64,000 nucleotides of DNA. Source: Agarophyton chilense. Lineage: Eukaryota; Rhodophyta; Florideophyceae; Gracilariales; Gracilariaceae. The number at the start of each line of letters is the position of its first letter. Positions within the stretch are counted from its first letter, which is position 1. This document shows positions 1-64,000 of this stretch, piece by piece. The stretch is taken from contig JARGXX010000003.1 of NCBI GenBank assembly GCA_030374765.1, positions 1,575,962-1,639,961 on the forward strand, given 5' to 3'. Below the pieces are notes generated by a model, which did no database searches, was not told the DNA's origin, and was given only the letters and a program-made list of their open reading frames with translations. The position numbers and the translations under genes were made by a program.

Positions 1-1174
1 TCTCATCCATCGCTAAGGTATTGCCGCGGAGCCTACCCTGCAGCAAGTAGTATGCTTGTACTTTAAGGTAAAACTGAAATTGCCACATAGCAGCGCCCTC
101 GGAAAAACAATTTTGGTCACATGCAATCTTGAACTTCTGTAGAAACTCAATCACCGCAATAGGATCTGTACCTGTGAAGGTTGTGTCACCCATTTGGAAG
201 CTGAGCTTCTTGTGGTGTTTATTAATATTCTGAGCGACCTCTTGGGTGTATTCAGAAGACTTGTTGATCAACCGATAAGTCCTGTAATCAACCGCTTTGG
301 TGAACATATCGTTCAACGGTTGGTGCACCTCCAGGTCCATTTCGGTCTCCGACTCCGAGTCGGGCGACTCATTGTATCGCTTTTTACCCTTTCGGTTCTT
401 TTTCGACGACCTCTTCGTCGACCTGTTCGGTTTCTTCTTCTTCTTATCTTTACGGTCATCATCCGACGATGAACTCGTATCGGAACTAGGGTCTGACGAG
501 TCGGGGTCTGAATCATCCTCTCGATTCTTTCCACTCTTCGTCCTCCGCTTCTTCCCTTTTCGGTTTCTTCGTCGCTCATCCAATGAGTCAGACGAATCGT
601 CCTTGGGACCACCTCCATGGGTATCCTTTTGGACGAAACCAGTAATTGGTGGCAGATAGATGTCTTCAGGATCTACCTTCCCCGGGACCTCTTGACTCTG
701 CCTTGGACCTTGTAGGTACTCACTATCAGTAGGTATGTGTTTAAAATGGGTGGAATGACCCATTTGGAACCCTTGTGGTATGCGCTTTGTAATGTTCACC
801 TGTGTAGGTCGGGATTCTGCGAATTCCTCGGAAACTCAAAGGTCCTTCACAGCGCGGTAAACATGCTCCCTAGAATCTGTAAAGAGATACTGTTTCACCA
901 TTTCAGTGATCCTGTCCGATAGCTCTTGAGCTGCTCGGTCAAGCACAATACGGGTATATGCATCGACGTCCATTGAAAGCAGAACCATCCAGGTATCCGA
1001 CTTCTCCTTTACGGTGAATGCATCCTCGCCTGCGAGGGTGACGAGCGCTTTCGATCGCTCTTCGAGCTGAGGCCATAGCTCATCCGCTGCAACCTCAATT
1101 GCTAATTCCCTTTGAGTTTCCGTTTCCATAGGCGGCGGACCATGTACCTTTACGTGAAGTGCAATGCCTTTCAA
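1..1174 (-). pseudogene. LTR-retrotransposon gag, one in-frame stop, truncated by window edge
   Basis: Read leftwards, one frame stays open from about 1174 to the window edge except for a single TGA at 836-838. The first ATG in the frame is at 1129-1127. The part before the stop is a mixed-charge region of about 100 residues. After it comes a Ser/Asp and Lys/Arg-rich linker (about 620-340), then a capsid-like stretch (about 340-1) containing FTGTDPIAVIEFLQKF and SEGAAMWQF, which resemble gag of Ty1/copia or Ty3 elements. Protease and pol would lie to the left, outside the window. The superfamily cannot be decided from gag alone. A single stop suggests recent decay or a sequence error. Confidence 0.6.
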
Positions 1175-1360
1175 GGGGGTTTCTTCCCAGGACTTAGAGA
1201 TTTCGCTCGCTTGAGGACTAGCTTGGTCTATGACAAGCTATACCGCTATTGCGTGCCGACGGCCGGTTAGGACCCGAGGTGCGTACTGGTGGAACACGTG
1301 GACTGCACGGATGCCGACGCTCGAGTGCGAGGCGTGCCACACGTGGCCCGGATTCTACCT

Positions 1361-2334
1361 AATGTTTAGTATTATTCAGTAATTTTCAGTATTTATTTAG
1401 CTACGCTATCGCTATTTACTGTCTATTTTTCGGGCGCGCGCCCACTGTCAGGGACCGCGCGCCACACTACTTAGGAGGTTGAGCACTGCTCCCCAGTAAA
1501 CACCCTCTTGGGAGATCCCAAGGAGGGAGTCTTGGCTCTGAACTTTTCGCCTTCGGCGCGTCTTCACCGCATACTGCGTTAGCGCCCGTTGCACGTTAGT
1601 TCATCCACCTTTCTGTCAACCAGAGTGCTACCGCCACCGTGGGTTCATATTTAATAGCCGACACTTGTCGTAGCCTCGCCCCTGTATAGGGTTTTGCCCC
1701 AGTTTTCCTCTTGTTCTCCTTTTTGGCTCTCGTGAGTGGGCGCCTCACTCACCTCGCTCGTCCACCTCATACGAGTGTTTCCTCGCTCCTTTTCCAACAA
1801 TCGCCGTGGTACCACTCCGCCTAGGATTGGTCACACCCCGGACTGTGCCGTGCTCGCCTAAACACTCTAGGTATATCCCGCCGGATTGGCCTCGGTCTTA
1901 CACCCTACTTCGTCGTGCCTTTTCAGAGTGGCTCTGTTTCTGTGCTCCGCTGGTACCCGTCTCCTCCGCCTGAGGCGTGTCTCTCAAGAGAGGAAGATCC
2001 CGAACATCTTCGTGGTGTCTCCGCTCCAAGCGTTGTCCTTCATTACGGTTTTGTCCCGAGGTTGCCAGAGCAGCTTCTCGGGGTTCTCCAAAATCGATTG
2101 AGCCGATGGGGCTCCTTTAAAACCTTTATGGCTTGGCGGGGCGCTTGCACCACGCGTATTCATTTTAGGTCGTGCCATTTGTGACCAATAGTGGTATCCT
2201 GTATTGCTTTGCGGTATTTCCTGAAACCAAATAGGTGTACGAGCCTCCAATCCTTCTCGGAATCTCGTGTGAACCGTGAAGGTACGACGAATCCTAAAAA
2301 AACTTTCTGAGTCGGGAGACCAAAATTTCGTACA
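1361..2334 (-). repeat. Putative LTR of the left-edge retrotransposon
   Basis: This ~970-bp non-coding stretch lies just upstream of the minus-strand gag. It begins TGTTTAG and ends CGTACA, so it has the TGT...ACA ends usual for LTRs. The partner LTR would lie outside the window and the primer-binding site next to it (about 1340-1360) is not recognisable, so the ends are a guess. Its right end overlaps the start of the 38.1-kb duplication. Confidence 0.3.
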
Positions 2335-2839
2335 ATCACCTCTGAGGTATGCTACTGTCTTGTCTCGGGAGCGTGGTGACGCTCAACCTTAGAAGGTAGA
2401 CGTAATAAACTTCGATGGTAACAGGGCACCGTGAAAACCCGCAGGGGTAAACAGCGGGGCAACTAGCCCGTACCGTGTAGGTGAACGATGGTAGGCGTCG
2501 ACGCGCGGGAAAGCCTGTGTCGTAGTTGAAAAACGATGAACCAAAAGGTATAGTCATGACCCAAGTTGTGTCTGTCTCTATCAGATTAGGATGGGGGAGG
2601 TGCAGTTTCCTATATGCAGTGGACTGCACTCTCCAGATCACCCGGGAGGTGCCCGCCAGGCACGGTCTCTGACCTAGTGTCATAGACCTGGCCAGCAGTG
2701 GCTACAGTGCCAGATGGCCACGCCAATACTGTACTAAAATAAATATAATTACAAATACAAATACTAACAATTACTCAACCAGAAGGTAGATGTCAACACT
2801 ACACGTGGCTGACAACACCTAGATGGTAGCTGGCCCGGA
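2328..2839. repeat. Diverged dispersed repeat r1 at the left duplication boundary
   Basis: This segment matches 40432-40944 with about 35 differences over roughly 510 bp, including one 1-bp indel. The last difference is at 2839, after which the units are identical for about 700 bp. It carries no convincing coding sequence. It may be a solo LTR or a short interspersed element. It is the likely substrate of the recombination that made the duplication. Confidence 0.7.
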
Positions 2840-3405
2840 GCTGCATGGCCGATGATCCCTCGCATCCATCACTTACAAGGTCAGTGTAGTATATTGACAT
2901 CCTGAATGGTCAGCCCTTCGGCCACTATACGATATTTATAGGCGTTATTAATGCTTAAGAAGCTAAAATAAACTGCTGAACTCCCGTTAGAGTGAAATGT
3001 ATGTAATAAAGATTATGTTTTTGAAACAGTATATTTGCGTCAAATTCTTCATACTGAATTTATTAGTTTTACTGTAGCCAAAAAGTCGTTTTTTGGAAAT
3101 TTTGGGCTAGGGATATGATTTTGAAACAGACTTTATATGCCAAAATTCTCACCTTCAATTGCCGATATACATATATAAAATATCTAAGATAATTTGGCGC
3201 ATTCTTGCAGGTCTTCTGTATCTATGAAGGAAACCATGACACCTGACACCGCCTAAAATTGGCGAATGATTTTATTTGGAAAGTTCGACTCCCTCATACT
3301 ATCACCTTGTTTTTCTTGACTCCTTCAACCTCTTCTACACCAGAGACGTTCTCGTGATTGACTTATTTTATTTTTTCTATCTCATTGGTCACCCCCTTTT
3401 TCGCT
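2840..3405. other. AT-rich stretch without recognisable gene (also 40945-41510)
   Basis: No reading frame longer than a few dozen codons and no repeat structure was seen. It lies between repeat r1 and the 3' end of the hAT-like relic and may be that element's terminal non-coding part. Confidence 0.4.
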
Positions 3406-5480
3406 TTAGTCGGTCACGTTAGTCATGTTTTCCTGCAACTTTACTTTACGTGCTACGACATGTACAAGCTGCTTGATACTGTTTTCGGTAGAATGTAGTA
3501 GGCCAGTCTGTATCATCGAGATGCTCTTAACCTCATCTGAAACTAACACACGAATGGTTTCTGTCATCTCTAAGGTTCCAGTCATCAACTTCTGACTTTT
3601 TTCCGTTCTCCGCGTTCTAAATCACCAAACAGGCACTCTGCTGGCGCTGATGATGCTTTCAACGAAAATGCTGCTCTCGAAATGATATTGAAAAGTACAG
3701 CGCCCACAAAATCAGTGTGTTCTTTATCTTTTTGTCAGTACTCCAGCGTTTCACTTGTAGCATGAAGTATATTTTTGTATAACGATCTTTGCATCACTTT
3801 GTGAAAAAGATTAAAACTGATAACTTGTTAGAAAGAACTTTAAATCAAACTGATACTAAGCTCAACGGCTTCCCGAATGAAAACTTGATACAGCATGTCT
3901 AAGTAGGATAGTCGGTCGTTTAGCATCCCAGCTAAAAAATCCAGACAGCACTCGTTGACATGAAGGAGAGCAGCAATATGAAAAAACACCAATTATTGAT
4001 GCTTATTTGTATGCCAATATAATGGAGCATCACTATCCGTTCTACTCGGAGACCATTAACGCATCTGCACCATCTACCTGTTTCCAAAGTGTTCCCAGAC
4101 GCTTCTGTAATCTGTTCGCAATTTTTACAGCCAGAGAGCGAGCATGGTGTTTCTGTAAGCGACAAGTGCGGGCTTGATCCCGTGCCTGATCTGCAGAGGC
4201 TACAGATGCACGTGCTGGTGTAGAAAAGAGTATCATATAATCATTCACGATGTTTCCAAAAAGGTCGAGGTTTTACCGGGCAGTACTGCTTTGGACCATG
4301 GAACCGTACATAATTTCGAGATCTCGTACAGTTTATGAAGCAGCCTCAGTGCGAGAGACATGGTAACCTTATTGTCGGCCTCAAGCTATCGGGCACCTCG
4401 ACGAACCTTTGCAAGTACAGCGATAAATTCTGCATGTACAACTTTCTGCTCAGTAGAAAATCTGAGAAGGACTTCAACAGAAACGTTCAGCTCTTGTCGC
4501 ACAGCAGGGTTTCTTTCTATTCTCGAAAAATAAAGTGACGTTGTACCCAAGCGGGAATGCCATCCTGTAGGAATATCATGCTTCAGGCGATTGAGCCGAT
4601 ACCGAGAAACGCCCTCCTCGAGTTATTCGCTTAGGAATGTCTGCGCAGCTTTAGGATGGAAAGTGAAGTACGAATTGACTTTGTTTACATTCTTCAAGTT
4701 TTTTATCTACACACTGCCTTGTTTGAACAAATCTTTGACCATCAGGGCAAATGCATGAACCACATAACCAACGGAGCCGACATAAATCGTCAATATATCA
4801 AACTCTGGTGCTGTAGATGCCCCATTTTCCCTGGTTCAGGTATGCACTTTGATTTATACATATCCTTCAATAGTAGTTTGCGCAAGAATCTTTTCGGTGA
4901 TGGCACACAGTTGCTCAGCCGTTTTGTTTTCTGACGATTTATCCAACTTTTCAATAGGTACAGAGCAGAGTTTCCCATTTTCATTCACATGATGCCATTT
5001 CATGCCAATAATAGGAGCACCAAGAGTGGCGCTTCATCCATCTACTGTCAAACAACCGGTCTTGGCCGCTGCGACCCAGCTTTTGAGAACACGACAGATA
5101 GCACTGTAACAGTTGAAGAGCATCAAACTATTCCTTTCCTGCTTGCATTCTGCGGATGTCCATTACAAACATCTACCAGACCTTGGAGAAGAGGAGATGT
5201 CATCCTTGACATTGGAGTCTCACATGTACATGGAAATAGTGTGACTGCAACCGATTGCAAAAGCTATGAGGTGATCAGAGAGATCTCAGACCTTTGCTTA
5301 GTACTACTAGACGCACCATTGTTGCTGAAGAAAAATTTCCTGACACTTTTCTGCTCTTTCATTTGAAACAGCCGCTCCTTTTCCCTCCGTAGTGTAGTAC
5401 GGATGACGAGGTCATTAGCATTAGTTGCCCCTAAACGTTCAAGTGTCTTAAACGTTTCTCCATGTCTCGTCCTGTATTGT
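3406..5480 (-). pseudogene. Decayed hAT-like transposase (unit 1)
   Basis: Read on the minus strand with several frame changes and stops, this region gives a series of hAT-like pieces in the right order. A core start reads AAAKTGCLTVDG followed by a stop (about 5090-5040). Next comes GMKWHHVNENGKLCSVPIEK and a segment rich in Ser/Lys (about 5020-4870), and a VHAFALMVKDLF block (about 4770-4730) resembling the CxxH...L..VKD motif. A C-terminal dimerisation-like motif reads ASSAPAECLFGDLERGERK (about 3659-3603). An intact 60-codon piece with LEMTETIRVLVSDEV (3588-3406) follows. hAT enzymes excise and insert DNA with 8-bp target duplications. No intact frame, BED finger or terminal repeats were found. 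The family call rests on motif resemblance only. Confidence 0.5.
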
Positions 5481-5856
5481 GTAAGGACGTTTCTCGCACA
5501 TGAGACCTTCTAGAAACTACAGTTTACAGCATAAAAAAAGCTCGTATACAAATAACAAAAAACTTTTACACCAACGCCTCAATCCAGTACATTTTAGCGC
5601 CAGAAAGCCCGTTGTCCTCGCCAAAAGTAAAAAAAGTATGCTCTTACAACGAATCGAACATACGGCCAAACGCAGTTTTGTTCTCGATTGGAAACATATC
5701 AAAGCGTATATGGCTCCAAAAGCACACAACTGCCGCAAAAAAAACCAAAAACCCCTTCTCCATGACGAATTCTGGAGGTCGTTTTTGCGCATAACCAAAC
5801 AATAATATATCTTAAGAATCAAGAAAATGCATAATTCGCAGTGAAACATGTTGTTG
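5481..5856. other. AT-rich stretch, no supported gene (also 43586-43961)
   Basis: Overlapping open frames exist on both strands (a basic Lys/Arg-rich plus-strand frame and a Cys/Phe-rich minus-strand frame), but neither resembles a known family. It lies just upstream of the hAT-like relic and may hold that element's N-terminus or leader. Confidence 0.3.
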
Positions 5857-6000
5857 TCCGATATGGACATTTCACCACTGGTACCCGATGTAGTCTGATA
5901 TGGGCGTTTGGCCACTGTTGCCCGATACGTAAGTTTGGTCCCGACGGTCCAAGATAAACATTTGGCTTACCTTGTCCGATACAGACTTTTTGCTTCTACA
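5857..6000. repeat. Degenerate tandem array of a ~27-bp motif (unit 1)
   Basis: Five imperfect copies starting near 5857, 5894, 5921, 5948 and 5975 share the core TCCGATA...ACATTTGGC..AC. Spacing is 27 bp for the last three intervals and 37 bp for the first. Short subterminal repeats of this kind are typical transposase-binding arrays in hAT and CACTA elements, and the position upstream of the hAT-like frame fits. That function is inference. Confidence 0.5.
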
Positions 6001-7689
6001 CCGCGCTCAATTTTGAGTACTGGGGCAATGAAGCTTTAGTTTTGATTTGTTCGGAACTTAGAAGGCTGGAGGCCACGTTGCTACAACGAGTAGAACTTCA
6101 GATTCTTGTAGAGCGAACTGCGACAGTATATCATCGGTAGCTTCGACGCACTAACTTCTGCATCTACGATAAGAAATTTAAACTATTCACAAACGCTGGA
6201 TCTTCACTTGCGGCAACCTAAACGCACCGATTCAAACCTTTTTCGAGACCCTTCTATAGTTTGGAACTTGGATGAAATTACAATTAGTGCCACCTAAAAC
6301 AAACAAGTCTCGATTTTCACTGTATTAAAATCAAACTCTGAAAAGAAGGCGCCACAGCATCCTAAATAATTTAACTCATGTTACAGCAGTAGTCGTTTCA
6401 TCCGCGTCTGGATTAGTAGCCCCACCGGTCTTTGTCATTGTGGAAATGAAGTTTATGCGACGCTGGAGATATCTCACGGCAGTAGCGAAGAAAAACGAAC
6501 TTTTCTCGTCGCTCTAATTGATCGCTTCTAATCATTGGACTTCCTTGGATTCCAAAATATTTTCTTGAACGAGAAGGTCGATGACAAGGGCTCTCAAAAA
6601 ATCTTCAGTTTTTTAATTTCATAATTTTTGCCGCAGTCTTTTTGATCCTAATGAACCAGTTCTCTTAATGCTGGACGGGAATTGATTGAGGCGCAGAGAG
6701 AAGTGGATATTTTTACTACGAAATGTCAAATGTAGTTTTCAGACATTTTTCTGCGATCAAATCTCCTGTCCTTCAACCCTGCGACTCGCCCATCATTATA
6801 ATTCTCATGAAGTGCAATCTTCTGTAAGATTGTTTTCAAAGACTTGACATTTTTCGCGTATGTGGGAGTTATGTTAAGCGCCGCATTATGCGGAATATAA
6901 CTTCCCATTAGCCTTTTCTTATTAATGGAAAATGGATACTATTTGAGAAGCAAGAGTACTTCTTTCTCAATACCATATTTAATTTGTGAGAGCCATACCA
7001 TATTTCTTACAGCTTGATTCAGAATAAGTAAGATTTAAGAGAACGATTTTCAGGATTTCACAAAATACCTGCTTCTGTTCAACGTTAAATACAACACTCC
7101 TATCTTCCCCCTCCCTACCGAGCAGGACACAAAAAAGTCTAAGAGAAGTGACGAGAGCATTGCATCGCACGCTGACAAACCTGCAGGGTCACTTGGTGTA
7201 TCCAAGAGCGATGTCGTCACTCCGACTTTCTCTCTTTCTTCTGTCACTGCAATCCAGAAACCAACTCTTTTTGTAATGAATAAGGTCCAAACGACATGGG
7301 TGACTCTGCAGATTATAGCACTCAGCGCACCATTACAAAACTGGAAGACTCTCGACGTTACGTGCGCTCATGAGGTCACCGATGCGCACATGCCTCACAT
7401 CCCTGATGCCACCAAGCTAAAGAAATTGAACGATCTTGGAATGAGCCGAAGATGGCGATACATGTTGTACATCACCACTGGTAACATACGAAATGTTGCT
7501 TACAGCATTAATATATCTCGAAGAAGGCCCAATATGAGTCGATGACCAACGGAAATGAGGGAGATGGGCCAGTGGCGAAGCCTCGCGGAAACGACGGCAA
7601 CGCACAACACTTGCTCCATCAATTTGGAATAGAATACAGACAAACGGCTTACGAGCGGAAATTGACGACTGATGATGACGCCGGTAAAG
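6001..7689. other. AT-rich stretch without supported gene (also 44106-45794)
   Basis: Only short frames occur on either strand and none has a recognisable motif. It contains pyrimidine- and A-rich runs. The stretch is duplicated in unit 2 with a handful of substitutions. It may be internal sequence of a non-autonomous element. Confidence 0.3.
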
Positions 7690-8161
7690 CATCTCCGGGA
7701 CACTGGCGTCTCGCGCTCAGAAACAGCAATGGAATCAGGAGCGAAGAGAGTCGTTTGAGCGAAACAAGAAGCGTCTCTTGAACGAGAGAGAGCAGCGCGA
7801 GGGTCGCCAGTACGCAGTCGATCTGCAACTCTTACGCGTGCAAATACGCATTTCCAACGCAGAAAAATCGAGTGTTACGCTTCACCACCCCCAAACTGAG
7901 CAGTTCGGCATCCTTACTGACCCACTTTCCAGCAGCGGGAACTTTGCCACGCGAGATTTCGCAACCTCTCTGCTTCTGACGTTACCTAATGCTTCCTTGG
8001 TGATCAATTATACTCTTCTGACTACTGCTGTGGCTGTTGAACAGCCTATTCAACCCTCCAAATCGCCACCATCTACGCCCAGAGAGGTTTGTCTGATCAA
8101 TGGTGCTGAGAAGGAACGGATCGGAGATGACGACAGCGGTGAGGCCTTGATTATACCGTAA
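7690..8161 (+). other. Unrecognised coding remnant with charged helix (unit 1)
   Basis: An open plus-strand frame of about 150 codons runs from about 7690 to a stop at 8159-8161. Its first part is a highly charged, probably helical region (FERNKKRLLNEREQREGRQ), followed by a Ser/Thr-rich tail. No family was recognised. It precedes, on the same strand, the chromodomain remnant at 9130, so it could be part of the same decayed element. The frame survives in unit 2. Confidence 0.3.
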
Positions 8162-9129
8162 ATATCCGCGTCTTTGTAATATCTTTTGAATTTGAGTAAA
8201 TAAAACAGGCTGCGGTGTTTTGCTCTCCGATACAATTCGCATATGAGTCTGACTCTGAATCCGAACGTCACAGATGTCTCTCGAGCTTCTTGCAATAGTT
8301 TTCTCTAGTTTGCAACGCAAATTCTTGTTGTCTAAACTGCCCATTCCAAATCAATGCAGCAGTAGTGTGCGCGATAGAGAAAAGCTTTTTTAAGGCCATC
8401 TTCCAAGAAAAACGCAGTACCTGTTTTTCACGAACGCGATGTCCCATCCGTTACCCATCTTCGGGTTTCTGATGTAGTAGTGGTGAGCAGCACGATACAT
8501 TCCGTCAGTGCATTCGTTGCGTTTGTTCAAAACGACTAAAACCCATCTCCAGCAAACCCGATGTCGGTCATACCATGCTTGCCATCATTGAAGGATTCCG
8601 GCCGGTTCTGATATTTCTAAGAGTTCGTTTACATGTTCCGGTCACCGTCCACCCCTTTATCGGATGTTTTCAATTGAATAAAGAATCCGAAGAGATCGCA
8701 AAACACCACGATGGCCAATGGGTGCGTTTTTTTGTTTTCATCATATACCCTCTCCTGCTCGCGGTTTCATTTAGGCCGTCAGCACTCATTCTTATTTCCG
8801 TCTACTTAGAGCACGCACTTCGGAAACCCAATGACGAAACCCTCTGCTGCCGATAGATCTCCAGCAGATGGCCATTTGATATACTTTGGCTCCTGTTCGT
8901 CCAAAAACATTAAAACGGCTCATTGAAAGTTGCGAAAGAAGTTAGGGATGAAGCCTAGCCAGAGAAAAAACCGACACGCAACGCATTATAACCCAATCCC
9001 TTCTTCGTTAGGGATACCAAGCAAGTCGAGGAACAAGAAGAGCAATTTCATGGTGCTCAGTTTTTCGTTCTCGTGGATCAGGCTTTTCAGTATTATGCTT
9101 TCTATTGGCATCCATAGGTTGAGCTATCG
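8162..9129. other. Decayed stretch upstream of a chromodomain remnant (also 46267-47234)
   Basis: Short plus-strand frames only. Given the chromodomain that follows on the same strand, this is where a Ty3-type integrase C-terminus would be expected, but no integrase motif can be read with confidence. Confidence 0.25.
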
Positions 9130-9600
9130 CGTTTGCAGAGACGGGATGAACATCAAACGGAATATATGACTGAGCGCATCATATCTGCAGGTCGGGGAGA
9201 ACATGGAACTATGCGCTATCGCGACCGTTGGTTCGGCTAAACACCTGAGGAAGATACTTCGAAAGAGCCTCAAACCATTCCAGCTAATTTCATTACCCGC
9301 TATTGGCGCAAAATTGGCAGCACGGAGCTCAGCCTCCAGGAGGGGGCAACCATTGAGCCAAATAATCCGAAAACGCCTCCTGACACGACAGTTCGCCGGA
9401 GCACGACGGTTCGTCGTAGCGCCCGCATCGGGGAACAAAGCCAGTCCTCAGGCGACACCAGAAGAAGACCAGAGACACTCTCAATGTTTTATACCGTCCC
9501 GCGGCACGCACGTTTGAGATACAGGAGCGACCTTGGAAAACCACAAGCATTACTTTATTTGACCAACTATCAGAGACCTAACAGCCCTCGCCATGACCTC
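9130..9600 (+). pseudogene. Chromodomain tail of a decayed retroelement (unit 1)
   Basis: One plus-strand frame contains EYMTERIISAGRGEHG, then RYRDRWFG, a TAA stop, TPEEDTSKEP and FITRYWRKIG. This order (E..ERI, a basic turn, YxVxWxG, EEDTWEP) is that of a chromodomain as found at the C-terminus of Ty3 chromovirus integrases, where it steers insertion to modified histones. The stop falls right after the WFG. The frame then runs on as an Arg/Thr-rich tail to about 9816, converging on the minus-strand frame at 9636. No catalytic part is recognisable upstream. Confidence 0.5.
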
Positions 9601-9635
9601 AAGGTTCGTGGGGGCGCTCCAAACACCAACAGGAC

Positions 9636-10814
9636 TTATTGGTGCGTCGCAGGAGTAATTCCGTCGGATTCATTCGAGCCTGCAGGGTCGAAACCGGGAC
9701 TAGGGTCACCCGAGAAGCCTACTGTACCACTAGGACCGGCCCCGGCAAGCCGAGCACGCTTCTTCGGCGGAGACTCACCTGAAGAACTATTCCCACCATT
9801 GGAAGCCTCCCAGTAACTCAAACGTAGACCATACCGGGCATCCAAGTCAGTAGTAACCCTCTGGGACATCATCTTTTCATTCTGCTGCAGGATATTGACC
9901 ATAACGGTATTCAGATCCTGAGCCTGTTGGACAACCGCGGCGTAGCGCGCCAAGCGACGCGCCCAGGAGCAAGTTTTTCTTAGGACTGTCGCAATGTCCA
10001 TCGAGGCCGTTATGCCATTGGTACGGCAGACATGACGGAAATCCTCGGCTGCAGCCGTGACAGAAGCAGGAAAGTACGGCAACGGAGAGGACGGGGGGAT
10101 GTCGACGCCCCCAGTGGACGTTTTAAAAAGTGCCTTGCCTACAGGACTTTCGGCTTCGACAGTAACCTCGCCAGGAGGGATGTCCACTTGGGCGAAGGGC
10201 GGCTCATATGAGATTTCATCCTGAGGAGCAGCACCCGGAAGAGCTGGAGGAGGGGAGGCGGTCAGCAACACAACAGCGGACTCTACCGGAGGATTGACGC
10301 CCTCCATGGGTAGGACGAAGGGATCTTCACCAAATGATTCTACATCGGACATACCAGAAAGAACCAACGCTGTGGCTTCCACATCAGTCTCGAAGCACAG
10401 GGGGTCAAAACTAATGGGCTTCGGATACTATTCGGGCACATGACGCCTCGAAAGGTCGCCTGGATGATTCCTCAAAGGCTTGGCGCGATGGGCACGAGCG
10501 TCATTCCGAACCTGCGGATGCAGCGGAATCGGCGTGAATTAGTCGGCATCGTGGTCATAGCAAAGGAACCCGGGAGTCTTGCCCCACTCAACCTGTAAGA
10601 CATTATCCAAAAGGGCTTCGGCCTCCTCCACGTCGAACTGGGTCCCACGGACGATGTTTTGGATGCCCAGGTTCCTTAGGAATCGGACCATGATGTCAGG
10701 GAGCAGAATTAAACGACTTCGAATTCCGGGCATGTTCTCGTCCTTCCATACACTCCAATCCTCCGAACGTATATTACTACGGCCGCCGTATTTCGCGGTT
10801 TCCAGGAAAGCCAT
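9636..10814 (-). pseudogene. Unrecognised ~390-codon frame with two stops (unit 1)
   Basis: Starting at the ATG at 10814-10812, one minus-strand frame runs for 1.18 kb, broken only by a TAA at 10541-10539 and a TAG near 10440. The first 91 residues are a compact domain-like segment. The last ~250 residues are Pro/Ser-rich at first, then helical (ATVLRKTCSWARRLARYAAV), and end with a basic PPKKRARL motif that could be a nuclear-localisation signal. No family was recognised; a retroelement ORF1 or gag is plausible. The start codon overlaps the outer end of the foldback element's arm at 10813. Confidence 0.4.
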
Positions 10815-11258
10815 TGTAACGCAATGACGGGTGTGTCAGCGTACGGGTCTAGATCGGTGGTAGCGTGGTAGAGCGGTTCCTAAGGTTCGAATCCTTGACG
10901 GTCGCACTCCCAGAGTACTTGGTGCAATGGGATGGCGTTTACTGCGTAGTCCGAAAGGTTGGAGCTACGGAAACGATGGCTTGAAGACCAAATGTTGGAA
11001 GTAATATACCAAAGAGGGTTATTTAGTATCCTAACGGTGCCTACCGTACTCTAAGGGAGAAGCGTCACTCGAGCCAATTAAATAGTACTGGTGAGGCGCT
11101 GAGATCTCCCTGGCACTGGAATGCTAATCTATTACACAAATTAAAAAAAACTAATAATCTACATGAGTCCACCTGAGGTCAACCCGTCCACATGTCACCT
11201 GTAAGAGTCCTCAGGGCCTGTAGTCTTACAGGGCTCAACCGTTATCATCGCTCCTTCA
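10813..11258 (+). repeat. Left arm of the foldback element (unit 1)
   Basis: Inverted partner of 12607-13052. It begins ATTGTAACGCAATGA, contains the tRNA-like module at 10852-10903, and ends near the shared CCGTTATC...CGCTCCTTCA / TTGCTTCTTCA stretch. Confidence 0.75.
10852..10903 (+). other. tRNA-like module lacking an anticodon arm, in the left arm
   Basis: GATCG at 10852-10856 can pair with CGGTC at 10899-10903. Between them lie a D-arm-like TAGCGTGGTAGAGCGG (A-box-like) and a T-arm with stem AAGG/CCTT around TTCGAAT. The T-arm includes GGTTCGAATCC (10884-10894), a perfect match to the Pol III B-box. A and B boxes are only about 8 nt apart, so this is not a functional tRNA gene. The other arm (12962-13013, minus strand) keeps the same module. 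Confidence 0.45.
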
Positions 11259-12585
11259 CAGAAATAGAGGACATCACGCCGATCTCAACGCAATGTACCT
11301 GCCAGAACAAACAAGACCTTGGGTTGTTGTCGTCACCCATGAGTTGGGATGAATGGTGCGCCACCACGGACGGCGTGGGGACCAAAAAGAGCGTCGAGAC
11401 ACGCCAGTACATCGCCCGTTGCTTCCCATCCGCACGAAACATCGAGAGATATAACTGAGGACGCTTGTCGGCACTCATGTCGTGAAATTCAACCTGGTGC
11501 CAGCAGAAGAAGAACTCCAGGGACTGACGTAAACAACCATCGGGCTCGTGCATCTCGTTCCAATAGACCTTCTCCCATATCCAAAAACAGGTGGTCATAT
11601 GGCGAACCGCAGCACATGAGCGCTAAGAGGTTGTGACTTGTCGAAGAAAATCTCACATGAGGCGAGATGAAGTGCGTGTATAGGTCCGAAAGGAGTTTGT
11701 TGACCCTGAACTGGTATTGGCTTCCTCCTCGCAGCGGACGTACGGCATGTCCGCTTGGATGAGGTTGCGACACCGCGTCGCCGAACGCGGATCCTCAGGA
11801 CAATGCAACCATCGATTATACCACGAGACGCTGCGCACGTTCTTGGTGCCACTCCGGAAATGGGGTATCTTGGCAAACCTTCGGGCGTCGAGATACATAT
11901 GACAGAACCTTTGGTATTCTTCCCCAGAAGACGGAAGAATGGCCTGGCGCACTTCCCGCAGACTCCGTCCGATGGGATGGTCATAGCGGTGCCCGGGACG
12001 TTCGTAAGCCACTTGGTAACCCGAAGAGCTCCCCGCTTGGTTGTTCGAAGCCATTGTGCCGCTGCCCACAGGCTGGTCCGCCGGGAAATTGATAGGAAAG
12101 CCGACTGAAGCGACAAAGTCCGGAGGGAGATGAGCCTATCCGACGGGCTTATAAGGCGAGTTCGGCGTCGCGCGCCACCAATGGAAAAGTACCACAATGT
12201 GCAGAAGAGCTGACGGAATTGACCCGAGCGGACTGTCAGGCTTGAACCACGGTTGACGAGGCGCGGACGGTCGCCAAAGAAAGAACGGAGACTAAGGAAG
12301 TCCCCAATGAACGTCAGGGGGGAAGAAGCCGATGGACCATTCCAGCAACGCGACGCGAGGAATGCGCCAGCGATATACCTATGGCCAGCGCTCACGGCGC
12401 GCGGGAGTTTCGGTCCTTAGGCCAATTGATCGCGACCCCGGCGCCAATGGTCAACTCATGGTTCCCCGCATCCCCGCCTGCGATGACGACGCGACGTCCC
12501 GTCGCGCTTATTGGTACTGGAAGCAACAAAGCGCTCGCGTCCCCTGGGTCAATCACGAGGCCATCTGGACTTCGCCGTGACGGTC
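11245..12585 (-). pseudogene. Decayed core frame of the foldback element (unit 1)
   Basis: On the minus strand the main frame is open from about 12585 with several stops, reads well from the ATG at 12069 to 11653, and resumes from 11598 to 11245. A neighbouring frame takes over around 11773-11600, indicating a pair of frameshifts. Readable pieces include a Tyr/Arg-rich segment (RPGHRYDHPIGRSLREVRQA) and an aromatic C-terminal part (WIWEKVYWNEMHEPDGCL). I do not recognise the family. It would be the element's own gene or captured sequence. Confidence 0.35.
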
Positions 12586-12606
12586 GAATCCTAAGGTGGG
12601 ATATAT

Positions 12607-13052
12607 ATGAAGAAGCAACGATAACGGCTAAGCCCTGTAAGCCGCCGGGCCCTAAGGACTCTTACAGGCGACATGTAGACCGGTCGACATCAGGTGGACT
12701 CATGTAGATTATTAATTTTTTTAATTAGTGTAATAGATTAGCATTACAGAGCCAGGGAGATCTCTGCACCTGGCCAGTACTATTAACTTGGCTCGAGTGA
12801 CGCTTCTCCCTTAGAGTACGGTAGGCACCGTTAGGACATTAAATAACCCCCTTTGCTATATTAGTTCCACCCTTTGGTCTTCAAGCCATCATTTCCGTAG
12901 CTCCAACCTTTGGGACTACGCAGTAAACGCCAGCCCAGTGCACCAAGTACTCTGGGAGTGCGACTGTCAAGGATTCGAACCTTAGGAACCGCTCTACCAC
13001 GCTACCACCGGTCGAGACCCGTGCGCTGATCCACCATTCATTGCGTTACAAT
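12607..13052 (-). repeat. Right arm of the foldback element (unit 1)
   Basis: Inverted partner of 10813-11258. Its outer end (CATTGCGTTACAAT, 13039-13052) directly abuts Ty3/gypsy reverse-transcriptase coding sequence that is open from 13053. Confidence 0.75.
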
Positions 13053-13415
13053 TCCCCGCTACTCGCACATTGCAGCTCCATTGAACGCATTGTTGCGTAA
13101 AGGACAGCCTGTTAAGCTCGAGGAATTCGGACCCAGGGAACACGAAGCCTTCAAGACTTTGAAGACAAAACTCGTCACAGCACCAATATGGGCATTGCCC
13201 AAACCCAACCTACCCTATTCTCTGGATACCGACTCCAGTGAGTATCAGGTAGGGTGTGCTCTTTTTTTCGGACCCATCCGGACGATCAGAGAAAACTTAT
13301 CGGTTCCTGGTCACGAACGTTGAAAGTTGCAGAGAAGAATTACTCCGTATCAGGAAAGGACTTCATTGCGGTAGTGTGGGCGCTGACTACTTTATGACCC
13401 TATCTCCAGCGTCTG
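13053..13415 (+). pseudogene. Ty3/gypsy pol, reverse-transcriptase end and RNase H start (unit 1)
   Basis: From 13053 the plus strand encodes the end of a Ty3/gypsy reverse transcriptase and the first part of RNase H (APLNALLRKG, EAFKTLKTKLVTAP, YSLDTDSSEYQVGCALFF, KDFIAVVWALTTL). A frame change occurs near 13320 and a TGA at 13395-13397. It stops abruptly at the 14-kb transposon and resumes in the same frame at 27419. Upstream domains are missing because the foldback element abuts at 13052. Confidence 0.8.
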
Positions 13416-13432
13416 TGTTCTCGGAATGCTAG
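13416..13432 (+). repeat. Left terminal inverted repeat, copy 1
   Basis: TGTTCTCGGAATGCTAG, a perfect inverted match to 27399-27415, preceded by the CTG target duplication. Confidence 0.95.
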
Positions 13433-13664
13433 ATAAGTGTACTAGATAGCTAGTTTTGTAAATAAAAAGCCAAAAAATCTAAGAATTTTGCAGATTGCAC
13501 TAGTTCGGCACCTGAAAAAAAAAATTTTTGGAAAAAATAACTCCATGCATCTTAGTGTTTTGACCACTTAATGCAGTTTAATCTGCATTTTCAGTTTACT
13601 GGTCACTTTTGACCGCTCTAGGTGGAGATCCATACCAAGGCAGTCGTCAGTAACTTCTACCTCC
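13433..13664. other. Left subterminal region of the 14-kb transposon
   Basis: Non-coding AT-rich sequence with CTAGATAGCTAGTTTT near 13440-13455, CACTAGTT near 13499, a TTTTGACCACT near 13557 and a small hairpin AATGCAG/CTGCATT (about 13569-13589). CTAGTTTT-type motifs recur at the right end (27113-27398), which suggests transposase-binding subterminal repeats. Confidence 0.5.
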
Positions 13665-13995
13665 TTACTGGCCCTTTTGCTTACTAGGCTCCAGCGTTCC
13701 ACCGGGAGGGTATTTGACGTTGAAAAAGTCCACCACCGCATTCTCAACCTCGTCCACCTCTCCACTGCTCAAGTTTCTCACACCCGGCTGCCCCACCACA
13801 CACACATTCCCACCCTTCTTCTCCACATCCTTACCAACCCTCCTCTTCTTCAGCCGACTCTCTCCAACTCCTCTTCCTTTCCATTCCTCTCTCCCCTTCT
13901 TCATCCCAGCCGGTTCCTCGCGTCTCCCTGGCGTCACCGGCGACCCTTTCGCTCTCCCCCTCTCCTCTCCCACCTCCTTCAGATACTCTGAAACA
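13665..13995 (-). CDS. Small basic protein or terminal exon, unknown function (copy 1)
   Basis: A minus-strand frame is open from after a TGA at about 13995 to a stop at 13667-13665, with no ATG near its start. It encodes a Lys/Arg/Gly/Glu-rich segment followed by a more globular tail (GVRNLSSGEVDEVENAVVDF) ending in a basic SKQKGQ. The upstream edge looks like a splice acceptor (TTGTTTCAG on the minus strand), so this may be the last exon of a gene whose earlier exons lie in 14084-14915. It keeps its frame in copy 2. No family was recognised. Confidence 0.35.
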
Positions 13996-14083
13996 ACTGT
14001 TCAAAGAGCGGTATCATATCGTTACCTATGTGCAGCGTACAAGGAAGACTAGCAAATTGGAACGCCTTTACTAAGATGTTCAG

Positions 14084-14915
14084 TTAGCAAACACTCTTCA
14101 CATCGACCTTAACGTTCACAATCACACTAACTACACTCTTCGGAGTTATAGACCCAGCTCTGCAATATACGCTTCCATTCAGATTCAACTCTCTCCTTCG
14201 GTTCATTCTCATAACGCTATTGAGGTGTTCTATCCAAAGCCTGCTACACATTCTCTTAATCGAAGGAGGCGTACAATGTATAAACGCGTTATACGGGTCT
14301 CTACAAACTACGCCGTTCAATCCAAACCAGCGATATACCTGGAAGAAACGAGCCTTTCTGGAATTCGGGGCTCTACTCCTTACTCTACTCATCCCCCTCA
14401 ACGCCATACTTTTCCTCGTTCACCGCTTCATTCCAGTCAGCGGTACCCTTTCATCAGACGTGAAGACAAATTGTATCGCCTTCTCCACAGGAGGGGCCGC
14501 AGTTGGCGCTTTGGCATATCTTCTCCAGCTTGTTTCTATATCCTTCTTTCCAGAGTCCTATCTTAACACAAAGTTCACAATGACCCTGGAACCACGGAGA
14601 ACCTCTTTTATGAACCTCGTGCTTGGCGCCCTCTCCCACTCTTTTCAACAGGCTTTATTCATATCCAGTCCGGCTGTAACCTTCCGACTACTCGGTATGA
14701 GGCTGTCGGCATGCACTTTCGCTGCACTCTCTTCAACCGCCTTTTCCACATCTTGCATTGAGGGCCCTGGTGTTCCTATACTGCTTGGTAACACAGTGGA
14801 TGTCGTAATCTTGATATCTTCGACAGTTGTCAATCACTATGAGAAAGTGAAAGCAAGTGCTGCTCTCACGCGTTTCAATCCAGTTGTTCAGGAGTTTCTA
14901 CTGAAAGACGACTGA
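14084..14915. other. Ambiguous coding region with overlapping frames (copy 1)
   Basis: A plus-strand frame of 231 codons (14220-14915) has several hydrophobic stretches that would be membrane segments (FGALLLTLLIPLNAILFLV, then GAAVGALAYLLQLVSISFF). It has no ATG in its first ~118 codons. On the opposite strand, 14407-14084 and 14833-14645 are open and look equally protein-like (VEKAVEESAAKVHADSLIP). Copy 2 keeps the plus-strand frame but gains a stop in the 14833-14645 frame. I cannot say which strand is coding; a spliced minus-strand gene ending at 13665 is a real alternative. Confidence 0.3.
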
Positions 14916-14996
14916 TCACTATTACAAGAAAAGGGGACTACTCCACATATTACCTCAAATTGTACTCTTTATTGTTCAATAGGTAACAGATAGTAT

Positions 14997-17422
14997 CTAG
15001 TCGTCGTCGTCATCCATTATCATACCGCCGTCTTCATAGTCTCCATCTGTGTTAGCCGAGTTGAGACCCATCCCAGGTTCATCATCCTCTTCTTCATACT
15101 CCTCTTCCCCAATTTTAACAACTTCCATTTTATAATCTTCATCCAACTCCTCATCCTCATCTACCTGGACGTCTTCATCATCACCCTTGTTGGAATCATC
15201 CTCTTCGAACTTAGGCCGAAATGCTGGTTGCCTATGCACTGCGTCTGGTAGCTTGTACCCATCCGGTACCAAGTACATGTGATACCTCATGCAAACTTCC
15301 TTAACCAATGCATCCTCGTATCCAGCTCCAGCATGAAACACATCTCCTCTTCCAATAAAAATGGAGTACGGCGGAATCCTGAACTTCCTCACTACCATCG
15401 TCCGAGACAGCCGCTTCAAGCTCCTGTCGTCGGGCACGTACATGTTATGTGACCTCTCACAAACCCAAAGGATGAACGAACTCGCTCCCGACGCCATCAT
15501 GAAGAACCCTGGAACCTCTTCGACGTTCTTCTCGGCATCGGTCAGTCCTCGAAAGTCCGTATGTAACACCTGCCTTGGACAGCCCTCCGCCGTACACAGC
15601 ACTCGCCCCCCTGTTTCAGGGGCATACATCTCTTCTTCCCCGACCGGTTGTTGCACAACCGAAGAGCGGCCGCAATCTGTCCAAACCTCGCATCCAACAA
15701 TGCCCTTTTCCTCATCATTAACACGTTGTTCTCGTCCCCCTCCACAGAATCCACAATCCCCACCTTCGTCGTAATGTACCGCCCAACTCCCCTCATTCTA
15801 TCTCCAGCGTCTCTCTCCTCACTAGCGTTGATTATAGGGTCCCATTTCTTTCTATTCCCTTCAATCGTCAAGTCCGGCTGGTTCAAGAAATCCGTCTGGA
15901 AGAACTCTAGCAAAGTCCCAGTCACATCCCCATCGAAGTTTACCCCCCTCTTCTTCGCCTCATCCGCCATCCCCTCGTCCGTGGCAAACTCTTCCAGCAC
16001 ACAAAATCCTTTCTCCATCAGCTCACTTCTCTTAGTCGCGAAGTACTCGCGGGCCAAGTCATCCCTCTCCATTGCTGCCATCCATACCGCCTGCTCTTCA
16101 TTCACAGGGTGGTCCTTCGTCGGTAGAATCACCCCAAGAACCGGTTCTTTCGTGGAACCCAGTTCCTTGTGCCTGTTATGAGCAGCACGCCAATAAACCG
16201 CATGGTGCACACTTTTCAAGTCTTCTACCCTCAAGCACTCCGCCCTGTGCTTGTTCCGTAGGTAAATCATCTGCATCCAGAGGTGCTGATGCTTCACTCC
16301 ATTTTCACCCGCCAGCCACTCGCTCGGAAGTGCATTCACCAAGTACACCCACGACATACCCGACCCCCCCACATACGGTCTCGCCCTCTTCAGCCCCTTC
16401 GGAACACCCTCCGGATTATTGTCTTCGAAGCCACGAATTTGCACACCTTCCTCCTCTTCGTCCCCTACAAATGCACCCTGCCCCCCGTCATCATCCAGTT
16501 CATCCTCACTCGATGAGAAAACATTGAGTACATGTTCCTCCAAGAAGCGCTTCAGCTCTTTCCTGCTCATCTTCTTGAACACATCCACAACGTCAGCCGG
16601 TATTTGAGCCGCAGATGTGCCCACCGTCTTTCCCCTCTTCCTCTTCCGCTTTAAAGGCTGTTCATACTCGCGTTCATCATCACTAATGACCACAGCCTTT
16701 CTCTTCCCCTTTCTCTGTCTAGGTTCCATCACTCTCTCACCCGCAGCATCCAGGCCGCGCTCAGTACCTTTTCTAGTTCGTGTGATGCGTCTGGGAACCA
16801 CGGTTTCCTGGTAGGGTACAGACTCCCCAGCACTAGACGAAGGAAGATTCACAGAAGGTGGCACCTCCACCACATCCTTCTCCGCACTTGGGGACGCCAG
16901 ACTCACTTTCAGACCGCCTTCAATCCGCCTTTGTGCGATTTTCATCTTCTTCGACACCAACCCCGGCCACCACCGCTTCGGACCAATGAGCTCCATCTTC
17001 GCCGTTTGCATGCAAAGGTACTCCCTTAAAGACACCTCGTTCTTTGCCATCACAATTGTGCTGTCTCGAACCTTCCCCGCCGTCAGACCCTTCTCCTTTC
17101 CCGCCCTTTCGCATATTTGGAACATTCCTATGGCGCATTGGAAGAACTGCGTTCGCGTCTCCTGGAAACGTCCCATATTCCCCGTAGAACCCATCCTCAC
17201 CCTCACATGTAGCTGCCACCCAGGTGTACACGGTGCATTCTGTCGGCAGACAGAGGTGCGCGAGAACTTCATCGGGACTCCCGATGAAGTCGAAGTGCTC
17301 CTCTGACGGGCGACAAAATGCAACCAGGATAGCTGCGAAGTCGTTCCGCAACAACTGTTCTTCCGTGCGCGCTCCTCAACCGTACTCACAATCTTTCCGT
17401 ACCCACCCGCACCCACCCGCAC
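14997..17422 (-). CDS. 2OG-Fe(II) dioxygenase-like protein with basic N-terminal half, frame break near 15600 (copy 1)
   Basis: Two overlapping minus-strand frames (17422-15542 and 15656-14997) make up one protein of about 800 residues. The C-terminal frame has the signature of a cupin-fold 2OG-Fe(II) oxygenase: RQVLHTDF (HxD at 15563-15555), 73 residues later PPYSIFIGRGDVFHAG (second His at 15335-15333), and Arg in CMRYHMYLVPDG (15287-15285) that would hold 2-oxoglutarate. An acidic tail follows, ending in five Asp. The N-terminal half has nuclear-type basic stretches (PLKRKRKRGK) and a conserved-looking helical segment before the break (RALLDARFGQIAAALR). Neither long frame starts with ATG, and a different frame looks coding at about 17354-17180, so an intron or second shift at the 5' end is likely. 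Known relatives include TET/JBP, AlkB and phytanoyl-CoA-type enzymes; the substrate is unknown. It is transcribed divergently from the methyltransferase. Confidence 0.6.
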
Positions 17423-17488
17423 CCGCTGCTCTCTTTCACTCAGGCTCTCGTGACGACCGCCCGTGAGGTTGTTTGAACACGTACATAA
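17423..17488. promoter_or_regulatory. Compact divergent gap between dioxygenase and methyltransferase genes
   Basis: Only 66 bp separate the methyltransferase ATG (17489) from the upstream limit of the dioxygenase frame, so a shared bidirectional promoter is likely. No TATA box is evident. A five-tract G-quadruplex-capable run (CCC tracts at 17402-17424, G-rich on the minus strand) sits at its edge. If the dioxygenase starts further in, the regulatory region is longer. Confidence 0.35.
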
Positions 17489-19846
17489 ATGGCTCCAGAA
17501 CCCACGAGAACTTCTTCATCGCCTGCGGCAGACACCTTCCAAATGGGTAAACTGTTTGGTACGGGGGATGAAGTTATCAGGGCGTGTCTGGATTTGCGTG
17601 ATCGTTACGCATCAACGAGGCGGAAGGAAGATGAGCCGCGAAAAGTGGGGCACACTGCATTCATCGATTTCGCAATTGCCAATCGCCACATCCTACCGGA
17701 GACCACGAAGTTTTTTTATACTCTCCTAGGTCCCGACCACACCAATTACACAGAAGATGAGCTCCGAGTTGTAGGAATGAGGGGCTCGAACTGTCAGAAT
17801 TATTTCTCGGCGAGGTTGCTGGATATAAGGGATGGGGACCTGGATAGGCGCGTGAGGGACTTTTGGAACGCGTACGAGGCGGTGGAGTTCAAGGACATCC
17901 CGAAGAATGTCACTTTGACAGAGTTCTTCAAAGGTCTGGATACAACCCGAAAGAAGGCGAGCAAAAGCCAGGCTCCATTCGCGACCGACTTTCCGACAAT
18001 GTTCCAGAGGTTGCTGTTCCTCATGTGTATTCAGTCGGTCTTTATGGAGAAGAGAAGAGTCTCCCGTAAGCAAAGAAAGCGGGACAGAACCTACGATACG
18101 CCATTTTCGAAGGTGGCGATTTATGACAAACCAGTAGCTCAGCGTGTGGGCTTTGGTGTGCAGCTCGTCAATAACGCGTTGGACAGCTTCACCCAGTATT
18201 TGGGATTCCCTGGCGTGGAATTCATGGTTTTGCCCTTTATCCATATACGATATTCTGATATGCAGTTCCAGGCAATCGGAAACAGAAGGGATGGGTTCTC
18301 TCACAAGGACATGGCCCAACGACTCCTTCCTGGTAAAAACCGTACTTTATTGGAGGAGAATGTCGTCCCATGGGCGTTGAACCTGCCGGAGTACGTTGAC
18401 ACTCCACTTCGTATGTTGGCCAAAGAGTTTCTCGCTGACTTGCACAAAGTGGTGGTGAATGAGCAGCTTTACTCTATATCAGCTCCGGAAAGATGGGACG
18501 TTCTAAAACCGTTTACATACACTTTGCCTAGAGTGTTTGCGGAGAGATTCGACTGCTTCTCGAACTCTCTTATCTCTACCATCTCGGAATACATATCGCC
18601 ACTAAAGCTGCGAGGGAGTGTGGAGGTGGAAGTGGTGGCTGCAACAAAGGCGGAACCTACTATGGTTATGGAAGAAGACGAGATAGAAGTTATACCCCCT
18701 GAGAAAGATTCGGAGGCTCCGGCGGTGGAGGGTGGAGAGGGAGTGGAGGGTGGGACCGGGAATGAGGAAGAGAACATGGCTGTTGGACAGCATTCGTCCA
18801 CAGCTGGACCAAGGTCGGTCGAATCTGAGTCGGTGGATATTCTGCCGCCTCACGACCTTACTTCTCTGGATGATATAATGTCTCTCCAAAAGTGGGAGTC
18901 GGAGATGGAAAAGCACTGTCGAATGCACAATTGTACTTTCGAGAACCTGGTGGAGATTGACGAGACATTGCGCAGCAATGGGGTCTCTCCGATAGGGAAA
19001 GTGCAGTTGGTTCTCATGGACCCGCCGTATAATATACGTGCGAAGAAGTACAGGAAAAACAGCTGGTACGACGTTCTTAACTGGCAAGACATGGTAAAGA
19101 CGGCGAAGCTCATCTCTAAACTTCTGCGTCCGGGAGGGCATTTCGTTATATTCTGCGCGATTGGCCAGGTGAACGAATGGAAAGAAGTGTTGGGTCGAAT
19201 TGGTGCAAAGGATGAGAATGGACAGAAGAGCAGGTCGTTTGTCGTGGACAAGGTCCAGCTGCACTTCATTCGCTCTCAAGGCAATCCGATGCGTAATCCC
19301 GGACGTAGTTCGTGCTCCCTGTTTCCCAGAACAGAGTACGCCATTCATGGAGTTCGCAGCGGGTTTTCCTACGCCGAACAACATGGCATGGTGAACTATG
19401 AGAACTTCAGCTATGTACCATCGCGATATCCGGGTTACGATAGCGTGATTGACCAAGTGCCTCCCATGTCGAATGGTGAAACACTTCTATGGAGAAGGAA
19501 TAATGCCAAAGGAGCAGTTACGTATCAGAATGTGCGGGCGGAACAGAAGTCACGCGCTTTGCTGAAGGAGCTCATCAGCAGGTTTTCTCAGCCGGGAGAC
19601 ATAGTGGTGGACCTCTTCGCCGGAACATTTTCAACGGCCATGGCATGCATGGAAATGGAAAAGCACCGTCAGTTTCTAGGGTGTGAGCCAGATCCGCAGT
19701 GCTTTGCTCATGCAAAGCACGCCGCTACAGTGAAATTTGCGTCATGCATGCGAAACAACGAGACGGACATTCATATAACGCAGGATGTTCGGAACGCTGT
19801 GACTCGAGTGACATGCTTGTTTCCGGACGTCGTCATAAAGCGTTAG
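17489..19846 (+). CDS. DNA adenine/cytosine-N4 methyltransferase, beta-class motif order, 785 aa (copy 1)
   Basis: The ATG at 17489 (context ACATAAATGG) opens a 785-residue frame ending in TAG. Residues 1 to about 490 have no recognised domain and end in an acidic Glu/Gly-rich linker (about 400-460). The C-terminal ~290 residues are an S-adenosylmethionine-dependent amino-methyltransferase. The catalytic motif MDPPYN (DPPY at 511-514) is followed by LRPGGHFVIFCAIGQ, a variable presumed target-recognition part, and the cofactor motif VVDLFAGTFSTAMACMEMEK (Asp at 708), with a GCEPDPQC strand after it. Motif IV before motif I is the beta-class order of N6-adenine/N4-cytosine DNA methyltransferases. 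All key residues are present. Target (6mA or 4mC) and site are unknown. The SET protein follows 39 bp later in the same frame. Confidence 0.85.
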   Translation: MAPEPTRTSSSPAADTFQMGKLFGTGDEVIRACLDLRDRYASTRRKEDEPRKVGHTAFIDFAIANRHILPETTKFFYTLLGPDHTNYTEDELRVVGMRGSNCQNYFSARLLDIRDGDLDRRVRDFWNAYEAVEFKDIPKNVTLTEFFKGLDTTRKKASKSQAPFATDFPTMFQRLLFLMCIQSVFMEKRRVSRKQRKRDRTYDTPFSKVAIYDKPVAQRVGFGVQLVNNALDSFTQYLGFPGVEFMVLPFIHIRYSDMQFQAIGNRRDGFSHKDMAQRLLPGKNRTLLEENVVPWALNLPEYVDTPLRMLAKEFLADLHKVVVNEQLYSISAPERWDVLKPFTYTLPRVFAERFDCFSNSLISTISEYISPLKLRGSVEVEVVAATKAEPTMVMEEDEIEVIPPEKDSEAPAVEGGEGVEGGTGNEEENMAVGQHSSTAGPRSVESESVDILPPHDLTSLDDIMSLQKWESEMEKHCRMHNCTFENLVEIDETLRSNGVSPIGKVQLVLMDPPYNIRAKKYRKNSWYDVLNWQDMVKTAKLISKLLRPGGHFVIFCAIGQVNEWKEVLGRIGAKDENGQKSRSFVVDKVQLHFIRSQGNPMRNPGRSSCSLFPRTEYAIHGVRSGFSYAEQHGMVNYENFSYVPSRYPGYDSVIDQVPPMSNGETLLWRRNNAKGAVTYQNVRAEQKSRALLKELISRFSQPGDIVVDLFAGTFSTAMACMEMEKHRQFLGCEPDPQCFAHAKHAATVKFASCMRNNETDIHITQDVRNAVTRVTCLFPDVVIKR

Positions 19847-19885
19847 AAGTCCTGGAAAACACCTACCGGATTTCCCGAGCATCAG

Positions 19886-20599
19886 ATGTTTCCACCCCAT
19901 ATCGTGGATTTTCTCTCCTCCAGGTGGCAGGATAAGAATATATCGGAGATTGGGCGACGGCAGGCGCTGTATGAGTGGCCAAGAAGTTTTCAAGGAAAGA
20001 TGTCACTGTTGGATTGGAATGCTAATCTGGCAGTGGAGGCGACATTATGTGGTTGTCGGATTGCAAATGCTGGAGTTGGTGTGCACACAAGACGCCGGGT
20101 GATACAAGGTGAGACTGTTTGTTACTTTTACGGGACTTTGGTGTACCATGATCTTTCAAAGCGGAAGGAAGTTCATAAGGCATACGGAGGGGGGCTATTG
20201 AAAGCGACTGATGATCGTTTTCGGCAGTACGCGATGGAGATAAGCGTCCGAGGGGAAGTGTTTCACAAGCCACCAGGAAGAATTAGTGGGGTGTCTCTTA
20301 TTCCGGTGTGGATTGTCCCTGCTCCATTTTGCTTGGGGGGAACAATTAACGATCCCAAGTATGTGGAAGGGGATAGGGACAGGGATGCGGTTGAAGACGG
20401 GTTAATGAGACGCCGAACTGCAAATGTTCGGGTCATCAGAACTCTGGGGACGGGGCGGACCCCATTTCAGTTGAGAGACTATAGATTGCTTTCTGTGCAA
20501 GCAATTCGAGATATAGAAATAAGAGAGGAGCTGTTCAAGGATTATGGGACAGAGTATATCTGGAGTATGAATAACACGCCAGTCATAGTAATCGATTAA
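19886..20599 (+). CDS. SET-domain methyltransferase-like protein, 237 aa (copy 1)
   Basis: The frame begins at ATG 19886 and ends in TAA. SET-domain features occur in order: GVGVHTRRRVIQGETVCYFYG (residues 63-83, the first SET strand pair with GxG), a divergent pseudoknot part with GGTINDPKY (151-159) and NVRVI (180-184) in place of NHSCxPN...V, and EELFKDYGTEY (214-224), the usual ELxxDYG with the catalytic-type Tyr. SET enzymes methylate lysines of histones or other proteins. There are no pre-SET or post-SET cysteine clusters. It lies in the same frame as the methyltransferase with only one TAG between, so it may be translated as a fusion. The protein is identical in copy 2. Confidence 0.75.
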   Translation: MFPPHIVDFLSSRWQDKNISEIGRRQALYEWPRSFQGKMSLLDWNANLAVEATLCGCRIANAGVGVHTRRRVIQGETVCYFYGTLVYHDLSKRKEVHKAYGGGLLKATDDRFRQYAMEISVRGEVFHKPPGRISGVSLIPVWIVPAPFCLGGTINDPKYVEGDRDRDAVEDGLMRRRTANVRVIRTLGTGRTPFQLRDYRLLSVQAIRDIEIREELFKDYGTEYIWSMNNTPVIVID

Positions 20600-20923
20600 A
20601 AGTGCATCGCTTTTGTTACTTTAATTCATTGTATTGTACCAGATATTGTGGGCTTTTACTATGTTTGTCGCTACATATGACGTCAAAGCGTGACGTAGTA
20701 CATATGCTAAAGGAAAGTCATGTACACCGAAGGAGAATACTTTTCCAATATCTGGTGCGTTCTAGCGCATATTTAAAATATCTGAAAAGTTTGGGGGTTT
20801 TCTGAGAACACGAAAAGGGTGGAGGTATATTTTTGGAAGCAGAATGTTTCGAATCTTTTCTCCCATCCATCGCATTGCAACGCGTGGAAAACCATACCAC
20901 GATCGCTCTCTCTCTCTTCAACC
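20600..20923. promoter_or_regulatory. Intergenic region ahead of the coiled-coil gene
   Basis: About 320 bp of AT-richer DNA with TGACGTCAAAGCGTGACGT (about 20678-20696), two TGACGT half-sites resembling CRE/ATF sites, and GCGCATATTTAAAATATC near 20765, a TATA-like stretch. A promoter for the gene starting at 20924 is plausible. Confidence 0.3.
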
Positions 20924-23557
20924 ATGGCTCCGAAGCGCAAATCGAGAAGTGAGAACACTAGCGGGCGCGGTACAAAATCACGGCGGCATGGAGGGGATGC
21001 GGAGGGCGGAAGGGACAAGGGGCGTAGGCTCCAGGGCGCGAGTGGAGAGAAGGGAAGCGTGCGCTTGAGAGGTAGATCAAGGCAAGATTGTGGCGAAGGA
21101 GAGGCGAGTAGGGGCAAAGGAAAGGCTGTTCGCGCAAAGGAGACGGTGACGGAGGAGAGTTCGGAGCAAATCACGTCGCGTACGGGAGAGATGGTGCGGA
21201 GCGGCGATGGAAAACGGGATGGCGTGCGAAGCAACCGCACGCGTGTACTTAGAAGTGGATTGCGGGGGAGGGTGAGCAGAGCTCCAGGAAGGACAAGGAG
21301 AGGGGATGCATCCGAGCGGACTCTAAGTGCTGTACTCACGTCTTCAGCTGATGTGGAGCCGGTAAATCCATGCTCTGCACCTGAAGGAGGTGAAGAGATT
21401 CCGAATGAGAGGACGAAGGGGCGTAAGGAGGGAGAGAGAATGTTTGGAGAACGTGGATCCCGCCTCAGAGGCGTTGAAGAAGCAGGGGCATCGTTTACGG
21501 GTATGAGGGAAGAGGACGGTGATGATGAGATACAGAAAGGGAGAATAGAGAGTAGCCGTAGTGGGGAGGTTAGAATAGGTGGACCCAGTAGTGGTCTAAT
21601 CGCGGGCGCAAGAGTCGTTCGAGAGAGAACAGAAGGAGAGAGTGTTGGAGTTACCGCGGGGGAACAGGCGGAAAGATGGGAGGGGGCGAACTTGGATTAC
21701 GTGGAAGAAAGGAGAGAGCGTGCAAGGGAAAGAATTGGGAGTGTTCGAGTTACAGGAAGAAGAGCGATAGACGAAAGGGAAGGCAGAGAAGTGCATGTGA
21801 GTGAGGGGGGGAGAATGGGGTTTGCTGGAGGAAGAACACGTGGTTCAGGGGAGGAAGGCGATGGAAGAGTACCAGTTCTTTCTCATCAGAGAGAAGATGT
21901 CGAGCGTTTGCCACCGAGGAGAGGGGTGGGTTTGAGAGTTGAAGGGTTTGAGGTGAACGCAAGGCGAAGGACGTCGGAATGTATGCGAGTAAAGAGAAAC
22001 ATTGTATTCACAAGGAATAATGATAACGGGGAGAATGCGAATTTAAATGTCGAGGAGAACGCCGTCCGTATAGTGGAAGATGAAGCAAATGATGATGAAA
22101 TAGGTTTGTTGCCGCGGTCGATGCTAATTGAGAACATGAATGTGTTGAAGGGACAAATGGGACGTATGAAAGAAGACAGCTACAGTGTGATGGTAAGTTT
22201 GAAAATGACCCAAACGGAGCTGTATCGGGCGAGGGAGGAAATGAAGCAGCAGAATGTGCTGATTGAGAGTTTTAGGGAGGCGTTGAAAGGTAGAATCGCT
22301 GGGGAAGAGAGGGGGGAGGGAGGCGTGACGCGGCGACGAAAGTATGACATTGGAGTGCAGGAATGCTTTTATGGATTTGCACGTCGTGTGTATGATAGGA
22401 TTCTTCATTATGCAAAACTGGAGGCATCGGAACTTTGCTTCGACACCGAGAATGTGGGTCGAAGCTGGATGAATAGAAGTGAGGCGGTTGGGGAGAGTAG
22501 GGAGGAAAGTTTGTTTGTGATGGGAGAGAAGGAAATGGTTCCGAGATGTCCAATTGAGGTTGCATATGAGATGAGACCGTATACGCCGTCGACAGAGGGC
22601 GGGAGCCATTCGTTGTTGAAGCACGTGGTAGAGACTGAGTTAATGGGAGAGAAATGAGAGTCGATAAGGGAAGCGGGGAGGAGAGAGGAGTGCGTGGAAA
22701 ATGTAAGTGCGGATAGGTTCTTGAGACAGAGAATGAAGCACACATTGAGCGATGTGGTTGGGGTGCGGAAGCGAGCAGCGCGTGATAAGCTGTTTTCCAT
22801 GCTTGGATATGATTTGATCGCGAAACGAGCTAAGGTGACTGAAGGGACGGAGCTTTGGGCGGGGTTGAAGAAGCAGATTGAGGAGGAGCAGGAGAAGTTG
22901 ATGGGGTCGGGGGAGGATGGGAGAGGTAAGCTGTATGCGTGGAAAACGAGTGCGATTGATGATATTACTTATTCTGGATCGAAGGTGTCTGAGAACTTGC
23001 AGGACTTTGGTGAGGCAGATATGTATTTTCGAACTCAGGTGTCGTTGAAAGTGTTGGAGGAGTTTATGGGCTACGCGGTAGAGAGTCACAGAAATGGAGA
23101 AAGGCAGTATGTGGATGGGACGGTGATGCATCTTGCGCGACTTGATGCATGGATTGGATGTGTGGTGACCACGATGGATAGAGACGTTGGGCGGGGAGGC
23201 CAAAGCCAACTTTTGTTCTCGACGCTGTTTGGGAGGTTTCTGCCACTGGCTGTTGAGGACATATTGAGGGTTGCCTGGAACATGGTGAAGGATGAGTATG
23301 CTGAGGAGTTTGAGAATGATGGATTCTGTGGAGGGAATCGTAGAGATGTGAGTGGGAATAAGGAGAGAATCGCGACGGTTGGGCTATGGATACCGTCGAG
23401 AGAGAAAATCTATCTGGCGATAAGGGAGGAGTTTTTCATGGAGAATCTCACGAGAAGACTTGGAGCGGTGTTAGATTGCTATATAGCGTCATGTGGACCA
23501 GAAGAACCACGGTTCAAGCGCTTAGCGTTGGGGAGTAGGCAAGGAGTGGGAGAGTGA
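20924..23557 (+). pseudogene. Large basic coiled-coil protein, interrupted by one TGA (copy 1)
   Basis: The ATG at 20924 lies in an excellent context (CAACCATGG). The frame would give about 877 residues but has TGA at 22655-22657, where copy 2 has TGG (Trp). Residues 1 to about 370 are extremely rich in Arg, Gly, Glu and Ser, likely disordered and nucleic-acid binding. A probable coiled coil follows (GQMGRMKEDSYSVMVSLKMT and on, about 410-450). The C-terminal ~400 residues are globular with no recognised family. It follows the SET gene on the same strand. It could be an accessory DNA-binding subunit of the transposase, as TNPA-like proteins are in CACTA elements; that is inference. Confidence 0.65.
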
Positions 23558-23644
23558 TAAGGTACGGGGGAATAAGGGGGTAAGGAGGTGGAGCAAGATG
23601 GGGGTCGGCTATGGAAGAAAAGCAGCGGTGACTATTTTATTGGA
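23558..23644. other. Convergent gap between coiled-coil gene and transposase
   Basis: Only 87 bp separate the two converging stops. A G-rich run (GGGGGAATAAGGGGG) includes AATAA, a possible polyadenylation signal for the plus-strand gene. Confidence 0.3.
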
Positions 23645-26600
23645 TCATGTGCCTTGGGAGGTATTATTATGGGTGCCACCCAGTGGTGGTGTTGTGCCAC
23701 CAGTGGTGGTGTTGGAGAAGTAGGGCTTGGCAGTTGGGTCTCGGTAGAATCTGTTGAGGTAAAATCGATGGAAGCGCCAGTGCAATCGAGGGGTGAAGGG
23801 GGGTGCGGGGTAGTTTTGGCGAAGTACATGAACGGGGCCGAGAATGGAAGAGGATGGTACGAGGCCGAACCAGGGGGAGACGTTGTCGGAGTTGGAAGTG
23901 TTTGAGATAGGAAGGGGGTGGGCGGTGTGGTTTTGTTCGTCGTCTGTTGCCCATCGGAGGCAGATGCAATTGAGAGAGACATCGACTTGATCCTGGGGTG
24001 GAACGAGTTCGAGGAACTGAACGAAGGCGAACTCGTTATGAGTGGAAGGGGAAGAAGGGGTGGTGAAGCGAAGAAGAGAGTTGAGCTTGCAGACCCAGGC
24101 GGTGGGAGTGGGGTTGGAGAAGCTGGAACCGGCAACGAGGATGTGGGAGAACTTTGGGGTTTTAGAGGGACCGAAGGAGGGAGCAGCGAAGATACGTTGA
24201 ATGAGTGGGAGAGGGGGATCTTTGACGGCGAGCTCGTTTCGATCGGCGATGTAGTCGTCTAGGGTTGGGGTGAAGCCGCCGACGACGTATGCGGAATTGA
24301 CGAATGTGAGACGGGTTTGGCGGAGAGTGGGGGAGTCCTGGTTGAGAGCTAGTGTTTCGAGTGTGAGTGTGACGAAGGAGGGGAGTGCGAGGGTTCCAAT
24401 CTGTGAGATGATGGCGATAGTGTCTGGGGAGAAGAGGTCCTGAAGGGAAGAGATTGTTGAGTGGGGGTTTGCTCGAAGGAATTTGTGAGCGGTGATGAGA
24501 TCGGAAAAGGAGGTGTGCTTGCCATCACGGACGAAACCTGGTTTGCGGGCTTGGAAGGGAGGAGGAGGGGCATGGGAGGATGAGGTGACGGAAGGATCAG
24601 CGGAGAGAGAAATCCAATTGTTGACGGCATCGGAGCGTTCGATGGCACGGATGGTTTCGTTGTGCGCGGTGGGTCTGCGCTTGGAGGTTCGGGAGTAATG
24701 TGCTTTGAAGAGGGTATGGGCTTGTTCGAAGATGCCTGCATCGTTGAAGTGGAGACCCCCAAAGCGTCGAATGTCGTCTACGATGTGATCGAGGAGGTGG
24801 AATTTGAGGGTGCCAAGGTTGGAGGTATGGTATGGACCGAGAACATCGACAGCTCTGTGCTTGAAGGAATGGATTTGGGAGGCGAGTTTGGCAAGACGAG
24901 AAGTGGTCCATTCGGGGACGGAGTTGTAGCACATGGAGGTGAGGAGGAGGTCTGTGTACTTGGAGAAGACGGTTGTGATGGGAGCGGAATTGGCTTCGTC
25001 ACAGCAGCGGTCGAAGAAGGCGCCGATGAAGGGGAAGACCATGTCGAGGGCGCGGTAGTCTTTTGCTTCTAGCATGCCGCGGACGCCGTCAGTTGTGAAG
25101 AAGACGTTGAGGGACTGCCCGCTTTCGGAAGTAGAGAAGTCGATGTGGAGGCCGGTAGCTGGGGAATGATTTTCGATGGTGGTAAGGATGAAGTTGGAGT
25201 GCTTGAGGATGGAGGTGCGGACGGAGTGGAAGGAACGGCGGGAGTTTGTGGAGCTGATGGTGGTGAAGAGGTGTTCTGATCTGAGACGTTCGATGGCGGC
25301 GAGCTTGATGAGTTTGGAAACGCCGAGGTGGAAGTTGTGGAGGGGTTCGAAGGGGAAGATGTTGTATGGGGTGAGGAGGAGAGTGATGTTGAAAAGGGGG
25401 TAAGACTCGAAGAGGGAGGGGTATTTTGCGAGGGAGAGGGAGTGGAGTGCTTGGAGAGCTTGTTCCTTGAAGTTGCGCGAGACTCTTGGCTTGCGGGCGA
25501 GGAGAGCTGCTTCGGAGTCCTTGAGGAGGGAGAAGTGTTTGTTGGGGGCTGCAAGGGTGAGGGGAAGAGATCGAGGGGGATGGGCGTGAGAGTGTTGGTG
25601 GAGCTGTGAGCGAGGGACAGAGCATCTGTAGCAGGGCTGCTGGGGGCGGGTGCCGTGGGAGATGGCGAGAATATCCTTTGCCTCGGGAATGTCTGCGCAG
25701 TAGCTGGCGATGATGGGGTGGCATTGACGAAAAACGCCGTCGGCGTCGCGGAAGGGGAAACCGGGGAGGGCGGAAGAGAAGAGAGGTTGAAGGAGGGAGG
25801 AGATGGTCTGCTGTATGAGTTCCATTTTTGTTTGGCGGGGGATGGAGGAGGAATGAGTGATGATATCTGCATCTGGAGAAGGAGTGATTGGGGTGAAGGA
25901 GGTGGGAAGATAGCCGAGAAGTGTGAGATTGTCGGAGATGCAATTGCGGCGAAAGGAGTCGGAGAAGTTGAGAAGGGTGATGTGGAGGGGGTAAAAGGTG
26001 ATGGAAGAAGATTTGAGAGAGGTAGAGGACTTGTCGGAGTAGATTTGGACGAGGCCGATGAAGGAGTCGATACCGGAGGAGTGAGGGAGATGCCAGACGA
26101 TGTTATCTTTTGTGGACTGCATGATGGCGGTCTTGAGTGCGGGGACGACTTTTGAGCCGAGGGTGGCTGCCATGGGGTGTGCGAAGGCGGGGGAGCCGGA
26201 GGCGGATGTTTGGGAGATGGGGTGGAAAAAGGTGTTCTTGAAGTGTGCGAAGGCGAGCTGTTGTTTGAGGACATAAATTGCGTCTTTCTGGAAGAGGGTT
26301 GCGGAGAAGCGTTTGTGGGGATCGAAGATGGTGGAGGGGGCGAAACCAATGGACCTGATTCTCTGGTGGAAGAGGTCTGCCTGGAGCTCGAGGCATTGCT
26401 TTGCGGAGGAGACTGAGTTCCGGAATGTTGATTCGGAGAAGTGGGGATCATTAAGGAGAGTGATGATTTCGTCAGCCTTTCGTTGTCCAAGCTTGGAGGC
26501 GATGGAGGAGATGTAGAGGACCATTTTCTCCAGGTGGGGGTTGTCGAGGGGGGGAGTGGAAGGAGGGAGGGGGGAGAGAGCGAGAGAGGAGGGGGAACCG

Positions 26601-26907
26601 AGAGGGGCAGTGGCGACGTGGATGGCGTCCTGGGTGTGGAGGGAGAGAGGGAGCTGGTCTTGGAGGTAGGAGTCATGGTGTGCAAGAGGGACGTTGTGGG
26701 AAGGGCGATGTGAGGGAGGAGGATGAGGGGGGAGTTGTGAGGTGGACTTGTGGCGTTTTGTGCGGGGGGGAAGTTGGGTTACTTTCCGCCAGGGGAGAAG
26801 AAGCGCTTGTTGGCGGAGAGGCGATGAGGGCACCTTCTCTGGTGCCGCTGGAGGGCGGGGATTTCTCGGGCGAAGAAGGAGCAACCGTTGAAGCAGCAGG
26901 AAGGCAT
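23645..26907 (-). CDS. Plavaka/TNP2-like (CACTA superfamily) transposase with N-terminal C2H2-type finger (copy 1)
   Basis: The main minus-strand frame is open for over 1,100 codons (27112-23645) with no stop. From an ATG at 26907 a short exon-like frame encodes a zinc finger (CCFNGCSFFAREIPALQRHQ then RRCPH, 26895-26821) before a stop at 26779. A splice at about 26785 (minus-strand AAAGTAACC) or a frameshift would join it to the main frame. Main-frame motifs include CYRCSVPRS (about 25630), PYNIFPFEPLHNFHLGVSK (about 25370-25310), matching the DxLH...H.G block, and KFHLLDHIVDDIRRFGG with IFEQAHTLFKAHYSRTSKR (about 24805-24700), matching the K.H..xH...I..FG...E..H...Y..T.KR block of Plavaka/TNP2 proteins. 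It would cut and paste the 14-kb element. Catalytic acidic residues are not assigned. Confidence 0.65.
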
Positions 26908-27112
26908 GGTGGGTGGAGGAGAGGTGGTGGGAAAGAAGTTGGTGGGGGGCGTAGACGGAGAGAGAGTATGGCGCACACAGGGCACGTGACAGGGGAGGCC
27001 GGTGGAGAATAATATAGACTGCAAGGCACGTGAGGTCTGCCAGGTCGGGCTGCGATTCTATTGCGATTGATATGGATGGTACTAAATGTTCAATTTCTAT
27101 TTTGAGGTCCAT

Positions 27113-27398
27113 TTTGGGACCGGTTTTTTGTACTAATCTGTCAATCTAGAGCGCACAAAGATTGAATCTGCTCCTGCACCACTTTTCTACTTTTACCTTT
27201 AAACTGCGGCGACAGAAAGATTCACGCTAGTTTTACCTCCATCAAAACTAGAAAAACTGCAGATATGTGCTAGTTTTCCTTCCCATACAAACTAGCACTA
27301 ATGAACGAATGAAAATATTTTCGGAAATAAACACCTCCAAATTTGGATAAATTCACGGGTTTTCGGTCATTTCAATTCGTCCTTTTTTGACCACTGAA
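27113..27398. other. Right subterminal region of the 14-kb transposon
   Basis: Non-coding, AT-rich, with four CTAGTTT/AAACTAG motifs: near 27228, 27247, 27268 and 27290, in both orientations. It also has TTTTGACCACT near 27386, which also occurs near 13557 at the left end. It contains the promoter side of the minus-strand transposase. Confidence 0.5.
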
Positions 27399-27415
27399 CT
27401 AGCATTCCGAGAACA
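27399..27415 (-). repeat. Right terminal inverted repeat, copy 1
   Basis: CTAGCATTCCGAGAACA, the exact reverse complement of 13416-13432, followed by the second CTG. Confidence 0.95.
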
Positions 27416-28857
27416 CTGACGCAGGGAGAAACACTTACCATCCATACGGATCAATCGTCCCTACGATGGTCATTATCACTAACAGACCTCTCCGGGAGGT
27501 CAACACGTTGGCGCTTACGCCTGTCTGATTTCGATTTCGAAGTTAAATATAAGAAGGGACTGGCTAATATACAGGCCGACGCTTTCTAGCGATTGGAAGC
27601 TTTAGGGGAAACCCAAGGAGAAATCGATGACGATTTGCCGTGTTTTTCAATGGAGATGAATAACGATGAAACGCAACTTGAAGATCAAGAAGATGAAGTG
27701 GATTACTCCCAATTGGACCCTCTAATGCTAACCCATGGAACTGAACCTCCTGATCAACTTGAGCGTTCCTCGATCACGGAGCTCTGCAATGAGAAACTAA
27801 CGGAGAACTTCTGTACAGCGATACGCTCCCGTCTTAACGGGGGGGGGGAGGATTTGCCCTTTTCGCTCAGTGGGCGAAGCTATCTGGACACCCAGGAGGA
27901 ACAAAGTTGTTTATAACCCTAAGAAAAGGGACTTCTATTGGCCAACGTTGGCAATGGACTGCCATGCTATGGTGAAGCTATTCAGAACGTGCTCGATGAA
28001 TCGCGTGAAACTCTTTAAGAAGATGAAAAATACGACCCTATTCCCGGCGAAGGCGCCTCTACAATTGGTCAGTATCGACATACTTGGAGAGCTAATTCGT
28101 TCCTATCAATTATATCGCTACCTATTGGTAATTACGGATCGATTCGCAAAACTTGTACGGACTGTAACGTTGAAGAAGATACCCGCCTCGGTAATAGCTG
28201 AGGCTTTCATAAAACACTGGTTGTATGTGTACGGGCCTCCGGAAGTTCTGCTATCAGATAATGGAAAACAGTTTGTCGCTAAGTTCTTTCAGAAAGAACT
28301 TTGCCAAACGTGTGCGATGAATCGCGTCAAGCTCTTTAAGAAGAGGAAAAAGATGACCCTTTTCCCGGCGAAGGCGCCTCTACAATTGGTCAGCATCGAC
28401 ATACTTGGAGAGCTAGTTCGTTCCAATCAAGGATATCGCTACCTATTGGTAATAACGGATCGATTCTCAAAACTTGTACGGACTGTACCGTTGAAGAACA
28501 TAACCGCCGCGGTAGTAGCTCAGGCTTTCCTCAAACACTGGGTGTATGTGTACGGACCGCCGGAAGTTCTGCTATCAGATAATGGAAAGCAGTTTCTTGT
28601 TAAGCTCTTTCAGAGCGTTTGCCGAATAATGGGCATCAAGAACGTGTTCACCACGACTTACCACCAACAGTGTAATGGTCAGGTGGAACGCTACAACCGT
28701 ATGTTATTAGCCGCTCTTCGGCATTACATCGCGGATCACCCGAAAGAGTTGGACATGTACGCAGACACACTTTGTTATCTGTTATGCGTACAACACGCAT
28801 GTGCATACGTCTACAAAGGCGGCTCCTTTTCAGCTCGTGATATCACGTAGCTAGATG
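27416..28857 (+). pseudogene. Ty3/gypsy pol, RNase H end and integrase (continuation of 13053-13415)
   Basis: The RNase H frame resumes at 27419 (GETLTIHTDQSSLRWSLSLT, RWRLRLSDFDFEVKYKKG) and reaches a TAG at 27587-27589. An acidic linker then leads to a frame change in a G-run at about 27839-27848. After it come RRDFYWPTLA-like integrase N-terminal sequence (here KKRDFYWPTLA) and the catalytic core. Core residues appear as SIDILGEL, LLSDNGKQF and NGQVERYN. The first two blocks occur twice because of an internal 321-bp duplication. A frame shift near 28800 leads to STKAAPFQLVIS, the usual end of the core. The integrase C-terminus and chromodomain are absent. Confidence 0.8.
27995..28636 (+). 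repeat. In-frame 321-bp tandem duplication of the integrase core
   Basis: Unit 1 (27995-28315) and unit 2 (28316-28636) both start GATGAATCGCGT and are 107 codons each. They are roughly 85-90% identical by eye. The frame is kept across the junction. Each unit carries the two catalytic Asp blocks; only unit 2 continues to the Glu block. Confidence 0.85.
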
Positions 28858-30536
28858 GCGAACCCTTGTGCATCTAGCGGATTGCTTCAATAGAACCCCA
28901 TGCCAGTCGATATTGTTGATCAAGTCTACCAAGAGTAGGAATTCGTCATAATTGGCACGGAATCCCCACACAAGGGAAAGATCGAGTTGTCTCGTATATC
29001 TCCGCGCTGTTGGCGACAGGTACAAAACACAATAGGTATCGTAGGCGTTCCAAAAGATATACGCCGCCATCTTGGAAGTGAAATTGGAGAACATGATCGC
29101 CCATTATCCCGAGAACAGTTAGTTGATCAACGCGGAACCGATATAGGATATGGCAAAAGGATGTTCCACCAGACATCCACGAGGGCTCTCGGTTTTCGCC
29201 CAGTGTTATGGCAGCGCGACGTAGCGTCCAATGCGAGCATTCCGCCTAATTCGACCAATCTCGATCATTCGGTATGGAACCAGGTACCCCAAGCGGGATC
29301 TCGTACGTCGTTCCCAACAAGGATAATCCCAGTATGGAATGTCTCTCTTATAGAGGAAGCGGAAGTCCGCACGGAGCAAGGGCCAACGAAAGCAGAGTGC
29401 CGCGTTGCGTACATCGCGTAAGGCGCTCCATTCGTCGACGTCGACCTCGTATAAGGTCTCAATGTACGAGTATCCTTCGCCATTCATGCGAGCAATCCAG
29501 GGATTTAGATTCCAATCTCCAGTGAGAACGACCGTGCTAATGAACCGGTGCAGACGCTGTTATATCGGCTTGGTGAACCGAGCTCGGGCTTTGTCCATAC
29601 TTTCGTTGGTATACCGGGCAGTCGTGTTATCTGGCCAAGCACAGAAAGTAAGCCAATCGTGGCTGCGGATAGCCGCATACGAAAGGCCATCGGGGAGGTA
29701 ACCGCTGAAGACGTATCGGTTGATAAACGCGTCATCGCGAAGAGCGACTGGGTCAAACCAGGGAGCCTGTGCGATGGGGTCAGCATCGTCGATAGGATCT
29801 CTTCCCAACAGGTCCACGGGATGAGGATGGCTGCGTTGAGTCCAACGAGACGGCGCTCGAATGATCCCAGCGAATGGTAGTAACGATTCATTCAGCATCA
29901 CACCTGAATATGAAGGCTGTAAGAGCATGGAAAGGAAACCAACGCGAGGAGACCGCATTGATCGGAAGACCGAAGGCGCCGCAGCTTGCAAGTAGAAGCC
30001 ACTGCTGGCCTAAGGGCCATCTGAGGGTACGTCTTCGTTGTTGGAGTTGTGCGTCGCGGAAGGATTCATCGCTGATCGAATCGAAACAGAATTCTGTGAA
30101 TCGTCTGACGTCAAGCAGAAGTTGGTGTACTTTCGTGGAGACAAGGAGATTTCGAAAGGCCGATACATGTTCCGGCATATCAAGACGTCTTGCGTCGTCT
30201 ATGCTTCGCGCTTAACAGGGGGGATGTGTAGTATTCTACTACCCTCGGAATACCGATGGAATAATTTTCGTCTAAGTACGATGATACTCATAGGTGAGTG
30301 CAACAGCTATGATGAAGTTATGAAGCGGCATCCTGCAGATAGCCAGCAAGGTGGTATGTTACACGTGAGATCTCGGCCTGAAACGGCGCATCCGATTCGA
30401 CCCTTTGTAGGGAAATACCGGATTGGCGATGGCGCATATAGTGGGTAGCCAAGTGGCAACCAAACCTACCCTTCTTAGGTGGAAGACCATTTATAGCTAA
30501 TTATCCGTACTGTAGAGGGGTTAATGGGCAAACAAA
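28845..30536 (-). other. Decayed minus-strand coding region of unknown origin
   Basis: Several minus-strand frames that switch among each other (30178-29888, 29991-29560, 29487-29206, 29094-28843) give protein-like sequence rich in Trp, Arg and aromatic residues (WSALRDVRNAALCFRWPLLR; DLSLVWGFRANYDEFLLLVD). No family was recognised. The octamer GTGATATC occurs at both borders (28837-28844 and 30537-30544), which could be a target-site duplication of an insertion into the Ty3 integrase end, or chance. Confidence 0.3.
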
Positions 30537-30544
30537 GTGATATC

Positions 30545-31019
30545 TAGATATTGTTATGTGCGGCGCTCACCCCCTTGCACAGTACATAAGGCACAGAGTG
30601 GAGCGCCGACTCCAAAGTAATGGAGACAACAACGGGCTTACCAACGGTTTTGTTCCTTGTTCAGTATACCTTATCCAGAGATCCGGACGAGCTACAACAA
30701 GTAGTTGTCCGATCCGTAGTACCAACCACCCTCATTGGCGAGTGGGGCCTTACCACCCCCATTCTAGCTCGCTAGTGTTTTGCTCGACCAAATCTTCCCC
30801 TTAGCCGCAAGCAGCAATTTGGCAGTCCCAAACACCATTGCAGGTGTCTGCTCTCTCCGTTAGAGCGGATACTACACTCCTACCATTACCTGGGGCGCTC
30901 AAGTTTTAACAGGCTTCTTCAAAATCTATTAGGCTGCTTTTGGCCGCGGAGATACGAATCCCACCTCAGTCCTAGGTCTGAGTTCGTCTCAATCTCCCGT
31001 CCACACTGATTAAGGGATA
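30545..31019. other. No recognisable gene
   Basis: Short plus-strand frames only (for example 30556-30804). It may belong to the 5' part of the decayed Ty3 element that follows. Confidence 0.3.
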
Positions 31020-34000
31020 TTAAACTCCGAACATCTTTATGAGATAAATATGAACTCGCCGTATCGAATGGCGTTGCTCACATTGAGCCGGACGAACCTT
31101 TTACGGTTCTGGTTGTCAATCTGGGCCCTACACCGAAATTACTGGTAAAAACCCAAGTTACTCTGTCGACCATGTCTTGATTCACCGCCATTGCCCCTAC
31201 TAAGTTGGCAGCAGCTGATGTACTCTATCTCATACGATCTCAGAAGGAAGAGCACGGTGTCACTTTATCATCGACTAATCTGGACAGACAACCTTCCGAA
31301 GCCGAGAAAACCCTTATCCCAACGAGCTTTGACCAGATAGACCCCGTGAGAGAACTGGAGTAGCTAGACCTCGCCTATGTGCCTAAATCGCACCTTGAAC
31401 GCCTCCGTGACATGTGACGAGAGTTTATAACAATTGAAAATGGCTCTCTTGGTAAGATTATTACAACGGAACACCGAATAAACTTTTAGCCGAATTCTGG
31501 ACTGGTTGTTCAACACCCTTACATGGCAGGCCCCAAAGATGGTCAAGAGAAACAGTTCCAAGGGAACAAAATACTCTGAGCTGAATTGATCGAACTGGCG
31601 AAGTCACCGTGGGAATTCCCAATTGTTGTGGCTCCGAAACCTGATGGGTCCTGGCATTTCTGTATCGACTACCGTTTCTTGAACAACGTAACCGTTAAAG
31701 ACGGGTATCCCATGCCTTGAATGGATCAGTAAAGTGACCCGCTCGGCATTTCTAACGGTTTTTAAGCTTCGGACGCCAATTAGTGATACTTGCAAGTTCC
31801 CGTCAAAAACTGGACCAGAACAAGACTGATTTTTGGTCAATCGGGACTGTGTTGTTCTAAACTAACGCTTTTTTGTCTGACTAATGCTCTGGCTTCCTTT
31901 CAGCTTGCTCTGGCTATCCTAGTGGCCCGCTTCAAGTGGCGTACATTCTTTGTTTATCTCGACGATATCATTGTTTTCTCAGATTGTCTGTATGACCACA
32001 TCACCCATGTCAGTAATACTATGACCACGTTACGTGAGGCTAGAAGTATAATCAAGTTATGAAATTGCAGCTCCTCCACAGGTACTGTTAAGTATTTTGG
32101 TCGCATTATCCGTCCAGGACACGTTTCGTATCGGAAAAAGCTCGAGTGAAATCGCTTAGCCTATTGATAGAGCCTATAACTCAAAAATAACTACGCTCTT
32201 TTTTAGAATTTATAAACGTCTACCAACGTCTTAAACCCAGCTTCGAAGAAATAGCCCAATCGCTAACCGAGCTTCTGCGGGGAGGGCAACCACCTAAATT
32301 GGAACCCTTCACGGTTGCCCAGGCATATGATTTTAAATCTCCTACGTAGGCCACCACATCACCACTGATCTTATCCTTTTGGAATCCCGTAATACCGGTT
32401 GGAGTGGACACAGACGCAAGTGGCTTCCAAGTCGTTTTTGCTCTCTTTCCGACAAATGCGAAACAAAACCGAATCCCATCGGGTATTGGTCACGTTCGCT
32501 AAATATACACGAACGCAAGTACTCCGAGTCGAAGAAGTAGTGTCTCGCCGTTGTGCGGGTCTTCTCTACTGCCGCCTATCTTATGCGTGTGCATTTTACT
32601 GCCTGCACAGAGCAATTCTTCTTCCAATGGCTTCTAATCGTCTTGCAACCATCAGACCACTAAATGAAGTAGATATTACGCATAATTATGTATGAATTCG
32701 AAGTGATCTACAGAAAGGGCATGCACCACGTGCAAGGGAATGCACAGTCACGTTAAACCACTCATGGAGAAGCTCTGGGTCCCGATGATGAGAATATTCG
32801 TTGCTTCACCGTTGGTGATCGAGCACTGGACGAACCGGATTGGTTACACAATAACTGGCCTGAAACTCCCAATTGGATGCGAAATGGCACGCACATCTTG
32901 TCGCTGACAAAACTGAAAAGCCCTAATCTGGTAATTTTGTACTGATACCCCCGGAAAAGATGGTTTGAGAACAGCAAAGTGACCCCTTCTGTACGAATAG
33001 ACGAGCATGTTTTAATGGTGGCGCACAACCTTTTATCGAAATGAATGATATTGGTTACCTTGCCAAGACGGTACAATCATCCGGACAAGTAGTGGATCCA
33101 CAAACTCCACAATATATAGTTTTGCATCTATCTCAAAATGCAACACTTCAAGGACAGGCCGGTGGACGAAATAACTACCTCACTTTTCGAAGGAACTTTT
33201 ATTGGCCCGCCATGGCAGTTAACTGCAAGGCAGCAGTGCGGTTTTGTACGGAATGTACTAGAAATTGCTTGAAATAGCTCAAACACTCAATAAATCTGAA
33301 GCTTTTCCCTGCATGGGCTCCTCTCTAGTTTGTAGCAATCAACATTCTTGGCCCACTACTAACCACCCAACGTGGAAACAAATTAAGAATTTTTATTACC
33401 GATCATTTCTTGAAGTTAGTTCGGACGGCACCTTTAAGAAAGATATCCACTTTCATGGTTTCCGAAGGTATTGTAACCCACTATGTATTTCTCTACGGTA
33501 CGCCAGTTCATCTTCTGTCCGATAACGGAAAACAATTTTCATCTCGGTTTTTCCAGTACGTGTGTCGGATTCTGAACTTATAAAAATTTTCGCAACGCCT
33601 TCCTGCCTCCAATTCAATGGACCAAACGATCAATTTAAACAAACGCTACTCGAATCACTTTGATATTAAGTGGGCTATGAACCCAAACGTTGCGATCTGT
33701 TTACTGATGCGGTTACGTTTTCTTGCAGTACGCCGGTACAGCGTACAATTGGTTCGAATCCATTTGAATTGGTGCGGTCCCTCCGTACGTCCTCTATCGC
33801 GTCGTAGCCCTAGCCTAGACTGGAAGAATTCTTTTCCGTAAAGAATTACGGCCAAAAGTGGAAAGAGTGGCCGACCAAGTTTATTTCATCCGGACGCAGT
33901 TCAATGGCCTCTGTCAAGTCGCAAACAAGCGTGATTTTGAATGTCGCCTACGGATACAAGTCCACTGATCAAATAGGAAGACTGTGCTTCCATCCGTAGA

Positions 34001-34770
34001 AATCATTAAAATCCTGATAGTTAAAAACGCTACAAATTTTCGCCTTTCTTGGACGACTTATATAAGGTCGTCTCGGTCAAGTACGATGCTGTCGACTTAG
34101 AAATGGCCAACGCTCAAGAACGCATCTGCCTCGACCGCGTTTTCACTGCCCCCCACCGTTTTAAGAAGTAACCTCTGTTGGTACACAACCCACAACCGTA
34201 AATAATGGTCTGCGGCACACATAGGTGGCTCAGCCCTCTTCATTGGGTACAAGACCTTCTTTCTTGCCACATACTTCTCGAAAGAGCTCTGATTCGCTGC
34301 TCTTGTTGGAAACTACCCAGAATAGTCTCTCTGTAAAGCTGCAGCATGGTGTCTAAAGTCACTGGTTAGAAGACTCTAATACTCCCTCCGCCACTCCATC
34401 TGAGGAGGGAGAGAAAGATATTAAGGTAGACCACGACAATTCTGTTAAGGAAGAGCCAGTCACGGGTGACTTCAACGTAGAAAGAGTAATTAACTAGTGA
34501 CCAACTGAAGCAGAGACCTCGAAAAGAGTACGCCGTCCCGCCAATGCTCCCCAAGGAGATAAAATCTATTCGCGTTTCCGACACTTTGGAAAAAGCAATA
34601 CCGAAACTTCGGAAGAAAAAGTTGGAAGCGGTAATGTACCTTCAACGAGTCTGAACTCACCGAAAACGATACCACGAAAGCTGTCAAGTGAGGAGGCGGA
34701 ACAGGCCATGGCACAGAGCACTCTGATTCTTGAGTTAGAACGCGCACGTGACAGAACTATCTTCACCTCA
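31020..34770 (+). pseudogene. Second Ty3/gypsy element, heavily decayed pol
   Basis: Plus-strand fragments appear in pol order with many stops and frame changes. A pre-RT segment reads NGVAHIEPDEPFTVLVVNLG (about 31065-31130). RT starts SPWEFPIVVAPKPDGSWHF with CIDYRFLNN (about 31600-31690) and has the catalytic FFVYLDDIIVFSD (about 31945-31985). The integrase zinc-finger region includes FYWPAMAVNCKAAVRFCTEC (about 33198-33258), and the integrase tail reads DDLYKVVSVKYDAVDLEMAN (about 34055-34115). A possible chromodomain start, GDFNVERVIN, lies at about 34465-34495. YLDD is the Ty3 catalytic motif. It is more decayed than the Ty3 copy interrupted by the 14-kb transposon, so probably older. 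LTRs were not found. Confidence 0.7.
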
Positions 34771-35399
34771 GGAATTATACCAAGTAGCGCACGAGCTGGA
34801 GTCTCTCCAGTGCACGGCACGTACTGGCACAACTGCCTCCTTTTTCAACTTTCTCACCGTCAGGACGGAGATTAGCACGTGTGCTCGTGGAGTGCGACCC
34901 AGAACCTCATATTGGAGAGGAGTGTGCGTCACAAACATCGCCCAGCCGGATCATCCACGAGAAGTAAATTGCTGTAGACCATATTTTAGAACATTCATAC
35001 AATCAGGGTTGTTTCATTCTGTACCTTGTTTGTTGGTATGGCTATTTTCCCGAGACAAACTCAGAGGAATCGATTCTGCATCTTTCACGTTCGAAACCGT
35101 TTTCATATCTCCGGCGAGCGTGGAAAGGGATCCATGCAATGATCTTTAACGCCTGTGTAGGAAAGTAGAACCACTGTGGTGGGAGAGGAGGACGACAAAA
35201 ATGAGAAGAAAGAATATAGAAGAGTGATCTTGAAGATTTATTAAGAAGCAAGAAGACTGCACAATTAACTTGGTCTTATTTGATTACATTGGTACGGTAT
35301 CCAGAATTTAGAAAATACCATACATTGAGAAGCTAAAAGCTACTTTCTGTATTATCATCCACATTTGGCTTGATATATTTACCACCTGAATAATTTTTA
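34771..35399. other. No recognisable gene
   Basis: A 133-codon plus-strand frame (34748-35149) and scattered short frames lack any known motif. It lies between the tail of the Ty3 element and a minus-strand gag-like fragment. Confidence 0.3.
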
Positions 35400-36110
35400 T
35401 TGAAAGCGGTAAATCAAAGATGAGCGCAGCTCGGCAATTTCAACATTGGCAGCGCTACGCAGCAGCCATACATCACGAAGTAAATGGGAGAATACGACCG
35501 TCTGACCCGCTGGAGCGACACTTGTCCCGCCTGTAACGGAGACACCCGATTCGGAATGCCCACTGGCGAAGCCAGAGATTCACCAAAACCTACAACGACA
35601 GGAGTAGCCCCAGCATGACTTTTCACATTTAATGATGGCGCGATATGGTTTCGTAGCTTTTTGTAGCTCCTTTATAGCTTGGCGTTCATTCGATTTAGCG
35701 GACGGTACCCCATTATTGGGTTCATTTTCAAGTATCGGATCCTCACCGTCGTAGAGGAGGTAATACTAGTCCATCTTAACAAAACCGGTAGGATGGCTCT
35801 CCTAGATATACAGAGGAGCAAACTGAAGTTGGTTCGCCTTTTCTGAAGGGATCCCATGTCTATCTCGTAGATTGAAATAGATTAATTCACCGCCGAGCAG
35901 AGTTTGATGTTTTTCTGACAGATCCTGCGCCCGGCCACGAGTTTCAAGTCCACTTTGTAGGAAAAGGAATGAATTCCATAAAACTTTGTCGATGAAATCG
36001 AGAAATTGTCGCCAACTCTTGGGCGTTGATTTCACCATGTAGTGGGATGCGCAATTCAACGCCACAAATGTCGGAGCAGACTCGCAGTAGGATAAATCAG
36101 GGTCCGTCCT
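35400..36110 (-). pseudogene. Gag-like fragment of a retroelement, minus strand
   Basis: A minus-strand frame reads VKSTPKSWRQFLDFIDKVLW and GELIYFNLRDRHGIPSEKAN (about 36040-35830), hits a stop, and continues with LLYDGEDPILENEPNNG and a Lys-rich helix (about 35760-35650). Helical capsid-like composition and the setting suggest a gag remnant, but no diagnostic motif is present and no pol follows. Confidence 0.35.
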
Positions 36111-36489
36111 GGTCTAGAACCTCCCAGAGGATGGCAATTGCTGTTCTTATAGCCTACTTGGTGAACAAAACGGACGGACGCCCGGGCCGAGGAGTTTAGG
36201 GAAAGTATTACTCGTAATAATTGATGAACGGAGGTTCTGGCTTTCGAAACGACCTATTTTACCCCCTTGGAATGTGTGAACAAGGAGGGATACTCTTTAC
36301 TCCTCCGGTAAGTCGACGGCGGAGGGCTTCTATATAAGGAAGTCTTTTTATTGGCACGTGTCGTTTGTGTGCGGTTTGACTGAGATGGCTCATGCTTCCA
36401 TCAGCGTGGAATCGTGCTGCGGTTTGACACTCCCCTTCACGGTGATGGAGGGATGAGGCGTAGCTGGTTCTATATCACGAGCGTTTCGC
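36111..36489 (-). repeat. Possible 3' LTR of the copia element
   Basis: Non-coding sequence just beyond the end of copia RNase H. It has CTTATATAGAAG on the minus strand (about 36326-36337), a TATA-like box in the orientation expected for this element. LTR ends were not fixed, and the 5' partner is missing because gag runs into repeat r2. Confidence 0.3.
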
Positions 36490-39400
36490 TGGCTGTGGGG
36501 CTTGCTTGGGTTGTGCCACTATGTTTAAGGCTGCGCGGAGTTTATGGAAGGCTTGCTTGTCGAGGGGTTTGGTGAGAATATCTGCGAGCATTTCCGTGCT
36601 TGCGATATCTTGGTCTGCAATTCGGGTTTACTTCACAAGATCTTGCAAGAAGTGGCAGCGAATATCGATGAACTTACGCCGTTTGGTTGGTGCCGTTTGT
36701 TTGGCCACCTGTATCGCTGCGTTGTTGTCAACAAATAGGGTGGATGGGCCGGTGGGTTGCTGTCCAATGTCGGAGAGCAGTCGTCTGAGTCAAAGAGTTT
36801 GTTGAGCTGCACAGGAGGCTGCTAGGTACTCCACCTCGCATGTAGATAGGAGGACTCTTTTTTGTGTACCCCATTGCCACATGATGGGGCTGGAAGTGAG
36901 AAAGTGTACAATACCAGTATAGGATTTGTGGTTTCGGGAGCTCGCGAAGCTGGCATCGGCGTGGGTTGTGACTGGCTCGTATGGTACGCGTTTGTATAGG
37001 ATTCCAAAGCGTTCAATTCCGCGGAGGTACTGGAGGAGATGGCGCAGTTGTCCCTAGTTTTGGGCGGTTGGAGTGCGCATAGATACCGCAAGTCTACTCG
37101 TCGCGTGTACGATGTCGGGCCTGGTAGAGTCAGCGAAGTATCGCAGTTCGCAGACGGTCTGTCTGAAGGTGTGGGCTTTGTCTGGTGTAAGGGGTTCTTA
37201 TAATATTGTGGGCGTAGTGTCGGATGTGTGTAGGTAAGGGGTGAGCTCTGGATTGCATTCGTGCAGATTGTGCTTTGTGAGTATGTTGCGGATCGTGTTT
37301 GGTTGAGAGATGTGAATTGATCCGTTATCCAAATGCTGAATTGACCAGTTCAGAAAGAGCGCCGGAGTCTCGAGACGACGGGTTGTGTATCGTCTGCTGA
37401 GTTGGTTGTAGAGTGTGGTGGTTAGAAGTTCACTTGATGAGGCTAGTAGAAAGTCATCGATGGTGATGGATATGAATATATGGCCTTGCTCGGTGTGTTT
37501 CAGGAAAGGGCATGGATCGCTGGTGGTTTGTGTATAGCCGTGCGACTGTAGATAGTTAACAAGGCCCTCAAAGTATATATGGGACGCTTGTGGTATACCA
37601 TAAAGGTTACCGATGAGTTAGCCAGCAATGTCGGGATGCTTGTATATGCCGTTGAAGCGTGCTAGCTGTCGGACGAAAACCAGTGTGTCGTGGGTGTATT
37701 GTTCGTGTAGGAAGGCCGCTGAGATTTCGAAATATTCGATGTGCAGACTAAAAGCTTCTGAGAGACAGAGGATTGTGCATATAGGGGGGCGCTCGACCGT
37801 GTATGTGGTAACATGATCTGGGTCGAAGTGTTCGTGGGGTTTCATGATGTACCCTCGAACGTTGCAGCGTGCCTTGTAGCGTTCTATGTTCCCATCCTCG
37901 TTTTTCTTGTATCGATAGGTCATCTTTAGGGGGACGGGTTTTGTGTTCCCGGGTAGTTGGGAGTTTGGGATCCAGTATACGGTGTTGTTGGCGTCCATTG
38001 TGTCCAGTTCGGTATCGTGGGCTGTGGCCCAGTGTTCGGCGTCTGGGTAGCGCAGTGCATGGTGAAGGGATGTCGGCGGCTCGGTTGTAGGGGAGATGGA
38101 GGTGGAAGTGCTGAGGATGTTTGCTGATTTGTTTTGAAAGGCGTGGTGTGTTTGGTGCGCTGAGTCTAGGTGAGGATAGTATGGTTTGAAGTCGACCGCT
38201 CGTAGGCGCTGGTACCGGTTCGTGCTTAGATTGAGCGCAACGATATATGTGGGGGAGATTTTATGCATGAATCGGGCGGGATAGGCTCGGGGCTCGAGTT
38301 TCTTTTTGTAGTCGTGGTAATTGGGGATTGTGCCCAATTGTCTAAAGATGAATAATCTGGATGTCTGCGGTGTTGTTTTGTGCCACAGTTCGTACTGCGA
38401 GTGACCTGTGGAGTCATGGATTGTTAGGGTATATTTGAAGACTATGTCCTTCAATTCATCTTCCCAAACTGTGTCGTCAAACTTTGAGTAGTATAGTGCT
38501 GCCCGGGTTGATGATGTGATGGTGTGATTTACTCGCTCCGCCAGAGAGTTTTCTTGTGGCTGGTCGGGGATGTTTGATCGGTATTGGATGCCATGCGTAT
38601 TGTAGCGGGTGTTCATGGCGTTGCTCTGGAATTTTTTTGCGTTGTCTGTGTGATAAATTGCGGGCGGGCGGCCTTTTTGGGAGCTGATGAATGACATTGC
38701 TAGAGTTGTGGCTTGTTGCACGGCCTTACGGTTGGGTATGAAGAAAACGATTAGGTATCGAGTTCGTGCGTCGAGATACGTAAAGAAATGATGGTTTCCA
38801 TGTCGGGGTGGTGGTTAGAATGGGCCGCATGTGTCACTACTGATGTATGATTCTACTGGGTAATTGTGGGTTTTGCGCTTGTGGGGATTTGGGGATTGGT
38901 GTGCTGTAGGGCATGTGAAGCATGTGATGGCAGGCAGCGTTCGGTGAAGCGTCTTTGGGAGATTAGGGATGGTTTTTTTGAGAGCTATTCTTCTCAATTT
39001 GCTGAGGTTGACGTGGTTGAGAATGAGATGCTAGTCATAGAAACTGAGCGCTGTTGAAGTGTGTGGTGTGCGCTGCGGTGGTTGGGTGAGGTTATGCAGA
39101 TGCGGGGGTTGTTTTGGGCGTTTCAGTGCTTTGGATGGGAGGGATGGTGTCTGTTTGTAGAGATACTGCTTCTTCTCTTTTGTTCGTGATCTTGTGGGTG
39201 GCGGCGTGGGAAGTACTAGCTGCGGCGTGGTTTGGTTTGTCGGCATGCTTGTGTTTGGCACGGTGCGTGAGCTGACAGCCGGCTTTGTGCTTCGTGTGGG
39301 GATAGATTGTATACGATATGCGTCTTTATACCATGGAGCAGTAGCTACTATTATAGTCTTTTGCAGATAGTGTAGGTTCAAGATGTGATCATGGTTGCGT

Positions 39401-40431
39401 GTGAGAAGTACAGCACCGAATTGTTTGGCCACATCGTGTACTGAGAGAATGTTAATGTGCTGTGTTTTGGGTGTGACGCAATGTAGGCGGAGAGGTACGT
39501 GATCAGGGTGCAGCTTGATCTGTATTGAGCCAGCGTGAGTGACGGGAGTTGTGTGGTTAGCGGCTGTAAGTGTGGAGATGTGTTGTGACCGTGACAGATT
39601 AGGGGGGGGGGGGCGTGCGAATGGGCGTGGGGTGGGCGGCAGAGTCAAGTATGAACATCCCGTGTAAGTTGTTTTCCCGATGTTTGCATTGGTTCACATG
39701 AGCTTCCTGTACATCTTCAACGCCACGGTGGGCGTACTGTGGCGGATCGATTGGTGGTGCGTCGTGATATGGATGGGGAGGGAAGGGCTGCAGTGCGTAA
39801 GGGACGTATTGTGCTATAGGAACAGGGGTTAGGACTGCAGAGTGTGCGTGGTGCGCATATGGTCGAGCACCTGGGGCTGGCTCGGGTTTGGGTTGCGCTG
39901 CGGCTTGTTTCTGGATCTTGGGGTGCCTGGTATCTTTGCATTGCGCATCTTTGTTATTTGGTTGGACGCGCATGAACTGTTGGTGGAATTGGCAGGGTTG
40001 AAAGGCTGCGTTTCCCGTAAACTGTTGTCTGGGGGGTGGGCGCGGCAGCCTGAAATTTGGTTGGGCAACCGGGTTGGCTATCGATGGGTAGGTTTGCAAT
40101 GTGGTGGAAGTGATAGGCGTTTGGTCGTTGTAGGACCTTAGGCGTTTGAAGTGGTGCAGAAAGTTCTTAATATTGGGGGGGTTGATGGCTATGAGTTGGC
40201 GGCCGATGTCCACTGTTTCAGGGTTGAAGCGCTATCCGTCTATTAAAAATTCGACTGATGTCGCTTCTTAACGGATGTTGGGGTATTGCAAGGCGATCAT
40301 GTGTGCTCGAATGTATTTATGTTTGGTTAAGTAATCATCAATTTTAGTACCGGAGGTAAAGTGCAGGTTCTCGGCTTCTGGTTGGAGATATTTCTGATCG
40401 ATGCGTGTGTAGGTCTTCAGGCGTTCCAATG
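36490..40431 (-). pseudogene. Ty1/copia-like retrotransposon, decayed gag-pol
   Basis: Minus-strand fragments appear in copia order. Gag covers 40431 to about 39700 and is cut at 40431 by repeat r2. A protease-like LDSAAH lies near 39655. The pre-integrase Cys motif ITCFTCPTAHQSPN is followed by the integrase core (SSDTCGPF, YHTDNAKKF, PQENSLAERVNHT; about 38930-38520). RT has TKPVPLKMTYRYKKNEDGNI (about 37940-37880) and TIDDF in place of the usual YVDDM/YVDDI (about 37450). RNase H has STCEVEYLAASCAAQQ (about 36840-36800) and TKPLDKQAFHKLR (about 36570-36530). Integrase before reverse transcriptase is the diagnostic copia order. At least five stops are in frame; the longest intact piece is 367 codons (38721-37618). 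Confidence 0.8.
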
Positions 40432-40944
40432 TCGTACAATCACCTCTGGGGTATGCTACTGTCTTGTCTCGGGAGCGTGGTGACGCTCAACCTTAGAAGG
40501 TAGACGTTATAAACCTCGATGGTAACAGGGCACCGTGAAAACCCGCAGGGGCAAACGGCAGGGCAACTTGCCTATACCGTGTAGGTGAAAGATGGTAGGC
40601 GTCGACGCGCGGGAAAGCCTGTGTCGTAGTTGAGAAACGGTGAACCAAAAAGGTATAGTCGTGATCCAAGTGGTGCCTGTCTTTATCAGATTAGGATGGG
40701 GGAGGTGCAGTTCCCTATATGCAGTGGACTGCACTCTCCAGATCACCCGAGAGGTGCAAGCAAGGCACGATCTCTGTCCTAGTGTCAGAGACCTGGCTAG
40801 CAGTGGCTACAGTGCCAGGTGGCCACGCCACTACTGTACTATAATAAATATAATTAAAAATACAAGTACTAACAATTACTCAACCAGAAGGTACATGTCA
40901 ACACTACACGTGGCTGACAACACCTAGATGGTAGCTCGCCCGGG
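40432..40944. repeat. Diverged dispersed repeat r2 at the unit junction
   Basis: This is the partner of 2328-2839, about 93% identical. Its left edge interrupts the copia gag frame that reads leftwards from 40431, so it was either inserted into that gag or joined to it by recombination. Confidence 0.7.
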
Positions 40945-41510
40945 GCTGCATGGCCGATGATCCCTCGCATCCATCACTTACAAGGTCAGTGTAGTATATT
41001 GACATCCTGAATGGTCAGCCCTTCGGCCACTATACGATATTTATAGGCGTTATTAATGCTTAAGAAGCTAAAATAAACTGCTGAACTCCCGTTAGAGTGA
41101 AATGTATGTAATAAAGATTATGTTTTTGAAACAGTATATTTGCGTCAAATTCTTCATACTGAATTTATTAGTTTTACTGTAGCCAAAAAGTCGTTTTTTG
41201 GAAATTTTGGGCTAGGGATATGATTTTGAAACAGACTTTATATGCCAAAATTCTCACCTTCAATTGCCGATATACATATATAAAATATCTAAGATAATTT
41301 GGCGCATTCTTGCAGGTCTTCTGTATCTATGAAGGAAACCATGACACCTGACACCGCCTAAAATTGGCGAATGATTTTATTTGGAAAGTTCGACTCCCTC
41401 ATACTATCACCTTGTTTTTCTTGACTCCTTCAACCTCTTCTACACCAGAGACGTTCTCGTGATTGACTTATTTTATTTTTTCTATCTCATTGGTCACCCC
41501 CTTTTTCGCT

Positions 41511-43585
41511 TTAGTCGGTCACGTTAGTCATGTTTTCCTGCAACTTTACTTTACGTGCTACGACATGTACAAGCTGCTTGATACTGTTTTCGGTAGAATG
41601 TAGTAGGCCAGTCTGTATCATCGAGATGCTCTTAACCTCATCTGAAACAAACACACGAATGGTTTCTGTCATCTCTAGGGTTCCAGTCATCAACTTCTGA
41701 CTTTTTTCCGTTCTCCGCGTTCTAAATCACCAAACAGGCACTCTGCTGGCGCTGATGATGCTTTCAACGAAAATGCTGCTCTCGAAATGATATTGAAAAG
41801 TACAGCGCCCACAAAATCAGTGTGTTCTTTATCTTTTTGTCAGTACTCCAGCGTTTCACTTGTAGCATGAAGTATATTTTTGTATAACGATCTTTGCATC
41901 ACTTTGTGAAAAAGATTAAAACTGATAACTTGTTACAAAGAACTTTAAATCAAACTGATACCAAGCTCAACGGCTTCCCGAATGAAAACTTGATACAGCA
42001 TGTCTAAGTAGGATAGTCGGTCGTTTAGCATCCCAGCTAAAAAATCCAGACAGCACTCGTTGACATGAAGGAGAGCAGCAATATGAAAAAACACCACTTA
42101 TTGATGCTTATTTGTATGCCAATATAATGGAGCATCACTATCCGTTCTACCCGGAGACCATTAACGCATCTGCACCATCTACCTGTTTCCAAAGTGTTCC
42201 CAGACGCTTCTGTAATCTGTTCGCAATTTTTACAGCCAGAGAGCGAGCATGATGTTTCTGTAAGCGACAAGTGCGGGCTTGATCCCGTTCCTGATCTGCA
42301 GAGGCTACAGATGCACGTGCTGGTAAAGAAAAGAGTATCATATAATCATTCACGATGTTTCCAAAAAGGTCGAGGTTTTACCGGGCAGTACTGCTTTGGA
42401 CCATGGAACCGTACATAATTTCGAGGTCTCGTACAGTTTATGAAGCAGCCTCAGTGCGAGAGACATGGTAACCTTATTGTCGGCCTCAAGCTATCGGGCA
42501 CCTCGACGAACCTTTGCAAGTACAGCGATAAATTCTGCATGTACAACTTTCTGCTCAGTAGAAAATCTGAGAAGGACTTCAACAGAAACGTTCAGCTCTT
42601 GTCGCACAGCAGGGTTTCTTTCTATTCTCGAAAAATAAAGTGACGTTGTACCCAAGCGGGAATGCCATCCTGTAGGAATATCATGCTTCAGGCGATTGAG
42701 CCGATACCGAGAAACGCCCTCCTCGAGTTATTCGCTTAGGAATGTCTGCGCAGCTTTAGGATGGAAAGTGAAGTACGAATTGACTTTGTTTACATTCTTC
42801 AAGTTTTTTATCTACACACTGCCTTGTTTGAACAAATCTTTGACCATCAGGGCAAATGCATGAACCACATAACCAACGGAGCCGACATAAATCGTCAATA
42901 TATCAAACTCTGGTGCTGTAGATGCCCCATTTTCCCTGGTTCAGGTATGCACTTTGATTTATACATATCCTTCAATAGTAGTTTGCGCAAGAATCTTTTC
43001 GGTGATGGCACACAGTTGCTCAGCCGTTTTGTTTTCTGATGATTTATCCAACTTTTCAATAGGTACAGAGCAGAGTTTCCCATTTTCATTCACATGATGC
43101 CATTTCATGCCAATAATAGGAGCACCAAGAGTGGCGCTTCATCCATCTACTGTCAAACAACCGGTCTTGGCCGCTGCGACCCAGCTTTTGAGAACACGAC
43201 AGATAGCACTGTAACAGTTGAAGAGCATCAAACTATTCCTTTCCTGCTTGCATTCTGCGGATGTCCATTACAAACATCTACCAGACCTTGGAGAAGAGGA
43301 GATGTCATCCTTGACATTGGAGTCTCACATGTACATGGAAATAGTGTGACTGCAACCGATTGCAAAAGCTATGAGGTGATCAGAGAGATCTCAGACCTTT
43401 GCTTAGTACTACTAGACGCACCATTGTTGCTGAAGAAAAATTTCCTGACACTTTTCTGCTCTTTCATTTGAAACAGCCGCTCCTTTTCCCTCCGTAGTGT
43501 AGTACGGATGACGAGGTCGTTAGCATTAGTTGCCCCTAAACGTTCAAGTGTCTTAAACGTTTCTCCATGTCTCGTCCTGTATTGT
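41511..43585 (-). pseudogene. Decayed hAT-like transposase (unit 2)
   Basis: This is the second copy of the relic at 3406-5480, with the same stops and frame changes and about ten base differences. In the C-terminal piece the motif reads RVFVSDEV instead of RVLVSDEV. The shared lesions show that decay preceded the 38-kb duplication. Confidence 0.5.
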
Positions 43586-43961
43586 GTAAGGACGTTTCTC
43601 GCACATGAGACCTTCTAGAAACTACAGTTTACAGCATAAAAAAAGCTCGTATACAAATAACAAAAAACTTTTACACCAACGCCTCAATCCAGTACATTTT
43701 AGCGCCAGAAAGCCCGTTGTCCTCGCCAAAAGTAAAAAAAGTATGCTCTTACAACGAATCGAACATACGGCCAAACGCAGTTTTGTTCTCGATTGGAAAC
43801 ATATCAAAGCGTATATGGCTCCAAAAGCACACAACGGCCGCAAAAAAAACCAAAAACCCCTTCTCCATGACGAATTCTGGAGGTCGTTTTTGCGCATAAC
43901 CAAACAATAATATATCTTAAGAATCAAGAAAATGCATAATTCGCAGTGAAACATGTTGTTG

Positions 43962-44105
43962 TCCGATATGGACATTTCACCACTGGTACCCGATGTAGTC
44001 TGATATGGGCGTTTGGCCACTGTTGCCCGATACGTAAGTTTGGTCCCGACGGTCCAAGATAAACATTTGGCTTACCTTGTCCGATACAGACTTTTTGCTT
44101 CTACA
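43962..44105. repeat. Degenerate tandem array of a ~27-bp motif (unit 2)
   Basis: Second copy of the array at 5857-6000, with the same five degenerate units. Confidence 0.5.
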
Positions 44106-45794
44106 CCGCGCTCAATTTTGAGTACTGGGGCAATGAAGCTTTAGTTTTGATTTGTTCGGAACTTAGAAGGCTGGAGGCCACGTTGCTACAACGAGTAGAA
44201 CTTCAGATTCTTGTAGAGCGAACTGCGACAGTATATCATCGGTAGCTTCGACGCACTAACTTCTGCATCTACGATAAGAAATTTAAACTATTCACAAACG
44301 CTGGATCTTCACTTGCGGCAACCTAAACGCACCGATTCAAACCTTTTTCGAGACCCTTCTATAGTTTGGAACTTGGATGAAATTACAATTAGTGCCACCT
44401 ACAACAAACAAGTCTCGATTTTCACTGTATTAAAATCAAACTCTGAAAAGAAGGCGCCACAGCATCCTAAATAATTTAACTCATGTTACAGCAGTAGTCG
44501 TTTCATCCGCGTCTGGATTAGTAGCCCCACCGGTCTTTGTCATTGTGGAAATGAAGTTTATGCGACGCTGGAGATATCTCACGGCAGTAGCGAAGAAAAA
44601 CGAACTTTTCTCGTCGCTCTAATTGATCGCTTCTAATCATTGGACTTCCTTGGATTCCAAAATATTTTCTTGAACGAGAAGGTCGATGACAAGGGCTCTC
44701 AAAAAATCTTCAGTTTTTTAATTTCATAATTTTTGCCGCAGTCTTTTTGATCCTAATGAACCAGTTCTCTTAATGCTGGACGGGAATTGATTGAGGCGCA
44801 GAGAGAAGTGGATATTTTTACTACGAAATGTCAAATGTAGTTTTCAGACATTTTTCTGCGATCAAATCTCCTGTCCTTCAACCCTGCGACTCGCCCATCA
44901 TTATAATTCTCATGAAGTGCAATCTTCTGTAAGATTGTTTTCAAAGACTTGACATTTTTCGCGTATGTGGGAGTTATGTTAAGCGCCGCATTATGCGGAA
45001 TATAACTTCCCATTAGCCTTTTCTTATTAATGGAAAATGGATACTATTTGAGAAGCAAGAGTACTTCTTTCTCAATACCATATTTAATTTGTGAGAGCCA
45101 TACCATATTTCTTACAGCTTGATTCAGAATAAGTAAGATTTAAGAGAACGATTTTCAGGATTTCACAAAATACCTGCTTCTGTTCAACGTTAAATACAAC
45201 ACTCCTATCTTCCCCCTCCCTACCGAGCAGGACACAAAAAAGTCTAAGAGAAGTGACGAGAGCATTGCATCGCACGCTGACAAACCTGCAGGGTCACTTG
45301 GTGTATCCAAGAGCGATGTCGTCACTCCGACTTTCTCTCTTTCTTCTGTCACTGCAATCCAGAAACCAACTCTTTTTGCAATGAATAAGGTCCAAACGAC
45401 ATGGGTGACTCTGCAGATTATAGCACTCAGCGCACCATTACAAAACTGGAAGACTCTCGACGTTACGTGCGCTCATGAGGTCACCGATGCGCACATGCCT
45501 CACATCCCTGATGCCACCAAGCTAAAGAAATTGAACGATCTTGGAATGAGCCGAAGATGGCGATACATGTTGTACATCACCACTGGTAACATACGAAATG
45601 TTGCTTACAGCATTAATATATCTCGAAGAAGGCCCAATATGAGTCGATGACCAACGGAAATGAGGGAGATGAGCCAGTGGCGAAGCCTCGCGGAAACGAC
45701 GGCAACACACAACACTTGCTCCATCAATTTGAAATAGAATACAGACAAACGGCTTACGAGCGGAAATTGACGACTGATGATGACGCCGGTAAAG

Positions 45795-46266
45795 CATCTC
45801 CGGGACACTGGCGTATCGCGCTCAGAAACAGCAATGGAATCAGGAGCGAAGAGAGTCGTTTGAGCGAAACAAGAAGCGTCTCTTGAACGAGAGAGAGCAG
45901 CGCGAGGGTCGCCAGTACGCAGTCGATCTGCAACTCTTACGCGTGCAAATACGCATTTCCAACGCAGAAAAATCGAGTGTTACGCTTCACCACCCCCAAA
46001 CTGAGCAGTTCGGCATCCTTACTGACCCACTTTCCAGCAGCGGGAACTTTGCCACGCGAGATTTCGCAACCTCTCTGCTTCTGACGTTACCTAATGCTTC
46101 CTTGGTGATCAATTATACTCTTCTGACTACTGCTGTGGCTGTTGAACAGCCTATTCAACCCTCCAAATCGCCACCATCTACGCCCAGAGAGGTTTGTCTG
46201 ATCAATGGTGCTGAGAAGGAACGGATCGGAGATGACGACAGCGGTCAGGCCTTGATTATACCGTAA
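45795..46266 (+). other. Unrecognised coding remnant with charged helix (unit 2)
   Basis: Second copy of 7690-8161. It differs at a few bases, including a Glu to Gln change near the C-terminus (GDDDSGQA). The frame stays open. Confidence 0.3.
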
Positions 46267-47234
46267 ATATCCGCGTCTTTGTAATATCTTTTGAATTTGA
46301 GTAAATAAAACAGGCTGCGGTGTTTTGCTCTCCGATACAATTCGCATATGAGTCTGACTCTGAATCCGAACGTCACAGATGTCTCTCGAGCTTCTTGCAA
46401 TAGTTTTCTCTAGTTTGCAACGCAAATTATTGTTGTCTAAACTGCCCATTCCAAATCAATGCAGCAGTAGTGTGCGCGATAGAGAAAAGCTTTTTTAAGG
46501 CCATCTTCCAAGAAAAACGCAGTACCTGTTTTTCACGAACGCGATGTCCCATTCGTTACCCATCTTCGGGTTTCTGATGTAGTAGTGGTGAGCAGCACGA
46601 TACATTCCGTCAGTGCATTCGTTGCGTTTGTTCAAAACGACTAAAACCCATCTCCAGCAAACCCGATGTCGGTCATACCATGCTTGCCATCATTGAAGGA
46701 TTCCGGCCGGTTCTGATATTTCTAAGAGTTCGTTTACATGTTCCGGTCACCGTCCACCCCTTTATCGGATGTTTTCAATTGAATAAAGAATCCGAAGAGA
46801 TCGCAAAACACCACGATGGCCAATGGGTGCGTTTTTTTGTTTTCATCATATACCCTCTCCTGCTCGCGGTTTCATTTAGGCCGTCAGCACTCATTCTTAT
46901 TTCCGTCTACTTAGAGCACGCACTTCGGAAACCCAATGACGAAACCCTCTGCTGCCGATAGATCTCCAGCAGATGGCCATTTGATATACTTTGGCTCCTG
47001 TTCGTCCAAAAACATTAAAACGGCTCATTGAAAGTTGCGAAAGAAGTTAGGGATGAAGCCTAGCCAGAGAAAAAACCGACACGCAACGCATTATAACCCA
47101 ATCCCTCCTTCGTTAGGGATACCAAGCAAGTCGAGGAACAAGAAGAGCAATTTCATGGTGCTCAGTTTTTCGTTCTCGTGGATCAGGCTTTTCAGTATTA
47201 TGCTTTCTATTGGCATCCATAGGTTGAGCTATCG

Positions 47235-47705
47235 CGTTTGCAGAGACGGGATGAACATCAAACGGAATATATGACTGAGCGCATCATATCTGCAGGTCGG
47301 GGAGAACATGGAACTATGCGCTATCGCGACCGTTGGTTCGGATAAACACCTGAGGAAGATACTTCGAAAGAGCCTCAAACCATTCCAGCTAATTTCATTA
47401 CCCGCTATTGGCGCAAAATTGGCAGCACGGAGCTCAGCCTCCAGGAGGGGGCAACCATTGAGCCGAATAATCCGAAAACGCCTCCTGACACGACAGGTCG
47501 CCGGAGCACGACGGTTCGTCGTAGCGCCCGCATCGGGGAACAAAGCCAGTCCTCAGGCGACACCAGAGGAAGACCAGAGACACTCTCAATGTTTTATACC
47601 GTCCCGCGGCACGCACGTTTGAGATACAGGAGCGACCTTGGAAAACCACAAGCATTACTTTATTTGACCAACTATCAGAGACCTAACAGCCCTCGCCATG
47701 ACCTC
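47235..47705 (+). pseudogene. Chromodomain tail of a decayed retroelement (unit 2)
   Basis: Second copy of 9130-9600. The same TAA interrupts the domain; the codon before it is GGA here and GGC in unit 1. Both encode Gly, so the stop predates the duplication. Confidence 0.5.
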
Positions 47706-47740
47706 AAGGTTCGTGGGGGCGCTCCAAACACCAACAGGAC

Positions 47741-48919
47741 TTATTGGTGCGTCGCAGGAGTAATTCCGTCGGATTCATTCGAGCCTGCAGGGTCGAAACC
47801 GGGACTAGGGTCACCCGAGAAGCCTACTGTACCACTAGGACCGGCCCCGGCAAGCCGAGCACGCTTCTTCGGCGGAGACTCACCTGAAGAACTATTCTCA
47901 CCATTGGAAGCCTCCCAGTAACTCAAACGTAGACCATACCGGGCATCCAAGTCAGTAGTAACCCTCTGGGACATCATCTTTTCATTCTGCTGCAGGATAT
48001 TGACCATAACGGTATTCAGATCCTGAGCCTGTTGGACAACCGCGGCGTAGCGCGCCAAGCGACGCGCCCAGGAGCAAGTTTTTCTTAGGACTGTCGCAAT
48101 GTCCATCGAGGCCGTTATGCCATTGGTACGGCAGACATGACGGAAATCCTCGGCTGCAGCCGTGACAGAAGCAGGAAAGTACGGCAACGGAGAGGACGGG
48201 GGGATGTCGACGCCCCCAGTGGACGTTTTAAAAAGTGCCTTGCCTACAGGACTTTCGGCTTCGACAGTAACCTCGCCAGGAGGGATGTCCACTTGGGCGA
48301 AGGGCGGCTCATATGAGATTTCATCCTGAGGAGCAGCACCCGGAAGAGCTGGAGGAGGGGAGGCGGTCAGCAACACAACAGCGGACTCTACCGGAGGATT
48401 GACGCCCTCCATGGGTAGGACGAAGGGATCTTCACCAAATGATTCTACATCGGACATACCAGAAAGAACCAACGCTGTGGCTTCCACATCAGTCTCGAAG
48501 CACAGGGGGTCAAAACCAATGGGCTTCGGATACTATTCGGGCACATGACGCCTCGAAAGGTCGCCTGGTTGATTCCTCAAAGGCTTGGCGCGATGGGCAC
48601 GAGCGTCATTCCGAACCTGCGGATGCAGCGGAATCGGCGTGAATTAGTCGGCATCGTGGTCATAGCAAAGGAACCCGGGAGTCTTGCCCCACTCAACCTG
48701 TAAGACATTATCCAAAAGGGCTTCGGCCTCCTCCACGTCGAACTGGGTCCCACGGACGATGTTTTGGATGCCCAGGTTCCTTAGGAATCGGACCATGATG
48801 TCAGGGAGCAGAATTAAACGACTTCGAATTCCGGGCATGTTCTCGTCCTTCCATACACTCCAATCCTCCGAACGTATATTACTACGGCCGCCGTATTTCG
48901 CGGTTTCCAGGAAAGCCAT
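47741..48919 (-). pseudogene. Unrecognised ~390-codon frame with two stops (unit 2)
   Basis: Second copy of 9636-10814 with the same two stops. One visible change is Gly to Glu in the C-terminal part (SNGENSSS). Confidence 0.4.
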
Positions 48920-51157
48920 TGTAACGCAATGACGGGTGTGTCAGCGTACGGGTCTAGATCGGTGGTAGCGTGGTAGAGCGGTTCCTAAGGTTCGAATCCT
49001 TGACGGTCGCACTCCCAGAGTACTTGGTGCAATGGGATGGCGTTTACTGCGTAGTCCGAAAGGTTGGAGCTACGGAAACGATGGCTTGAAGACCAAATGT
49101 TGGAAGTAATATACCAAAGGGGGTTATTTAGTATCCTAACGGTGCCTACCGTACTCTAAGGGAGAAGCGTCACTCGAGCCAATTAAATAGTACTGGTGAG
49201 GCGCTGAGATCTCCCTGGCACTGGAATGCTAATCTATTACACAAATTAAAAAAAACTAATAATCTACATGAGTCCACCTGAGGTCAACCCGTCCACATGT
49301 CACCTGTAAGAGTCCTCAGGGCCTGTAGTCTTACAGGGCTCAACCGTTATCATCGCTCCTTCACAGAAATAGAGGACATCACGCCGATCTCAACGCAATG
49401 TACCTGCCAGAACAAACAAGACCTTGGGTTGTTGTCGTCACCCATGAGTTGGGATGAATGGTGCGCCACCACGGACGGCGTGGGGACCAAAAAGAGCGTC
49501 GAGACACGCCAGTACATCGCCCGTTGCTTCCCATCCGCACGAAACATCGAGAGATATAACTGAGGACGCTTGTCGGCACTCATGTCGTGAAATTCAACCT
49601 GGTGCCAGCAGAAGAAGAACTCCAGGGACTGACGTAAACAACCATCGGGCTCGTGCATCTCGTTCCAATAGACCTTCTCCCATATCCAAAAACAGGTGGT
49701 CATATGGCGAACCGCAGCACATGAGCGCTAAGAGGTTGTGACTTGTCGAAGAAAATCTCACATGAGGCGAGATGAAGTGCGTGTATAGGTCCGAAAGGAG
49801 TTTGTTGACCCTGAACTGGTATTGGCTTCCTCCTCGCAGCGGACGTACGGCATGTCCGCTTGGATGAGGTTGCGACACCGCGTCGCCGAACGCGGATCCT
49901 CAGGACAATGCAACCATCGATTATACCACGAGACGCTGCGCACGTTCTTGGTGCCACTCCGGAAATGGGGTATCTTGGCAAACCTTCGGGCGTCGAGATA
50001 CATATGACAGAACCTTTGGTATTCTTCCCCAGAAGACGGAAGAATGGCCTGGCGCACTTCCCGCAGACTCCGTCCGATGGGATGGTCATAGCGGTGCCCG
50101 GGACGTTCGTAAGCCACTTGGTAACCCGAAGAGCTCCCCGCTTGGTTGTTCGAAGCCATTGTGCCGCTGCCCACAGGCTGGTCCGCCGGGAAATTGATAG
50201 GAAAGCCGACTGAAGCGACAAAGTCCGGAGGGAGATGAGCCTATCCGACGGGCTTATAAGGCGAGTTCGGCGTCGCGCGCCACCAATGGAAAAGTACCAC
50301 AATGTGCAGAAGAGCTGACGGAATTGACCCGAGCGGACTGTCAGGCTTGAACCACGGTTGACGAGGCGCGGACGGTCGCCAAAGAAAGAACGGAGACTAA
50401 GGAAGTCCCCAATGAACGTCAGGGGGGAAGAAGCCGATGGACCATTCCAGCAACGCGACGCGAGGAATGCGCCAGCGATATACCTATGGCCAGCGCTCAC
50501 GGCGCGCGGGAGTTTCGGTCCTTAGGCCAATTGATCGCGACCCCGGCGCCAATGGTCAACTCATGGTTCCCCGCATCCCCGCCTGCGATGACGACGCGAC
50601 GTCCCGTCGCGCTTATTGGTACTGGAAGCAACAAAGCGCTCGCGTCCCCTGGGTCAATCACGAGGCCATCTGGACTTCGCCGTGACGGTCGAATCCTAAG
50701 GTGGGATATATATGAAGAAGCAACGATAACGGCTAAGCCCTGTAAGCCGCCGGGCCCTAAGGACTCTTACAGGCGACATGTAGACCGGTCGACATCAGGT
50801 GGACTCATGTAGATTATTAATTTTTTTAATTAGTGTAATAGATTAGCATTACAGAGCCAGGGAGATCTCTGCGCCTGGCCAGTACTATTAACTTGGCTCG
50901 AGTGACGCTTCTCCCTTAGAGTACGGTAGGCACCGTTAGGACATTAAATAACCCCCTTTGCTATATTAGTTCCACCCTTTGGTCTTCAAGCCATCATTTC
51001 CGTAGCTCCAACCTTTGGGACTACGCAGTAAACGCCAGCCCAGTGCACCAAGTACTCTGGGAGTGCGACTGTCAAGGATTCGAACCTTAGGAACCGCTCT
51101 ACCACGCTACCACCGGTCGAGACCCGTGCGCTGATCCACCATTCATTGCGTTACAAT
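48918..51157. mobile_element. 2.24-kb foldback element (unit 2)
   Basis: Second copy of 10813-13052, with arms at about 48918-49363 and 50712-51157, the same tRNA-like modules and the same decayed minus-strand core (about 49350-50690). The two copies are almost identical. Confidence 0.7.
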
Positions 51158-51520
51158 TCCCCGCTACTCGCACATTGCAGCTCCATTGAACGCATTGTTG
51201 CGTAAAGGACAGCCTGTTAAGCTCGAGTAATTCGGACCCAGGGAACACGAAGCCTTCAAGACTTTGAAGACAAAACTCGTCACAGCACCAATATGGGCAT
51301 TGCCCAAACCCAACCTACCCTATTCTCTGGATACCGACTCCAGTGAGTATCAGGTAGGGTGTGCTCTTTTTTTCGGACCCATCCGGACGATCAGAGAAAA
51401 CTTATCGGTTCCTGGTCACGAACGTTGAAAGTTGCAGAGAAGAATTACTCCGTATCAGGAAAGGACTTCATTGCGGTAGTGTGGGCGCTGACTACTTTAT
51501 GACCCTATCTCCAGCGTCTG
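51158..51520 (+). pseudogene. Ty3/gypsy pol fragment (unit 2)
   Basis: Second copy of 13053-13415. It has an additional stop: the GAA codon after CTCGAG in unit 1 is TAA here (51228-51230), so this lesion arose after the duplication or is a base error. Confidence 0.8.
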
Positions 51521-51768
51521 TGTTCTCGGAATGCTAGATAAGTGTGCTAGATAGCTAGTTTTGTAAATAAAAAGCCAAAAAATCTAAGAATTTTGCAGAT
51601 TGCACTAGTTCGGCACCTGAAAAAAAAATTTTTGGAAAAAATAACTCCATGCATCTTAGTGTTTTGACCACTTAATGCAGTTTAATCTGCATTTTCAGTT
51701 TACTGGTCACTTTTGACCGCTCTAGGTGGAGATCCATACCAAGGCAGTCGTCAGTAACTTCTACCTCC

Positions 51769-52099
51769 TTACTGGCCCTTTTGCTTACTAGGCTCCAGCG
51801 TTCCACCGGGAGGGTATTTGAGGTTGAAGAAGTCCACCACCGCATTCTCAACCTCGTCCACCTCCCCACTGCTCAAGTTTCTCACACCCGGCTGCCCCAC
51901 CACACACACATTCCCACCCTTCTTCTCCACATCCTTACCAACCCTCCTCTTCTTCAGCCGACTCTCTCCAACTCCTCTTCCTTTCCATTCCTCTCTCCCC
52001 TTCTTCATCCCAGCCGGTTCCCCGCGTCTCCCTGGCGTCACCGGCGACCCTTTCGCTCTCCCCCTCTCCTCTCCCACCTCCTTCAGATACTCTGAAACA
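51769..52099 (-). CDS. Small basic protein or terminal exon, unknown function (copy 2)
   Basis: Second copy of 13665-13995 with the frame intact. It has two visible residue changes (GRRGEPAG for GRREEPAG, and FFNLKYPP for FFNVKYPP). Confidence 0.35.
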
Positions 52100-52187
52100 A
52101 CTGTTCAAAGAGCGGTATCATATCGTTACCTATGTGCAGCGTACAAGGAAGACTAGCAAATTGGAACGCCTTTACTAAGATGTTCAG

Positions 52188-53019
52188 TTAGCAAACACTC
52201 TTCACATCGACCTTAACGTTCACAATCACACTAACTACACTCTTCGGAGTTATAGACCCAGCTCTGCAATATACGCTTCCATTCAGATTCAACTCTCTCC
52301 TTCGGTTCATTCTCATAACGCTATTGAGGTGTTCTATCCAAAGCCTGCTACACATTCTCTTAATCGAAGGAGGCGTACAATGTATAAACGCGTTATACGG
52401 GTCTCTACAAACTACGCCGTTCAATCCAAACCAGCGATATACCTGGAAGAAACGAGCCTTTCTGGAATTCGGGGCTCTACTCCTTACTCTACTCATCCCC
52501 CTCAACGCCATACTTTTCCTCGTTCACCGCTTCATTCCAGTCAGCGGTACCCTTTCATCAGACGTGAAGACAAATTGTATCGCCTTCTCCACAGGAGAGG
52601 CCGCAGTTGGCGCTTTGGCATATCTTCTCCAGCTTGTTTCTATATCCTTCTTTCCAGAGTCCTATCTTAATACAAAGTTCACAATGACCCTGGAACCACG
52701 GAGAACCTCTTTTATGAACCTCGTGCTTGGCGCCCTCTCCCACTCTTCTCAACAGGCTTTATTCATATCCAGTCCGGCTGTAACCTTCCGACTACTCGGT
52801 ATGAGGCTGTCGGCATGCACTTTCGCTGCACTCTCTTCAACCGCCTTTTCCACATCTCACATTGAGGGCCCTGGTGTTCCTATACTGCTTGGTAACACAG
52901 TGGATGTCGTAATCTTGATATCTTCGACAGTTGTCAATCACTATGAGAAAGTGAAAGCAAGTGCTGCTCTCACGCGTTTCAATCCAGTTGTTCAGGAGTT
53001 TCTACTGAAAGACGACTGA
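52188..53019. other. Ambiguous coding region with overlapping frames (copy 2)
   Basis: Second copy of 14084-14915. The plus-strand 231-codon frame is still open with four substitutions. The opposing minus-strand frame gains a stop near 52858, which weakly favours the plus strand. Confidence 0.3.
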
Positions 53020-53100
53020 TCACTATTACAAGAAAAGGGGACTACTCCACATATTACCTCAAATTGTACTCTTTATTGTTCAATAGGTAACAGATAGTAT

Positions 53101-55526
53101 CTAGTCGTCGTCGTCATCCATTATCATACCGCCGTCTTCATAGTCTCCATCTGTGTTAGCCGAGTTGAGACCCATCCCAGGTTCATCATCCTCTTCTTCA
53201 TACTCCTCTTCCCCAATTTCAACAACTTCCATTTTATAATCTTCATCCAACTCCTCATCCTCATCTACCTGGACGTCTTCATCATCACCCTTGTTGGAAT
53301 CATCCTCTTCGAACTTAGGCCGAAATGCTGGTTGCCTATGCACTGCGTCCGGTAGCTTGTACCCATCCGGTACCAAGTATATGTGATACCTCATGCAAAC
53401 TTCCTTAACCAATGCATCCTTGTATCCAGCTCCAGCATGAAACACATCTCCTCTTCCAATAAAAATGGAGTACGGCGGAATCCTGAACTTCCTCACTACC
53501 ATCGTCCGAGACAGCCGCTTCAAGCTCCTGTCGTCGGGCACGTACATGTTATGTGGCCTCTCACAAACCCAAAGGATGAACGAACTCGCTCCCGACGCCA
53601 TCATGAAGAACCCTGGAACCTCTTCGACGTTCTTCTCGGCATCGGTCAGTCCTCGAAAGTCCGTATGTAACACCTGCCTTTGACAGCCCTCCGCCGTACA
53701 CAGCACTCGCCCCCCTGTTTCAGAGGCATACATCTCTTCTTCCCCGACCGGTTGTTGCACAACCGAAGAGCGGCCGCAATCTGTCCAAACCTTGCATCCA
53801 ACAATGCCCTTTTCCTCATCATTAACACGTTGTTCTCGTCCCCCTCCACAGAATCCACAATCCCCACCTTCGTCGTAATGTACCGCCCAACTCCCCTCAT
53901 TCTATCTCCAGCGTCTCTCTCCTCACCAGCGTTGATTATAGGGTCCCATTTCTTTCTATTCCCTTCAATCGTCAAGTCCGGCTGGTTCAAGAAATCCGTC
54001 TGGAAGAACTCTAGCAAAGTCCCAGTCACATCCCCATCGAAGTTTACCCCCCTCTTCTTCGCCTCATCCGCCATCCCCTCGTCCGTGGCAAACTCTTCCA
54101 GCACACAAAATCCTTTCTCCATCAGCTCACTTCTCTTAGTCGCGAAGTACTCGCGGGCCAAGTCATCCCTCTCCATTGCTGCCATCCATACCGCCTGCTC
54201 TTCATTCACAGGGTGGTCCTTCGTCGGTAGAATCACCCCAAGAACCGGTTCTTTCGTGGAACCCAGTTCCTTGTGCCTGTTATGAGCAGCACGCCAATAA
54301 ACCGCATGGTGCACACTTTTCAAGTCTTCTACCCTCAAGCACTCCGCCCTGTGCTTGTTCCGTAGGTAAATCATCTGCATCCAGAGGTGCTGATGCTTCA
54401 CTCCATTTTCACCCGCCAGCCACTCGCTCGGAAGTGCATTCACCAAGTACACCCACGACATACCCGACCCCCCCACATACGGTCTCGCCCTCTTCAGCCC
54501 CTTCGGAACACCCTCCGGATTATTGTCTTCGAAGCCACGAATTTGCACACCTTCCTCCTCTTCGTCCCCTACAAATGCACCCTGCCCCCCGTCATCATCC
54601 AGTTCATCCTCACTCGATGAGAAAACATTGAGTACATGTTCCTCCAAGAAGCGCTTCAGCTCTTTCCTGCTCATCTTCTTGAACACATCCACAACGTCAG
54701 CCGGTATTTGAGCCGCAGATGTGCCCACCGTCTTTCCCCTCTTCCTCTTCCGCTTTAAAGGCTGTTCATACTCGCGTTCATCATCACTAATGACCACAGC
54801 CTTTCTCTTCCCCTTTCTCTGTCTAGGTTCCATCACTCTCTCACCCGCAGCATCCAGGCCGCGCTCAGTACCTTTTCTAGTTCGTGTGATGCGTCTGGGA
54901 ACCACGGTTTCCTGGTAGGGTACAGACTCCCCAGCACTAGACGAAGGAAGATTCACAGAAGGTGGCACCTCCACCACATCCTTCTCCGCACTTGGGGACG
55001 CCAGACTCACTTTCAGACCGCCTTCAATCCGCCTTTGTGCGATTTTCATCTTCTTCGACACCAACCCCGGCCACCACCGCTTCGGACCAATGAGCTCCAT
55101 CTTCGCCGTTTGCATGCAAAGGTACTCCCTTAAAGACACCTCGTTCTTTGCCATCACAATTGTGCTGTCTCGAACCTTCCCCGCCGTCAGACCCTTCTCC
55201 TTTCCCGCCCTTTCGCATATTTGGAACATTCCTATGGCGCATTGGAAGAACTGCGTTCGCGTCTCCTGGAAACGTCCCATATTCCCCGTAGAACCCATCC
55301 TCACCCTCACATGTAGCTGCCACCCAGGTGTACACGGTGCATTCTGTCGGCAGACAGAGGTGCGCGAGAACTTCATCGGGACTCCCGATGAAGTCGAAGT
55401 GCTCCTCTGACGGGCGACAAAATGCAACCAGGATAGCTGCGAAGTCGTTCCGCAACAACTGTTCTTCCGTGCGCGCTCCTCAACCGTACTCACAATCTTT
55501 CCGTACCCACCCGCACCCACCCGCAC
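53101..55526 (-). CDS. 2OG-Fe(II) dioxygenase-like protein, frame break near 53700 (copy 2)
   Basis: Second copy of 14997-17422, with the same frame break in the same place. The HxD, distal His and Arg are all kept. Seven residues differ in the C-terminal frame (for example Pro to Gln just before RQVLHTDF, and Met to Ile next to the Arg motif), while the N-terminal half has only two changes, both near its end. Confidence 0.6.
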
Positions 55527-55592
55527 CCGCTGCTCTCTTTCACTCAGGCTCTCGTGACGACCGCCCGTGAGGTTGTTTGAACACGTACATAA

Positions 55593-57950
55593 ATGGCTCC
55601 AGAACCCACGAGAACTTCTTCATCGCCTGCGGCAGACACCTTCCAAATGGGTAAACTGTTTGGTACGGGGGATGAAGTTATCAGGGCGTGTCTGGATTTG
55701 CGTGATCGTTACGCATCAACGAGGCGGAAGGAAGATGAGCCGCGAAAAGTGGGGCACACTGCATTCATCGATTTCGCAATTGCCAATCGCCACATCCTAC
55801 CGGAGACCACGAAGTTTTTTTATACTCTCCTAGGTCCCGACCACACCAATTACACAGAAGATGAGCTCCGAGTTGTAGGAATGAGGGGCTCGAACTGTCA
55901 GAATTATTTCTCGGCGAGGTTGCTGGATATAAGGGATGGGGACCTGGATAGGCGCGTGAGGGACTTTTGGAACGCGTACGAGGCGGTGGAGTTCAAGGAC
56001 ATCCCGAAGAATGTCACTTTGACAGAGTTCTTCAAAGGTCTGGATACAACCCGAAAGAAGGCGAGCAAAAGCCAGGCTCCATTCGCGACCGACTTTCCGA
56101 CAATGTTCCAGAGGTTGCTGTTCCTCATGTGTATTCAGTCGGTCTTTATGGAGAAGAGAAGAGTCTCCCGTAAGCAAAGAAAGCGGGACAGAACCTACGA
56201 TACGCCATTTTCGAAGGTGGCGATTTATGACAAACCAGTAGCTCAGCGTGTGGGCTTTGGTGTGCAGCTCGTCAATAACGCGTTGGACAGCTTCACCCAG
56301 TATTTGGGATTCCCTGGCGTGGAATTCATGGTTTTGCCCTTTATCCATATACGATATTCTGATATGCAGTTCCAGGCAATCGGAAACAGAAGGGATGGGT
56401 TCTCTCACAAGGACATGGCCCAACGACTCCTTCCTGGTAAAAACCGTACTTTATTGGAGGAGAATGTCGTCCCATGGGCGTTGAACCTGCCGGAGTACGT
56501 TGACACTCCACTTCGTATGTTGGCCAAAGAGTTTCTCGCTGACTTGCACAAAGTGGTGGTGAATGAGCAGCTTTACTCTATATCAGCTCCGGAAAGATGG
56601 GACGTTCTAAAACCGTTTACATACACTTTGCCTAGAGTGTTTGCGGAGAGATTCGACTGCTTCTCGAACTCTCTTATCTCTACCATCTCGGAATACATAT
56701 CGCCACTAAAGCTGCGAGGGAGTGTGGAGGTGGAAGTGGTGGCTGCAACAAAGGCGGAACCTACTATGGTTATGGAAGAAGACGAGATAGAAGTTATACC
56801 CCCTGAGAAAGATTCGGAGGCTCCGGCGGTGGAGGGTGGAGAGGGAGTGGAGGGTGGGACCGGGAATGAGGAAGAGAACATGGCTGTTGGACAGCATTCG
56901 TCCACAGCTGGACCAAGGTCGGTCGAATCTGAGTCGGTGGATATTCTGCCGCCTCACGACCTTACTTCTCTGGATGATATAATGTCTCTCCAAAAGTGGG
57001 AGTCGGAGATGGAAAAGCACTGTCGAATGCACAATTGTACTTTCGAGAACCTGGTGGAGATTGACGAGACATTGCGCAGCAATGGGGTCTCTCCGATAGG
57101 GAAAGTGCAGTTGGTTCTCATGGACCCGCCGTATAATATACGTGCGAAGAAGTACAGGAAAAACAGCTGGTACGACGTTCTTAACTGGCAAGACATGGTA
57201 AAGACGGCGAAGCTCATCTCTAAACTTCTGCGTCCGGGAGGGCATTTCGTTATATTCTGCGCGATTGGCCAGGTGAACGAATGGAAAGAAGTGTTGGGTC
57301 GAATTGGTGCAAAGGATGAGAATGGACAGAAGAGCAGGTCGTTTGTCGTGGACAAGGTCCAGCTGCACTTCATTCGCTCTCAAGGCAATCCGATGCGTAA
57401 TCCCGGACGTAGTTCGTGCTCCCTGTTTCCCAGAACAGAGTACGCCATTCATGGAGTTCGCAGCGGGTTTTCCTACGCCGAACAACATGGCATGGTGAAC
57501 TATGAGAACTTCAGCTATGTACCATCGCGATATCCGGGTTACGATAGCGTGATTGACCAAGTGCCTCCCATGTCGAATGGTGAAACACTTCTATGGAGAA
57601 GGAATAATGCCAAAGGAGCAGTTACGTATCAGAATGTGCGGGCGGAACAGAAGTCACGCGCTTTGCTGAAGGAGCTCATCAGCAGGTTTTCTCAGCCGGG
57701 AGACATAGTGGTGGACCTCTTCGCCGGAACATTTTCAACGGCCATGGCATGCATGGAAATGGAAAAGCACCGTCAGTTTCTAGGGTGTGAGCCAGATCCG
57801 CAGTGCTTTGCTCATGCAAAGCACGCCGCTACAGTGAAATTTGCGTCATGCATGCGAAACAACGAGACGGACATTCATATAACGCAGGATGTTCGGAACG
57901 CTGTGACTCGAGTGACATGCTTGTTTCCGGACGTCGTCATAAAGCGTTAG
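55593..57950 (+). CDS. DNA amino-methyltransferase, beta class, 785 aa (copy 2)
   Basis: Identical in protein sequence to 17489-19846. The overlapping non-coding frames are identical too, so there are no silent changes either. Confidence 0.85.
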   Translation: MAPEPTRTSSSPAADTFQMGKLFGTGDEVIRACLDLRDRYASTRRKEDEPRKVGHTAFIDFAIANRHILPETTKFFYTLLGPDHTNYTEDELRVVGMRGSNCQNYFSARLLDIRDGDLDRRVRDFWNAYEAVEFKDIPKNVTLTEFFKGLDTTRKKASKSQAPFATDFPTMFQRLLFLMCIQSVFMEKRRVSRKQRKRDRTYDTPFSKVAIYDKPVAQRVGFGVQLVNNALDSFTQYLGFPGVEFMVLPFIHIRYSDMQFQAIGNRRDGFSHKDMAQRLLPGKNRTLLEENVVPWALNLPEYVDTPLRMLAKEFLADLHKVVVNEQLYSISAPERWDVLKPFTYTLPRVFAERFDCFSNSLISTISEYISPLKLRGSVEVEVVAATKAEPTMVMEEDEIEVIPPEKDSEAPAVEGGEGVEGGTGNEEENMAVGQHSSTAGPRSVESESVDILPPHDLTSLDDIMSLQKWESEMEKHCRMHNCTFENLVEIDETLRSNGVSPIGKVQLVLMDPPYNIRAKKYRKNSWYDVLNWQDMVKTAKLISKLLRPGGHFVIFCAIGQVNEWKEVLGRIGAKDENGQKSRSFVVDKVQLHFIRSQGNPMRNPGRSSCSLFPRTEYAIHGVRSGFSYAEQHGMVNYENFSYVPSRYPGYDSVIDQVPPMSNGETLLWRRNNAKGAVTYQNVRAEQKSRALLKELISRFSQPGDIVVDLFAGTFSTAMACMEMEKHRQFLGCEPDPQCFAHAKHAATVKFASCMRNNETDIHITQDVRNAVTRVTCLFPDVVIKR

Positions 57951-57989
57951 AAGTCCTGGAAAACACCTACCGGATTTCCCGAGCATCAG

Positions 57990-58703
57990 ATGTTTCCACC
58001 CCATATCGTGGATTTTCTCTCCTCCAGGTGGCAGGATAAGAATATATCGGAGATTGGGCGACGGCAGGCGCTGTATGAGTGGCCAAGAAGTTTTCAAGGA
58101 AAGATGTCACTGTTGGATTGGAATGCTAATCTGGCAGTGGAGGCGACATTATGTGGTTGTCGGATTGCAAATGCTGGAGTTGGTGTGCACACAAGACGCC
58201 GGGTGATACAAGGTGAGACTGTTTGTTACTTTTACGGGACTTTGGTGTACCATGATCTTTCAAAGCGGAAGGAAGTTCATAAGGCATACGGAGGGGGGCT
58301 ATTGAAAGCGACTGATGATCGTTTTCGGCAGTACGCGATGGAGATAAGCGTCCGAGGGGAAGTGTTTCACAAGCCACCAGGAAGAATTAGTGGGGTGTCT
58401 CTTATTCCGGTGTGGATTGTCCCTGCTCCATTTTGCTTGGGGGGAACAATTAACGATCCCAAGTATGTGGAAGGGGATAGGGACAGGGATGCGGTTGAAG
58501 ACGGGTTAATGAGACGCCGAACTGCAAATGTTCGGGTCATCAGAACTCTGGGGACGGGGCGGACCCCATTTCAGTTGAGAGACTATAGATTGCTTTCTGT
58601 GCAAGCAATTCGAGATATAGAAATAAGAGAGGAGCTGTTCAAGGATTATGGGACAGAGTATATCTGGAGTATGAATAACACGCCAGTCATAGTAATCGAT
58701 TAA
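57990..58703 (+). CDS. SET-domain methyltransferase-like protein (copy 2)
   Basis: Identical to 19886-20599, again in the same frame as the methyltransferase with a single TAG (57948-57950) between them. Confidence 0.75.
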   Translation: MFPPHIVDFLSSRWQDKNISEIGRRQALYEWPRSFQGKMSLLDWNANLAVEATLCGCRIANAGVGVHTRRRVIQGETVCYFYGTLVYHDLSKRKEVHKAYGGGLLKATDDRFRQYAMEISVRGEVFHKPPGRISGVSLIPVWIVPAPFCLGGTINDPKYVEGDRDRDAVEDGLMRRRTANVRVIRTLGTGRTPFQLRDYRLLSVQAIRDIEIREELFKDYGTEYIWSMNNTPVIVID

Positions 58704-59027
58704 AAGTGCATCGCTTTTGTTACTTTAATTCATTGTATTGTACCAGATATTGTGGGCTTTTACTATGTTTGTCGCTACATATGACGTCAAAGCGTGACGT
58801 AGTACATATGCTAAAGGAAAGTCATGTACACCGAAGGAGAATACTTTTCCAATATCTGGTGCGTTCTAGCGCATATTTAAAATATCTGAAAAGTTTGGGG
58901 GTTTTCTGAGAACACGAAAAGGGTGGAGGTATATTTTTGGAAGCAGAATGTTTCGAATCTTTTCTCCCATCCATCGCATTGCAACGCGTGGAAAACCATA
59001 CCACGATCGCTCTCTCTCTCTTCAACC

Positions 59028-61664
59028 ATGGCTCCGAAGCGCAAATCGAGAAGTGAGAACACTAGCGGGCGCGGTACAAAATCACGGCGGCATGGAGGGG
59101 ATGCGGAGGGCGGAAGGGACAAGGGGCGTAGGCTCCAGGGCGCGAGTGGAGAGAAGGGAAGCGTGCGCTTGAGAGGTAGATCAAGGCAAGATTGTGGCGA
59201 AGGAGAGGCGAGTAGGGGCAAAGGAAAGGCTGTTCGCGCAAAGGAGACGGTGACGGAGGAGAGTTCGGAGCAAATCACGTCGCGTACGGGAGAGATGGTG
59301 CGGAGCGGCGATGGAAAACGGGATGGCGTGCGAAGCAACCGCACGCGTGTACTTAGAAGTGGATTGCGGGGGAGGGTGAGCAGAGCTCCAGGAAGGACAA
59401 GGAGAGGGGATGCATCCGAGCGGACTCTAAGTGCTGTACTCACGTCTTCAGCTGATGTGGAGCCGGTAAATCCATGCTCTGCACCTGAAGGAGGTGAAGA
59501 GATTCCGAATGAGAGGACGAAGGGGCGTAAGGAGGGAGAGAGAATGTTTGGAGAACGTGGATCCCGCCTCAGAGGCGTTGAAGAAGCAGGGGCATCGTTT
59601 ACGGGTATGAGGGAAGAGGACGGTGATGATGAGATACAGAAAGGGAGAATAGAGAGTAGCCGTAGTGGGGAGGTTAGAATAGGTGGACCCAGTAGTGGTC
59701 TAATCGCGGGCGCAAGAGTCGTTCGAGAGAGAACAGAAGGAGAGAGTGTTGGAGTTACCGCGGGGGAACAGGCGGAAAGATGGGAGGGGGCGAACTTGGA
59801 TTACGTGGAAGAAAGGAGAGAGCGTGCAAGGGAAAGAATTGGGAGTGTTCGAGTTACAGGAAGAAGAGCGATAGACGAAAGGGAAGGCAGAGAAGTGCAT
59901 GTGAGTGAGGGGGGGAGAATGGGGTTTGCTGGAGGAAGAACACGTGGTTCAGGGGAGGAAGGCGATGGAAGAGTACCAGTTCTTTCTCATCAGAGAGAAG
60001 ATGTCGAGCGTTTGCCACCGAGGAGAGGGGTGGGTTTGAGAGTCGAAGGGTTTGAGGGGAACGCAAGGCGAAGGACGTTGGAATGTATGCGAGTAAAGAG
60101 AAACATTGTATTCACAAGGAATAATGATAACGGGGAGAATGCGAATTTAAATGTCGAGGAGAACGCCGTCCGTATAGTGGAAGATGAAGCAAATGATGAT
60201 GAAATAGGTTTGTTGCCGCGGTCGATGCTAATTGAGAACATGAATGTGTTGAAGGGACAAATGGGACGTATGAAAGAAGACAGCTACAGTGTGATGGTAA
60301 GTTTGAAAATGACCCAAACGGAGCTGTATCGGGCGAGGGAGGAAATGAAGCAGCAGAATGTGCTGATTGAGAGTTTTAGGGAGGGGTTGAAAGGTAGAAT
60401 CGCTGGGGAAGAGAGGGGGGAGGGAGGCGTGACGCGGCGACGAAAGTATGACATTGGAGTGCAGGAATGCTTTTATGGATTTGCACGTCGTGTGTATGAT
60501 AGGATTGTTCATTATGCAAAACTGGAGGCATCGGAACTTTGCTTTGACACCGAGAATGTGGGTCGAAGCTGGATGAATAGAAGTGAGGCGGTTGGGGAGA
60601 GTAGGGAGGAAAGTTTGTTTGTGATGGGAGAGAAGGAAATGGTTTCGAGATGTCCAATTGAGGTTGCATATAAGATGAGACCGTATACGCCGTCGACAGA
60701 GGGCGGGAGCCATTCGTTGTTGAAGCACGTGGTAGAGACTGAGTTAATGGGAGAGAAATGGGAGTCGATAAGGGAAGCGGGGAGGAGAGAGGAGTGCGTG
60801 GAAAATGTAAGTGCGGATAGGTGCTTGAGACAGAGAATGAAGCACACATTGAGCGATGTGGTTGGGGTGCGGAAGCGAGCAGCGCGTGATAAGCTGTTTT
60901 CCATGCTTGGATATGATTTGATCGCGAAACGAGCTAAGGTGACTGAAGGGACGGAGCTTTGGGCGGGGTTGAAGAAGCAGATTGAGGAGGAGCAGGAGAA
61001 GTTGATGGGGTCGGGGGAGGATGGGAGAGGTAAGCTGTATGCGTGGAAAACGAGTGCGATTGATGATATTACTTATTCTGGATCGAAGGTGTCTGAGAAA
61101 TTGTCAGGGGACTTTGGTGAGGCAGATATGTATTTTCGAACTCAGGTGTCGTTGAAAGTGTTGGAGGAGTTTATGGGCTACGCGGTAGAGAGTCACAGAA
61201 ATGGAGAAAGGCAGTATGTGGATGGGACGGTGATGCATCTTGCGCGACTTGATGCATGGATTTGGTGTGTGGTGACCACGATGGATAGAGACGTTGGGCG
61301 GGGAGGCCAAAGCCAACTTTTGTTCTCGACGCTGTTTGGGAGGTTTCTGCCACTGGCTGTTGAGAACATATTGAGGGTTGCCTGGAATATGGTGAAGGAT
61401 GAGTATGCTGAGGAGTTTGAGAATGATGGATTCTGTTGAGGGAATCGTGGAGATGTGAGTGGGAATAAAGAGAGAATCGCGACGGTTGGGCTATGGATAC
61501 CGTCGAGAGAGAAAATCTATCTGGCGATAAGGGAGGAGTTTTTCATGGAGAATCTCACGAGAAGACTTGGAGCGGTGTTAGATTGCTATATAGCGTCATG
61601 CGGACCAGAAGAACCACGGTTCAAGCGCTTAGCGTTGGGGAGTAGGCAAGGAGTGGGAGAGTGA
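59028..61664 (+). pseudogene. Large basic coiled-coil protein, interrupted by one TGA (copy 2)
   Basis: Second copy of 20924-23557. The Trp codon lost in copy 1 is intact here (TGG), but a different codon, GGA (Gly) in copy 1, is TGA at 61437-61439. The frame then continues to the same end. A small local rearrangement (EKLSGDF against ENLQDF) adds one residue near 61100. Several substitutions occur after 60040. Confidence 0.65.
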
Positions 61665-61749
61665 TAAGGTACGGGGGGATAAGGGGGTAAGGAGGTGGAG
61701 CAAGATGGGGGTCGGCTATGGGAAGAAAAGCACGGTGATTTTTATTGGA

Positions 61750-64000
61750 TCATGTGCCTGGGAGGTATTATTATGGGTGCCACCAGTGTGGTGTTGTGCC
61801 ACCAGTGGTGGTGTTGGAGAAGTAGGGCTTGGCAGTTGGGTCTCGGTAGAATCTGTTGAGGTAAAATCGATGGAAGCGCCAGTGCAATCGAGGGGTAAAG
61901 GGTGGTGCGGGGTAGTTTTGGCGAAGTACATGAACGGGGCCGAGAATGGAAGAGGATGGTACGAGGCCGAACCAGGGAGAGACGTTGTCGGAGTTGGAAG
62001 TTTTGAGATAGGAAGGGGGTGGGCGGTGTGGTTTTGTTCGTCGTCTGTTGCCCATCGGAGGCAGATGCAATTGAGAGAGACATCGACTTGATCCTGGGGT
62101 GAACGAGTTCGAGGAACTGAACGAAGGCGAAACTTTATGAGTGGAAGGAGAAGAAGGGGTGGTGAAGCAAGAAGAGAGTTGAGCTTGCAGACCCAGGCAG
62201 GTGGGAGTGGGGTTGGAGAAGCTGGAACCGGCAACGAGGATGTGGGAGAATTTGGGGTTTTAGAGGGACCGAAGGAGGGAGCAGCGAAGATACGTTGAAT
62301 GAGTGGGAGAGGGGGATCTTTGACGGCGAGCTCGTTTCGATCGGCGATGTAGTCGTCTAGGGTTGGGGTGAACCCGCCGACGACGTATGCGGAATTGACG
62401 AATGTGAGACGGGTTTGGCGGAGAGTGGGGGAGTACTGGTTGAGAGCTAGTGTTTCGAGTGTGAGTGTGACGATAAGGAGGGGAGTGCGAGGGTTCCAAT
62501 CTGTGTATGATGGCGATAGTGTCTGGGGAGAAGAGGTCCTGAAGGGAAGAGATTGTTGAGTGGGGGTTTGCTCGAAGGAATTTGTGAGCAGTGATGAGAT
62601 CGGAAATGGAGGTGTGCTTGCCGTCACGGACGAAACCTGGTTTGCGGGCTTGGAAGGGAGGAGGAGGGGGCATGGGAGGATGAGGTTACGGAAGGATCAG
62701 CGAGAGAGAGAAATCCAATTGTTGACGGCATCGGAGCGTTCGATGGCACGGATGGTTTCGTTGTGCGCAGTGGGTCTCCGCTTGGAGGTTCGGGAGTAAT
62801 GTGCTTTGAAGAGGGTATGGGCTTGTTCGAAGATGCCTGCATCGTTGAAGTGGAGCCCAAAGCGTCGAATGTCGTCTACGATGTGATCGAGGAGGTGGAA
62901 TTTGAGGTGCCAAGGTTGGAGGTATGGTATGGACCGAGAACATCGACAGATCTGTGCTTGAGTGCTTGAAGGAATGGATTTGGGAGGCGAGTTTGGCAAG
63001 ACGAGAAGTGGTCCATTCGGGGACGGAGTTGTAGCACATGGAGGTGAGGAGGAGGTCTGTGTACTTGGAGAAGACAGTTGTGATGGAAGCGGAATTGGCT
63101 TCGTCACAGCAGCGGTCGAAGAAGGCGCCGATGAAGGGGAAGAACATGTCGAAGGGCGCGGTAGTCTTTGCTTTAGCATGCCGCGGACGCTGTCAGTTGT
63201 GAAGAAGCGTTGAGGGACTGCCCGCTTTCGGAAGTAGAGAAGTCGATGTGGAGGCCGGTAGCTGGGGAATGATTTTCGATGGGGTGAGGATGAAGTTGGA
63301 GTGCTTGAGGATGGAGGTGCGGACGGAGTGGAAGGAACGGCGGGAGTTTGTGGAGCTGATGGTGGTGAAGAGGTGTTCTGATCTGAGACGTCGATCGCGG
63401 CGAGCTGATGAGTTGGAAACGCCGAGGTGGAAGTTGTGGAGGGGTTCGAAGGGAAGATGTTGTATGGGGTGAGGAGGGGGGTGATGTGAAAAGGGGGTAA
63501 GACTCGAAGAGGGAGGGGTATTTTGCGAGTGAGGAGTGGAGTGTGCTTGGAGAGCTTGTTCCTTGAAGTTGCGCGAGACTCTTGGCTTGCGGGCGAGGAG
63601 AGCTGCTTCGGAGTCCTTGAGGAGGGAGAAGGTTTGTTGCGGGGCTGCAAGGGTGAGGGGAAGAGATCGAGGGGGATGGGCGTGAGAGTGTTGGTTGGTA
63701 GAGTTGTGAGCGAGGGACAGAGCATCTGTGGCAGGGGTGCTGGGGCGGGTGCGTGGGAGATGGCGAGAATACCTTTGCCTCGGGAATGTCTGGCAGTAGC
63801 TGGCGATGATGGGGTGGCATTGACGAAGACGCGTCTGCGTCGCGGAAGGGGAAACGGGGAGGGCGGAAGAGAAGAGAGGTTGAAGGAGGGAGGAGATGGT
63901 CTGCTGTATGAGTTCCATTTTTGTTTGGCGGGAGATGGAGGAGGAATGAGTGATGATATCTGCATCTGGAGAAGGAGTGATTGGGGTGAAGGAGGTGGGA
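61750..64000 (-). pseudogene. Plavaka/TNP2-like transposase, frame-broken and truncated by window (copy 2)
   Basis: Matches the C-terminal ~750 residues of the transposase at 23645-26907, but the frame is broken by at least 25 small indels, mostly 1 bp in G- or T-runs, plus an 8-bp repeat near 62962. Copy 1 is fully open over the same region. Either this copy decayed in a very unusual pattern or the sequence is poor here. Confidence 0.6.

Follow-up and report, generated by a model that had tools for sequence, protein, structure and literature searches.

A DNA methyltransferase-SET fusion gene and a putative ParB-like dioxygenase gene travel with a Plavaka-related transposon of an apparent red alga

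One gene, encoding a DNA amino-methyltransferase-SET fusion, and a second, divergent gene for a putative ParB-like dioxygenase travel with a Plavaka-related DNA transposon, and a diverged form of the pair recurs in a second family near contig ends. Here, we describe both families and propose that the pair is a selfish epigenetic cassette, carried by the transposon and separately by the contig-end cluster, that writes and erases marks on DNA and protein; we give this reading an even chance of being right.

The window (the whole 64,000-nucleotide stretch analysed) closes contig C3 in a genome of 79.8 Mb and 135 contigs. Positions 2324-25907 recur at 40428-64000 (99.15% identity over 23.6 kb, BLAST); the window thus holds two element copies, A and B, as a head-to-tail array of a 38.1-kb unit continues as far as the contig end. 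Copy B shares copy A's TAG stop and has two deletions identical to those of copy A. The features are as follows:

1360..1361: element-free point corresponding to where the C10 copy is inserted
13407-13409 and 27422-27424: probable target duplication CAG of copy A (flanking bases)
13410..27421: copy A of the Plavaka-related transposon, with internal deletions (BLAST against other copies, termini, six-copy alignment, flanking bases)
13410..13432, plus strand: 5' terminal inverted repeat of copy A
14997..17215, minus strand: putative ParB-dioxygenase gene, broken (tblastn with P0010; frames)
17489..20599, plus strand: DNA amino-methyltransferase-SET gene in a single frame, interrupted by TAG after residue 785
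20786..23557, plus strand: broken copy of the gene for protein P0015 (923-residue frame), function not recognised
23645..27112, minus strand: Plavaka transposase ORF (PF18759, E 2.8e-22)
27399..27421, minus strand: 3' terminal inverted repeat of copy A, 22/23 bases matching the 5' repeat
51515..64000: copy B of the element, cut off by the contig end (99.15% identity over 23.6 kb)
55593..58703, plus strand: copy B methyltransferase-SET gene, carrying the identical TAG

Four further copies were examined (C117 in part), and the six copies aligned, two of them partial, were 97.5-99.5% identical. A complete element, as found at C10, spans ~18.8 kb and has 23-bp inverted repeats and target duplications of 2 to 3 bp (TA at C10, C86, and C2; CAG at the window copy). 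The flanks of the C10 copy, with its TA duplication, match window positions 1155-2042 without the element, which is therefore an empty site. Measured against the other copies, copy A has lost ~2.3 kb at 13981 and ~2.5 kb at 17216-17234. The transposase passes the curated cut-off of PF18759 (26.3 bits) both in the window (79.8 bits) and in another copy (80.4 bits), and P0015 gave only a below-cut-off Pfam match in the profile scan. The initial annotation had placed the cargo on a CACTA-type element, an assignment that we replace: the transposase is Plavaka-related, and CAC/CACTA termini are absent from the element ends, which read CGTCTGTG..CACTGACG (i.e., CGTC..GACG). Neither TGT..ACA nor CATCA..TGATG, the termini given for PlavakaA and PlavakaB, respectively, in the relevant part of PMC12730594, is present at these ends, and the element is named Plavaka-related, not A or B, because its termini differ from both. 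Many copies exist in the genome, many with stops. C-to-T changes are common among copies with no strong single context, and RIP-type hypermutation was rejected as the main signal; differences among near-identical copies were too sparse for dN/dS.

Other repeats were seen in the window. Inverted repeats of 446 bp (10813-11258 and 12608-13052, 90% identical) surround a 266-amino-acid ORF and form another element that adjoins the transposon, with related sequence (80-84%) beside the C86 copy. At 27986-28614, a stretch of ~308 bp is duplicated 321 bp apart (90%) within an integrase-core ORF.

Across the genome, this set of genes accompanies the transposon. Pairing was counted over 63 SET rows of the transposon family (both window copies included) and 34 of the second family, out of 123, the 26 left out being fragments, relics, and second pieces; 61 and 17 of the 129 dioxygenase rows entered the count (51 left out). 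Among the 63 methyltransferase-SET rows, 52 have a divergent dioxygenase 3 to 9.5 kb upstream of the SET row, 56 have a convergent Plavaka transposase downstream, and 47 have both. A transposon-family module row lies within 15 kb of 61 of the 123 scored Plavaka rows (all those scored among 235 candidates). The gene set is thus kept among related elements, as the initial annotation proposed to check, with 11 exceptions for the dioxygenase and 7 for the transposase; the dioxygenase gene, on the opposite strand, was also correctly described as divergent from the methyltransferase.

In intact genomic copies, the methyltransferase and SET parts form a single 1,043-amino-acid protein, and the three distinct enzymes first described as lying side by side are accordingly real as domains but belong to two divergent genes. 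N6_N4_Mtase (PF01555) matches the ORF at 17489-19846(+) with 68.5 bits (cut-off, 26.7), DPPY stands at residue 511 and the cofactor motif at 708, and motif IV precedes motif I, which bears out the earlier assignment to the beta class (DPPY 511-514). Structure comparison found the expected beta-class amino-methyltransferase (Rossmann) fold on the predicted model; ranked by Z, the top structures are those of adenine enzymes, but bdelloid N4CMT (19.5) and PvuII (18.7) match too. The product of the fusion would probably be 6mA, possibly 4mC. SET (PF00856) scores 18.6 bits in the ORF at 19886-20599(+) alone, under the cut-off of 22.4, and passes it in the two intact relatives scanned (23.4 and 25.9 bits); the earlier SET call thus stands on profiles of relatives, but not on the window piece. 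Among the best 50 structures listed for the model, there was no SET row, which is not evidence against a SET fold. The canonical SET motif is N-H-S/x-C; here, it is N-D, and the C-terminal Tyr is retained in 24 of 27 proteins.

Relatives were found with region-based protein searches (25 database proteins matched the fusion; query words from the N-terminal 500 residues matched nothing). In viral contigs, the fusion profile found at least 61 loci, aligned across the methyltransferase region only, and the methyltransferase's best match in PHROGs was phrog_67. The catalytic residues are invariant across 27 proteins that are 27-49% identical to the first, and this, together with the retention of the pair in two diverged families, leaves scarcely any probability to the view that these are ordinary passenger genes with no epigenetic role, for which the broken window copies and the stops in many genomic copies would speak.

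The second protein is a 1,247-residue frame in an intact copy; its N-terminal part is predicted to have a ParB-like fold, and its C-terminal region is dioxygenase-like (HxD...H...R). In the window gene, residues 509-1247 are spread over two frames, at 15605-17215 and 15000-15641; the ~2.5-kb deletion at 17216-17234 has removed residues 1-508 and, with them, the ParB-like domain. The HxD, distal His, and Arg that had been read in the window are present, in 14997-15656(-), and H1060, D1062, H1136, and R1152 are invariant in 4/4 aligned long proteins, the most distant being 28% identical over the region. The first description of this gene was therefore right in its motif residues, but the window copy is frameshifted and without its first 508 residues, and the ParB-like domain had gone unrecognised. 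Elsewhere in the genome, dioxygenase relics occur (L093-L097; 42-48% identity; internal stops in 3/5 translated), some of them without the facial-triad or Arg residues.

A ParB/sulfiredoxin-type fold was obtained for the N-terminal domain on the predicted model, and Pfam ParB_N gave no match at an E value of ≤10 (aligned family members) or ≤1 (P0017, P0018). From the motif residues, we infer a C-terminal 2OG-Fe(II) dioxygenase fold; a double-stranded beta-helix was not obtained from the low-confidence part of the model (residues 631-941, block pLDDT ~23-46). V-ATPase-like structure rows also appeared, which we attribute to fortuitous similarity between helical bundles. The proteins had no match to PF12851 (Tet_JBP) in hmmscans; the dioxygenase profile had no matches in viral contigs and nothing credible in the PDB, and dioxygenase searches gave no matches in prokaryote genomes and nothing credible in PHROGs.

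The gene content of the host suggests a red alga, not a fungus. Profile searches of the genome gave 13 PBS_linker_poly rows and 9 light-harvesting rows, with no match to Chitin_synth_2 (controls were prokaryotes), and a fungal host was dropped on these grounds. Also in keeping with a red alga, 9/16 chaperonin rows cover the domain in a single frame free of stops. C5-methylase (PF00145) had no match in the genome (control positive in 10/14 genomes), nor had TET/JBP (PF12851), for which none of the control genomes was positive either, nor MT-A70, in a search without a positive control to which we give no weight. In a red seaweed, Gracilariopsis chorda, methylation of ~8%, mostly non-CG, is given in part of a review (PMC8566409). 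Since the host has no C5-methylase or TET/JBP match (the latter with no control genome positive), any 6mA or 4mC discovered on the elements could well be a product of the element itself.

In the proposed cassette, the beta-class amino-methyltransferase of the fusion would put an amino-methyl mark on element DNA and its SET lysine methyltransferase would methylate a protein, probably of chromatin; joined in one protein, they would therefore mark DNA and, probably, chromatin protein at the same place. The ParB-like domain of the second protein could load or slide on DNA, and its oxygenase-like region would oxidise the methyl mark, removing or converting marks along the DNA. We hypothesise that the oxygenase erases the element's own marks. 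Setting and resetting the state of its DNA would keep the element expressible and let it escape host silencing. The initial annotation had likewise supposed that the transposon sets or removes its own marks; the linkage of the gene set with the transposase agrees with this, but the window copies are broken and the eraser role is still hypothetical.

Two other outcomes of the same chemistry were weighed. Silencing marks written by the fusion might fall on copies of its own element or of competitors, which would hold down copy number and reduce damage to the host; in bdelloids, N4CMT deposits 4mC on transposons, and SETDB1 has been proposed to act with it (in the portion of PMC8885841 used here), and many copies coexist in this genome. 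We consider such self-restraint or suppression of rivals distinctly unlikely, as it does not account for how often the fusion is paired with a putative oxygenase. Alternatively, the oxygenase could turn the fusion's methyl group into a new modified base, as in phages; phage systems with base hypermodification are described in part of PMC12730594, the methyltransferase and ParB parts have a phage-like precedent, and the host genome has no C5-methylase match. No glycosyl- or other transferase was found among the element ORFs tested, and we regard hypermodification as quite improbable.

The second family bears on the selfish-cassette reading in another way. Its methyltransferase-SET/dioxygenase pair is 36-42% identical to that of the transposon family and comprises 34 SET rows at 38-42% identity, with a fusion frame of 1,141 residues in C95. 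Of these rows, 27 lie less than 70 kb from an end of contigs longer than 150 kb, and all 27 point inward (12/12 at starts, 15/15 at ends); the others are one interior row (C4, 1.10 Mb), four on small contigs, and two unclassed. A matched dioxygenase was found for 14/34 rows, in part because contigs end early. The transposon's inverted-repeat exact 15-mers are absent from the five second-family loci checked. Telomere-like CCCCTAAA repeats open C95 and also 3/20 contig starts, but none of five others, and repeat and module copy occur together at three contig starts (C95, C76, and C68); a chromosome-end location is thus partly inferred, from contig starts only. The order in C95 is telomere-like repeat, ~773-bp repeats, dioxygenase, more ~773-bp repeats, methyltransferase-SET, and helicase. 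This RecQ-like helicase adjoins the module at C95 and C96 and is, at C96 (L013:2574-8216), a 1,880-residue frame with an OrsD match; its middle part resembles a tyrosine recombinase by eye, and we take the protein to resemble fungal telomere-linked helicases.

Further repeats were noted at these loci. The telomere-like repeat at L010:1-2119 is irregular (CCCCTAAA/CCCCTAAAA, with variants CGCCCTAAA). The ~773-bp repeats flank the end-family dioxygenase (L010:2132-3192; C95:8181-11419, L010/L011) and are possibly shared promoters or satellites. At another contig start (C10:1-20000, L017-L018), a ~12-kb unit (fusion gene plus downstream ORF) is repeated head-to-tail with 99.9% identity.

The pair might therefore be mainly a chromosome-end factor acting with the RecQ-like helicase in subtelomeric chromatin or end maintenance, captured by the transposon, or the reverse. 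The position and inward orientation of the 27 rows, the telomere-like contig starts, and the ordered C95 cluster all agree with this. Recombination between chromosome ends would, however, yield equal orientation without function; repeat and copy coincide at only those three contig starts, a matched dioxygenase accompanies only the 14 rows, the helicase is known from C95 and C96, and the transposon family is richer in rows and has its own transposase. On balance, we judge a primary role at chromosome ends unlikely.

The selfish-cassette reading can be stated more fully, and in this form we advance it only tentatively: a bifunctional methylase of DNA (6mA/4mC) and chromatin protein, with an oxygenase carried by a ParB-type sliding clamp, would form a write-and-erase cassette of a eukaryotic mobile element. 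The cassette would descend from a phage ParB-methyltransferase module, operate in a host that lacks C5-methylase, and be common to transposon and chromosome ends.

No description of a DNA methyltransferase-SET protein with a dioxygenase on a transposon was found in open-licence literature, in agreement with the initial annotation, which had thought the combination undescribed. Iyer is said to have described TET+ transposons of fungi in 2014. The nearest system is the fungal TET+ Plavaka elements, which share a Plavaka-type transposase and dioxygenase cargo; in fungal TET+ Plavaka/EnSpm/KDZ transposons, this cargo is proposed to counter DNA methylation (Kojima 2025, PMC12730594, in part). The dioxygenase described here differs in having no Tet_JBP match, a ParB-like domain, and a methyltransferase-SET partner, and the element differs in its termini (CGTC..GACG) and in its host, apparently a red alga. 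A SET methyltransferase is likewise encoded by DNA transposons of the HarbingerS and MuDR kinds (cited in PMC12730594), but these have another transposase, and the portion of that paper used here does not mention a DNA methyltransferase fusion. The nearest enzyme capture is bdelloid N4CMT, in which a eukaryote acquired a bacterial-type N6_N4 methyltransferase and linked it to a chromatin domain; that domain is a chromodomain reader rather than SET, and the part of PMC8885841 used here describes a captured gene, not transposon cargo, and no partner dioxygenase. Amoebidium "Plavaka giant repeats" carry tyrosine-recombinase cargo genes with hits in red algae or dinoflagellates, and "SET domain" appears nowhere in the available text of PMC11244446.

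Copies near contig ends suggest that mobile elements and chromosome ends may be connected, and 6mA or 4mC on these elements, if found, would open the contested role of these marks in eukaryotes to a more direct test. A DNA methyltransferase and SET in one polypeptide would couple two marking layers directly, and the fusion and ParB-oxygenase pair has the look of a transferable set of tools for laying down and removing epigenetic marks. Phage ParB-methyltransferase proteins join ParB_N and N6_N4_Mtase in one protein, whereas here the ParB-like domain is joined to an oxygenase-like protein beside the methyltransferase, which, if true, would give an eraser a novel means of spreading along chromatin.
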